NCBI RefSeq assembly: GCF_026151205.1
Contig: NC_087074.1
Location: 19,326,740 to 19,390,739 of the forward strand
DNA from: Bolinopsis microptera
Lineage: Eukaryota > Ctenophora > Tentaculata > Lobata > Bolinopsidae
Length of the DNA: 64,000 nucleotides
Direction: 5' to 3'
The notes beneath the pieces are model-generated. The model made no database searches and was not told the origin of the DNA. It saw only the letters and a program-made list of their open reading frames with translations. Below, in pieces: positions 1 to 64,000 of the stretch. The position numbers and the translations under genes are program-made. Every line of letters begins with the position of its first letter. Position 1 is the stretch's first letter.

Positions 1-314
1 TTTTATTAACCCCAATAATCACAATTGTCTAGATCATCAATTGTACGATGATGGCATGGAAATATGTGGTGCCCAAATTCCAACTGAGTACATTTGTTTA
101 ACAATCAATACTGCATAACTCTTAAATTCAAGAATCAAATATGTAATCAATATTACCTTTTACTACTCTAAGCTCACATGACCATAACGTGAGAAAGTGT
201 TAGTATTGAACCATTACTATTAGTGTATTAGTGATTATTCCTCTAAATAATGTAAAACTGTTTGTAAGATGAATACAATTTACAGGCTCATCAACTTTAA
301 TAATTAGTATGTTA
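1..314. other. AT-rich sequence, no gene seen
   Basis: AT-rich non-coding sequence at the window edge. I see no coding exon, hairpin or repeat that I can support. It ends where the first copy of a 229-bp direct repeat begins. Confidence 0.5.
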
Positions 315-934
315 ATAGTTGTGGAACACAACAAGAAAATTGAGAATAATCTTGTGCGAGGGTAGGGACCCAGATGTCGTTTCTAACCCAAATAAACTTT
401 AAGGAGGCTTCTCATCAGTAGCCGCACCTCCTTACTCGGTTTCTGAACTGGAATTCTATGGGCTTCCAGACGGCCAGACCGAGTATTACCACCCCATCCT
501 TCTAGAGTTCATCACAAGTAGCACCCACCTTGAAGATCTTTGACACCCAGACACACCCCATTGGCGAACAAACTTTGGATATAATCTTACATGCTCCCGA
601 AGGAATCCCTGGTTTATGGTCTTTCTCATCGTCACCAGCACTTTCACTAGAGTCACCAGCCCTTTCACTGGAGTCATCAGCCCAATCACTGAAGTATACA
701 GAAGTATAGTTGTGGAACACAACAAGAAAATTGAGAATAATCTTGTGCGAGGGTAGGGACCCAGATGTCGTTTCTAACCCAAATAAACTTTAAGGAGGCT
801 TCTCATCAGTAGCCGCACCTCCTTACTCGGTTTCTGAACTGGAATTCTATGGGCTTCCAGACGGCCAGACCGAGTATTACCACCCCATCCTTCTAGAGTT
901 CATCACAAGTAGCACCCACCTTGAAGATCTTTGA
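315..934. repeat. Direct repeat pair, 229 bp, spaced 391 bp
   Basis: Positions 315-543 recur almost identically at 706-934. The block between the copies (544-705) is unique. On the minus strand the interval reads openly in two frames, at 720-502 and 725-486. One frame is acidic and serine-rich (ADDSSERAGDSSESAGDDE), and a plausible acceptor (ctgtatacttcag) lies at 689-691. It may hold a duplicated last exon of the LamG-like gene upstream on the minus strand, but splicing the preceding exon to this acceptor selects the less protein-like frame, so the link is unresolved. Confidence 0.7.
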
Positions 935-979
935 TACCATCAAAATCATAACACATACTAAAAACTGGGATGATAATTA

Positions 980-1332
980 ATCACTCTACACTCGACTGTC
1001 ACGTGACTTTTTCAACCCGTTCTCTAGCTGGTCCTGAACGACTATTCGAAACCCTAACCCTCATTATCTGATCCCAACCCTAACCCTAACCCAATCCTTA
1101 ACAAAAGCATATGCTGAAACCCTAACCCTAACGAGAAATTAGACTAACTTCCTTATACGGTCATATCACGTGATCGAGGCAGCTTTTCGCCTATATCTCG
1201 TCAGGGGAGCATTTTAACCCTATGTCATGGGGGGTGATTTGGAATCAGCGTCCGAAAATACATCGATTGAAGTTGGTTTCAACTGTCGAGGGCCCTTTTA
1301 GAACAATCTCGAAGATCGACTGTAGAGTGATT
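980..1332. repeat. Small inverted-repeat element with interstitial telomere-like repeats
   Basis: ATCACTCTACACTCGAC near 980 and CGACTGTAGAGTGAT near 1318 form short imperfect terminal inverted repeats. A related end occurs near 18985. Inside, about 1048-1133, lie several runs of CCCTAA telomere-type units (AACCCTAACCCTAACCC). This looks like a MITE-sized element or an old telomere insertion. No coding potential was seen. Confidence 0.45.
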
Positions 1333-2061
1333 TAGTACGCTCGAAAAAACTGGGTGAAAAGTACTTAGCAAACAACAACAAAAGTTGGATCGTCCCCGGC
1401 CCCGCGCGCCCCGGTTTTTGAGTCAGTGTCGTCCCCGGTCTATGATCGTCCGCGCGCGCGCGTCCCGGTCTATGAGTATTGAATCGGTGTCGTCCTCACT
1501 CCTTACACCCATTCGAATGAGTTTCCATAAAGTGAGCCATAATGGCATAATTCCTGTTGTCATCTCGGTATCCTTAAAGTGCTCTGAAATAATAATATGG
1601 TGTTATATTGGTCGGGGGCAGTATTAAATGGTCATAAGATATTATTAGTACAGTACTTTATAATAGCCTGATACTGATAGCAAAACCACAAAATGATATA
1701 CTGATTGTTCAAGTGTATCATATTATATTCCTACGTATCACAAATTCTTATCTACTCGCTTGTTCGAAATTTACCAATCATTATGAGTTCGAAGGCTTCG
1801 CACATTTCATCTCGGTGGAAATGCCGGAAATGTTGTATAACACCCTCCGTCATGTTCGTGCCCACGAACTTTTCTGAAATGTTAGATGCAGTGAACACCG
1901 GGAATGTCAAAGTCTAAAGTTCACTTCGCAAAAACCTTACAGTAAATCGTATAGTAAATGTAATTTTGTAAAAACTGATTATAAAATAAATAAATAAACA
2001 AAGAATGTAGTAACAATAACAACAGAGAAGACAGAAGTGTTGCACACCCAACATCACTTAC
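1333..2061. other. Intergenic or intronic sequence, no gene supported
   Basis: Contains a GC-rich patch (1385-1480, CG-rich with CGCGCGCGCG) in AT-rich surroundings. Short open frames on both strands have no recognisable domain. It would form the intron of the LamG-like gene if that gene continues past its donor at 2061. Confidence 0.4.
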
Positions 2062-3309
2062 CCAACATTTTCCAACTGTTGGTGAGTTGTCGGAACAGCT
2101 CATTCGAGAAGACCTTGTTGAAATATGGGGTAGTAAACAGGACATCCCATCTGGTGACATTGTGGAATGTTCGAGATTCTTTAAACTTTCTCCCTATGTC
2201 TTTTAAGCCGGCGGAGCAAGTCTCCAGGTCATCACTTACAGCTCCTAGTTCTGCCTGTGCTGAGTTTAGATCTCCGGTAACTGTTTCCAATGCAGTTTCA
2301 GTCCTGTTCATATCAGCAGTCACCTCCTCCAGCTCAGCAGTCACCCCCTCCAGATCAGCAGTCACCTCCTCCAGATCAGATGTTACCCCCTTCAGCTCCT
2401 CCTCTGCAGTGACCAGCTTTTCCTTCGTTACATTAAGCTGCTTCTTAGCTTCAGTGAAATTCAGTTGACTTGACTCTAACTCTTCTTGAGTTGAATTAAG
2501 AAGATTGGCTAGTGTCTCCACTTTCTCCTCCGACCTACTAAGTTGAGCCTCTGTTCCGTTCAGCCTTCCAGTCACACTTGCCAGTTTCTCTTGTGACTCT
2601 CTCAACCGAGTATCTAGTTTCCTTTTCCACTCACACACTTTTACCTCACTCACAGACCCACTCCGTGATCTGTCCAGAATATCCTCCCATCGAAGGATCC
2701 TAGTGTCGGAAAATTCCTCTAAATGAAAACATAGTCCCCCTTCTGCTATTTTCTTTATTTCAGCCGACTCCAATACATTGGAATATACATTGAACTGATA
2801 AAGGCTTCCTCCTAACGCATGACCAGAATATCCATGACGGCCATAATGATAATGACCACCAAACCATAACTGCCCTCCCATTGTCAGCCTCCTCCCGATG
2901 TAGTCTGGTCTGTTGCTACCAAATCACCGTCCAGGTATAACTTTATTGTCCTGGACGCTACAGACCACGTTATGCAATAACTAAACCACTTTCCAACTGG
3001 TACTGTGAAAAGGTTGTGTCTGTTTTCCAAACCTGTATCAGCTACTACTCTGTTAAATTCGCCATTAGGCGCAATCAAAATCTCGTCAACGCTAGTTAAG
3101 TAGTTAAACACTATCGGGTGTGAAGATGAGGTGGAGATACGTTTGATCCACGTGCATATGGACAGAGAATCTCGGAATGGGGCCATGTCATAGTTGAAAC
3201 TAATATGATCGCTCGAAGAGGTTCCAAAGTGCAGTGCACTGTACTGCTTATCACTATCAGTTGATGCAAATACAGGCAGGTAAATAACACAAAGGAACAA
3301 GAGAAACAT
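2062..3309 (-). pseudogene. Secreted LamG/pentraxin-like coiled-coil protein, frameshifted exon
   Basis: The minus-strand start at 3309 opens with a hydrophobic signal peptide (MFLLFLCVIYLPVFA). A LamG/pentraxin-like jelly-roll follows (LSICTWIKR, KWFSYCITW, TIKLYLDGDLV), ending at a TGA at 2884-2886. From 2881 the same fold continues in another frame (GGQLWFGG, LGGSLYQFNVYS). A long heptad-like segment follows, with repeated EELEEVTADL-type units and several N-glycosylation sequons, suggesting an extracellular coiled coil. One missing base in the run of G residues near 2885 would explain the break, either a true frameshift or an assembly error. A consensus donor GTAAGT at 2056-2061 ends the exon, so the C-terminus is elsewhere, possibly at 486-725. 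The family is recognised from domain pattern only; ligand and role are unknown. Confidence 0.65.
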
Positions 3310-5120
3310 ACCTTCGAGGTTCGAGTATGAAATGAATGTAGAATTATTATGTTAACTAGTCCGGGGTATTCGGAGGCGATAAAATGGAACTTTCTGGAGC
3401 AAGGCTGGTTACTTTTAGCATGAACTACCACTGCACCAGGAAAGTTATAATGTTAGATAAGCTAGCAGGGTGGCACGACAAACCTCGTTAACCAAGGAAT
3501 CCTCAAACTTGATGATTTATCTCGCATAAATTTTAGCATTCACTTGAAGTTCAGAAACCTAATATGTAAATATGATGATAATGCGGGTCTGGTTTATAAC
3601 TTTATATTATACGACTACGAGACGGGTACATTAACTAAACGGGTGATACTCGTAAAATATCGAGTCCAACTCTGCGCGCGTCCTGGTTGTCATACTTTGT
3701 ATGACCCGCCGCGCACGAAGTGCGCGGCTCCCCCTGTATCGTCAGGACGATAAAGGGGTGAAACGACCGTGGGGGTCGCAACGTGATACAACGTCCTGGT
3801 AGGTTGTAAACCTACAACGGGTACAGCACGGCGCACGCTGGTCGCTGGTTGTTGGTGGAATTAATTAAAAAAGGTTACGAGATAAGACTATCACTAGCTT
3901 ACAATTTTTGTATTACTAATTTGATAAAAATCTGTTAATTATACTCCCACTTTATCTATTCCTGGGATTTCAAATTGAATTTCCTTCCCAGACAGTGCTG
4001 GCTTATTAAGTTCATGGTTAACTAGAAATCAACGGGTGATTGGTCTTGGTAGGTTATTAACGTACAACTAGAAATCTAATCGTGAAATTGACTGAAGGGT
4101 TGTTATGCCCGTTAAGTATTATAAACAGAACAAACCGGATTGGCATTATATGAGAAATCACAATTAAAACCAGTTATATTGGCACAATTTAAGTTGATGA
4201 TTATACATTAACGTTAGTAATAGATTTTATTGGCAAGCAACAACACAAGTTAAAGTAGTAATAAGTTATTACTTAGGCAGAAGATCGACCACATGCTCAA
4301 ATCAAAGCGCTTCTTTTAAATAACTACATCCAAAAAGATGTTAAAAGTAAAACCATTATATATATATTTGGATCTCCACAACAGATCGTATCATCAACAC
4401 TTTTGATTGCACCGCAATTGAACTTTCATCAACCATGGCTTCTTTTAAAGGCGCCAGTTATCTTGAAAATGATTTCCCTATAAAAAACCTCCTTTTAGAT
4501 TAAAAATCGTATAAATTTCAAAGCTCTATCAAAACCAATATGTATTATAAACGTTTCTAAACATATTATATGACACACATTACAATGTCGTTGTATCTAG
4601 AGGGTAGAAAAGTCATGTACATGTACGATTCCCGCTTAAAGTAGAAAAACTAAAAATATAAGTTACCCTAAAAATAATTTACATCAACATAAATAAAGTT
4701 AAAAATTTGTTTGACACTAACTTTAATTTTCCATTATTTTACGACGTCCTAAATGTTTCAAATCATAGGTACCAACTTTGATGGTCAAACTTATAGTTTC
4801 AAATGTAAATGAGTAAATTTACAAACCAAAAACCAATCATCCCACATGAAAATTTGATCAACTTATAAAGCAAATCAATTTATTTAGAATCAAGTTAACA
4901 AATGTCAACTCCAAAGCAAGTAGACGACCTTTTTTAAACCCAACTGCGCCGCATTGTCCAGACTAAGGACCCCTGTCAATACATACTAACAGAACTATTT
5001 ATCTTGATGTTTATATTTTGACAATATCCGCTAAATTGGGATCACACGACACATCTTGTCACCAGACACTCCAATCGTGGGTCAAATGATTTCTCTTCTT
5101 GAACAATGAACATCTATTAA

Positions 5121-5151
<31 letters not shown>

Positions 5152-5291
5152 ACAAACAAAGTAAGAAAGCAGCTGATGTAAGAGTCTGGCTGCATTTGGT
5201 AGAGCGCTGATTGATGATGGAACTACGTCATCGTCGTAGCGTGACGTCATCGCTTCAAATTGTAACGTCATCACCCCAAGTTATGACTTCG
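3310..5291. other. Non-coding AT-rich spacer with a cluster of hairpins
   Basis: No exon is supported. Around 3689-3770 several perfect or near-perfect hairpins follow one another: GTCATAC-TTT-GTATGAC (3689-3705), GCCGCGCAC-GAA-GTGCGCGGC (3708-3728), then an imperfect CCCCTGTATCGTC/ACGATAAAGGGG pair. A short (AC)n microsatellite lies at about 5130-5150. The rest is AT-rich with no recognisable feature. Confidence 0.5.
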
Positions 5292-8200
5292 TCATTGTCT
5301 GCTGTCATCTTCGCTCTCGTCGTCTGATGGAGGTGGGCTGTGGTACCTAAAAATGGGAAATGTATTAAGTCAAACCTGATAAATACGGGGGCAAAAAAGC
5401 CTCAAAGCCAAATTGAAAGACGCAAAAAGAGGTTCCAACTAGCGCCAAACATCTTGTAGAACCAAGTAATCTAGGATAAGTTCCCACTCAGCTGATAGAT
5501 AAGACTAACCGGGACTGTGCAGCGTGAGGAAGAGGATGTTGTGGCATAGGTTGGGGGATTAGACCCGGTCTCAGCTGGATGTAGCTCATTGCCGAATTTA
5601 GCAGCTGCGGGTTCAGAAATGGTATGGGGTTGTACCTGAAAGATGTCCGTTTAGCTCAGTAAATTCTACATTTCACAACAAATTTCAGGTTTTTAATATC
5701 ATGGCAGATTTCTTTAAGATTCATGGCCTATCTTGAGACGGTCTCTTCAAAGAGAGTAGAGACCGTCTCCCAAGAACATCACGAAATGCTTGAAAAGTAA
5801 ACCAAATCATCTCAAACTTATAGCGTTGCTGGACAGACCCAGGAGGAGGTAGCCCGTGAGGGGACCTGCTATCGATACGTTGGTTCTTGTCCGCTGAGTG
5901 GAAGTCAGGAAACCCAGGTCCGTGGACAGGTCCATGGAATCCCGGCCCAGTTTGCTGCTGGAGGTTTCTCAAGTGGATTTTGAGTTCTTCAGGAATGTGG
6001 GGATGGCCGGGGTTAGGGTGGATGGCCTGTGGTCCTGGATCAGGTTGCTGCTTCATGTGCCTGATAATAAAACTTAATTGAGAGATTTTTAAACTGTTTA
6101 GTCGGGGCGGGCAACGGCAAATTTAATCAACTCAGATAACGTTTAATAAATTAATATACTCTCATCTCTGCATTTAAAGACACGTTTCCAAACCGGAGTG
6201 TTCATGATTGTACCACAAATTGAAATAAAAAGGAAAACTCCAACAACAGAAAGCGAAACTTACTTGTCCTGTTGAAGTCGAGGTGGGACCTGGTGCCGGT
6301 GAGAGGGCTGCATGACATTCTGGTGGATCTGAGAGTACATATTGAGCTGAGCTTGGGTCATGTGTGGGGGTTTCTGGTGCAGTGTCACTTTGTCAGAGTG
6401 GGTGTATTGAGGCTGTGCCCCCTTCTCCGAGTGAGAATATTGGATCGTGTTACTTTTCTCGTTCAGACTCTGAAATAGTTAGTCTGAGTCAGCTGGATCG
6501 AAGGATCGCGATTAATTCTAGAATCTCCCTAGAGATTATTACCGTGACATATTTACTCTTTAATGGTTCCCACTGTAGTCGATGACCAGGACCTAACAAT
6601 CAGGGATAGCATCATACCACAATATTACCACAATATTACCACAATATTACCACAATATTACCACAATATTACCACAATATTAGTCGTTACCTCACTGTAA
6701 GATCCGGAAGATGAGCGGGACCTTTCCAGGGGTCTAGGAGCCAGGGGAGGTGGTGATAGAGCTAGCTCCTGGGGCAAACTTGTCTGTGACTGCTGATTGG
6801 ATACTAGTGGCTGCTGATGTGGCGATGCTGCGCTCTGAAAATTATAAATTCCTGTATATTCATAATCTGTGAATAAACGTATGATTCTTCTTCATTCTCG
6901 AGCACAAGGATAGTAAAATATGTGAAATATGTTACGTGTTATTCGCGATTTCAAATTCTGGATTTGACTGGGATCGTCTGTGATATCACAACTTGACATA
7001 CGTAATAATTTATCACTTTCAGTAAAATTCAACCTTGCCTCAAAGTTGCTTGTCTTACGCACAACTTATTTATTAGATACCGATGGCATAAACAGTTTAT
7101 AAACGGTTTGTATTATATTTGGATGACTCAATAGTCGACATAATGTATGCGAATATGCGATGTCTGGATAACTCTATATATTTTGTTCATTATATCATGT
7201 TGCTTTCACGAATAATCTGACACGATCACATGTACGGAGTTAAAGCAAGCGACAACTTAAAATCACCAGTTTAGTCAAGTCACCACATGTTCAAATAAAT
7301 AGCAAGATACCGCTCCAAGCTCCAATTAGGAGAGCTACACGTTACCGCTCGTAAGTAACTCTTCACTACAAGCTCAATAACAATAGTGTCATGAACACAC
7401 CCGGAGGGCTTTAGAACCCGCTCAAATCCTCGCCATTCTTTTGTAACAATTAGAAACTTATACTAACAACCAAATAATGTTCTGTTTAAAACATCAGAGA
7501 TACGGTGGGTAGAATATAACAAATTGACAGACAGATTTGTCAAACAATTAAAGATGCAATCTGTGTAACTCATATTAAAGTTGTTACGATATCTTTGACC
7601 AGGAGACTTTCAGATACCAACGTTTAACTACAAACCTTTTTCTCGTTTTTAATTCTACAGAAAAACTTGCCACAGACAAAATATAAGTATCTCCGGTACG
7701 GTTAGACACGTGGTAGTAGTTGAAACCTGGACTGGTAGAGGATGAGCTGGAGATTTATGAAGCGAGGGAGAGGAGGGGATGGGAGGTTGGTATCCTGGGG
7801 TATAACCCTGTTCCACCTGATCGTTGGGCTGAGGGAATTGTCAGTCAGTTATATCACGTGGGGAGTTAATTTAAAACTTGATCAAGTCAAATTTCAAATT
7901 TGATAACGTTTTACGCCGATCGGAGCTTCAATCGAACAACTTCAATGAAGGTTCCATAAAAAAGAAACGTCAAGCACCTCGTAGGTAAGCGTATCCTCGT
8001 GACTTCCATAACTGCTGTTATTTTGGCTCTCCTCAATAGAGTTGGGTAGTTGGGAAACAGGGGGAGCGAGGTGGGTCGGAGCGTGCTGCTGGGGAGGCGA
8101 GGAGTGAGCCGGACTGTTCGTTACCTTGCTCGGAGAGAATATTTCCGGTGAGAAAGCTTGTAACGTTGATTGAGGGGAGAAATGAGTTGGGGAGAAGGAA

Positions 8201-11200
8201 ACTGGGGCTCCGTTAGTTACTTTTTCAGGACCACTCTGAGATATAGTATCGTTAAACCTATAGAAAAAACCTACGAAGGACAGACTTTAAGCTTGGCGAA
8301 TTAGTGTCTTAATTTCATCTCCAGGAATAAATTATCTAATTAAAATGATTAGAACCTTGTTTGAAGGAGGTCTAGTATGGTCGACATGATTTCTCCTATC
8401 ATGTTGCTGGAGTCTTATTGGCTGCTGCAAACCCTCCAAAGGAGACCGTACGTTCGTGTTGTGTGTATTGTGGTGGCTGAAAGGACAGTCATTAATCACT
8501 TTCCAACGGGGTATTTACTCACATCTTGATTTTTATCAGCAATATTAACTAACATGAGTTGATTAAATTGATTTTAATGTGCGGTTGATTTAAATCATTT
8601 TGCCCAAAATTTGACAAACACCTGTTGTTGTTGTTATGGTGGAAGTTGTTGTTATGGTGGAAGTTGTTCAAATAGTTGTTATTGTTGTTATGGAAGTTGT
8701 TCGCAATCCCTCTCGATTTGTTGTTATTAGAGTTGTTTGTGAATTGGTGTCCTCCGCGATTATTGTTACTGAAATTGAATCATTATATTATCCCTCACAA
8801 TAACCAGTATTTAAACCAACAATGATCATGATATAATTAGTTTCGGTGAGTTAACTTATGAATGATGAGCCAGTAATTCCGTACGTCGATTTGCACAAAC
8901 ATTCTTTGCAAATATATGTGGCTCATCTTCTTGACTCACAAGGTTGCTCAGTAACTTAATCAAAAGTTATAAATCATAATATCATATCTAATCAAAGGTC
9001 TATCTCAACGATCTTACGGCGAATGTGCACATGATATTGAAATGATAATGAAATGAAAATTGAAGATGCTCAGCTAAATCCTGCTTCTGTAAAGAGATGC
9101 TGTATCTAACAAACCTCTGCATCATCAAATTTTGGAAGATAAGAAGTTTCTTAATCAAATCTTTATCGGTTTTTGAAGGTGGTTGATAGGGTACGGTTTT
9201 GGTAGGTGGTATAATTACTGCAGCTGCGGTTGAGTGCTGTGGAGTGGAAGCCCGTGATGTCTTGTGGGTTGTTCTTGAGGATGAACTAGTCGGTAGGTGG
9301 CGTGAAAATTCTAAAAACTATCAAATTTTAATTTATGGGTAGAATTTGGATGCTATGATGGTAGAAATGAAAATAAGGAAAATTTATTTATCCCCGCTTA
9401 GCCGAAATTATAAAATGTATTACTTGTAGAACTTATTGGGTATGTTTATCATGTCGTGAAATACAGGAGTGTTGTGCCGAGGATAGTTGTTTTGTTGAGG
9501 ATACATGTTCCTGTGGTTCTGGAGATGGGCCGGCATCATCGGACCCATGTGACTTGCTGGCCGGTGCTGCTGCTCCAAATTCGAAAACACTGGCATCGCC
9601 TGACGAAATACCTACATAGATTATAGAAACATTGTAAGTTTGATCAAATCATTAGAAAATAACGAAGTCATTTCTTGAGGTCTAACCAGACATATATTTT
9701 TAAAAGGTAACCAATAAATAGGTTTAAGAAGAGTAAGACTAACTGGAGGAGCGGGGAAGGGCGGAGGAGCGGGGGAAGGTTGTCGGGTGGGAGGAGCTGA
9801 ATCCATTTTAGAGTTACTAAACATGTTACCAGGGAATAACAGGTTCCAGTGGTAGACGTTTATACGGAGAAGATTGTAGTGCTGAAGTAAACGCTCAGTT
9901 GAAATACAATAAACACATACTTAATATTGTAGAGTTATGTCTATTGTCTAGTTATAAATTGAGAAGCTCGAGCAAAGAAATGAGGACTCACGTGAATTCC
10001 CAGGTTATAGAAGAACTCCACTATTTTCGGATCATCAGGCAGAGGGTTCCGTTCGTCACAGTAGGAAGGAGGATCCGTGAAGTGGGGAGCTGACCGACAT
10101 AGCATTGGAGGTATGTTCAGAGGGAATGGCGAAACGTACTAAGGAGGCATGTAATTCATAATTTAAGTGTTTTTATTTAAGTTATCGAAACGATCACGTT
10201 AGTCTGACAATCCTTCATTTTGTTCGCTACTCTCAAAGGAACTGAAGATGAACGTAACAAATGATCGATATGTTATATCGCGTTTTGAGCCTGCCACCAG
10301 GCCAGAAACCCAATAATTATTGTTATTCGTCATAGACTTAAACTGATTATCTTTGACAGAATATTGAGTCTGGTTTTCTTCAGTTTGTCTCATTTTTGCA
10401 GCATTTCATAACTGTTCATCCTACAGTATTAAAGTACCCAAATTAATTTTACGAACCGACTCGGGGAAGACCCGCTTTATGTTGACCACATGATTATCTA
10501 TGCAGACATTGTTATCTTTGTGCGTTGCTAGTAGACTCTCCATTTGGTCTGCTGTGTCGTAGGACACGAAGCCAAATCCCCTGAAGATATTTATTAATTC
10601 ACCAAATATGTTATTTCATTGAAGATGATAGTATCCCGCTGATAGTATCCCGCCATAATATAGAGCAGTCATCAGTGATCAGTAAACATTGATTACAGGG
10701 CGTAGAGAAATAAAAATAGCATACAAGTAAAGACATAAACGAGACAGTTCACATACTTGTTCCGTCCTGAAATCTTATCCCACTTCAGAAAGTAGCTGCT
10801 GATTTTACCAAACTTAGAAAAGAACCCTTTAAAGGTTTCAGGGGTGGTGGTGTGATTGAGACCCCCGACGAAAACACGGTGTTCCAGGTACCCATCGTCA
10901 CCTTGCGACTATAAAAAATGAAAGGTTTCATGCAGCAGCAAACTGTGCACAGACTGGCAATGTACCAAAATGGTGTAAAGTATCAAAAAATATGTGCATA
11001 TCAGCCAGAGGACTTTAAATAAAGTGTGAAATGGTAACATTTTAAACCACTGTCTCGTGTTGCAGAGAATTTAACGTACGCTGTTAGAGGAAATGCTGCC
11101 ACGATGATGAGATCGTCTACTTCCAAAACTGGTAGGAGTGTAGGATCTTTCTACTCCCGGCGTGTTTTCTCGTTCGTCTGAATAATACAGATCACCTTCG

Positions 11201-14200
11201 TCCGACCGGCGCTTCTTTTTCCGTTTGTCTTGCGACCTTGATCTTAGTTTGGTTGGCGGATAGTCCTCCGTTAACCTGCACAGTAAAATTCAGGTCGAAT
11301 ATGGCTTCGACCAAGTCGAGCAATGTGTAGTTTCATGCATTCATCAAAACATTCCGAGGCAATTAAAATGCAAATCCTGAATATTTTACATACTTAATGC
11401 GAGCTATGTCATCTTGGAGTCTCCAAATGTGTTCTCTGACATCTTGGATCGAATCTTCGCACTGTTTGGAGGAGATAAGAAGGTAACATAGAGTTGTTAT
11501 GGCTGAATATTACTCCACACGCGGTTTGGAGAGAAGAAATATGCAGAGAAAAGGACAGCCATCGGACAAGTTGCAGCGCTGCGCGTGATAAAATCGAGAG
11601 TTTTAGGACAAACTTAGCGTAAGCTTTAAACATTACGTCACATAAATGTCGCCGCGCGTGGCGTTTTATGACCCCCAATAAGATATTTTATCGTGAATTC
11701 AACGCTTGAACATAAAAGTAAGAAGCACAACAAGTGCCAAAATAAGCGCCTTTATTCTATAAATTACTAAAGTCATGCGAAAGTACTTATTGAAGGGTCA
11801 CCTTGATGAAATTGCGCAAAATCTCACGTAAAATTTAAATTGTAAACATCTGCACACAACCTCTGATAAGATAATTGGATCATACCCGGATGGAACATAA
11901 CAAGATCACAGTGGGCCTTTATCCCCACACCTTATTTGGTCCTATTAACATTACCTGTGCGGCTTTTGCATCCTCAAGTTCTCCCTTCTTTTCGAAAAGT
12001 TCTTCTTCAAGACGTTCACGATCTTGACGCAGTTTAATCAATTCCAGGTCGTCAAAATCACTGTTCAGCGAGCTGATTGATTCCGACTTTCGAGCTGAAA
12101 TAACAAATTATTAAATCGTGTATTGCCGGGAAGGCTGTTAATTTAGGATAGAGTTTTTGTGGCACTTATCTCAGTTTGTTCTTTTGTAGTTATTCTCACA
12201 CAGCTGAGTAAAAGTTTTTCAACTTAAAAGCAGTGTTTATAATTCAATTTATTATTATTATTATTTCATTCAGCCGCCCAGACCATGCGTTTTTTATCTT
12301 AATATTTTTCAATTATTAGATTTGACAGATTCATTTCGTATCTCAAATTGGAAGAGAACATTCAAACTTCAAAGCAGTTGCAGTTTTAGATCATAATTTA
12401 TACAATTGCTTTACTATACCGGTCGGCGCGGTGGTGGCAAGTTGACACAAATCAACTTCTTTTGATACAAACAAATATTCGCATGTTATTGAAGCTGAGA
12501 ATTTCTCATTTCTGAAACTTTATCGCCCACTTTTTTAGGATTTCTTGGATATAATTATCGTACTGAACAGCAACTCTCCACATACACAATAAAAATTCAG
12601 ATTCATATTTCAATTACAATTATTTATCTTTATACACCAAGGCTAAGTTAGCTACGTTATTGGGAGTTGTGTGTGACTCGCTGGAATGTAACTTATTGGT
12701 TTTTTAAAGTTTATAAAATTTAGATTTAGCACCTAAGTAAGTAAGTAAGTAAGTTGGTCTACACGGAGCCTGGCCTCCGAGCTTCAGTACCTTGTTTAAC
12801 TTGTGCTGTGGTACAAATACGGCACCTTCTTTTGTGCTGTGGTACAAATACGGCACCTTCTTTTGTGCTGTGGTACAAATACGGCACCTTCTTTTAAACA
12901 CTTGTTGTATCGTATTTTACCCAACGAGGCAATTATCTCACTCTAATCGCCGATAACGGTTAATACTTTCCATGAAGTATCCAACCACATTTTTTGTCAT
13001 AGGAAATTTTAAAATTGCAGTGATGAAAACAACACGACTGTGAAAACAGCAGTGTGAAGTGTTGGAAAGTATTTTGTCTAGCTTCAATAACTGTCAGCTA
13101 CAATTTTATAGCTGGGCTGGTACCACGATCGCGGCAATCCTGTAAAAATAGTTCCAGATTTGAGGGCATTATACCCACTATTATATATTTTAACATACAT
13201 GACAACTAAATACTAATCGCTGCTTACTTATTACAAGACAAATCAATCGAATATTTTATTCAATTAGTTAATTATTCCATGTTTGACTAGAAGACCAATT
13301 CTTGCTGTTATTGTCAGCCGATGATATAACATTCAAATTATAGATAAGATCAACCAAAACTTACGGAGGTGGCCTACACTCAGCATCTTGAAGCGATAAT
13401 GGAATTCGGAAAGGCAAAAGCAGCAACACTCAAATCCGTTTATAAAAGATAAATAAACAATTCAATAAACGGCCACAATTACAAAGTAACCGGTAAGGTC
13501 GAACGGTCGCGGTGGAAATTTAACACTTACAATCTAGATTGGAAGAACGATTACTGAACTCCACGTGTAGCTGCCTTCCAAAGAACATGGCCCCATTAGT
13601 GTGTTTTATCGCGTTAGCTGCGTCCTCGATGGAATGGAAATCTACAAAAGCATAACCTTTGTTTCGCTTCGTCACGTGATCGATTACCAAACTGAAATAA
13701 ACGAATGATAATAATAATAGAGTCCTGGGACCCTCCGAGCATAAATATATAAGGGATATGAAAGTGATTTAATATAGAATGACGCGAAAATTAGGAATGC
13801 TATGTGATCACCTATGTCGAGAGTGTTGCGTCACATATTTTCGTATATTTGTAACTTAATAAAGCGTTTAAAACTCATTGCTTTTAATATAATTACCACT
13901 AGTAATTACCACTAGTATATTAGTATAATTACCTAGTATAATTACCACTAATGTAATTACCACTGAACAGTAAAGTATGGTCATCTGCCAGAACATATAT
14001 CAATAACAAAGAGTTTTCATTAGTCATTACTGCTGAACAGTAAAGTATGGTCATCTGCCAGAACATATATCAATAACAAAGAGTTTTCATTAGTCATTAC
14101 TGCTGAACGGATATTTATAATATACGAACTACGAAGACAAAAGTAACGAGACTAAATAGCAAAACAAGTCCGTTCGTTAGGATGATAAGGATTAAGGGTG

Positions 14201-17200
14201 TCGCTTAAAATAAACGCACATTAATTCACAATTTGTTAATTAATTTACCTGGTTTTAAGAGGATTAAATCGTGCAAACTGTCCTTCTAAGTCCTCTGTAC
14301 TTATTGAGTTGTCTAAGTTGCGAACTGAACATTTTTTTTTTATTAAATACTTTTCAAATTTTACTAAGTACAGCAATGGATGAATATAAAATAGAATCGT
14401 AATATCGAATATAAAATAGAATATAAATTAATTTTTTTTTCTTCGCATATTCGAGTTTTTTGTTTGAACTTGTATTCATTTTTAAATATTACGTTTAAAT
14501 ATATGCGTTATACAGTAATAATATTATTTTTCCAATAACATTATTAAATTTAAATGATTGAAAAGTAAACTAACCATAAACTGAGTTTGATGGAGGATTG
14601 TCGTTCTTATCTGTAGAAATTATTAACCGTTAGAAAAGGAGAAGAAAACATCAACTTAAATGTATTGAATAAGACAATTACAAATTGATCGACGACGGTG
14701 ATTTTTTTGGTAAAAGTTGTTTTTAAAACAAAATGAGATTGGACATAATTCAATATGATATAAATAAAAAAATAATATTAACTGACTGACTGACTTACAC
14801 GGATACATAATATAAAACTTTGACTCTAATGTAAACTGTAAAGCCTAGCCACTCAACCGTGAGGTAAGCAGCGATTAACACCACAGTCTACTAAATTAAT
14901 ACTAATAGATTTATCTTTGATAAATATCTTTAAAGGCTTTGTCAAAGTAAAGAGATCTTTTGAAAGATTCAGCGCAAAAATAGAAGGAATTGGACCACGT
15001 CTCATCACATATCTTCCAGCTACAACAAGAAAATACCGCTTTAGATGTACTAAAGTTTGACTTATGGCATCTTACAAAAAATGTGCGTGACAGTCAATAT
15101 TGTGATGTGTATGTTAGGTATTTAGTATGATAATTTGCTGGCTAGCAAAGTATTTAAGTTCACTAAGTGTTGTTTTTTCCGTACTAGGACACGCTTGAAT
15201 GGCTTGAATGTGTCTTCTTTGGGTATGTTTCTACTGTCGCGTCAAAGGTACCGACCTTTTATGTATCTATGAAAGAAGAAGTAAGCAAAATTGACGGACG
15301 TCATAATATTAGTTACTAGCTGGCCACAGGTGCTAACTAAATCTATGTAGCTAGAGTTTGGTGCTGGTCAGGATTCTAAGAATAGCATTATGTACCAAAT
15401 ACACTTGCACTCCTTGACATAGTTTCGTAGTTCATTTATAGACTTCACCATAGACTACTATATTTATAAGGGAGACGCAGCATAATTCTTGACAAGTAAC
15501 AGTGATTAGTTGATGACCAATAAAATTCGTAATTCGATGTCATGAGTAACAAAAATGCACCACCTCATAACATAACAATGTGATAATTAAGTATATTAAC
15601 CACAAAAATCTAGCGTATCAGGGATAGACATTTAAACAAATAACTTGCATTTTTAATTTATGCTTATGTAGACAGTGTAGTGACTAGTCAATGTAGTGAC
15701 TAGACAGACTTTGATTAAATACATAGATATTAGATAAAGAAACCACTCTTTAATACAAATCACGTTTTTAAAAACAAATCAAGTTTTTTAGACTTTTTAA
15801 TGAAGCTAAGCCATAAAAGTCATGTAGGAAAATTAAGATATCCGAATAGTTGAATCGTGAGGTATGTAAAGTGTTGTTGGGTGTGCTAATATGCCATATA
15901 TTTTACACGCTATGACGCAGAGTTGATGACGTATAAATAACATGAAAAACGCCTTATATAAAGTTATAAAAAGTTCGCCTTTTAACACATTTTTGGGATG
16001 AATAGCGAATCACTTGAAGGTAAGTTATGTAAAAATACTTTTAGACACGCTGGAGCTGTGAGGTCATTTCAAAATGGCAACTTACTTAACTTACTTAACT
16101 TACTTAACTTACTTAACTTACTTAACTTACTTAACTTACTTAACTTACTTAACTTACATAACTTACTTAACTTACTTAACTTACTTAACTCACTTAACTC
16201 ACTTAACTTACTTAACTTACTTAACTTACTTAACTTACTTAACTTACTTAACTTACTTAACTTACTTAACTTACTTAACTTACTTAACTTACTTAACTTA
16301 CTTAACTTACTTAACTTACTTAACTTACTTAACTTACTTAACTTACTTAACTTACTTAACTTACTTAACTTACTTAACTTACTTAACTTACTTAACTTAC
16401 TTAACTTACTTAACTTACTTAACTTACTTAACTTACTTCGATTATTGTTGTGATTTCCGGCGTACCAAGGAGGTTGCTTTGTGTTAAACTGAACTTTTAT
16501 CTTAGTGTCTTGTAAAGAGAACCCATTGAGATGTTTAACGGCCTCTTTGGCGTGGGAAGGGTCGTGATATTCAACAAATGCGTGTCCTCTGTTCTTGCTG
16601 GAGTGCTCTGTCATCATTAACCTGCATGACAGCCAATTACAGTTAACTTGGTACTGATGTTAATTGAGAATAGGTATAATGTTAAATCATGGCTTTTTCG
16701 ATAGATAAGAAAATTGTAGACGGTCAGCAATGAAATTCAGTAAATATCATACTTGACTTTGGCAGGTCCAAATCTGAGGAATAACTCTTTCAGTTCAGAT
16801 TCTGTTGTATCATAGCAAATATTAAAAACTGAAATAAATAAAAGGTTATCCGAAAAGAGTTGTCATAATACATGATGTTGCAAAGTTGGCCAGAACCAAC
16901 AAAAGCTCTTATCACGCTGTTATCAGCGTTGTCGACAGATTAAGCTGACTGGGTTAATTTAAATACAAGCTGTGTAACACAAAAAATATGTGCATTTTTA
17001 TAGAATAATTAGTTTTACTGGGCATGCTTAGGCAAGTGCTAAGTCTTTGACTTACCAAATAATGCTCTCTCAGAAAATGACTGTTCAGCAGTCTTGTCTG
17101 AAAAATTAACTTGGTTAATAAGTCCTAATTACAGCAGACATAATCCTGATCCTTTGAGTTTATAATCTTGATTATACTAGAATATGTTTAAAGTTCCGCA

Positions 17201-17667
17201 GAAACAAAAAGATAACCTCAACTTATCAACACCATATTCTCTAATTGCAATAAATAAGCAAACACTTAGTAATAACGACGAATAACAACGTGACATTATG
17301 ATCACAATACACATTTCTCGATAAATGTAACATCAATATTCAATATCCATGACATATTAATTAACATTCACATGAACAATAAATTATATGTGCATGATGG
17401 AAAATTCGGAAAATTGGAAATGTTTCTATACTGCACTTATTTGTTATCAGAACTTTTTACTTATCATTGCAACAGATATTGAAGTGATATTCAGTTATTA
17501 TGTGGTCTTCTAAATAAATTATATTGTTAGTTTGATATTATTAAATCACATTATTCTGTTAAACTAAATCTGTCAGAAGGTTGTTAACATTATTAAACAG
17601 AAAACATACCTGAATATTTAGGGGTAAACGATGATTTAGTCACATTTTCTGGGACTGATTCACTCAT
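5292..17667 (-). CDS. Three-RRM RNA-binding protein with coiled coil and Q/P/N-rich tail (25 exons)
   Basis: Minus-strand exons: 17667-17610, 17097-17056, 16828-16753, 16621-16437, 14610-14575, 14324-14249, 13691-13531, 12094-11955, 11461-11394, 11275-11080, 10908-10757, 10580-10438, 10089-9992, 9881-9744, 9611-9424, 9285-9115, 8768-8622, 8476-8356, 8235-7978, 7828-7727, 6834-6691, 6469-6264, 6060-5818, 5635-5510, 5346-5292. All junctions are GT-AG and keep phase; they total 3330 nt, 1109 aa. RRM1 lies at about residues 31-105 (RNP2 LFVFNI, RNP1 RGHAFVEY) and RRM2 at about 130-205 (VYVRNL, KGYAFVDF). A charged coiled coil (RQDRERLEEELFEKK) and a basic patch (KRKKKRR) follow. RRM3 is hnRNP A/Musashi-like, at about 357-435 (VFVGGL, KGFGFVSY). 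The tail is rich in Pro, Gln, Asn and His and ends acidic (SDDESEDDSRQ). Likely a nuclear RNP or mRNA-regulatory protein with a prion-like tail; no ortholog is named. Least certain junctions: donor GTACTT at 10437 and the acceptors at 9286 and 8236. Confidence 0.85.
6601..6682. repeat. Tandem ACCACAATATT repeat in an intron
   Basis: About six copies of an 11-bp unit (ACCACAATATT) lie just downstream, in gene orientation, of the exon ending at 6691. It is intronic and the copies are nearly identical. Confidence 0.8.
12803..12896. repeat. Three-copy 32-bp tandem repeat in an intron
   Basis: Three head-to-tail copies of a unit containing TGCTGTGGTACAAATACGGC lie in the long intron between the exons at 13531 and 12094. 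A short AAGTAAGT run (12735-12755) lies nearby. No coding role is evident. Confidence 0.8.
13365..13386 (-). CDS. Possible alternative first coding exon of the RRM gene
   Basis: A minus-strand ATG at 13386 starts a 7-codon peptide (MLSVGHL) followed by a strong donor GTAAGT at 13359-13364. It leaves phase 1, exactly what the next exon (12094-11955) needs, and would give a short isoform with the coiled coil, RRM3 and tail but without RRM1 and RRM2. Used instead as an internal exon, the 22 nt would break the frame, which favours the alternative-start reading. No promoter element was recognised. Confidence 0.35.
13967..14106. repeat. 70-bp tandem duplication in an intron
   Basis: Two adjacent, nearly identical copies of a segment beginning ACAGTAAAGTATGGTCATC occur in the intron between the exons at 14249 and 13691. 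It looks like a recent local duplication. Confidence 0.8.
16079..16438 (-). repeat. 40-copy 9-bp array of 5' splice donor motifs at the exon 4 end
   Basis: Exactly 360 bp, 40 units. The minus-strand unit is AAGTAAGTT, so every unit carries GTAAGT. The three variant units (one ATGTAAGTT, two AAGTGAGTT) still carry GTRAGT. The natural donor of the exon 16621-16437 is the first unit of the array. Because the unit is 9 bp, use of a later donor adds Ser-Lys-Leu per unit in frame. Retention of the whole intron start reads through about 40 such tripeptides to a stop at 16069-16071. On the plus strand the array also reads open (LLN or TYL repeats), which is a by-product. Confidence 0.95.
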
Positions 17668-18084
17668 TACCTACTAAAGGTAATCTTTTTAATACAGCAG
17701 TTATATTATTTAAAGTTTTAAAGTTTTAAAAGTTCCACCGACCTAGTCTGCGTGTATAATTATAGAATATAGATCATTATAGTCAATAGTCATGACACTT
17801 GCACTCCACATATCAAAGGATAATACTTGTATGAGGCATTTCCACTTTTACTGAGAGACATGACAAGCATGATGACCATGGTACTCAAAAACTGGAACAT
17901 CAAAACTGGTAACTTTTAGTGAAAATGGAGAGAAAGCTTATAGTGAACTTGGTGAGTAGGTAGATGGAAACCGAGCTCTTGGTATTGTCGTATAACTTAC
18001 CAGAATACACATATAATATTTCAATTTGATATTTCGAAATAAAAATAAAAATGGTGCAAAATGGTGAATGATTTTCATGTTGGG
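17668..18084. promoter_or_regulatory. Upstream region of the RRM gene, no defined element
   Basis: AT-rich sequence directly upstream of the predicted start at 17667. It should contain the 5' UTR and promoter if the first coding exon is correct. I see no clear TATA or initiator motif and no other gene. Confidence 0.3.
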
Positions 18085-18413
18085 TGAAGTGGGGGATCAT
18101 GAGTATTTTTGAGAATTTTTGAATCTGAGAATTTTACCATTTTCGCCGGGAATACTCAAAAATGTCTCAAAAAGAGAAATTCAGCATGGATTTTTAATTT
18201 TCTCAAAAATTGTCCACTCAAAAATAGTGATATACCAAATCATTCTTCATATCAGTGCAATGTGGTCCAATTGAGATGAGAATCAATTTTTGAAAATGAG
18301 TTTTTCGCCTTTTCTCAAAAGTACTCAAAAATAATTTTTGAGAATTTGGCCATCTTCGTCGGGACTCTCAAAAATACTCATGATTCCCCCCCCCCCCCCC
18401 CCCCCCCTGAAGT
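18085..18413. mobile_element. MITE, 317 bp, with 6-bp target duplication
   Basis: The element 18091-18407 has terminal inverted repeats (GGGGGATCATGAGTATTTTT and its complement at 18368-18390). It is flanked by TGAAGT on both sides (18085-18090 and 18408-18413). The right end carries a run of 22 C. It contains several TTTTTGAGAATTTT-type internal repeats and no coding potential. Confidence 0.8.
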
Positions 18414-18434
18414 TATGGATATAAGAATGTACCA

Positions 18435-18960
18435 GATACCTTAAGAACGACAAATTTAGTCTACCATGAATTTAGTCAACCAAATTTATTGAGGCGAAAT
18501 TTTTCAGCGACTAATTTGAAAGTAGACCAAAATTTCAGTAGAGCATATATGACATGAATATCATTGAGCTTACATTGTTTATAATTAATATAATGACATC
18601 ACCGTTGCTAAGTTGCTGAAATACTTAGACTATTGTCTATTACACATGCAATCCATTGCTTTTATGTTTACAAATAATATAAATTGCTTTATGCAACAAA
18701 TCATTTAATCAACATGCCTGCCGTTAAACTTTAAAGTATGAATTTAAAGTATGACTGATGATCATGTGCAAAATCTGGGAAAAAAGTAGCTAAATAATGG
18801 AAAAATAAAATAAATGGAATGGAAAATGGTCTCGAAAAGTTGAAAAATGTGACTAAAATTAATGTAGACTAAAAATGTGTGGCTAAAATTATGGTAACCA
18901 AAATTTTTGTAACCAAATTTATTGTGAACCAAATTTATTGGCCTTAAGGTAGCTCCATTT
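18435..18960. repeat. Probable inverted-repeat element rich in AAATTTATTG motifs
   Basis: AGATACCTTAAGAACGAC near 18436 and the complement of AGCTACCTTAAGGCC near 18955 look like diverged inverted ends. The interior repeats ACCAAATTTATTG and AAATTTAGTC motifs in both orientations. The boundaries are approximate. Confidence 0.45.
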
Positions 18961-19119
18961 CATCACAGTTTCGTGAATTATGACTACTCACTCTACACTC
19001 TACTATCACGTCGCGTGACTTACTTATACTTACAATACAAGCGATATTCCAACTTCCAAGCTAGTATTCCGATTCTCATAGTCCACATATGTATATTGTA
19101 TACAAACACTTCTGTCTTC

Positions 19120-19790
19120 TGGGTGACATCTTGTGACCCCCAACCCATGTAGCTGAGACACCTCACAGCAAGTAGACCAAAGTGGCTCTTGTTTGTGAAA
19201 GATGTATAAACTACCCGTCGAAGCGGTGGGTTGGGAGTCTCCCCTGGGATCATTTCATCCGTAAAATTTTACATAATATAAAAGCTACAATAAATTATCT
19301 ATAAAATTTACATAAACAAACTTAGGAGACCTCATAGCTCATCTTCTGAGGGATGGGTTGAAGGATGCATCATCCTCTGATTCCCCTGAGTGCTATGAGT
19401 GTGCTTCGTAGCAGATCAAACCTGAATCGCGTTCTGATGTGATTTTTGACCTGGCTCTTAACTTCTTTATTATGGTCAGCTATCATCTCAGAGATACTAT
19501 CTACGATCACAGTGCAGAGTGGTCCCATACCTCCAGATGTTGTAAAGACTAGTGGGACAAAGGACCCTTTCTCTGACTGAAGTACTCTTCTTCATAGAGA
19601 TCTTTCTTCTCTTTCTCATGCGCACTGTAGATTTTATCTAGTGGCCTAAACGTATTTGAGTAGCAATTAGGATGAGTGACCCTGACGTTTGAAGGGTGCA
19701 TACAGTCCAACAGCTGCTACATCAAGACGGGCTTCATCCTGGGTGTTGGTCTTCCTGGAGAATGAAGTTGGTTGGACTGGCAGGAGTGCA
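19120..19790 (-). pseudogene. Retroelement C-terminal domain fragment (restriction-endonuclease-like module)
   Basis: On the minus strand this is a second copy of the sequence at 32110-32780. It has the same reading (DEARLDVAAVGLY, then a HIRTRFRFDLLRSTLIALRG-type helix) and the same 3' UTR down to the GGTTGGGGGT end near 19133. It lacks the FFDIRV stretch because of a small internal deletion and carries stops. The domain is commonly seen at the C-terminus of invertebrate retroelement proteins; the superfamily is not settled here. Confidence 0.7.
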
Positions 19791-21430
19791 GGTTCTATCC
19801 TTCCATCCTTACACTTTGCTTCCTAAAGAGAAACTGCAGTATCTTTTATGGAATTGTGGTGCATGGAAACGTATCCACCTAATTTACAATCAATGATCAA
19901 TGGGAAATGGCGTGGTAGACACTGTCAGAAACAGAAACAACTACAAACTATAAAATCATTTTCATGAGGATTGTTTCTTGTTTCATTGAAAACTTTCTTG
20001 TTTCATTGAAAACTTTCTTGTTTCATTGACAATCTCAAATCAAACACCTGATCAACAGTAATGTTACCAGACTGGATCAGGAAGATAGGTCTAAAATGGC
20101 ACACTAAGATGATAATGGGTAAAAAACATGCCACCATCATCAGAAACTTGGACACTACACTCAGTAACAAGAGGCAGAAAAATATAACTGCAATGTACCT
20201 TATCACGGGACACTGTTATTAAAAAAAAGCGTCACTATCATTTGCAGATCAAACACCAGTGCCTGTCCTATGTGAGGCGAAAAAGAAGAGACTTGCATGT
20301 TCTAGATCAGATTCCAAAACTGCAAAGTTAATAGAAACAATACTTACTTGTACTTGATTAGGTCTCCTCAATCATTCGAGTGGCCTGCACCAATGAACTC
20401 CCGTTTGTGACGTATCATCTCCCTCCAAAGTTTGCGGTCACTAGCCATCTCGCTCGCTCGCTCGCTCCTTCTACGTCTATGTCAGTGTTTCCTGTAAACA
20501 CTGCAGCATCTTCCAGCAAAAAGATAGAATCTCTAATAGCGTTGTGGCGCATGCTAACGTAACCACCTAGTTTACAGTCAAGGGCGTGGTAGATACTGTT
20601 AACAAAGGATGCAGAAGAATAACAAAGGATGCAGAAGAATTCCTTCGAATAGAGATAAAACTATAAAAAGTTGATCATATTCCAACTACTATACTACACC
20701 ACCCCTATGATTAGTGAGCCGGGTTCAATGTTAGACCGGACGAAGTATATATTTCATGAGCCGGGTTCAATGCTAGACCTGACGAAAATATGGCTACATC
20801 TCAACAATAGATAACACAGCAAAGGTGCTATTACAGTTAAATTCTGTTACCTGAACTCAACTAAACAGTTTTAATATTATAGCATATACTATAATATTAT
20901 GAAAGATATTTTGTGTCAAAATGAGGTTGTTTAATCATTTTTACACACCAAAGGTTGTTGTGTGCTTTTAATTAATTTATTATTGTTTAAAAGTTTATAT
21001 TGAGAATTTTATACAGTAGTCTATAGACTGATTAAATTATTTACTGGTCACGTAGATGTGGTTTTAAGAATTTTATGACATTGAACAAATTTATTCATTG
21101 CGAATTTAAAGGATTGCTAGTATTTTATGTGTTCACTTCTGCACGTTTAGGTAGTTGCTCTTGTGACCAGAGTTTTAGACTTATATATATATCAACAAAG
21201 TTCTTTTTCTGACCTATGTCTCCTATAAAGAAATCACTGTTGTTCTTAGGATTTCGATACAAGAGCGATTCCTTATGTATCCCACAGCATCTGAATACCT
21301 TTGCCCTGTCTGGTATTCCATTTTACTATCCAGCTTCTTTACAAGTCTTTCAGCTTCACCACCCAATCCACCAGACGTTGAGAAAACTAACTGCAAAGTT
21401 AATTTTTAAAATTTTTTAAAGGAAAGAAAA
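19791..21430. other. Mixed repeat debris, no gene supported
   Basis: Holds a short threefold tandem ACTTTCTTGTTTCATTGA (about 19980-20030) and a duplicated ACAAAGGATGCAGAAGAAT (about 20595-20640). GAGCCGGGTTCAATG occurs twice, near 20716 and 20757. On the minus strand near 20370-20455 a short DRKLWREMIRHKREF reading resembles the end of a non-LTR reverse transcriptase ORF, a weak match. Nothing else was recognised. Confidence 0.4.
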
Positions 21431-21431
21431 A

Positions 21432-21838
21432 TTAGGAAAGAAAAATTTTATTTACCACAAAACAATCAATACATAATGTTATATTCATAAATAAATTCAA
21501 ATTTCAATTTCAAACACATATACAGTACGCCGCGCACACAGCCACAATTTTCAATTGTTCAGAAATTCGTAGGTCAGCTGTAGGCGCCGCGCACAGGATT
21601 TATTTAATTGTTATCTTACAATTAGGAAAGAAAAATTTTTTTTTTAGGAAAGAAAAATTTTTATTTACCACAAAACAATCAATACATAATGTTATATTCA
21701 TAAATAAATTCAAATTTCAATTTCAAACACATACACAGTACGCCGCGCACACAGCCACAATTTAAAATTGTTCAGAAATTCGTAGGTCAGCTGTAGGCGC
21801 CGCGCACCTTATCTATTTAATTGTTATCTTACAATTAC
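21432..21838. repeat. Two tandem copies of a unit of about 210 bp
   Basis: TAGGAAAGAAAAATTTT starts two head-to-tail copies, at about 21432 and 21645. Each runs through CGCCGCGCACACAGCCACAA and ends ATTGTTATCTTACAATTA. They lie directly upstream of the larger duplicated unit. Confidence 0.8.
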
Positions 21839-22413
21839 ATGTCACATTTCTTAATTTCTAGAGCCAAAATTTCAGATGCAAAATAATTTAAAAGAAAGAT
21901 ATTTCTGTCGTTCACGCAGTACAGGCCGTGAACACTGCGACCTAATTAATATAATAATGGAGAGATTCCAAAAAACCGCGCGCTCGTTATTTGTGATAAA
22001 ATTGAGTGCGCGCCACTGTCAACCGCAGTACCGCTCAAGCATGAAGTACTAAGCGGTACGCAGTTTTGCGTGAGGCGTAGACATTTGTAGCACACGTTTC
22101 ATTCAACTAATCCATTATGTGACATGTAATTATATTAAAGCAAAAAGAATATTAATTTTAGTAATAATTGACGTAAACATATGTGTTTAAATAACATCTA
22201 TAATCTAGCGAGTTACTTATACCATTTGTTTGTATCATTGATTATATATGTTAACACTAGCCTATATTATGATGGAGATATACATTGCATTATATTATAT
22301 AATTGCTCCAATATTCAACACTGCTAAACAACAAATACCTACTCGCCCATCGATGAAGCAGTCGCCAAAACAAAGCTCAAAGTTAATATATCCTCGTACT
22401 TCGTTTTGGAAAC

Positions 22414-24242
22414 TGGTGGAAACTAGTGGTTCAATAAGAAAAGTGAGGTTGAAAACTATAAACCAATATCCCTTACTTGTTTAGTCATGAAAGTTTTTGA
22501 GCGCATTGTTAAACGTAAACTGCTTTCTTTGACAAGTACCCTTCTTGATCCCAGGCAGCATGGTTTTCTAGAGCACAAGTCATGCACAACCAATATGGTT
22601 GACTTTTGTGATAGCCTGGCATTGTCTCTTAACGAAAACATTATCAATCATGTTGTGTATTTTGATTTTGCTAAGGCATTTGATTCTGTAAATCATGATA
22701 TCCTTCTTCATAAGCTAAAGACCTTATATAACATTGATGGTACACTTCTCAAATTTCTTACCAATTACCTTCAAGGCCGTTACCAAAGAGTGGTTATTGG
22801 TAATGAGATGTCATCTACCCTCTCAGTTAATTCTGGTGTCCCCCAGGGCTCTATTCTTGGTCCCTTACTTTTTGTATTGTTTATCAATGATATTCCTCTT
22901 GGCCTTTCGGATAATACTGATATTGTTTTGTATGCCGATGATACAAAAATCTGGCGTAAAATACATTCATCTTCTGATAATACTAATTTACAAATGGATA
23001 TAGACTATCTCTCTGACTGGGCACTAAGAAACAAAATGCGATTCCATCCAGCAAAATGTAAAGTGCTTATTGTTTCAGGAAAACCATCTTTATCTCCTCC
23101 ATTTGCATATAATCTTGATGGCTCTCCTCTTGTGTATGTAGAGTTAGAAAAAGATCTTGGAGTCGATGTTACTCCTAAGCTAAGTTGGAATAGTCAGTGC
23201 GACAGAATTTATACTAAGGCCTGCCAACAACTTGGTATGGTCAGAAGAGATGGCCATATTGTCATTGATCAGAAACGTCGCCGGGCGCTTTACCTCTCCC
23301 TGGTTCGTAGCCAATTCGAAAATTGTTCCATGATCTGGCGCCCTTGTAATAAATCACTTAGTGATAAATTAGAAAGTCTCCAAAAGAGAGCTATTAAATG
23401 GATTCTGTCTGAAGAGGGCCGCAGTTATCCACCTGAGCAATATGTCAAAAAGTGCAAGCTTGTCGACATTCTCCCTTTGTCTCAAAAGTTTGACTTGAAT
23501 GATCTTATTTTTTTCCACAAAGTTCTTAACAATTTAATTCCTGTATCGCTGCCTCACTATCTCTCTTTATATCAGGGCACTTCTCGACTAAGACGTTGCC
23601 ACCTCGACAGTCTGTCTATTGTGTCATCAATTTTACCTAAGTTAAGTCAGAATTCACACACCACATGTACCTCAAATAGCCCACTGGCAAAATCATTTTT
23701 CTACAGAACCCATATACTGTGGAATGGACTCCATTTACAGATAAGACAGATTGTGTCTACTAGTCTTTTCAAAGCTGAGGTCACTAAGCATCTATGGAAA
23801 TGTTTATTGGATAGTGAAACAACAGTCTAGCCTAGTCTCTTTGCTCCCCATATTATTATTATTTTTGTTTTATTAATTTTTTTATATACCTTCCTATACT
23901 TTCAACATCATATCACACTTCACCCGCACACCTTCTCACACATTAATGACCATTTCAGACCTGTATCTAATGTATCTGGAATTTGACGTATTGAAATACC
24001 AATTTTGACTCTATATCCACAGTTATTCACCATGGATTTGTTTGTTATTAAATAGTTTTTCATAAATTTTTGGATTTAGATTAATTCGATGTAATGGGTC
24101 CAAGTTACTGCGGACATAGTTCACTATGTGTTTACCGTGTTTGGGTGCCCATCATATTTTACAGATGGGGGCGATATTTTGAACGATTCTATTTTATATT
24201 CATCTATTGCTGTACTCTGTAAAATTTGAAAAGTATTTAATA
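22414..24242 (+). mobile_element. 5'-truncated non-LTR retrotransposon insertion
   Basis: Comparison with the uninterrupted copy (25017-26405) delimits the insertion. Sequence after TTTTGGAAACTG diverges at about 22413, and similarity resumes at TGTGTATTCGATGGG near 24252 after an A-rich tail (AATAAAAAAAAATTG). About 30 bp of target is lost and no target duplication is visible. Confidence 0.75.
22420..23830 (+). CDS. Non-LTR retrotransposon reverse transcriptase, 5'-truncated
   Basis: The frame is open from about 22427 (ENYKPISLT), before the first Met at 22487, so this is the 3' part of a longer ORF. RT motifs are intact: motif A YFDFAKAFDSVNHD, motif B GVPQGSILGPLLF, catalytic motif C LYADDTKIW. 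The C-terminal thumb/linker (SFFYRTHILWNGL) and stop at 23830 are typical of Jockey/CR1/L2-related elements. Copies DNA from its RNA at a nicked target. A 3' UTR follows to an A-rich end at about 24240. It lies inside copy 1 of the duplicated unit. It lacks the endonuclease half, so it is dead on arrival, although the retained ORF has no stop. Confidence 0.9.
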
Positions 24243-26405
24243 AAAAAAAATTGTGTATTCGATGGGCAAGCACTCGCCACTCGAGGCCGAGACAAACGGC
24301 ACCAGCTCCGCCCTGCAACCATGAAGTAATGTAAGCAGTAAGGCGGGGCGGTGGTGTGCGCCGCTTATACGGCCCACAGCACGAGACATTTTGAGCTCCA
24401 AGACTATAAAAGTCCCGAATTAAACATAGCGACTTACCATCGTCAGCCGTCAAAAATTTAGAATTTGTATGTTATAAACTCTACACCTGCTATCAGTATA
24501 ACATGTAATTTAGTTTGTTATTGGCTAAATTTTCAACTCGATTAAGCGATGCAGACGGATGAACTAGGCTTCTCCTCCGTCAAAAACACAATGAGAGGGG
24601 GTTGTGGAAGGACACGAACACTATTCGTTAACTCGTACCCCGGGTACCCCCTAGAACCGTGTCCCATCAGAGAGAGCCCATCACCCGTCAGATCGAAAAC
24701 AGTGTTTTAGTTTTGATATATGCTGTACCAATTACAATAAATGGTAAGTCAAGGCTGACGTTGGTAGCAAAATATAAAGTGACACGTCACAACAAAATAA
24801 CCACTACACACTACACACTATACGCTATAACTATTGTACACAGTACACAGTATAACTTAAATATAAAATATAAACAAGTTACAAGAGACAAAAGAGTTTA
24901 CAGAAGAGTTTTACATCGGCTCAGCACCGCCAGGACATTGGCTATAAACGTGGGTCAATTAGTTTGATTTGGTATGGCTCGACCGGGAAAGTGGTCGAAA
25001 TTAGTGCTCTTAATGAATTACATGTCGCATTTCTTAATTACTAGAGCCAAAATTTCAGAAGCAAAATAATTTAAAACATATTTCTGTCGTTCACGCAGTA
25101 CAGGCCGTGAGCACTGCGATCTAATTAATAGATCGAATAATAATAATGGAGAAATTCCAAAAACCGCGCGCTCGTTATTTGTGATTAAATTGAGTGCGCG
25201 CCTCTGTGAACAGCAGTACCGCTCAAGCATGAAGTACTAAGCGGTACGCAGTTCTGCGTGAGGCGTAGACATTTGTAGCACACGTTTCATTCAACTAATC
25301 AATTATGTGACATGTAATTATATTAAAGCAAAAAGAATATTAATTTTAGTAATAATTGACGTAAACATATGTGTTTAAATAACATTTATAATCTAGCTAG
25401 TTACCAATAATATAATACTATTTGTTTGTATTATTGATTATATATGTTTACACTAGCCTATATTATGATGGAGATATACATTATATAATTGCTCCAATAT
25501 TCAACACTGCTAAACAACAAATACCTACTCACCCATCGATGAAGCAGTCGCCAAAACAAAGCTCAAAGTTAATATACCTTCGTACTTCGTTTTGGAAACT
25601 GTAGAATGCCAGTAAATAATTAGTGTTTCAATCGTGTATTCGATGGGCAAGCACTCGCCACTCGAGGCCGAGACAAACGGCACCGGCTCCGCCCTGCAAC
25701 CATGAAGTAATGTAAGCAGTAAGGCGGGGCGGTGGTGTGCGCCGTTTATACGGCCCACAGCACGAGACATTTTGAGCTCCAAGACTTAAGACTATAAAAG
25801 TCCCGAGTTAAACGTAGCGACTTACCATCGTCAGCCGTCAAAAATTTAGAATTTGTATGTTATAAACTCTACATCTGACATCAGTATAACATTTAATTTA
25901 GTTTGTTATTGGCTAAATTTTTAACTCTATTAAGCGATGCAGACGGATGAACTAGGCTCCTCCTCCGTCAAAAACACAATGAGAGGGGATTGTGGAAGGA
26001 CACGAACACTATTCGTTAACTCGTACCCCGGGTACCCCCTAGAACTATGTCCCATCAGAGAGAGCCCATCACCCGACAGATTGAAAACAGTGTTTTAATT
26101 TTGATATATGCTGTACCAATTACAATAAATGGTAAGTCAAGGCTGACGTTGGTAGCAAAATATAAAGTGACACGTTACAACAAAATAAGCACTACACACT
26201 ACACACTATACGCTATAACTATTGTACACAGTACACAGTATAACTAAAATATAAAATATAAACAAGTTACAAGAGACAAAAGAGTTTACAGAAGAGTTTT
26301 ACATCGGCTCAGCACCGCCAGGACATTGGCTATACACGTGGGTCAATTAGTTTGATTTGGTATGGTTCGACCGGGAAGGTGGTCGAAATTAGTGCTCTTA
26401 ATGAG

Positions 26406-28444
26406 TCATCACTGTCGTCTGAATATTAGTATAGAGCGGGAACTTCCCAAGTTTCAGGTAGAGTTGATACTGGTCTATAGTTTTCTAAAAGCTGTTCATC
26501 TTCTTTTTTGTAAATGGGGCTGATTCTCCCAGTTTTTAATTCATCGGGAAAGTGGCCTTCTTGCATGCATTTATTAAAGTATCTAGCTAAGTACGGTGCA
26601 GTAATTTGACACGACTTCTTGATCACATGAATAGGTATGTCACTAGATTTCCCGTTTTTTAGTTCGTTTATGATCTCTTTAATCTCAATACAGTCACAAT
26701 CACAAAGAAAAATACTGGACGTAACTGATGTGGGCAGGTAATCAGTAAATGACGGCAGGGAATTTATTCTTAAGAAGTCACCAGAGTATGCTTCGTTCAA
26801 GTTAGCTGCAATAGAGGCAAAGTATTTATTGAACTCATTTGCAATTACACGACGATTAATCACACGCTCATTATTTATCACAAAGTTAGGTTTAATCTCA
26901 CGTATTTTCTTACCACGTAGTTCATTAATTATCTGCCAAGTTTTCTTACTATCTCCAGCGCATTCTGTAATCTTAACACCATGATACTTACGTTTTGCAG
27001 AATTAATAAGGTGGTTTAATAACTTCCGGTGTGCCTTAAATTCTTCATGACGTGTTACTTTATTTGTACAATTATAACAAAGAGTAAGACAGTCTGCATG
27101 GTTGGTTGAAGAGGCGTTGAGGCATTTCTTCTTAACTGCCTTTTTCCACAGGTCATAAAGCTCATGTTTTCTATTTATAGAGGCAATCAGGCCTGATGTA
27201 ATCCATGGATTATTCTTAGCAGTACGTTTAGAACACTTAGGCTGGTTTAGTTTACATGCACTGTCTAGTTGATGATTAAATACAGTGAAAAAATTACTGA
27301 AGTCTTCTGGTGGATCACTAGTTAATTCATTGTCTAGTACTTCCACAAATTTGTCCACATTTTTTGCGCAGTAGTCATAGTACTGGAAATAGTTTTGTTC
27401 ATGAACCTCAGTACTGACTAGGGGTGAGTTGAATATGTTAAATACAGCATGGTGGTGACTGATGCAGGTACTAATTGTTCCAGAGCAGATAGAGTTCTCT
27501 ATGTTGTTGGTGAGTATGTTGTCAATGCATGATTCGTTACATCCTGGTTTATGATGCGTTGAAGTAGAAATAAGTGGTGATAAACCTAGACCTAGAATAA
27601 GGTTTTCAAAGTCTTGAACAAGTTTACTGTTTTCATCATGGAGATTAATGTTAAAGTCACCTAGTATGTAAACATTCTTTTTTGGGCATGATTCAATAAT
27701 TTTTCTAAGTTCATTTAGTGCCTCTGAGGAGTCCCCACTAGGAGGACGGTACAGTACTCCTACATGTACAGGTTCATCATGTTGAATAGTAATAAATAGG
27801 GTTTCAAGATTTTTGGTTACCCATGATAATTCTTCGTTTACAACTCCGTTAAGTTCGTCCTTTAAGTACAATGCTACTCCACTTCCCTTTGCTTTATTGA
27901 TATGTTTGTCCTGATAGAAACAATTGTACCCCTCTAGATGGTAAACAGTGCTTTCCTCTATTCCAATATTGGTTTCAGCAAGTCCAATAATTTTAAATTT
28001 TTCGGCTAATCGGTTTAGTTCCATGCTAAAGGCATCAAAATTTGTTTTATTACCATCTATATTCTGGAAAATCGTGGAGCAGTTGCTTGCAAAACACGGT
28101 TTGATATGTGTGTTAAAGTCCTTAATTGTATAGGATCTACAGTTTTCCAAAGCATCGGACATCTTTTGGATACATGGGTCACAGTCATTAACTTCAGGAT
28201 CGGTCATTACTTTAAAAGGATTATATTTTTTAGATATGGAATGTTTACACTCGTTGCAGTAAAAGTTGTCATTGATAACTTGCGCTTTGGAAGGATTAAA
28301 ACATTTGGCATGGAGAATACTATTGCAGTTAAAACATTCAAAGTGGGGAAGCCCTAATCCAATATTCTTCAGAAAAAAAGGGGGAACCCCCAACCCATGT
28401 AGCTGAGACACCTCACAGCAATGTAAACAAGTATCATCCATCAA
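26406..28444 (-). CDS. Non-LTR retrotransposon ORF: PHD-like finger plus APE endonuclease, RT truncated
   Basis: 672 aa on the minus strand from 28444. The N-terminus has paired cysteines in a PHD-like pattern (CLHC, CFNC, HAKC, CNEC). An AP-endonuclease-type domain follows, about residues 125-340 (IGLAETNIG, VLYRPPSGD, ILGDFNINL, SHHHAVFNIF). The start of a reverse transcriptase follows (YFNKCMQEGHFPDELKTG, NYRPVSTLP). The ORF breaks off after the first RT motif, exactly where the duplicated 1.4-kb unit begins at 26405. Loss of a 3' end is unusual for LINE insertion, which normally truncates the 5' end, and points to later deletion or recombination. The endonuclease part looks intact. CR1/L2/Jockey-like by architecture. 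Confidence 0.9.
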
Positions 28445-28489
28445 GCTAGCTTATAAAGCTAAAAACATAAACAGTGCTTCCATCCAGTT

Positions 28490-28757
28490 GTAGCGCGATG
28501 CACTACTTGGTCGCGCCAAGCATCAAATAATGCTTCTCGCAAGATGGGTGAGATGCACCACTGGGCCTCGCTGAGCCGTGAAGGATTGACATCGTGAATC
28601 AAACCATCCAGCTGTACAAAATTTACATGGTCAATCAAGATTCAAGCAGCTTGTTGGATCTTTGACCCACGTTGTATATTTATTTTTGTTGATTCACGAT
28701 GTCAGAAGCATTATTCGATGCGCGCGCGGCCCAGTACTAGTGCATCGCGCTACAACC
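28490..28757. repeat. Imperfect palindromic element of about 268 bp
   Basis: GTTGTAGCGCGATGCACTA near 28490 recurs inverted (TAGTGCATCGCGCTACAAC) near 28738. A second inner pair, GACATCGTGAATCAA and TTGATTCACGATGTC, lies within it. Non-coding foldback or MITE. Confidence 0.75.
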
Positions 28758-29264
28758 CAGAAAACCTTACCGCCTGCTGGGCTCGCTAGAGGTGATAGAT
28801 TTTCAACAGCACGTTTGGCGTCGCGCGTCACATCGAGTTTACCTTTCGCACGCTGCATTTAGTTTAGTAGTCATGACAACGACATGACTTTTCAAAGTTT
28901 AAAAGCTGCGATCTTTTATTTAGCCCAAAATCAAACTTAAAACTTTTCGGTTTAATTCAGAATCTAAGTTGACCCAAATTGTGCTCCTATCCTGTGGAGT
29001 TAACTGTAAATTTGCGAGACGGAAATTTTGTTGAAAACCGGAAGGTTCTATTTATTTTACTTTTGGAGATAATCCCCGGCCAGTAGGGTTTGCTGGGAAT
29101 TATTTTTGCGACTCCGGCTGTGTAGCATTTGGATCTCACTAACAAAACAAATTTGTCAACACTTGCGACATGGCAGCAAATAATTAATTAACATCTATTA
29201 TGTTCATTTTCCTAAAAATTTTGTTTTCCATATTTTAAAATTATAGCCATAAATATCAAAATTT
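28758..29264. other. No gene seen
   Basis: AT-rich sequence without a recognisable exon or repeat. Confidence 0.4.
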
Positions 29265-29425
29265 ACATAAACAAATCTAGGAGACCTCAAAGCTCGGCTT
29301 CTGGGGGATGAGGTTGAAGGAAATGTCTTGCAGTTCAAGATGCTGGGCCGTTGATCTTCCTCTGATTCCTCTTAGTGCAATGAGTGTTTCCTTTAAAATG
29401 GTGTTGTCCTTGATATATAAACGAG
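29265..29425 (-). pseudogene. Short fragment of the retroelement C-terminal module
   Basis: Minus-strand similarity to the 3' end of the copies at 19120 and 32110: CATAAACAAATCTAGGAGAC corresponds to the 3' UTR start, followed by the end of the coding module. Too short to encode a domain. Confidence 0.6.
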
Positions 29426-30147
29426 GTGGACCATGTAATGGTGGAGGTGTTTATGTCTCACTTCGCCATAATTCTTTCAATGAAACTAATAAATCAATGA
29501 AACTAATAAATCAATGTTTTAGCTCATTTTACAAAGTCAAATATTTAAAACAATTTAAATTGTATAGTGCTCAATTTGTAAATGACTAGTTGATCTTTGC
29601 TATTGGAAGTTTGTCAAGGACTGGCAGCTAGCGGGGCAAGGAATGCACGGGCTTAGGGGCTTTTGTGCACACCAGAACACTAGCTCGGTAGATTTTTGGA
29701 AACTAGAAGGACTGAAAACTAAAATTGTTTTTGATGGAGGCTGAGGCATGTTTTTGAGAGGGACGGTATAATAGCTTGTGGTAACAACTGGCCTTTACTT
29801 TAATAGGATGAAGTTTTGGTTTTAGGACAGGAAGAAGGCATTAAGAAGATTTGCTCTTTGTTTACAAGGCAGAATATAAGCAATGTTGGTTATAATATGT
29901 ATCAATTTCTAGATCTTCGTTTATCAATGTTCACTAAATGGTTTTAAAATTTTAATAGGGAGGGAAATTCATCAACTTTATTAAGTACCCATCAAAAATA
30001 AATCTTATATCAATGTAATATATTAAAAATCATAATCCTAAGTCTAATAATAAATCTGTTAAAAACACTTTCTCACTACACTGCGCTCACACACGTTAGT
30101 AAGACAAAGGAAAATGCACACCCAGCTAATTTTCAATTTCAAGATAA
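29426..30147. other. Non-LTR 3' flank, no gene supported
   Basis: AT-rich. The part nearest 30147 is probably the 3' UTR of the minus-strand retrotransposon upstream. No poly(A) tail is obvious on the minus strand. Confidence 0.4.
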
Positions 30148-31790
30148 TCATTTTGGATGTGTGGACCCTAGGGTAGACTTAATGTCAAAATTTAGATTAG
30201 AGCATTCGAAATCTTTGTTTGTCCAATCAAGATCAGCATGGTTATGCTGGTTGACGAGCAGTGATTGCTTCATCCTAGACTTCAGGCAGGCCACACTTAG
30301 ACAGTAGTCACGTATACCAAGCTTAGGCACAATTACGTTCCAAATACGAGTCGTTCTGCTATTGAAGTTGTCAGGGGGGTCTGCTTGGCTTAGTATAAGG
30401 GTGGGTTTCCTACTTGAGCAGGTGAAATTTTCATGGAGGGAAATCGGAGCACGGAATTTCATGATTTTATAGAGCTCAAGGAAACAATGGTAAGTGTACA
30501 GGTTTTGGACGGCAAGTATTCCGTGTTCCTTGAACAAAGGTTTCGTGTGCTCTTTCAAGAAAAATTTTTTGTTCAGATTTTGGTTGCCAAACGGTCGAGC
30601 ACGAGCACAGGTCTTAAATTTATCTAGGTATGCCTCCCTGTCGCCAAACAGTACCCTGAGACAATATTTTTGTGCTTTGAATACAGAACTTATACGAGTT
30701 TTGGCTGCCCCACCCCAAACCGTGATACAATAGGAGAGGTGTGATTCAAATAGAGTGTAATACAACTGGCGGTGTAAGAAATCTGGGAGGGAGCAGCGTA
30801 GGCGGCAGAGAGTTGATGTTGCATGGCTGAGAGAACGCCTAAGTGATTTTATATGTTCTTCCCAGGTTAGCTTTTCATCGATGACGACTCCCAGAAACTT
30901 AGCAGATGCAACTTGTTTTATTGGAAAGTTATCAATGGTTAGAGTATATTCAGAATTATTGTCAGTCTGGGAGGACGATGCTGGTTTAAAGTGAATGAAA
31001 CAGCATTTAGACAAGTTGACATGGAGTTTGTTTGCTCGCATGTAGGAATATAAACTAGCTAAAAGAGAATTACCACGCATATATGCCTCCTTTTTAGATT
31101 TCCCAGTCACAAATATATTGGTGTCATCAGCGAAGGTGACAAATGATCCCAAACTGGAGCTGTTGGCGATATCATTAATATATAGGAGAAATAAGAGAGG
31201 TCCAAGAATCGAACCCTGAGGGACTCCAAACTGTATTTTCAAGGCGTCAGATTTCTCACCAACAACTTCAGTATATTGTGATCTATTTGTTAAGTAACTT
31301 TTTATAAGATCATTTGCCACCCCACGTATCCCATAGCCCTGTAATTTGACAAGTAATGTACCATGATCTATTGTATCAAAAGCTTTGCTAAGGTCTATGA
31401 ATATGCCTAAGACATGATGCTTAAGTTTTAGAGATTCAGTTATAAGGTTTACTGAGTGATTAACTGCATGTGAAGTAGAGTGTGACTGCCTGAAGCCAAA
31501 TTGTGTTTTAGATATTATACCCTGTGAGCTAGCAAACGAATATATTCTTGAGTAAATGATCTTTTCAAAGATTTTACCAAATATAGAGAGAGTAGAGATT
31601 GGGCGGTAGTTTTCTATCTCTTCAGGGTTTCCCTTCTTAATTACAGGAGTTATTCTACCAGTCTTTAGAACGTCGGGGAACGTGCCATTAGACATTAAGA
31701 TGTTGATGTATCGACTAAGGATCGGTGTAATTACGTGAGAAATCAGATTTGTTAGCAACAAACCACTGCCAGCAAATATATTATTACTAA
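30148..31790 (-). CDS. Non-LTR retrotransposon reverse transcriptase, 5'-truncated
   Basis: 537 aa from the first Met at 31761. Complete RT core: NYRPISTLSIFGKIFEK, motif A FIDLSKAFDTIDH, motif B GVPQGSILGPLLF, catalytic motif C FADDTNIF, then thumb and C-terminal region (YCITVWGGA). The endonuclease part is absent, and sequence beyond about 31790 is unrelated, as expected for a 5'-truncated copy. Jockey/CR1/L2-like. It differs from the reverse transcriptase at 22420-23830 throughout, so it is another family. The part present is uninterrupted, suggesting a fairly recent insertion. Confidence 0.9.
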
Positions 31791-32109
31791 GCGTCTTCTT
31801 CTTCCTGTCAACGGGACACTAATCCCTGTTGAGGCCAAAAAGGCAGATGGAGTTTTATTCTTATCTACATTTTGATGATTTTTATCATACAGAAAGCCAT
31901 CGAGAAAATTGGCAATAGAGAATATTTTCAAACACAGTTTCAAGAACGATACCAATTATGAGTTCTGGAAAGCTTGAAATCAGATTTTCACTGGGTAGCA
32001 GTTAAGTGGCGTAATGTTGCATGCTGGTGCCCCCCCCCCCCACCCCCACCCCCGCCCCGCTTTCAAATCGCCCCTTTTAAATTGGAAAGTTAAAATTGGC
32101 CAAATTAGG

Positions 32110-32780
32110 TGATGGATGAAGCCCGTCTGGATGTAGCAGCTGTTGAACTGTATGCACCATTCGAAAGAACATTCTTTGACATCAGGGTCACTCATCCTAA
32201 TTGCGATTTGCGACTCAAATACATTTAAGCCACTAGATAAAATCTACAGTGCGCATGAGAAAGAGAAGAAAGATCTCTATGAGGAGAGAGTACTTCAGTC
32301 AGAGAAAGGGTTCTTTGTCCCACTAGTCTTTACAACATCCAGAGGTATGGGCCCACTCTGCACTGTGTTTGTAGATCGTATTTCTGAAAGGATAGCTGAC
32401 CACAATAAAGAAGCTAAGAGCAAGGTCAAAAATCACATCAGAACACGATTCAGGTTTGATCTGCTACGAAGCACACTCATAGCACTCAGGGGAATCAGAG
32501 GAAGACAAAAAGCCCAGCACCTTGGACTGGATGACGTATCCTTCAATCTCATTCCTCAGAAGACGAGCTTTGAGGTCTCTTAAGTTTGTTTATGTAAATT
32601 TTATAGATAATTTATTGTAGCTTTTATATTGTGTAAAATTTTACGGATGAAATGATCCCAGGGGAGACTCCTAACCCACCGCTTCGATGGGTAGTTGATA
32701 CATCTTTCACAAGCAAGAGCCACTTTAGTCTACTTGCTGTGAGGTGTCTCAGCTACATGGGTTGGGGGTCCCCCCTTTTT
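32110..32780 (+). pseudogene. Retroelement C-terminal module with FFDIRV motif, frameshifted
   Basis: Starts MDEARLDVAAVELYAPFERT and FFDIRVTHPNC, then a 7-bp duplication (TTGCGA/TTTGCGA region near 32205) shifts the frame. The other frame carries CDSNTFKPLDKIY, a coiled KEKKDLYEERVLQSEKG, then GMGPLC and a conserved helix RTRFRFDLLRSTLIALRG, ending at 32583. D-x-R after FF and the following acidic/basic residues resemble a restriction-like nuclease core. This module usually follows a reverse transcriptase in invertebrate elements; that part is missing here. The 3' UTR runs to GGTTGGGGGTCCCCC at about 32775. Confidence 0.7.
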
Positions 32781-32810
32781 TTTCTTTAAAAAAAATTTAG
32801 GTGATGGAAT

Positions 32811-32982
32811 ACCACACAGGACAGAGGTACTCAGATGATGTGGGATACATTAGGAAGCGCCTTCGTTTCGAAATCTTAAGAACGACAGTAATTTCTCTCC
32901 GGGGAGACAGAGGGGCGAGAAAGAACTTTGTCAATATAGACAATTTAGATTTGAACTTGGAGCTGCAAGGCCAAGGGTGATT
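32811..32982 (+). pseudogene. Second, diverged fragment of the same C-terminal module
   Basis: The plus strand reads YSDDVGYIRKRLRFEILRT then VISLRGDRG before a stop, matching the conserved helix region of the neighbouring element but from a different family member. Only the end is present. Confidence 0.6.
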
Positions 32983-33288
32983 TTCAAAATATTGAGTTTT
33001 TGAAGGGTTATTTTTATATTGGGTCATTGTGACATTATATGTATACTATTTGAAACATTTTATAAAAAACTAGGTGATTTTAGAGTATATGGCATATGCT
33101 GGTAGAATCTCTGAAAATGTGTGTTTCTAGGCAAAACGTGCAATTTTGCTAGTACTAATTGAGTTTTTTAAATTGTCCCATATTCAAACGATGATTTGGC
33201 GCCATGAGCTTGCTCATTGATTAGTGGATTGAAAACATTGTGTATTGCACCTGGTTACCTCAAAGCATTACTGGATGTGGATGTAGTG

Positions 33289-34172
33289 TAGGGACTACGG
33301 GTGGAAGATGAATAATTGATATTCCAACAGCATCTTGTTCCCTGCATTGTGCTGATTCCGGGAAGCATTTTGTTTACGCTCTCATCATTCTGTAGGATGA
33401 GATATCGTTCATTTAAAATTGGGTAATTATAGGCCTGTCAAGGATTTCAGCCTAATTAAGAGCTGATCAATTGCAGCTAGTTGTGCCATATAAGGGATAA
33501 CTGAGGTCACGTGACATTCAGTCCTATCACGTGACCGCTAATCCTATCACGTGACCTTGATTCGTAAAGCCTCGGGCACGTGATCACATTCGTAACGTGT
33601 CGTATGCCGACTAGGAGATTTTGTGACGTCACCAGAGCTGAAGCTACTTGATCAGGCCTTATATGGAATAATATCGTGTATCGGGTGTAATTGGACCCAA
33701 TTAGAGCAGCTGAGCGCTCAATTATAGCAGCATTGCATCTGGTACCACCTTCTGAAACCCAGCAGACAGCTGGCCCAGAGAATCGAAATTAGAAGGATTT
33801 TTTATTGATGGAAATCGAAGCGGAAACCTTGTAACCCTATGTTTTCGATGACGCCGAACAAGATTAAACAGGTTATAATTGTCCTACTCTCGTGTAAATT
33901 GCTCTAAAACGTGATTGAAATTGTAATGATGCTATCAATTGTAATACAGTTTTTACATTAAGCTGAGCGGCGTAACGGCTGGCATTCCTGGGCCGCACTC
34001 ATCCCAGATTGTCATTCCGCCGCAGCTTCAATTTATCTGGATATTACAGCCTGGGGTCCCCAGGTAACGACTGGAACCGCTACATCTGCCTAATCTCAGC
34101 TATTGTAAATAACGAAGCCTGTGATCCGCACATCAGGTATTGACCACATTGAACGGGCTTGAATCGAACAAG
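33289..34172 (+). repeat. Left terminal inverted repeat of the 11.2-kb transposon
   Basis: Pairs with 43629-44490. Contains three TCACGTGA palindromes at 20-bp spacing (33507, 33527, 33547) plus a GCACGTGATCAC at about 33576. These are mirrored in the right TIR and are candidate protein-binding sites. Confidence 0.9.
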
Positions 34173-34220
34173 CCGTGTTATTAATATTAAAGATATTAAT
34201 ACCAAAAATCGTATTACTAG

Positions 34221-34549
34221 ATTTGACCAAAACCCATAATCATGGGTAGAGTGAACCGCTGCCAGTGTCTCTCTTTTCCAAACAAAAGAAAATGATATTA
34301 ATTTGAGGAACCGTCCGCAAATGCAAATTGATACCGAGAATGAAATCGGTCGCTCGCTTTTCCCATTAAATAAGCTTTATTACAATACGTAAGCCGTGAA
34401 TGAATGGGAAAAGCGAGCGACCGATTTCATTCTCGGTATCAATTTGCATTTGCGGACGGTTCCTCAAATTAATATCATTTTCTTTTGTTTGGAAAAGAGA
34501 GACACTGGCAGCGGTTCACTCTACCCATGATTATGGGTTTTGGTCAAAT
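34221..34549. mobile_element. Snap-back element, near-perfect 147-bp arms
   Basis: Left arm 34221-34367 and right arm 34403-34549 are inverted copies with almost no mismatches, separated by about 35 bp. The ends are ATTTGACC/GGTCAAAT. No coding potential and no clear target duplication. It would fold into one long hairpin. Nested in the larger transposon just inside its left TIR. Confidence 0.9.
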
Positions 34550-35524
34550 ATCATCTCTTTTTGATTATAATGTCAGGATAATTTACACAGTCGAAACTTC
34601 ATTAATAAGGAGGTAATTTCAACGATTTCGAAATTTTACCTTTGAAAACGTTTCCTTGTGTTTAGGTAGGCATATCTGTCAATAACAGACTGAATATAGC
34701 ACTTTTTACTCATTCAAGTTGGCATTAAATTCATATATAATGCCATTTTAATATCGTGGGAAAGCAGAATATATTCGAAATCACGAATGAGCAAAATTCT
34801 CACCTTTCGCACGTGCAAACTTTGAGCGGACGTTGCGTGCGCATAAAATATTGAATCACCATAAATTTTTGCATAGTGTTATTTAATATATATGTAGTTT
34901 GATAAGCATGAAAAGTTTCAGAAGATTTCAAAAAAGAACTTGGATCACAACGGGACTCCAAAGTTGGTAAAAATCGTGAAAATAACAATTTTTAGTGATT
35001 TTAGCTATTTTAAATGAATTTGGGCGTGTCCCCACGTGTGCAACTTTTCGATTTTCAACTTTAAAACTAGCCTATAACACAATTTACACCTTTAAGAAGC
35101 AAAATTGAGCTCCACAACCCAAGGGATGGCCCAACACCAGAGAATACTAATTCACAACTTTTGTGTTTTTATAAAATTATTCTTCAAAAAAGCACAAACT
35201 TCAATAGCGAATATCTTTATGAAGGAGCAAGGTAGGAAAACTTTCCGGTAGATTTTCAGAATGCTTGAACAATTATCTAAGATGAAAATGTCCTCAGATT
35301 TTGAATAAAATTACTCCTTAATGCTTTAAAATCGATTTGAAAAGTTGTTATTTTGTCAAAAATCAAGTTTTAAAAACACTTAAATTGATGACGTCATCAA
35401 GTGATGATGATGACTATGAATTATTTTTCGATATAATGTAAACTAAAGTATAAACAATTATCTTTGAAACCTGTGGTTCGAAATGACTGTATCTTTTATA
35501 CTTTTGAATCTACGGACACTTAAA

Positions 35525-35600
35525 TGTAGGCTGCAAAAGCGGCATTGGGCCAGTAATCGCAAGGTTGCTGGATCAATGCCCGCCATCGGCAAAACCAACC
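35525..35600 (+). repeat. tRNA-like SINE head
   Basis: TAGGCTGCAAAAGCGGC resembles a pol III A box, and GGTTGCTGGATCAATGCCC resembles a B box at suitable spacing. It is followed at once by the hammerhead motif and an (AT)n tract, an arrangement seen in some invertebrate short retroposons. The cloverleaf is not intact, so it is not a functional tRNA gene. Confidence 0.5.
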
Positions 35601-35613
35601 TTGATGATTTGAG

Positions 35614-35656
35614 CCATACTGATGAGTCCTAATAGGACGAAACACTGTGTCTATGG
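35614..35656 (+). ncRNA. Type I hammerhead ribozyme with minimal stem III
   Basis: The core CTGATGA (35619-35625) is followed by stem II GTCC/GGAC closing loop TAATA (35626-35638), then GAAA (35639-35642). Stem III is very short: C643-G649 and A644-U648 (last three digits of the coordinates). The cleavage triplet GTC is at 35649-35651. Stem I pairs CCATA (35614-35618) with TATGG (35652-35656) perfectly. Predicted self-cleavage is after C35651. All conserved core residues are present. Such minimal-stem-III hammerheads are known from animal retrozymes, Penelope-like elements and SINE-like repeats. Confidence 0.88.
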
Positions 35657-35687
<31 letters not shown>

Positions 35688-35745
35688 GCTTCACATATAC
35701 ATAATATATTATATATATAATATATTATATATATAGCTTCACGAC
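35657..35745. repeat. (AT)n microsatellite after the hammerhead
   Basis: Imperfect TA/AT dinucleotide run with a repeated TATATAGCTTCAC. It abuts the ribozyme, as is common at the 3' end of short retroposons. Confidence 0.85.
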
Positions 35746-37582
35746 AATCTGTTGTAAAACAGGGGTTCCAGAAAACCCACTTCCCGATACTCCTGCAACA
35801 TGAAATTTTTTTTACAGTCGATTTGGACAAGGTCTAGACGCTCTGCAAAGTTTCAGATCTCTAACTCAATTTTAACATGGTTTTTAAGGCACCTGAATAT
35901 GGCGATTTTGGGTTTTTTACCTAATTTCGTATAACATGCTGGCGCGTATTTTGCGCAAATTTCTTAAAAACCTCCACATAACTATTTCTTATTCCTGTCA
36001 TCATTAACATTGAATTAGAATGTTTTGAACTTAAATATACCTGCTGAACTACTTTCGATGAGTCTTAATGCCTGGAAAACAATAAAGGGGATATAATAGT
36101 ATAGGGGGTACATAGTGTTGTGAATATAAGGGCAACGGTTATGCTTGCCAGCATTGTGATTACCTTCTTGTCATTTGTGCGAAGTGCGTACTTTTTATAC
36201 TGCAGTTTGAAGTGCATTACAGAGTTAATGTTATGTGTATTATACAGTTACAGTTATGTAACTGTTGCACACAGTAAAACTTACTGCGATCGCGCTGATA
36301 AGAAGTGAACTGATAAGAGTCGAGTAAAATTGCAACGTAACTAAAATCAATGTAACACCGCTATATGAATAGTGATCATTTCTCAAATAGTTTTCTCAAT
36401 ATTGCAATGAAGTTGTCCGATTTTATTGATGGAACGTGTGACAGCCTTCCATGTCACAGTCCTCCGTCAAACAAGGACATCCTTCGTTTTCTTTTGAGCC
36501 ACAAGGAAAACCATGCGACTCATGTCGATTTAATGCTGGCCGAGGTTTCAAGTTTGATATTAAGTCATTACAGTACCATCGAAATGTACAGGCAAACGGA
36601 CTTCTTTCAGCCTTGCAATATTGTCAAGTGAGTGCTAGTGTTTTTTAGGTATTTACCCTACAGCACAGGTTGTTCACGATACATCAGTCCGGTTTCAAAC
36701 ATATATTTTCTGCTGGGGGAAAATAAGAGAAATATAGCCGATCGATCTTTCATAAATTAATCTACAGATGTTTGAAACCAAACCAATGACCAATGTTTCA
36801 TGAACAATCTGTAGTTGTACTGTATGCATATTTATATTAGGCACTTAGTTTCTCTTATATTAATGTAATTTAGAAACTTTCTACATTTAATTGAGCAAAG
36901 ACTGCACTTCATGCTGGCCAGAGCAATATTTCACACGAGACTGCAGTATATTGCCGATCCAGCCACGTCGACGATGATCCCGTCAGTGATCTCATGATAT
37001 TCATCTAGCAATGACAGCCCTTTTAGTTCTGGCAACAAGGTAAGAAAAATCGTTTTCATTTTATTTTGAAATGACAATATTAATGTAATTATAATTCAGG
37101 AAGATCAAGGGCCTCTACGACAAATTGAAAAAGCGTAAGAACATGCGGAAAAGGGAAACGATTGAAAATTTTGACTCCTTCTTGGACAAGGAGTTCCTTC
37201 TTGGTAGAGATCGTGCTGCAGACGATCACCATGTACCTGATTCCCATGTTCCTGATCCATTACAGTAAGTTATATTAAGATAAGATACTGGGAGCGGATA
37301 AGACTGATAGATTATACACATGCTCTGATATATCTAAAATTCTTAAATAATATCTCTCTCGATTCTCGAATCAAGATTAGTTCGTTGATAGATGTAATGT
37401 TTACTCAGTAAAGCTTTAAAGTGATGTCAGGAATAATAAGTAAAAGTAAATCGGTCGGAAGGGAGTCTATGTTAGAATCAGAGTGGATGCAGGTTCACCG
37501 GAACTAGATTAAGATGTATAATATATAATATTTAAATCAACTAAATAATCTAGAATTCATTCTTTTCAGGAATATGCGGGAC

Positions 37583-40500
37583 AGGTTGACCAATATTTCC
37601 ACAAGAGTGAGATCTCCTGAACAGTCACCATCCTCTTCGAACTCCGGGAATATAACTGGATTAGCAGCAGATTACAACCAGCCTAGCTGTTCCTCAACTC
37701 CTGACGATGTCGACCCCATTCAGTAAGTTCATCTAACTAAATAAAAGCTGTTTCGTATTTATGCTGACAAAATTGATAAATATGTGAGAAAACTGTCTCA
37801 TAAAAGTTATAAATTAAAAAGGCTAAACGACAACAAATTGTTCAAATACTAGATTAAAGTTAGAATCAAAATCTATGTATACACAAATTACTCGATCTGC
37901 TATTCAATAAACTTAAAACATCAACTGAACAGCTAGTACGTGATTGTGATCGTGTGATGTAATGACATGTACAGTGATAACAGATAATAAGGTAAAAGAT
38001 ACAATACATGTGAGATGGTGTATACACAATGTGAGTGAAAATATAGTGACATTTTAATTCACAGGACAAAGATTGGTTACCAAACGTGCATGACAAGGAT
38101 TTAGACGTGCACCAGATGTACGACAACATGGTCCCTGTGATGCTTCGGCGTGGAATCAGCTGTGCCGCCATGGTAGACGTTTTTCGAGTGATTCACCACT
38201 CCATTGTAACAGAGAAACAGCCATTGACGGGGACCCATCGGCTCTTGACAGAGGCTGAGATGAGGACGGCTGCCAATAACGTCCGGGAACAGTTCATTTC
38301 TAGTCTGGGACAGCTCGAATTCAATGGTAAGAAGTAAGAAGCAATCCAAATAATGAATGATATATTGTACAAAAATATAGATCATCACCCGATTTACATG
38401 TTTTAATTTTTATAGCTATCTATTTTGACGGCAAAGAAAGCGAGAGTTTGGTTTGGCTCGACGGAAAGAACCAAAAGATCAGGGAAGAAACATACACTAT
38501 ATTGGCATATCCTGGTGCACATTCTCTAGGATTCGTCACTATAGATGACAAGACAGGTTTTTATTGTGCATTGTGTTTCAAGTCAAACAACTTATCGTAC
38601 CATCTTAACATCTTAACATCTTAAAATTATGACATCTTAACATCGTAACATCTTAAGGCTGACCCTGGCATCGCGGATACTAAGGTACTACGTATCTGAT
38701 CCTGTAGTCAGGAGAGAGGAGGTGGACACGCTGGCACGTTATGTGGTTCAGGTGTACTATAGGGTAAGTACTTCAATAGTTCGAGTATCACCTCGCCTAG
38801 GTCTTATCTGAGATTTTGAATAAAAATAAAAATTGCATAATATAGTTTTTGCAATTTGAATTAATTATCATGCCCCCAAACTATTGACTGTAGCTACAAT
38901 ACCCATTTACGAACATTTGTGCCAATCATCACCTTTTTCCAGACCAGAAATTTGATGAATATTAAGTATTAATCAATTTTGCTAAATATTTAAATCGTCA
39001 CTTTATGAAATGAAACTAAATTTAGCCATATATTCTGTTCCTGATAAGTGATACTGTAATAATTATACTCATTACTCAAGCATTCAAATTTCAGATGCAC
39101 GCTCAGATCAAACTGCGTCCTCTTATTGAGGATGGGGCTTATCATGTTCTTACAAGGTTGACCAATATTTCCACAAGAGTGAGATCTCCTGAACAGTCAC
39201 CATCCTCTTCGAACTCCGGGAATATAACTGGATTAGCAGCAGATTACAACCAGCCTAGCTGTTCCTCAACTCCTGACGATGTCGACCCCATTCAGTAAGT
39301 TCATCTAACTAAATAAAAGCTGTTTCGTATTTATGCTGACAAAATTGATAAATATGTGAGAAAACTGTCTCATAAAAGTTATAAATTAAAAAGGCTAAAC
39401 GACAACAAATTGTTCAAATACTAGATTAAAGTTAGAATCAAAATCTATGTATACACAAATTACTCGATCTGCTATTCAATAAACTTAAAACATCAACTGA
39501 ACAGCTAGTACGTGATTGTGATCGTGTGATGTAATGACATGTACAGTGATAACAGATAATAAGGTAAAAGATACAATACATGTGAGATGGTGTATACACA
39601 ATGTGAGTGAAAATATAGTGACATTTTAATTCACAGGACAAAGATTGGTTACCAAACGTGCATGACAAGGATTTAGACGTGCACCAGATGTACGACAACA
39701 TGGTCCCTGTGATGCTTCGGCGTGGAATCAGCTGTGCCGCCATGGTAGACGTTTTTCGAGTGATTCACCACTCCATTGTAACAGAGAAACAGCCATTGAC
39801 GGGGACCCATCGGCTCTTGACAGAGGCTGAGATGAGGACGGCTGCCAATAACGTCCGGGAACAGTTCATTTCTAGTCTGGGACAGCTCGAATTCAATGGT
39901 AAGAAGTAAGAAGCAATCCAAATAATGAATGATATATTGTACAAAAATATAGATCATCACCCGATTTACATGTTTTAATTTTTATAGCTATCTATTTTGA
40001 CGGCAAAGAAAGCGAGAGTTTGGTTTGGCTCGACGGAAAGAACCAAAAGATCAGGGAAGAAACATACACTATATTGGCATATCCTGGTGCACATTCTCTA
40101 GGATTCGTCACTATAGATGACAAGACAGGTTTTTATTGTGCATTGTGTTTCAAGTCAAACAACTTATCGTACCATCTTAACATCTTAACATCTTAAAATT
40201 ATGACATCTTAACATCGTAACATCTTAAGGCTGACCCTGGCATCGCGGATACTAAGGTACTACGTATCTGATCCTGTAGTCAGGAGAGAGGAGGTGGACA
40301 CGCTGGCACGTTATGTGGTTCAGGTGTACTATAGGGTAAGTACTTCAATAGTTCGAGTATCACCTCGCCTAGGTCTTATCTGAGATTTTGAATAAAAATA
40401 AAAATTGCATAATATAGTTTTTGCAATTTGAATTAATTATCATGCCCCCAAACTATTGACTGTAGCTACAATACCCATTTACGTACATTTGTGCCAATCA

Positions 40501-40726
40501 TCACCTTTTTCCAGACCAGAAATTTGATGAATATTAAGTATTAATCAATTTTGCTAAATATTTAAATCGTCACTTTATGAAATGAAACTAAATTTAGCCA
40601 TATATTCTGTTCCTGATAAGTGATACTGTAATAATTATACTCATTACTCAAGCATTCAAATTTCAGATGCACGCTGAGATCAAACTGCGTCCTCTTATTG
40701 AGGATGGGGCTTATCATGTTTTTACA
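37583..40726 (+). repeat. 1572-bp in-frame tandem duplication inside the transposase gene
   Basis: 37583-39154 and 39155-40726 are almost identical, differing at only a few sites (for example near 38909 and 40481). 1572 is divisible by 3. At the join an exon encoding IEDGAYHVLTR runs straight into LTNISTRVRSPEQ in the same frame, making a fused exon 39095-39294. Confidence 0.95.
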
Positions 40727-41349
40727 AGCCTCACACTCAATAATGACATACAACTTTCGCCAAAAGAACGAACAGCAGTTTTGAAGAAAGTTTGTAACAA
40801 TAGTTACTTCGCTCATCCTGAAGCAATTATTGTTTGCAGTCTCGGTGAGAAATTAGTACATGTTTTATTTTAGTGGATATTTGTTGTCACGAAGCTCTTG
40901 TTACAGTTTAGTTATTTAAATTGTTCACCTTTGTCCCCGCTTTTGGTTCTGTTCCTTTAAATAAATGTGAATGAAAATACTCCTCAAGGTGACGCAGATA
41001 GAGCTGTTCGGGAAAAAGGCGTGGCTCTCTGCAGGCAGCTTATAGAACTTGAGCAGAAGGGCATGAACCGGACAATACGCCCGAATGGAAAACCGCGGAT
41101 ATTTTGCAAGCCAGAGATTAACAGAAATGCAAAATCGTACCTTGACCTTGTCATTTACAACACTGACATCGAGGATAAAAATCCGGTGAGAAAGACTAAG
41201 TCTTTCAAACCGTACCATTTATTTGGTCTCTGTTACAAAACTGCGTGCAGTAAGTTCATTTCAAATTGTATTTACTATGACGTAACTATTAATATTATAT
41301 TATTGTATTAATAAAGTGATTGACATACGTTTGTATTCAAAGCTATAAG

Positions 41350-42881
41350 GTCAAGTTCGGAGACAACCTGTACATAAAATCAGTCACTAATTACACTCAT
41401 TTCACTGCCATGAACGGTAAAATTAATTATAATTCCTCTGACAGTCCAAGGGGTACAGGCTCTTCAGATATTATACTCCTAACCTTTCTATTATGATATC
41501 TGGGTTCAAAATTTAAATAACTCAACCTTGGTGGAGACAGTGGCCACCTGAAAAGTACAAAAATAAAGGGGCTGTAAATCACTTATGAAAATAATATTTA
41601 CTCCAAATTTCACAATTTAAAGTTACGTAAGACAGGTGGGTACTCAAAAAGTGCCGGTTGAGCAGATTTGTCTGCTCAACACAGGTGGAGCAGCTCACTG
41701 ACTACATGAGCTAATATAAGTGACTAGAACTAACCCTCTCATGCTTTTTAATTGCTCTAAAGTCCTAATATTTAATATTATGGGATATACCAATCATATT
41801 TCATAGAAAAGGATCCTCAGAATCTGCTCAACCAAGGTGGAGACAGCATAACATGCAGTTCAAAATCTGTTATTCTGTAGTTTAAGAGCTGTAGAGTGAC
41901 TGTGGCAGTCCATTTGCAATACCAATGATTCTAAATCATCTACCAACTCATATTACAAGGCATCCTTGCTGAAAAGTACACTCAACATAGGTGGAGACTC
42001 AAATTTGGCAAATTCGGGCGTAAATTCGACCTCAGAAGTAAAGGTTCTCCACCGCGGTTGAGTGGTTGATGGCTAGTTTGATGAGTTGTATACATGCTAA
42101 AGGGTCACCCAATGTTATTTCTTCCAGAAATCAACTGCCAAAGCTCAACTCAACCCGGTGGGGCCAGTTTTTATGCATTTTTTAATGTTTTAATGTTTAA
42201 TCAACAATTTCTCCACCTTGTTGAGTACCTTTTCACAACTTTGATAGTTTTTTCATTTGCTAGAACACTTTGCTTTAAGACAGAAGGGGTAACAGTTTTA
42301 CGATCCCCTACAGTAGCAGTTAACAGAGCAGATTAGAATTAGTGATAAAACCAATGAATTTAGGCATGTTTGACAGGCTTTTTACTGTTTCTTAATGAAA
42401 GATCTCCACCCTGTTGAGCGTCAATGGAAAAAACAAAATTTAACGGGAAGTAGAAAAGGCCGAGACGCAACTTTCTAGCTAACCTAGAACTCTCTAAACC
42501 TTTCTCCAACCCCGGTTGAGCAGCTTTGAAAAGTGCATTTAATTTCTCCACCTCGGTTGAGCACTTAAATAAAATATTGATAAAACCATCAGATTGCAAA
42601 TTTGATGAAGTTTGTGTTACCAATAACCTTTTCCACCTTAATCAAAAGATTCTTCAACTAGAGCCAGTCTCCACCTTAAATCTCCACCTTTAAAGGATTT
42701 GTTTAATACCACCTGTATCTGCTCAACCGTTCAACCTTTTAATTTTATTTTTTTACTCAGAGAAAGTCCTGAAAAATGTCTTGTCAGCCATATAATCAGG
42801 GAGTTTCATTCTGTGTTGAGCTGGCTGCACCACACACTTCAAAAAAAGTAAAAAATGTACAGGTTGTCTCCGAACTTGACC
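41350..42881. mobile_element. Nested TIR element in the last transposase intron, about 1.53 kb
   Basis: Ends GGTCAAGTTCGGAGACAACC and its complement (42857-42881), flanked by ATAA on both sides. The interior has no convincing ORF. It holds at least ten copies of a near-palindromic 16-mer, CTCAACCNNGGTGGAG, mostly forward in the left half and mostly reverse in the right half. Confidence 0.8.
41521..42563. promoter_or_regulatory. Dispersed CTCAACCNNGGTGGAG motif array
   Basis: Forward copies at 41521, 41675, 41827, 41981 and 42149. Reverse copies at 42046, 42211, 42403, 42503 and 42544. Half-motifs lie at 41653, 42630, 42668 and 42680. Mismatches fall mainly in the two central bases and one arm position. 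Likely protein-binding sites (transposase or host factor); function inferred only. Confidence 0.75.
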
Positions 42882-43628
42882 ATAAGGTCAAAGTGAAAAC
42901 AATACGGATGGTATTGAATTTAAAAAGGAAAGTTTATGATAACAAGTTATATTTCAGAAGAGCTGAAGTGGGCTGCAGTCACTATTCCATCGGTAGTAAG
43001 GGTGCATCCCTCTGATCCTGATCAATTCGACAGGTTCATAGAATCACCTTTGGTGACGAAATATCCCTGCCACCAGCAAGCAGTCGAAAGAGCGGTGGCA
43101 CTGATGACAGAATCAAAGCTGAAGTGTGCTAACAAAGACATGAAAGCAGGACACCACATTGTTGTCTCTGAGGAGAGGCAACAAAATCCAGGAAAACAGA
43201 GGAAGTTCAAAAAACTAATGAAATGATTTATTAAAAGAGAACACTCGTTATATAATATTTTGTATGATGTTTCACAATATTGAGTTTATTCCCGAAAATT
43301 TCGAGACTACTTCTTTAAAATTAGCTTTCTCTGGATGATATGCAGACTGCAGCGAAGAAATATCAAACAGTCATAAATATGTTAGTGATACCATCGCTAT
43401 ACTTCGTCCACACACTGAACTTAGCAATCTTGATTATAAGTATTAAACAATGCAATATATATATAAATAGATTTTAATTCCAAGTGTTCGTAGAATAATT
43501 GAAAACGTAGCACTGTAAATGCGCCAGCTATTCAACTTATGATAACTTAATCAAATTGATGACATTCAAGTGCATTTTGAAAAAATTTACCCGATACTAT
43601 GATATTTTTTATAGTAATAACACGACGT

Positions 43629-44490
43629 TCAATTCAAGCCCATTCAATGACTGATGTGCGGATCACAGGCTTCGTTATTGACAATAACTGAGATTAGGCA
43701 GATATAGTGGTTCCAGTCGTTACCTGGGGACCCCAGGCTGTAATATTCAGAAAAATTGAAGCTGCGGCGGAATGACAATCTGGGATGAGTGCGGTCCAGG
43801 AATGCCAGCCGTTCAGCTTAATGTAAAAACTGTATTACAATTGATAGCATCATTACAATTTCAATCACGTTTTAGAGCAATTTACACGAGAGTAGGACAA
43901 TTATAACCTGTTTAATCTTGTTCGGCGTCATCGAAAACATAGGGTTACAAGGTTTCCGCTTCGATTTCCATCAATAAAAAATCCTTCTAATTTCGATTCT
44001 CTGGGCCAGCTGTCTGCTGGGTTTCAGAAGGTGGTACCAGATGCAATGCTGCTATAATTGAGCGCTCAGCTGCTCTAATTGGGTCCAATTACACCCGATA
44101 CACGATATTATTCCATATAAGGCCTGATCAAGTAGCTTCAGCTCTGGTGACGTCACAAAATCTCCTAGTCGGCATACGACACGTTACGAATGTGATCACG
44201 TGCCCGAGGCTTTACGAATCAAGGTCACGTGATAGGATTAGCGGTCACGTGATAGGACTGAATGTCACGTGACCTCAGTTATCCCTTATATGGCACAACT
44301 AGCTGCAATTGATCAGCTCTTAATTAGGCTGAAATCCTTGACAGGCCTATAATTACCCAATTTTAAATGAACGATATCTCATCCTACAGAATGATGAGAG
44401 CGTAAACAAAATGCTTCCCGGAATCAGCACAATGCAGGGAACAAGATGCTGTTGGAATATCAATTATTCATCTTCCACCCGTAGTCCCTA
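43629..44490 (-). repeat. Right terminal inverted repeat of the 11.2-kb transposon
   Basis: Inverted copy of 33289-34172, ending CCCGTAGTCCCTA and followed by the ATGTAGTG duplication. The inner end, near GTTCAATTCAAGCCCATTC, is slightly more diverged. Confidence 0.9.
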
Positions 44491-44517
44491 ATGTAGTGGA
44501 TACAGAATTTTCAAACA

Positions 44518-45592
44518 CTGACCAGGTCAAAGAGACCGGGTGACCATCTCATGCTTAAGGGGACATACACCAAAACCTTTTTTGCCGGGACCCGGGATTT
44601 GACTTCATATTATGAAAGTATAGATTACAACTGTATGATTTGAGGCATTGAAAAATTTTTTTGAGAGTACGCACATTCGGAAAAAAAATTATTTTCTTTT
44701 TCGAAAGTTTTGGAAATTTTGAGAAGTCTGTCACTGTAATACCGATATTTCAGTCATTTTAAACGTTTTTTGGCTGATTTTTTAACTGAACATTATTTAC
44801 AATCCGCACAAGAAGCCCTTTTAAAGGATTTTATAATTAAAATATAGATGACGAAGTTACAGACCAAACAAGGTCGAAAGAAGCAAAATTGAAATTTTTG
44901 TAAAAATCAAAGTTGTATATTTTACCATTCACCCAGGTCATAAGATATCGCTTCAAAAATTCTTGTGAGTGTAGCTGATGATTATATCCAACTTTTTGGA
45001 ACAGGATTTATCTCAATTTTGAGTTAGGTATGAAATGTGGCCTCAAACGACTTAGTAAAATTCATCGTAAAAATGGGCCAAACTTGGCAGATTTAAGGCT
45101 TAAAATGCCTATAACTCAAAAATTATCAGTTTTTTTGAAATAATTTTTACAGAATCGTAATCAGCTTGAGAAGACGAATCTTTTAGATTCTTGTGCGGAT
45201 TGTAAATAATGTTCAGTTAAAAAATCAGCCAAAAAACGTTTAAAATGACTGAAATATCGGTATTACAGTGACAGACTTCTCAAAATTTCCAAAACTTTCG
45301 AAAAAGAAAATAATTTTTTTTTCGAATGTGCGTACTCTCAAAAAAAATTTTCAATGCCTCAAACCTTACAGTTGTAATCTATACTTTCATAATATGAAGT
45401 CAAATCCCGGGTCCCGGCAAAAAAGGTTTTGGTGTATGTCCCCTTAAGATACCAAAGAATAAAAAGTCCAAAGTTGATGACAGATGTTTCTCAGGCCATG
45501 CATGGAACTCTCTTCCACTGTTGTTGAGATGTATTAATGATACCAACTGTTTCAAGCGAATGTTAAAGAACCATTTATATAATCAGTTTTGA
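44518..45592 (+). pseudogene. C-terminal end of a non-LTR reverse transcriptase ORF, split by a foldback
   Basis: Reads LTRSKRPGDHLML up to the TTAA at 44555, resumes after the inserted element as KIPKNKKSKVDDRCF then SGHAWNSLPLLLRC, and stops at 45592. This is the usual tail of CR1/L2-like RT proteins. A 3' UTR follows to about 45930, ending GATATAAATACCTCATTTCA. The upstream RT is missing because the 11.2-kb transposon sits immediately before it. Confidence 0.7.
44555..45447. mobile_element. TTAA-flanked foldback element, 885 bp
   Basis: The element 44559-45443 starts GGGGACATACACCAAAACC and ends with the complement. TTAA lies on both sides. Inverted repeats of about 255 bp pair 44559-44815 with 45185-45443. 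A TTAA target suggests mobilisation by a piggyBac- or Kolobok-type transposase. No ORF. Confidence 0.88.
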
Positions 45593-46302
45593 TGTTATTT
45601 CTTTCCATTTGTCTTCACTTTACAAGACACTTTGGCTTTCATTTTTTACCGCACTCCATTTTATGTCTTGATCTTAACCTTTCTAGGATCTGTTTCATTT
45701 TGGTTGATTATGTCACTTTACTTACCTTCATTATACCTACATGTATTGTATAATGGTTTCTGCTTCTACTTAGTTTAGTGTGGTTTACAATAAAAGATGT
45801 TTTAATTTTGTCTTTGCCTTATAATGGAGTTATACTCACAGTCAGCCGCTCTGACATGGTTAACCACCTTCCTTGTGTTGTTGGTTAATCATATGAGCGG
45901 GATATAAATACCTCATTTCATTTCAATGGTACGTTCACAGTACATTCACAGTACAGTACTTCACAACCAGAATCCGCCTCCCCACTAGACAGTAGACATA
46001 TAATATTGTTTATGTCATTATGATTGATCTCATTTTATTTCATCTTTACAGGTTTAAGTGGCTCCTAGTAGCTTTAGGCAACCAAATTATCAGGTCAACA
46101 GAAACAGCAATTTTTGGGGCCAGCCCTTCAATTGACAATAATGCCTTGCAAATCTCAAACTCAATTATTTTTAGCCCTGTACGGCATGATTATCATGTGT
46201 TAATCGTTAATCAGTCAATTTTTCACTGGAATTTTGTTGTAACTCATAACAGTCACTCAAAAAGGTGACAGTATCAACAACAGACTCTTTTACCTGCCCC
46301 CC

Positions 46303-46334
<32 letters not shown>

Positions 46335-46557
46335 TTCAGCTATCACTCTCCCACCAGGGTTATTAAACATTTTCTATACAACTAAGAGCAGTATTTGTCG
46401 CAGCTGGTGATATTTTAATAATGACTTTTAACTTTTAATCAGTTTAAGAGGAACTCAGACGTTTTGAATATAATTGCATTTTACCAGTCTGGTTTTATAT
46501 GAGATATTAAATTATATTTGCGATAAATAACACTTTGAACACGATATCCTAGTTCAG
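45593..46557. other. Retrotransposon 3' UTR, poly(C) tract, upstream flank of the C1 exon
   Basis: Begins with the non-LTR 3' UTR. About 46020-46268 has a short open frame without a domain. A C-rich tract of about 45 bp lies near 46290-46334. The last part is intron sequence ending in the acceptor TTCAG at 46557. Confidence 0.5.
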
Positions 46558-49500
46558 TGCTGTATGTCAAAGGATGTGATACCAGATGTTCTCAGCACTC
46601 ATCTATTTCGAAGGAGCAGAGCACCTGTACGCTGCAGAGCCTGTGAAAATTACGTTTATTTAAAAGGCAGCGAATGTCAGAAATGCGGTATCGTGTGCCA
46701 TAGGAAGTGTTTAAAGAGTTTGTCTATCAAATGTGGTGGCCACCCATTGCCCCATAAGGTATTATAAGTTTAATTTTATATGATATAATAATGCTGCTGA
46801 TCTTCATAAGTTCAATATTTAAACGATTGCTTCATGATCCTGCTTCTAATCAGGAATGTTAATCCCAGCTAGTTCTGACCACTACCATCATTTGAGGTAC
46901 TATGTGCCATCTGCTATCCCCTGCTTAGCAAAGTCAGAAGGACCAGTCGTTTTAAAAATGATTAAGACAGATTAAAAAAGTCGTGGTTAAATATATAATG
47001 ATGATAGACACATTTAGTACTGGCAATTAGTACTGACCAGTGACCAACCATGACCATTTGGGGAAACTTTGGTTTGTTATAATACAGATCTTACTACTAT
47101 AATACTCCTTTAAGAAACGGTCACAAACAAACGATTTGCATTATTTGGGAGGGCAAGACTTTTAATTGCCCATAAACAGTATAAACAATATAAATAAATA
47201 GCTTACGTAGATAAAAAAGTAACTGAATATTACAGGTCCCAACATTCGGGGTTGATTTCTCCACACATTTGTGTGCAACACACTGCACAATTCCTTACGT
47301 GGTTTTCAAATGTGTAAAACACATTGAAACCACTGGAATGGATATCAAGGTCAGTTCAATCATTGTTGTTACAAAATTTTATATTTTTTTCTTTCTTAAT
47401 TGTGATTGTTATTTAGTCAGTAAATAACAACCTCACAACGGCTAATGCAAATGACCCACCATATTTTGTAACCCGATGATCCGAATCGTAACTGCTGGTG
47501 TCTATTAAATTTACCAATAATTGGTAATTCCCTTGATAATACTCCAGCTCGCTAATCTCTATATTCAGGGAATATACCGTGTAGCCGGGGCTAAGAGCAA
47601 GATGCAGAGTTTGTGCAGAAGCTTCGAGAACGGGTTGGATCTGGTCGAGTTGAACGACAAGTCGCCTCACTTGGTTTCATCTGTCTTGAAACTTTACCTC
47701 CGACAGGTTTGATAAATTTGATTTGATTAAATTTACTGATAAAATCTTGGCATGATTTTCGTATACTAGCAGATCGTTGTTATGTGTTCTAGACAGCTAA
47801 ATTTGGATCTAGAAACTTCGAAGCAGCTGGTTTAACGTCATCCTTTAAATTAGATTAGTTTAAACGGTTCATGTTTTAACACCGATAATTTTCTTATTTC
47901 AGCTACCAGAACCACTTCTACTGCATTCCAACTACGAGGACCTGATAAGGATTGCTTTGAACCAGCAAGAGAACGGAGCTGATCTGCAGACCCTGCTAAA
48001 ACAACTGCATGCAATCCTGGAGAAGCTTCCCAAAGCTAACAGATTCACACTGCGTTTTATTGTTGAACATCTAAACAGAATTAGTCTTAATGAGGTTTGG
48101 CTGAATTTCGGAAATTCTATACTTCCGGGATATTTCAGGGGAACGTTTTAAAAATTCAAGTTCAATTGATTTAAAGTCTGACACATTCATTGAAGGTTTC
48201 GTTAAAAATAGGTCTCATGTACACTTTACACTGTTTTTCTCAGGGGCTGAATCAGATGACGTCAGTTAACCTGGGTATAGTGTTCGGACCTACCCTGATC
48301 AGACCGAAACACGAGCACTCCTCGGCTAGTATCGTGCACATCAACCATCACAGCATGATCACCCAACTCCTTATTGAGAATCCATCTGCTTTTATCGTGA
48401 GTTCATTACGTCATTCTAATAGTCACTGTAATAGTGTATTTATTTTATAACTTTATCAGACCGGTGTAATCTCATAAGTGATATTGCATCAATTATTGTT
48501 GCACAATTCAGTAATGATATTGGACGAAAAGTCAGCCTTAACCAGCTGTTGATGAAGACCCCCCCCCCCGGCCCCCTTAACCAGCTGTTGTGTATCTGAT
48601 TGAAAAGGGACATGTTTTATATCATAGAACCATTGGTATTCTACAAGATATTGTAATCTAGAGTTACACAACCCCTTGGTGTTACGAGGATATATAATGG
48701 ACCACGTTCACACAATTTGCAATTCAGTCAAGGTTTATCTCGGCTGCCAAAATCTGGCCACTAATAGACTAAAATTACACTTAAAGCTCACAGTTTGGAG
48801 AGCAACGTTTGAAGGGCCGTGGTCCATTGCAGTGGGGTCTACTCGAGCCTCTCCAGATCAATACTCGTGGACTCCAGTGTGGATTAGGTCCGTAGTTGGA
48901 TTACTCTGTATTACTCTGTATTGAGCTGCGACGAATCATTTCCTTGGAAGATAAACTTGACAAGTGTCTGATTGATCCACTGTTATGTAATGTCACAAAT
49001 AAATCTATCAAGCGTTTCAACGGCCATAAACGGTCCTAACTTAAGTTTAATTAGAGCTAGTAACTAACGTTAATAACTAACTATAGTTAGCACTGTTTAT
49101 GGCCATTAAAAAGCCGTTTCAGAAAAGCTAAAACTTACAAAATAACACCTAGCATGTCACGCAGTGTACCTGTATTACCATCATCTGGCCACTATTAATG
49201 AAACTTGTGGAGTAATGTCTGAAGCGCAAATTATTTGATGCAAGCTGACATTTGGAGATTAAATTGTTTCGAGTATTACTTAATATGGTGCAGTGGACAG
49301 CTACAGTCAATGGAAAATAATCGACAATAATCTGATTATACTTAAAACCAAATCTAGGTAAACTATAGGTAAAAATATAATATTAATCATAAGCTAAAAT
49401 GTACTAATCTTTGTATTCTAAATGGGGAAAAAGAAGCAACATTGTCAGTCAGTCGAGAAAATTGTCAGTCAGGCTATATGGCAGCTTTGTAGATGTTGTG

Positions 49501-52500
49501 ACTATGCTAGTAGTGGTCCCAGGCTTGCGACTGGAATTGCGGTGTTAAATCGATTTAATGGTATACCAACGATCCACCTCCCACTTGTTGTTTGGTACTT
49601 AGCATTAATAGTGTTAGCTGTAGCCATTTATAGCAAGAATCTTAAAACTAAAGGGGATGACAAGGAAAAGAGGAAGGAAAAAGAATAACGGAACAAACAA
49701 TTAATTAAAGTATTTACAGGAGCATTAGTTATTGTAATTACAAGCTTCAATAATAAATCACTGCTAAAATGTACTAATCTTTGTATTCTAAATGGGGAAA
49801 AGAAGAAACATTGTCAGTCAGTCGAGAATATTGTCAGTCAGGCTATATGGCAGCTTTGTAGATGTTGTGACAATGCTAGTAGTGGTCCCAGGCTTGCGAC
49901 TGGAATTGCGGTGTTAAATCGATTTAATGGTATACCAACGATCCACCTCCCACTTGTTGTTTGGTACTTAGCATTAATAGTGTTAGCTGTAGCCATTTAT
50001 AGCAAGAATCTTAAAACTAAAGGGGATGACAAGGAAAAGAGGAAGGAAAAAGAAAAACGGGACATACAATTAATTAAAGTATTTATAGGAGCATTAGATA
50101 TTGTAATTACAAGCTTCAATAATAAATCACTGACTAAAACTTCTAATTAAAATGACACTTGGTACGCTCGCCCATTTTCACTGGTCAGTCTGAACTTCGG
50201 TTTAGCACGTTGTACACTTATTCACCTAAGTTTCAGAATTTGTTCAGTTTAGCAGAGTTAGTACCCGTGTTTCCATAAATCAAAAGATATCAGGGAGTTC
50301 TTTAATAATGTTACGGTCATCTAGAATACCGAACTTCCTGAAAACGTTATCATATTTCCTCAGACAACGTTTAATGCCTTTATTCAGTCTATCACGGCTA
50401 TATCCTCTATCAATTAGAATTTTGAATATTTTGTGAAGATGGGAGGTAAAGATATCCAATCTAGTGCAAACATTACCATATCTAAGAACTTGACTTGAAA
50501 AAACGTTGTAGCCAACCTCGGTTGGGATGTTACTGTGAGGAAATGTAAGGGATACAACATGAAAATTAAAATCATCAGTTTTGTTATACACTGATATTTC
50601 TAGTCCTTCTGTGGAAATATTAATATTTAAATCAAGGTAGTTAATGATTTTATTATTGGAACCAGCTCGCTCCATCTCCAATGAATTAGGATAAATATCT
50701 TTAATCAATTTATGAAAGTAAAGGTAGTTAATAATAGATAAATCGTCAACATATCGTTTATTATTGGATAATATCTTTGCTAAAGTTATATGCTACTTAT
50801 TGATAACAATCCGTTCATATTTAAGGATTGAACGATTAACACCTAACAAGTAACACCTAAATTAACTGGTCTAACACCTGACACCTGCAGATATCAGATG
50901 AGGAGTCAGAATATGCGCGTTACCGTGAGAACCCCAAAGTAGCCTCAATGTCTGACGTGCTACCCATTAAGACACGTGACAGTATCAAACTGTTCACCCA
51001 AGACGAGGATTACCTGGATTACATACAGAGCTGTTTGGAGAAGAGAAGCCGGAGGAAAGCTAGTAAACTTGGGAGAGGTTACGCTGGAAAAACAGCTTCT
51101 GAACCTAATGTTTTAGAGGTACTGTTAACGTCTTAAGGGGGGGGGGGGGGGGGGGTTCACCCTGATTTTTTTGTGAAACTTAGTTTCGAGATAGCAGTTG
51201 ACCAACCAACTAACACCGGTGACCAAACTTTTGAGGGGGTCCCGGACCCCAACCGCCAAACGGTGCCCGCGGGGCAGCCACGCCCATATTTGGTCCAAAT
51301 TAGGCCCAATTTAGCCAAATACCCTGAACATGCCCAAAACCCAGATTTTAGGTGCTGTACTTGTAGCTATTGGTCCCCTAAACTCGTATATGAATTTTCA
51401 TCAAGATTGGACAAAAAATGACTGAGTTATGAGCCAAAAACCATATGACCATATTTGGGCATACGCACCAAATTTGATCGATTTTGGCCCATAAATTGGT
51501 CAAATATCAATATTTTTGAATGAAACCAACTTTATATGGAAGGTAAGCCTATACTACACATTCTCTATGATTATCAGCTCAATATCTACCTAACTGTGGA
51601 TTCTGTGTTCAAATAGTTGCAAAAAAAGAACCAAATCGCCCATATCTCAGTTCGCGATATTTGCAAAACTGTCTTCGCTCAAAACAATAGAACTCAATAG
51701 GGTTTCAATATGTTTTTATGAAATTTTCAAAATCGACGTAGAATCGCCTCATGACCTTAAGTTTTGTATTAGAATTTTGAGTTAGGCCTTTAAAAAAATT
51801 TGGCGGCCAAATTCTGAAAAATGCCCGGCAAATTTCAGAATTTGGCCGCCAAATTTTTTTGAAGGCCTAACTCAAAATTCTAATACAAAACTTAAGGTCA
51901 TGAGGCGATTCTACGTTGATTCTGAAAATTTCATGAAAAAATATTGAAACCCTATTGAGTTCTATTGTTTTGAGCGAAGTCAGTTTTGCAAATATCGCGA
52001 ACTGAGATATGGGCGATTTTGTTCATTTTTTGCGATTATTTGAATACAGAATCCACAGTTAGGTAGATATTGAGCTGATAATCATAGAGAATGTGTAGTT
52101 TAGGCTTACCTTTCATATTAAGTTGGTTTCATTCAAAAATATTGATATTTGACCTATTTATGGGCCAAAATCGATCAAATTTAGTGCGTATGCCCAAATA
52201 TGGGCATATAGTTTTTAGCTCATAACTCAGTCATTTGTTGTCCAATCTTGATTAAAATTCATATACGAGTTCAGGGGACCACTAGCTACAAGTAGAGCAC
52301 CTAAAACCTGGGTTTTGGGCATGTTCAGGGTATTTGGCTAAATTGGGCCTGATTTGGACCAAATATGGGCGTGGCTGCCCCGCGGGCACCGTTTGGCGGT
52401 TGGGGTCCGGGACCCCCTCAAAAGTTCGGTCACCGGTCCTAGTTTGTTGGTCAACTGCTATCTCGAAACCAAGTTTCACAAAAAATTCAGGGTGAACCCC

Positions 52501-54138
52501 CCCCTTAAGTTAGAAGTTTAGAGATACTCACATCTTAAATTAGACATTTTATGGGATTCTTAATTGGAAGTAAATCTAATTAACAGATTTAAGTAGAGTG
52601 ACTGACGAATGTTAGCCGTAAAAGCCAAGACTTTTTACCATAACATAAATCTCCGAAAGTTGTAAGACCTTTCAATGCGTTGCCACATCAAAGGTTATAT
52701 AGGCTATATATAATAGAGCACCTTCACCTTGACTTTGTGACAGCTATCATGAGCTGTTGACAACTAGGAGTTTCTAAATCCAATTTATTGTGTGATCTTT
52801 ATGATAAAAAGCTGCTTTTGACCAGCAACAGTGCCTATTTTACTAAAAACAAATCATAAACCCTGAACAGATACCATACATTCATACCAGTGTGTTATAA
52901 ACAAGTTGAAACAAGTTTACTATTTGCACAGATAAGCAAGAAGACGAGATTAGTGTGTTATAAACAAGTTTACTATTTGCACAGATAAGCAAGAAGACGA
53001 GATTAGTGTGTTATAAACAAGTTTACTATTTGCACAGATAAGCAAGAAGACGAGATTACCAGTGTGTTATAAACAAGTTTACTATTTGCACAGATAAGCA
53101 AGAAGACGAGATTAGTGTGTTATAAACAAGTTTACTATTTGCACAGATAAGCAAGAAGACGAGATTAGTGTGTTATAAACAAGTTTACTATTTGCACAGA
53201 TAAGCAAGAAGACGAGATTAGTGTGTTATAAACAAGTTTACTATTTGCACAGATAAGCAAGAAGACGAGATTACCAGTGTGTTATAATCAAGTTTACTAT
53301 TTGCACAGATAAGCAAGAAGACGAGATTAGTGTGTTATAAACAAGTTTACTATTTGCACAGATAAGCAAGAAGACGAGATTAGTGTGTTATAAACAAGTT
53401 TACTATTTGCACAGATAAGCAAGAAGACGAGATTAGTGTGTTATAAACAAGTTTACTATTTGCACAGATAAGCAAGAAGACGAGATTAGTGTGTTATAAA
53501 CAAGTTTACTATTTGCACAGATAAGCAAGAAGACGAGATTAGTGTGTTATAATCAAGTTTACTATTTGCACAGATAAGCAAGAAGACGAGATTAGTGTGT
53601 TATAAACAAGTTTACTATTTGCACAGATAAGCAAGAAGACGAGATTAGTGTGCTATAAACAAGTTTACTATTTGCACAGATAAGCAAGAAGACGAGATTA
53701 GTGACTCCCCGGTTCCCTGGCGAGGGTAGTGAGTATGTAGCCAGTGATGATTCTCACACGCGCATCGTACGTGCCTTTAGTGAACCCTCTAAGTGTGACG
53801 AATTTGATAGTCAGGTAAGTTCAAAATGATTATTCGAGGTGTTCAAACCAGTACAAATCCTCCTTGTGGCCAAGAATGACGTTTTTCTTGTATCAAATAT
53901 ACTAAATACTATAATATATTAAATATACAGACAACTTAGAAACCCTTCTCAGTGATTACTTAGTACTTAAAGAGGAAATTATTTCATCCCCTCGTAAATG
54001 ATCGACTTTAACGAATCAATTCTGGTTCAGGAGTACCTGATGGCTCGCAGTGACTTGAGCAATGTTTCCAGCGACCTGAGCAGTACTGAGAATCTTCTGG
54101 ACTCAACTGACGACGCCTCCTTCCCCGACACGGACGAG
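46558..54138 (+). CDS. RhoGAP protein with C1 zinc finger, ARHGAP29/ARHGAP45/GMIP type (partial)
   Basis: Exons 46558-46758, 47236-47349, 47569-47706, 47903-48094, 48244-48396, 50891-51118, 53680-53814 and 54031-54138. All are phase 0 with GT-AG borders. Exon 1 seen here is a C1 domain (HLFRRSRAPVRC, CRAC, CQKC, CHRKC, C-terminal KCGGH). The next gives the VPTFGVDF linker. RhoGAP follows: catalytic arginine in GIYRVAGAK, SSVLKLYLRQLPEPLL, NQMTSVNLGIVFGPTLIRP. It would speed GTP hydrolysis by Rho-family GTPases at membranes. The later exons are Ser/Asp-rich tail (SDDSHTR, SSDLSSTENLLDSTDDAS). The F-BAR part typical of these proteins is not seen in the window, and no stop was found after 54138, so both ends are missing. 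One intron holds a palindrome and an acceptor array. Confidence 0.9.
49400..50150 (+). repeat. Tandem pair of units of about 365 bp with a small membrane-protein-like ORF
   Basis: Copy 1 encodes an 88-aa ORF (49422-49688) with one hydrophobic segment (LPLVVWYLALIVLAVAIYS) followed by a highly charged tail (KGDDKEKRKEKE). Copy 2, about 49765-50150, has a one-base loss after the start, so it reads only from an internal Met at 49911. Its tail continues further. Both lie in the RhoGAP intron between 48396 and 50891. No family recognised. Confidence 0.5.
50280..50785 (-). pseudogene. Reverse transcriptase fragment with YVDD motif
   Basis: Minus strand: NKRYVDDLSIINYLYFHK (catalytic YVDD), then NYLDLNINISTEGLEISVYN and KTDDFNFHVVSL, SNIPTEVGYNVFSSQ, up to a stop at 50280. 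The LDLNI and DDFNF pattern is that of a reverse transcriptase group distinct from the LINEs in this window, perhaps Penelope-related; the assignment is uncertain. No N-terminal part. Intronic in the RhoGAP gene. Confidence 0.6.
51133..52508. mobile_element. 1.37-kb almost complete palindrome flanked by TTAA
   Basis: 51137-52504 is one long inverted repeat. The left arm is about 51137-51820 and the right arm about 51840-52504, meeting near AATTTGGCGGCCAAATT/AATTTGGCCGCCAAATT. It starts with a G run (about 20) and ends with a C run. TTAA borders both sides. Both outer arms read openly (for example RQTVPAGQPRPYLVQIRPN), a consequence of the inversion. Located 15 bp after the end of a RhoGAP exon. 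Confidence 0.92.
52886..53703 (+). repeat. 15-copy 53-bp array of 3' splice acceptor plus exon start
   Basis: The unit runs TGTGTTATAAAC, TTTACTATTTGCACAG, then ATAAGCAAGAAGACGAGATTA. Two units are 56 bp with an added CCA and the first has about 10 extra bases. The RhoGAP exon 53680-53814 begins at ATAAGC inside the last unit, in phase with the preceding exon (ISKKTRLVTPRF), so each unit repeats the acceptor and the first 24 exon nt. From any earlier acceptor the reading reaches TAA after 18 codons. Confidence 0.93.
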
Positions 54139-55217
54139 GTCAGTACTATTATATGTGTAATAATTTGATATAATTTGATGTATTATATTATACAATATAT
54201 AATATACACTATATACATATATTATGTATAACGTTTCTCCATTTTAATTTGATACACTCATTTTAATCAACTTAAACATATATTATCTATACTATAATTT
54301 AAACTTGACGAAATTTCCCCGGCAACGGGGACATAGAAGAAAAAACACCGAAAATCGACCTCAAAATGACCCTCTGGTGATGCCAAACCCAGCTCGCAAA
54401 TGGAGTTGAAACCTCGCCATTTTTAGCAGGGTTGTAGAAAAAGGATAGGAATAGGCTATAGCATTCTTAGAATTTTGATTTAGGCTTTAGATTTTTCATA
54501 ATTAACGTCGGAAGTGAGGTAAAATAACCGTTAGAAAAATGGTGTTATTTTAGCAAAGGTTTATTGCGCTGTTGCGTAGCAACGATAAAAATGCACGTGC
54601 GCGAGCAACCACAGATTAACAACGCGCGTTGTTATGCTGTAAGCTACGTCATAATTTCAAAACTAGCTCACATTTACGCTCACGCTATGACTTATATTCA
54701 TAACTTTGGTTGTGATTGGTATTTTTTGATGCGGTAAAAAGTATCGTTTTGGGAATCCGAATACTAACAACGCTGTCGCCATTGTTAAATAAATTCCATT
54801 ATGTCTACAGTATAACAGAGCTATATGATGAAGAGAAATTAAAACATAACTGATTTTTAAAATTTCCTCGAACAAAGCTTTCGACTAGCGGGTTTCTAGT
54901 ATATAATAATGCCTGGTGTTCACTAACAACACACTGGCTCCTTGGTGCGCTGTCAGAAGACATATTGCTGCACGGTGCACCTCAAATTAGTAACGTGTAT
55001 AGTAGTTACTAGGCGTTACTAGGCGTTACGTAGCACTTAGCTTTATTTGTGCCATAAATAACTTATTTCAAGTTCTCAGGCTCATAATATTACAAAAGTA
55101 ATACAACATACTAACAGTAATATCATATATACATTACACATAACAAGTTTTTACTAAGACTGCTTGTTTATGAGATCCTGGAGAGGTTCGCTGTTTATCA
55201 GTCTCATGATCAGATAA
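54139..55217. other. Intron or intergenic sequence, no exon found
   Basis: AT-rich microsatellite-like stretch at 54160-54300, then sequence without recognisable exons. It should be intron if the RhoGAP gene continues beyond 54138. Confidence 0.4.
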
Positions 55218-55350
55218 TGATTCCAGGGATAATATCCGGTAGTACTTAGTAAAAACTAGGTACCTGACAAGTGAAACTTGCGTTTCCTCCTAAACAGTAG
55301 TTTCACTTGTCCTACCTAGTCTCTACTACCGGATATTATCCCTGGAATCA
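55218..55350. repeat. Foldback of 133 bp
   Basis: TGATTCCAGGGATAATATCC at 55218 pairs with GGATATTATCCCTGGAATCA ending at 55350. The arms extend inward through ACAAGTGAAAC/GTTTCACTTGT, with a loop of about 17 bp. Confidence 0.85.
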
Positions 55351-56098
55351 ATGCTTGTTTACATGAGAAGTTGTCTACATACTCCTCAGTTCATCACGTA
55401 TATTAGATTTACAAAGCATACTGGAGAGTTGAGATCTTTTACCAACACCTCAAACTGTACTTTTTTTAGTGGGTTCTAAGGTTTTGTCACTGCCTTCTCA
55501 GTACTTACAGCTCAGGTTATTGAACTCAGGGAAACATAAGTATCTAAATTTGTATGGTTTCTCAGTCTTCAGACGGCTGACCATACTTTCTATTCTGGGT
55601 TCGATAAAGCACTCCTTTTCTAAATAACTCTTCAACTTATTTCTTTCTTCACCATGAATGATGAAGTGTACCAGAATTTCTACAGTTTAAGTTGACATTC
55701 TCCAGATTTTCCCGAGCAGAGGCACTAGGCTGACTAGGGAGAGGAATTTATAGATCTATAATTATGTCGGGGGATCATACCCTTAGAACCGTACGTTGGG
55801 GGGGGGTCATATTTTCTTCCAAAACACAGTTAGTACATGGTACATTTCCCAGAAAAACAGTTAGTAGTTAGTACATGGTACTAAGGGGGGTGTCCAACCC
55901 CAAAAAAACCCATTTTACCTCAAATTTTAATTTTGGGAATGGTTTTTTGGGTTTTAATGGTTTTTTTAGTTTCTTTTTGGGTTTTTTGAATTTTTTCCTG
56001 TTTTTCAGTTTTTGTAACTTTTTATCTAATTCGACTACATTGAAAACAAAACCATTACTAAATAGTGGTTATAATTTGTCCATTTCCCAATGTTTAAT
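55351..56098. other. Repeat flank with ACAGTTAGTAC motifs
   Basis: No gene supported. From about 55795 it contains G-runs and several ACAGTTAGTAC motifs. The same motif continues after the Merlin-like element at 58620-58730, so the element interrupted an older repeat. Confidence 0.5.
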
Positions 56099-56453
56099 GA
56101 GCTGTTGGCAGTATCGAGATAGCCCGACCACGGTCCGCGGACCATGGTCCGCGGACCACTGTCTGCGGACCGTGGTCCGCGGACCACTGTCATATTACTG
56201 TATAATAACAGTATCCCCTGAATCAAGCAGGGTTCACATCATCCCCTGAGTCAAGCAGGGTTCACATCATCCCCTGAGTCAAGCAGGGTTCACATCATCG
56301 CACGCGAATTCCAATCAGCGGTGGTGTCAAGGCTTATTAAACGATTAAGCAACCTTACGAGATCAGTTCACATCATGCAATATATAAAGAATAACTATTA
56401 TCAGACTGCATCAATCATTTCTATCATCAACTCCTTCTTGAACAACTACAACT

Positions 56454-56936
56454 ATGGTCTCAGAGAAAACGAAACGGATGAACTCAGCCCTACCCTGCGA
56501 CCCTATCTGCAAACCTATCTCACCTCTCGACAAGTGGACTCAAGCTGGTAAAACCCTCATCGTCTCCAGAGCCAACCCAAGCTTCTGCGTTTTCTGCAAC
56601 AAGAGGCATGCTGGTATATCATGCGCTGCTCATGACCCTGTAGCATCTTCTGATGCCGGAGGTCTTGCTAACTCCTCTGCTCATGCTCCTCGTGTCCGCT
56701 CCAAATGTAACAACTGCGTTGTTATGAATGTCCACCGAGAATCTTCAGTCCTCGATGGGATCCTACATTCTACTACAAAAAAGATAACAAAGCTTTGTCC
56801 TGAGCATCAACTCCCGGACTCCATTCCACCAACTCCTCAAGACACGATAGATAGAGACAACGCTGAACCCTTCACTAGCCCAAGGATCACAAAGATCACA
56901 TCTCCGCTATATGGCGGAGATGAAGATCATTGACCC
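56454..56936 (+). CDS. Second ORF of the Merlin-like element, Cys/His-rich
   Basis: 159 aa from ATG 56454. Contains a zinc-knuckle-like CVFCNKRHAGISC (C-x2-C-x3-H-x4-C), a CNNC pair and a CPEH, and a Pro/Thr-rich C-terminus (PPTPQDTIDRDN). It faces the transposase convergently inside the same TIRs. No family is recognised, though the knuckle resembles those in retroelement Gag proteins. A nucleic-acid-binding accessory role is possible but unproven. It overlaps a short downstream ORF at 56911. Confidence 0.5.
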
Positions 56937-57087
56937 ATCCCACTACTACTACCTACAACAACAGTTCGCAGATACAGCCAAGCTGTCCTCCGAGTGCAAA
57001 CTTTGCCTCTCCGAAGAAGAAAGAGAATACGGCCGGGCTGCACAACAGTTGAGAGCAGACAAGAAGATCCTACCTGACCGATTTTAG
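56911..57087 (+). CDS. Short ORF overlapping the second Merlin ORF
   Basis: 58 aa, ATG at 56911, in another frame than the 56454 ORF, which it overlaps by 26 bases. It has a CKLCLSEEEREYG motif and a glutamine/arginine-rich helix (AAQQLRADKK). It could be the frameshifted C-terminus of the same protein, since it continues the Cys pairs. Confidence 0.35.
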   Translation: MAEMKIIDPSHYYYLQQQFADTAKLSSECKLCLSEEEREYGRAAQQLRADKKILPDRF

Positions 57088-57239
57088 TAAATTAGTAAAT
57101 TGACCGATTTTTATAAAATGTATATATTAGTAAATTACTTGTATGTTTAGTTAAACTTATTATTAAAATCTAATAACTACTATTCATTTATTGAAAACAA
57201 ACTTGTTAAATACGAATACAATAAATTATCTTCACACAG

Positions 57240-58214
57240 TCAAAACGGAAATGTAAGCATTGAAACAATTTACAATCTGATCTGGTCCTCCTGTGGCATT
57301 AAACCGACGCTTAAACATGAAATCAATCAATGACAGCTCCAAGTTTCTAGTCCCTAACACCGACTTCTTGACGTGATACTAGAGGCCTTCCTGCGTGTTG
57401 GTGTGAATTCCTGTTAAGGGAACATGTATGTGTGGTTGACTGTACCATGCGTGTACCCCTCCGCTGTTAGCGTGTTGTAAGCTCCCCACTCGTCTGTGTA
57501 GATGATAGACCCAGGAAGAATCCACCGCCGGATGAGAGGGAGGAGAGTAGTTGCTCCACGTTTGTTGTTCGGACAAGGGAGGAGGAAGCATTGTCCTGTG
57601 TTTCGGTCAACTCCACCAAGTACCCACATACCCTCTCTGTATCCACCTTTGTTGTATTTTCTCTTTCCGAACTTAGCTTCGTCTAATTCGACAATTACTC
57701 CAGGACCACCAAGAGGACAAGGGTTTGCAAGCAGCCAATCAGCGATTCGAGTGTGGATGAATATCTTCCAGTCAGACACCGCGTTTTCAGAAAGTCCAGT
57801 CATCTGTGATACCGCAATGCCAGCTAGTCCTTTTATACTCAAACAGAACAGCAGTTGTATGAAGGTCTTGAGAGCGAGCTTCTGTCCAGAGAGGATGCTG
57901 TCTGTTCTAATATTCTTGTACTTCTTGCAGGGGGAACAGCGCCATATCAGTCCATCTGGAGACTTCGAGGACGAGCAGGGAACCAGGGACATAGATGCAT
58001 TACACCCAGGACAGGACATGGAGCTCTTTAGGAGGTTTTTCTGGAATAGGAAGTCTCGAGCATTCTCTAGGGAGGCGGTGGGTCCATTAATTTCGTCCAT
58101 TAGACAGAAGAGTACCATGTCAGGAATTGGAATAGTTGTTGTTGTTGATGATGGCAACTGATAATACTTCACCAAAAACGAACGAATTATATACCACATT
58201 TTAATCGTAATCAT
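57240..58214 (-). pseudogene. IS1595/ISXO2-like transposase (Merlin superfamily), frameshift plus nonsense
   Basis: From ATG 58214 on the minus strand: zinc-ribbon-like CPGC and WRCSPCKKYK, helix-turn-helix-like LSENAVSDWKIF, first catalytic Asp in VELDEAKFGKRKY, GGVDRNTGQCFLLPC, second Asp in IYTDEWGAY, VNHTY. The frame stops at 57414, just before the conserved GIHTNTQEGL, which lies in another frame with the expected Trp codon read as TAG. YHVKKSVLGTRNLELSL and a C-terminal tail continue to about 57240. It would have cut and pasted the element; the breaks make this copy inactive. Confidence 0.88.
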
Positions 58215-58592
58215 TTATTTCATTGAGCAATCAATATTATTCGTAACTAATTATATCCGAGAGACCACATTTGAATCGTAATCAATAGTTTGATCCAGTA
58301 ATTTACTACGCTACAATTAATTATGCTAGTCGTAACTAATTGCATCCAAGATACAGTAATTTACTACGCTACAATTAATTATGCTAGTCGTAACTAATTG
58401 CATCCAAGATACCATACATACCATTCATATGATGTGGTAACCAATCAACTACTCACAAACACCTGTTGCTTGATTCAGGGGATACTGTTATTATACAGTA
58501 ATATGATCTGGTAGACAGTGGTCCGCGGACCACGGTCCGCAGACAGTGGTCCGCGGACCGTGGTCGGGCTATCTCGATACTGCCGAGCTGTT

Positions 58593-59196
58593 TAAAGCAA
58601 TTTATGAGTGGGTATCTTATTTCATATACCAAGACACAGTTAGTACCGTGATTTCTCAACAGTTAGTACCACAAAAGCCGGCAAAAGGGGGTGGGTGTCT
58701 TAATTATTATCTGAAAAAACAGTTAGTACCGCGAAGGGGTGGGTGGGTCTTTTGACAAAATTCTAAAATTACACTTAGTCGTCGTCACGTACAGAACTAA
58801 GTACCTGATCCCCCCCCCCCCCCCCCCCCCCCCATTGCCGACTATTAGCACCTGTCATGTACTGCGCATGCTAAAATTACACTTAGTCGACGTCACGTAC
58901 AGAACTTAGTACCTGATCCTCCCCCCCCCCCCCCCCCCCAATTATGTTACTATTTATCGATCTTGGTTACTATTTTACCGATTATGTTACTATTTATCGA
59001 CCTTGGTACTCGAGAGTTGATGCATTGAATAGTCTACACTCTAGTTCTACAGCATTTAAATTCAGAAAATAACTTAAATATAGTTTTTAATAAACACAAT
59101 AAGGAGATATAGAAACGCTTCGTTAGTGCTAAGTAGATGACAGGTCGCCACATTGCCGACTATTAGCACCTGTCATGTACTGCGCATGCTAAAGCT
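58593..59196. repeat. Repeat flank with two poly(C) tracts and duplicated ACTTAGTCGNCGTCACG unit
   Basis: AAAATTACACTTAGTCG, GTCACGTACAGAACTAAGTACC and a long C-run occur twice (58765-58833, 58870-58940). CATTGCCGACTATTAGCACC occurs at about 58834 and 59152. No ORF. Confidence 0.7.
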
Positions 59197-60200
59197 AAAG
59201 GGCGTAGCCAGGGGTCTTGTAAGAGGTTGGGCACTCTGCCAACTAAGTGGGCCAGGTCCGACTAGGGGTCTTGTAAGAGATTGGGCACTCTGCCAACTAA
59301 GTGGGCCAGGTCCGATCAGGGGTGTTGTAAGAGGTTGGGCACTCTGCCAACTAAGTGGGCCAGGTCCGACCAGGGGTGTTGTAAGAGGTTGGGCACTCTG
59401 CCAACTAAGTGGGCCAGGTCCGACCAGGGGTGTTGTAAGAGGTTGGGCACTCTGCCAACTAAGTGGGCCAGGTCCGACCAGGGGTCTTGTAAGAGGTTGG
59501 GCACTCTGCCAACTAAGTGGGCCAGGTCCGACCAGGGGTCTTGTAAGAGGTTGGGCACTCTGCCAACTAAGTGGGCCAGGTCCGACCAGGGGTGTTGTAA
59601 GAGGTTGGGCACTCTGCCAACTAAGTGGGCCAGGTCCGACCAGGGGTGTTGTAAGAGGTTGGGCACTCTGCCAACTATGTGGGCCAGGTCCGACCAGGGG
59701 TGTTGTAAGAGGTTGGGCACTCTGCCAACTAAGTGGGCCAGGTCCGACCAGGGGTGTTGTAAGAGGTTGGGCACTCTGCCAACTAAGTGGGCCAGGTCCG
59801 ACCAGGGGTGTTGTAAGAGGTTGGGCACTCTGCCAACTAAGTGGGCCAGGTCCGACCAGGGGTGTTGTAAGAGGTTGGGCACTCTGCCAACTAAGTGGAC
59901 CAGGTCCGACCAGGGGTGTTGTAAGAGGTTGGGCACTCTGCCAACTAAGTGGGCCAGGTCCGACCAGGGGTGTTGTAAGAGGTTGGGCACTCTGCCAACT
60001 AAGTGGGCCAGGTCCGACCAGGGGTGTTGTAAGAGGTTGGGCACTCTGCCAACTAAGTGGGCCAGGTCCGACCAGGGGTGTTGTAAGAGGTTGGGCACTC
60101 TGCCAACTAAGTGGGCCAGGTCCGACCAGGGGTATTGTAAGAGGTTGGGCACTCTGCCAACTAAGTGGGCCAGGTCCGACCAGGGGTGTTGTAAGAGGCT
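59197..60200. repeat. 54-bp minisatellite, about 18 copies
   Basis: The unit contains GTTGTAAGAGGTTGGGCACT and GGCCAGGTCCGACCAG; copies differ at only a few positions. Because 54 is divisible by 3, several frames on both strands stay open (18-residue repeats such as VRGWALCQLSGPGPTRG). I treat these ORFs as by-products, not genes. Confidence 0.95.
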
Positions 60201-60560
60201 CTTTCCCCCACACAATGGGAGGTGCTAATGGAAGGTGCTGTAGGAGAGAGGAGGGGACTATATCCCCAATGCTATGGAGGACAAATCGCCTACGAAAACA
60301 TATTTATAATTCACGAATTACGATGCTCCTAGACAACGAGAAAGCTTACAAACGTGACAAGACAGAGATCACCACCAGAGAGAAAGTTTAGTGCTAAGGT
60401 CATATCTAATAAACACTAATTATTTGCGCTCTTCTCCCCCTTGAAGTTATCCACTCTTGCTGTTGCTCATCTCCCCTTGTCCCCCCCCCCCCCGGCCCCT
60501 CCTCCCCCCCCCCCCCCCCCCTTCCCCTGCTTCCTTCATGGCCACGGGTATAGGACACAA
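60201..60560. other. Spacer with poly(C) runs
   Basis: Two C-tracts near 60481-60523 and no supported gene. The long ORF from the minisatellite runs out here at 60391. Confidence 0.5.
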
Positions 60561-61152
60561 GGGCGGAAGACGCGTGGGCGGAGGTCGCGTAGGCGGAAGA
60601 CTTGAGGGCGGAGGACGCAAGGGCGGAAGTTTCCTAAAAGGTTGGACACGAGGGCGGAGGTCGCGAGGGCGGAGGTCGATCCCATGATTTGGGCGGAAGA
60701 CTCGTAAAACGATCACATGTCCTAAATGCTCGACTGGTAATACTACAAAACCGGAAACATCACACAACGTACTTCAAATTGTATAAATTATATAAGTTAT
60801 ATTCAATCAAAGTTATATTCAATCATTTTAGTGGTACTGATTTCGAATTCTTTGTAACTTTACAAACAAAATACACAGGGTTATACTTATAGAGAACGCT
60901 TAACGGTAATATAAATCACAATGTAATCAATCAATTTTGTCAAACCCGAATAGAATAATATCACAATAACATAAACATTTCACATAGCACAACATCATCC
61001 TCGTACGAATGGTAGTTCTGAACTATGCTGAAGATTCTTCTATCCTTGTCGCTATTGGCCTTCCTCCTCTTAGGCTGCTGCTCTCCAAGCGAATTCGCTA
61101 AGGTCTTCTTGTCTGTCGAGGACTGTTCCATCTGGACTAGGAGATTCTGACG

Positions 61153-61425
61153 TTGTGACTCAAGTTGTTCGTTTCACTGTGCAATCTTTTCGTGTGAAAA
61201 CTGTTGATCATATCCCAGAAGCCCTTGTGTCATGTGAGTCAAACTATCGAATCGAGTCACGTGATACATAACTTCGACTCACGTCATGAATCACCATGGT
61301 CATGATCTCATATAACACAACGGTATGTGAGGACATCACAACATCACGTAAACTGATCTGGGATATGATCAACTGTTTTCACACGAAGAGATTGCACAGT
61401 GAAACGAACAACTTGAGTCACAACG
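61153..61425. repeat. Internal palindrome in the MULE 5' region
   Basis: TTGTGACTCAAGTTGTTCGT (about 61154) through GATCATATCCCA pairs with TGGGATATGATC through ACGAACAACTTGAGTCACAA (about 61358-61424). The arms are about 67 bp. Located upstream of the transposase start, possibly the promoter region. Confidence 0.85.
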
Positions 61426-61527
61426 TAGACGACTCGAGAGACAACTAGTATATTTAAGACCGATGTTGGGAATAGAAGTATCTTATTATTTAGTTCCAGC
61501 TACATCTCAACTACTACAATAACAACC

Positions 61528-61743
61528 ATGTACGATGAAGATACAGTAAAGATTATCAGAGGAAGGACTCCTACCAGTCAGAATCTCCTACACGGTGGTT
61601 TCCGCTACTCTAAGGATGGAAAGCTTACCACCGATGGACGCCAAGCCTGGAGATGTGTGAGGAAGAAAGACTGTTGCCGTGGTCGTCTGTATACCCGCAG
61701 ATCTTCAACTGGAAGAGGACGACTGCAGATCCCTCTCCGGTGA
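61528..61743 (+). pseudogene. FLYWCH-type zinc finger N-terminus of MULE transposase, truncated
   Basis: 71 aa from ATG 61528: LLHGGFRYSKDGKLTTDGRQ, WRCVRKKDCCRGRLYTR, the Cys/Trp pattern of FLYWCH fingers that precede MULE transposases. It then runs into a stop at 61743 where the catalytic ORF is in another frame. About 100 residues that normally separate finger and catalytic core are missing, so an internal deletion with frameshift is likely. Confidence 0.75.
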
Positions 61744-62731
61744 ACCTATGCTTCAATACGACAACAACCTGGACGATCGACGTGTCATCATCTTCGCAAC
61801 AAAAAACAACCTGACAGCCCTAGAGCAGAGCAGCAGCTGGTTTATCGACGCAACCTTCTCATCCTCACCGCAGCTGTTCTATCAGTTACTGACTGTCCAC
61901 GCGGAGATGGTGAACGTCACGGAGGATTCAACCTGGTGCTTCCCTTGCGTCTACATTCTCCTGACCCACAAGGACACTCCCATCTACATGGAAGCGTTCG
62001 GCGCCCTCAAAAACCTTGGTTCCTTTTCTCCAGACCGAATCATGGTGGACTTTGAGCTCGCCCTGAGGAACGCCCTATCGTCTACATTCGAGTCAGCCCA
62101 AGTGGATGGGTGCTTCTTTCATATCTGCCAGGCTGTCATGAGAGCTGTCGGGAGGCTTGGATACAAGGAGGAGTATGAAAAAGTCCTGACAGATCCCTCA
62201 TCTGGCCAGAAGAACTACACCCCTACACGAATCTGGATACGGAGACTGATGCTCCTAGCCTTCATCCCCACCGAGGACGTCATCGAAGCGTTTTTCAGAA
62301 TCCTGGATGAGATACCGATAGGCCTCGCCATTGACGATCTCCTGGCATACTTCCAGACCACTTGGATCCAGGGACTAACGACTGCCTCCGGCACCGGACG
62401 AGCTAAATTCCCTCCGTCCACGTGGAATGCCTATGAACGCAGCCACTTCAACATGAACCGGACAAACAACGTGGTGGAGTCCTGGAACAAGAAGTTCTCT
62501 GCTCTAGTCGGACACGCAAACCCGACCATCTACAATTTCATTGCAGCAGTCCAGATGGAACAGTCCTCGACAGACAAGAAGATCTTAGCGAATTCGCTTG
62601 GAGAGCAGCCGCCTAAGAGGAAGAAGGCCAACAGCGACAAGGATAGAAGAATCCTCAGCATAGTTCAGAACTACCATTCGTACGAGGATGATATTTTAAC
62701 CTATATTGATTTGCTAAAGAGTGCTATGTGA
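61679..62731 (+). CDS. MULE transposase catalytic domain
   Basis: 350 aa, though the reliable part begins about 61760 (DRRVIIFATKNNL). RNase-H-like core: first Asp in WFIDATFSSSPQLFYQL, second Asp in RIMVDFELALRNAL, CFFHICQAVMR, and the Glu region NVVESWNKKFSALVGH. The C-terminus is basic (PKRKKANSDKDRR) and ends LTYIDLLKSAM at 62731. The last 58 or so codons lie within the right TIR and are therefore duplicated in the left TIR. The core looks intact, but the separate, frame-shifted finger makes the copy probably non-autonomous. Confidence 0.88.
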   Translation: MVVCIPADLQLEEDDCRSLSGEPMLQYDNNLDDRRVIIFATKNNLTALEQSSSWFIDATFSSSPQLFYQLLTVHAEMVNVTEDSTWCFPCVYILLTHKDTPIYMEAFGALKNLGSFSPDRIMVDFELALRNALSSTFESAQVDGCFFHICQAVMRAVGRLGYKEEYEKVLTDPSSGQKNYTPTRIWIRRLMLLAFIPTEDVIEAFFRILDEIPIGLAIDDLLAYFQTTWIQGLTTASGTGRAKFPPSTWNAYERSHFNMNRTNNVVESWNKKFSALVGHANPTIYNFIAAVQMEQSSTDKKILANSLGEQPPKRKKANSDKDRRILSIVQNYHSYEDDILTYIDLLKSAM

Positions 62732-63131
62732 AATGTTTATGTTATTGCATGATATTATTCTATTCGGGTTTTGACAAAATTGATTGATTACATTGTGATT
62801 TATATTACCTTTAAGCGTTCTCTATAACCCTGTGTATTTTGTTTTTAAAGTTACAAAGAATTCGAAATCAGTACCACTAAAATGATTGAATATAACTTAT
62901 ATAATTTATACAATTTGAAGTACGTTGTGTGATGTTTCAGGTTTTGTAGTATTACCAGTCGAGCATTTAGGACATGTGATCGTTTTACGAGACTTCCGCC
63001 CAAATCATGGGATCGACCTCCGCCCTCGCGACCTCCGCCCTCGTGTCCAACCTTTTAGGAAACTTCCGCCCTTGCGTCCTCCGCCCTCAAGTCTTCCGCC
63101 TACGCGACCTCCGCCCACGCGTCTTCCGCCC

Positions 63132-64000
63132 TCCTGACCGGTTCCCCATGGCCACGCCTTGCTCATTTCGAACATGTCACATATTGCAGGGATTTACCTT
63201 TTTTTGTTGCTACATACATGCCTCAAGCGTTTTGAACAGTCTTCAAGAAAGTAACAAATAATTGAAATTCAACTGTATTTGCTGTTACGAGCAGGGAGAC
63301 AATGCCCGCGAAACATTTTTTGCAAATTTCTCCGCTCCAAGATAACAACAACGCTAACAGGAAGTCTTAAAAAAGTAACGAAACAAAGGTAACTGCCACG
63401 GGAAATTTTGTTTAGTACTAAATACTACTTAGTACTAATTCTTTTTCGCTCCTATTTATATTATTTTTAAAGTTTTCCCGATGACCATGCTCTTAGTTTT
63501 ACATGTGCTTATTTCGTACACCTCTTTCTTATTGCTCTAATTGCTACATGCCTTAAGTTCCTAAAGTAAACCGATTTGAATTTCTTGAATGTTACAAATA
63601 ATTGAAATTCCCCTGTCTTTTCTGAATTAAATTCTTTGCAGTATTACTTGAAGCAAGTTCTTTATTCCATATATTCCAGGATGTTATAAGCTAGGAAACT
63701 GTCACTCTTGACAATGATATCCTACACATACGTATATGTACACATTTTTTTACATGCCGTAACTTTAGAACAGGGCGCCACTTTCTATTATTATAATATG
63801 TGAGCACTGCAAATCCTAACATATAACTGTAACCCTATATAATATAACTCGGACAGATATCTGTCAAAACGAGGAAAACTCCCATGGAATTGTCAAAATT
63901 TTAAAACTTTTGAATGACAGTCATCATAACTGAAAATACTGCAAAATACAGGCATTGAGCGGTTCTTGACGTACTATTTATGTTATAATTTCATTTCTAC
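63132..64000. other. No gene seen to window end
   Basis: AT-rich sequence after the MULE. No exon of the RhoGAP gene and no repeat structure is supported. Confidence 0.45.

Follow-up and report, generated by a model that had tools for sequence, protein, structure and literature searches.

A tandem array of forty splice donors in a ctenophore RRM gene, probably a minisatellite born at an exon-intron junction

In the stretch of Bolinopsis microptera DNA analysed here (64,000 nucleotides, referred to below as the window), exon 4 of an RRM gene runs into an array of 40 nine-base units, each of which carries a splice donor. This array is probably a mirage, a minisatellite that arose when the junction of exon 4 and intron 4 was duplicated in tandem; it would be tolerated because splicing can rely on the first donor, with the rest becoming intron. 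A 40-unit array at exon 4 is far beyond chance. Of the explanations offered in the initial annotation of this DNA, the best fit is its last one, slippage originating in a donor. Beyond what that annotation could show, the array is one case of a feature that recurs in this genome and of a kind already described in amphioxus.

The array and the gene that carries it

Tandem Repeats Finder (TRF) run on the window reports a repeat of period 9 at 16079-16438, with 40.0 copies, 98% matches and zero indels (Table 1). Split into units, the array consists of 37 copies of AAGTAAGTT, two adjacent copies of AAGTGAGTT, and one of ATGTAAGTT. The initial annotation had described a unit repeated exactly 40 times; the copy number stands, but three of the units are variants. 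Its statement that the donor core GTRAGT is kept throughout is correct, as the motif is counted 40 times, once in each unit and in the variants as well. The identity of 37 of the 40 units fits recent spread, homogenisation or turnover. Exon 4 ends in AATCGAA/GTAAGTT (the slash marks the junction), and the first unit straddles this point with two exonic and seven intronic bases, in agreement with the earlier placement of the array start on the exon 4 donor. As a tandem repeat, the array extends across an exon-intron boundary, which was located by splice consensus and reading frame, and with a donor in every unit and its start at an exon end it has the anatomy of the IFI6 type.

The exons of the gene were called by eye from splice signals and frame. 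Exons 1 to 8, from 17667 down to 11955, splice to a single open frame, and the internal exons have an AG acceptor and a GT donor. The joined product matches Pfam RRM_1 (E 8.4e-37) and has two stretches of this domain; poly(A)-binding protein and nucleolin are its best solved relatives by sequence. In this predicted chain exon 4 joins exon 5 in frame, as had been proposed. The unit read as AGT AAG TTA lies in the reading frame of exon 4, and the remaining two frames are stop-rich. Choice of donor n would insert n-1 Ser-Lys-Leu repeats, and translations of the joined exons for n = 1, 2, 3, 10, and 40 contain no stops, which bears out the earlier claim that the frame stays intact whichever donor is chosen. 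Retention of intron 4 closes the frame at SKLPF followed by a stop.

This open frame invites a reading in which exon 4 continues through all or most of the units to a late donor and encodes a long Ser-Lys-Leu tract. All 40 units are open and unit 40 is in frame with exon 5, but one of three frames would be open by chance, a coding repeat has no need to start exactly on a donor, and sister arrays at other exon ends have stops in their unit and cannot be coding. A coding array is distinctly improbable. It is extremely improbable that the array is an artefact, in the sense that its true copy number differs or that it belongs to one allele: minisatellites vary in length and one assembly was examined, but the internal variant units and the many like arrays described below argue against an invented array, and only the number of units may be off.

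Table 1. Junction arrays, exons of the RRM gene and related features. Locations without a prefix are positions in the window; C denotes contigs of the assembly, and L052, L054, L055 and L078 belong to the random sample.
Feature	Location	Strand	Basis or remark
RRM gene, exon 1 (coding part)	17610..17667	-	in-frame chain
Exon 2	17056..17097	-	in-frame chain
Exon 3, RRM1 start	16753..16828	-	RRM_1 match, in-frame chain
Exon 4, RRM1 end; last two bases inside first repeat unit	16437..16621	-	AG acceptor, in-frame chain, RRM_1
Splice-donor array, 40 x 9 bp AAGTAAGTT, GTRAGT in each unit	16079..16438	-	TRF, unit split
Frame end on intron retention, SKLPF, stop 16071-16069	16069..16078	-	translation
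Exon 5, in-frame partner of exon 4 from donor 1 or any other unit	14575..14610	-	in-frame chain
Exon 6, RRM2 start	14249..14324	-	RRM_1 match, in-frame chain
Exon 7, RRM2	13531..13691	-	RRM_1 match, in-frame chain
Exon 8	11955..12094	-	in-frame chain
11 bp x 6 array, starts at intron +9 behind exon end 6691 of RRM gene	6615..6682	-	TRF
53 bp x 15 junction array, each unit acceptor TTTGCACAG plus first bases of next exon	52909..53703	+	TRF
Second array of the unit, ~33 more varied units	C13:8204383-8204682	antisense	39 nt from putative donor of doubtful exon
32 bp x 37, last 29 exon bases and three intron bases	C1:36576		unit contains CTCAG/GTACTT
65 bp x 20, LMF1_C exon end and donor	C1:1291343
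14 bp x 40, five bases before acceptor of LMF1_C exon	C1:1291343 locus
41 bp x 7, fills intron from +3, protein kinase gene	C1:217513
39-bp array multiplying acceptor of another exon, protein kinase gene	C1:217513 locus
36 bp x about 50, exon end and donor	C1:2584858
8-bp array from +2 behind PDZ exon	C1:2958100
19-bp array from +1	C2:2666901
Array from +8	C1:1382870
Array from +13	C1:3114218
Array reaching up to acceptor	C1:3543145
Acceptor array, E1_dh exon	L052:1084		Pfam 1.5e-11
Acceptor array	L052:3075		weak B_lectin match below cut-off
Acceptor array	L055:8307
Donor array	L054:148
Donor array	L055:7166
Donor array	L078:2740

Intact donors, period and U1 pairing

The initial annotation had treated the kept GTRAGT, the period divisible by three and the open frame as signs of function. 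None of these holds up as such. Of the 27 possible single changes in the unit, 10 keep GTRAGT, and the probability that all variants would keep it is about 0.14 for two independent events, with the variant units 27-28 counted as one event, and 0.05 for three. The periods of the ten donor-junction arrays are 9, 36, 32, 41, 65, 8, 19, 13, 23, and 8; only two of them (9 and 36) are divisible by three, where one third is expected, and the 36-bp array has an in-frame stop in each unit. As for the frame, the unit has one open frame out of three in any case. Selection inferred from the intact motif, the period or the frame was therefore rejected, since each is expected without it.

These results bear on the possibility of a selected donor reservoir, in which several units would be used and the resulting mix of Ser-Lys-Leu insert lengths would tune the linker between RRM1 and RRM2. 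All 40 donors are intact and the frame is preserved from every unit, but neither of these, nor the period, requires selection, and most sister arrays have periods not divisible by three or contain stops. The exon 4 donor is weak, ranking sixth of the eight in the gene by predicted U1 pairing, so that extra copies might help. Human IFI6 uses further units as donors, with three mRNAs, according to the accessible part of the source (PMC4526556). The weak first donor, by predicted U1 pairing, and the IFI6 precedent are the only points for a role of the array, and a selected reservoir is unlikely.

When paired with the presumed 5′ end of U1, all 40 donors have predicted energies of -5.4 to -5.7 kcal/mol, about equal to that of donor 1; on this prediction, the exon-proximal donor would not be handicapped. 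Forty equal predicted pairing sites could also form a platform that gathers many U1 particles, which would mark out a weak exon or protect the intron from premature polyadenylation. However, no test result points towards a U1 role, and the acceptor arrays and antisense arrays found in this genome would need another reason. Furthermore, the RNA of exon 4 and the array is predicted to self-fold (-89.4 kcal/mol, z -3.76 against shuffles), and this predicted fold, which would hide donors, speaks against the free display of all of them. A U1 platform is very improbable.

The unit and its sister arrays in the assembly

A search of the 264.65-Mb assembly for three exact tandem units gave just two places, the window and a second array on C13 (C13:8204384-8204635), and no similarity was found between these two arrays across their 2-kb flanks. 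Found in three exact copies at only these loci, the unit is no satellite scattered over the genome. Membership in a dispersed satellite was ruled out by this count together with the unlike flanks, and the initial annotation's counter-case of a satellite scattered without relation to exons did not materialize. It had also suggested a search of the genome for other arrays of the unit and a check of whether they start at exon ends: one further locus exists, and this C13 array does not lie at an exon end. That this sole other array of the AAGTAAGTT unit is situated away from an exon end counts against the mirage reading.

Three GTAAGT motifs at short gaps were found at 13257 places in the assembly, versus 2718 for the reversed pattern, and the GTAAGT search with AGGTAAGT gave 958 places versus 0. 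For three copies of the acceptor pattern TTTCAG, the numbers were 3739 and, reversed, 1226. Reversed motifs are a crude control, and the raw excess of GTAAGT places was rejected as proof because it counts places, not arrays; in the first 2.96 Mb of C1, the clusters number 6 versus 3.

Arrays were then scored by their distance from exons called by eye, among the first ~100 places listed of each search, for GTAAGT and for TGAATG as a control. Among these listed matches, 10 of 13 assessable GTAAGT arrays (the one in the window included) lie at most 20 bp from an exon boundary, versus 0 of 4 TGAATG arrays (Fisher P 0.015). Sixteen GTAAGT clusters were listed; C1:761375 and C2:2723669 were dropped as duplicates of C1:36576 and C2:2666901, and C2:21866317, in which the array edge was not reached, was left out of the remaining 14. 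The GTAAGT arrays away from a boundary are C1:16704353, C2:3987015, and the one on C13. Five TGAATG clusters were listed. One of them, C1:3744256, is 3740243 in inverted copy and was left out, and C1:2432506 was scored as a miss, its distance upstream of a GAS2 exon being 45-98 nt. Nine of the boundary arrays lie outside the window, all on C1 or C2; GTAAGT is on the donor strand of the gene in three (C1:217513, 2584858, and 2958100) and on the opposite strand in six, so that the GTAAGT copies in those six are not the donor, a point against the mirage reading.

Six loci in other genes (C1:36576, C1:1291343, C1:2584858, C1:217513, C1:2958100, and C2:2666901) repeat the build of the RRM array with unrelated units. 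Some of the loci show features of their own. One gene segment is present twice, at C1:36576 (L010) and C1:761375 (L075-L076), with the same exon-end array in different unit numbers, and another is duplicated at C2:2666901 (L069-L070) and C2:2723669 (L071), with many units versus three. Array length thus changes after duplication of the segment. The kinase gene of L014 has three arrays in neighbouring introns (575-863, 884-998, and 1482-1773); one lies 32 bp behind a donor, one multiplies an acceptor, and one fills its intron. In L009, the arrays at 1050, 8209, and 4883 (the last being the C13 array) are away from a boundary, and the one at 5345 was left out.

Junction arrays in a random sample

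A random sample was formed by the first 15 of 140 preset random 10-kb stretches, 150 kb altogether, with arrays required to have at least 3 copies, a period of at least 5 and a TRF score of at least 100. Six of the 35 arrays obtained span a junction, as called by eye, or start at most 2 nt from one. Pfam matches were found for two of the six exons concerned, with E1_dh alone above the cut-off, and a PDB search with the L054 exon returned no match. Two further arrays (L052:3788 and L055:6670) have a boundary within 20 bp. The other 27 do not, among them L080:450, which was scored as a miss with its end 21 nt short of a possible exon. These 27 refute the proposition that exon ends are the general location of arrays, and they count against the mirage reading.

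If one boundary per kb is assumed, 1.0-1.6 junction arrays are expected and the probability of six or more is 0.0007-0.0055, while at two boundaries per kb 2.0-3.1 are expected and the probability is 0.018-0.098; these P values are flattering, as four of the six arrays come from two stretches and the boundary density is assumed. Extrapolation from six arrays in 150 kb leads to about 10,600 junction arrays (Poisson range 3,900-23,000). Both boundaries of introns are multiplied in this genome, as acceptor arrays (window 53703, L052:1084, L052:3075, and L055:8307) are found in addition to those at donors.

A wider pattern can be put forward tentatively. Junctions may be birthplaces of minisatellites, in which case thousands of introns would begin or end in copies of their own junction, and junction-bound duplication would feed intron growth, intron movement and, where the period allows, in-frame alternative donors. 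Candidate junction-bound processes are slippage on self-similar splice motifs, DNA damage linked to transcription or splicing, and reverse splicing of intron ends. Within the reach of the literature searches, no report of junction minisatellites in ctenophores was found.

Other features of the window

Three of the four arrays in the window with at least 4 copies and a TRF score of at least 130 lie at or near a boundary (6615, 16079, and 52909), and the one at 59208 does not. The array at 52909 contains 15 copies of TTTGCACAG; the exon at 53680-53814 is an ORF between splice sites and gave no Pfam match. The array at 59208-60198 (54 bp x 18) has no evident exon at its edges. A smaller array, (CATCTTAA)7, is part of a segment that is present twice with identical flanks, at 38601-38656 and 40173-40228, 1572 bp apart. 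On the plus strand, 35612-35658 matches the Type I hammerhead ribozyme (Rfam RF00163, 35.9 bits versus a gathering score of 34) and is directly followed by an AT-rich tract (35657-35735), and a 467-aa open frame at 22427-23830 reads by eye like a LINE-type reverse transcriptase.

Proposed origin of the array and its meaning

The mirage reading of the exon 4 array can be cast as a sequence of events. The unit consists almost entirely of donor consensus, and AAGTAAGTT is self-similar (AAGT AAGT, with TTAA between units), such that replication slippage may have started on the donor, and later slippage or unequal exchange would have allowed growth to 40 units. One donor would suffice for splicing: the exon-proximal or a nearby unit would connect exon 4 with exon 5, and all others would be removed with the intron. 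From the sequence, we infer that donor 1 is used. Leaky use of later donors is possible; it would merely add Ser-Lys-Leu to the linker between RRM1 and RRM2, and purifying selection against growth of the array would consequently be weak. The same process would have acted on many exon-intron junctions throughout this genome, donor and acceptor alike.

The array offers a clean test, set up by nature, of the choice that the spliceosome makes between forty equal donors spaced nine bases apart, in which every choice is in frame and legible as linker length. If the wider pattern is true, the origin of junctions and introns by tandem duplication would become directly testable in populations.

Comparison with known systems

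The founding paper on mirages is reportedly that of Canestro et al. 2002. The accessible text on amphioxus describes them, in the Adh3 and globin genes, as exon-intron boundaries duplicated in tandem in the manner of a minisatellite (PMC3087553). Undisturbed regular splicing and an unstable length, in somatic cells as well, are further traits of the kind. Like the arrays reported here, they are boundary-spanning tandem repeats with splice signals whose extra copies are intronic, and both 5′ and 3′ boundaries are affected in the genome, as far as that text describes them (PMC3087553). They differ, in the same text, in having few copies of 150-160 bp (globin) or 10-72 bp (Adh3) (PMC3087553), whereas the RRM array has 40 copies of nearly nothing but a donor; they also belong to another phylum and concern single genes, in contrast to the thousands of junctions that the random sample suggests here. 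Should the wider pattern be borne out with annotation, a curiosity of a few amphioxus genes would become a force acting across the genome in an animal lineage that branched off early.

In the Rogers model, as outlined in the accessible part of the same source, introns are gained by tandem duplication of segments that bear AG/GT (PMC3087553). The units at C1:36576 and C1:217513 bear both AG and GT, and could create or move introns in this manner. The RRM array is unlike this model in that intron 4 was already present and only its first bases were multiplied, and AAGTAAGTT is without CAG/GT. GYNGYN tandem donors, in which two donors lie 3 bases apart, likewise involve competition between donors a few bases from each other, but the RRM array has forty donors at intervals of 9 bases.

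The minisatellite of human IFI6 (6-16), said to supply several splice donors (Turri et al. 1995), reportedly has a 12-bp unit in about 26 copies. Its gene and sequence are unrelated to those of the RRM array. Further-unit use in IFI6 is shown by transcripts in the accessible part of the source (PMC4526556), whereas the present array is known from DNA alone. As far as the accessible description goes, the two share a short unit, a location at an exon end with a donor in every copy, and a period divisible by three, and the IFI6 minisatellite is the closest single case in anatomy.
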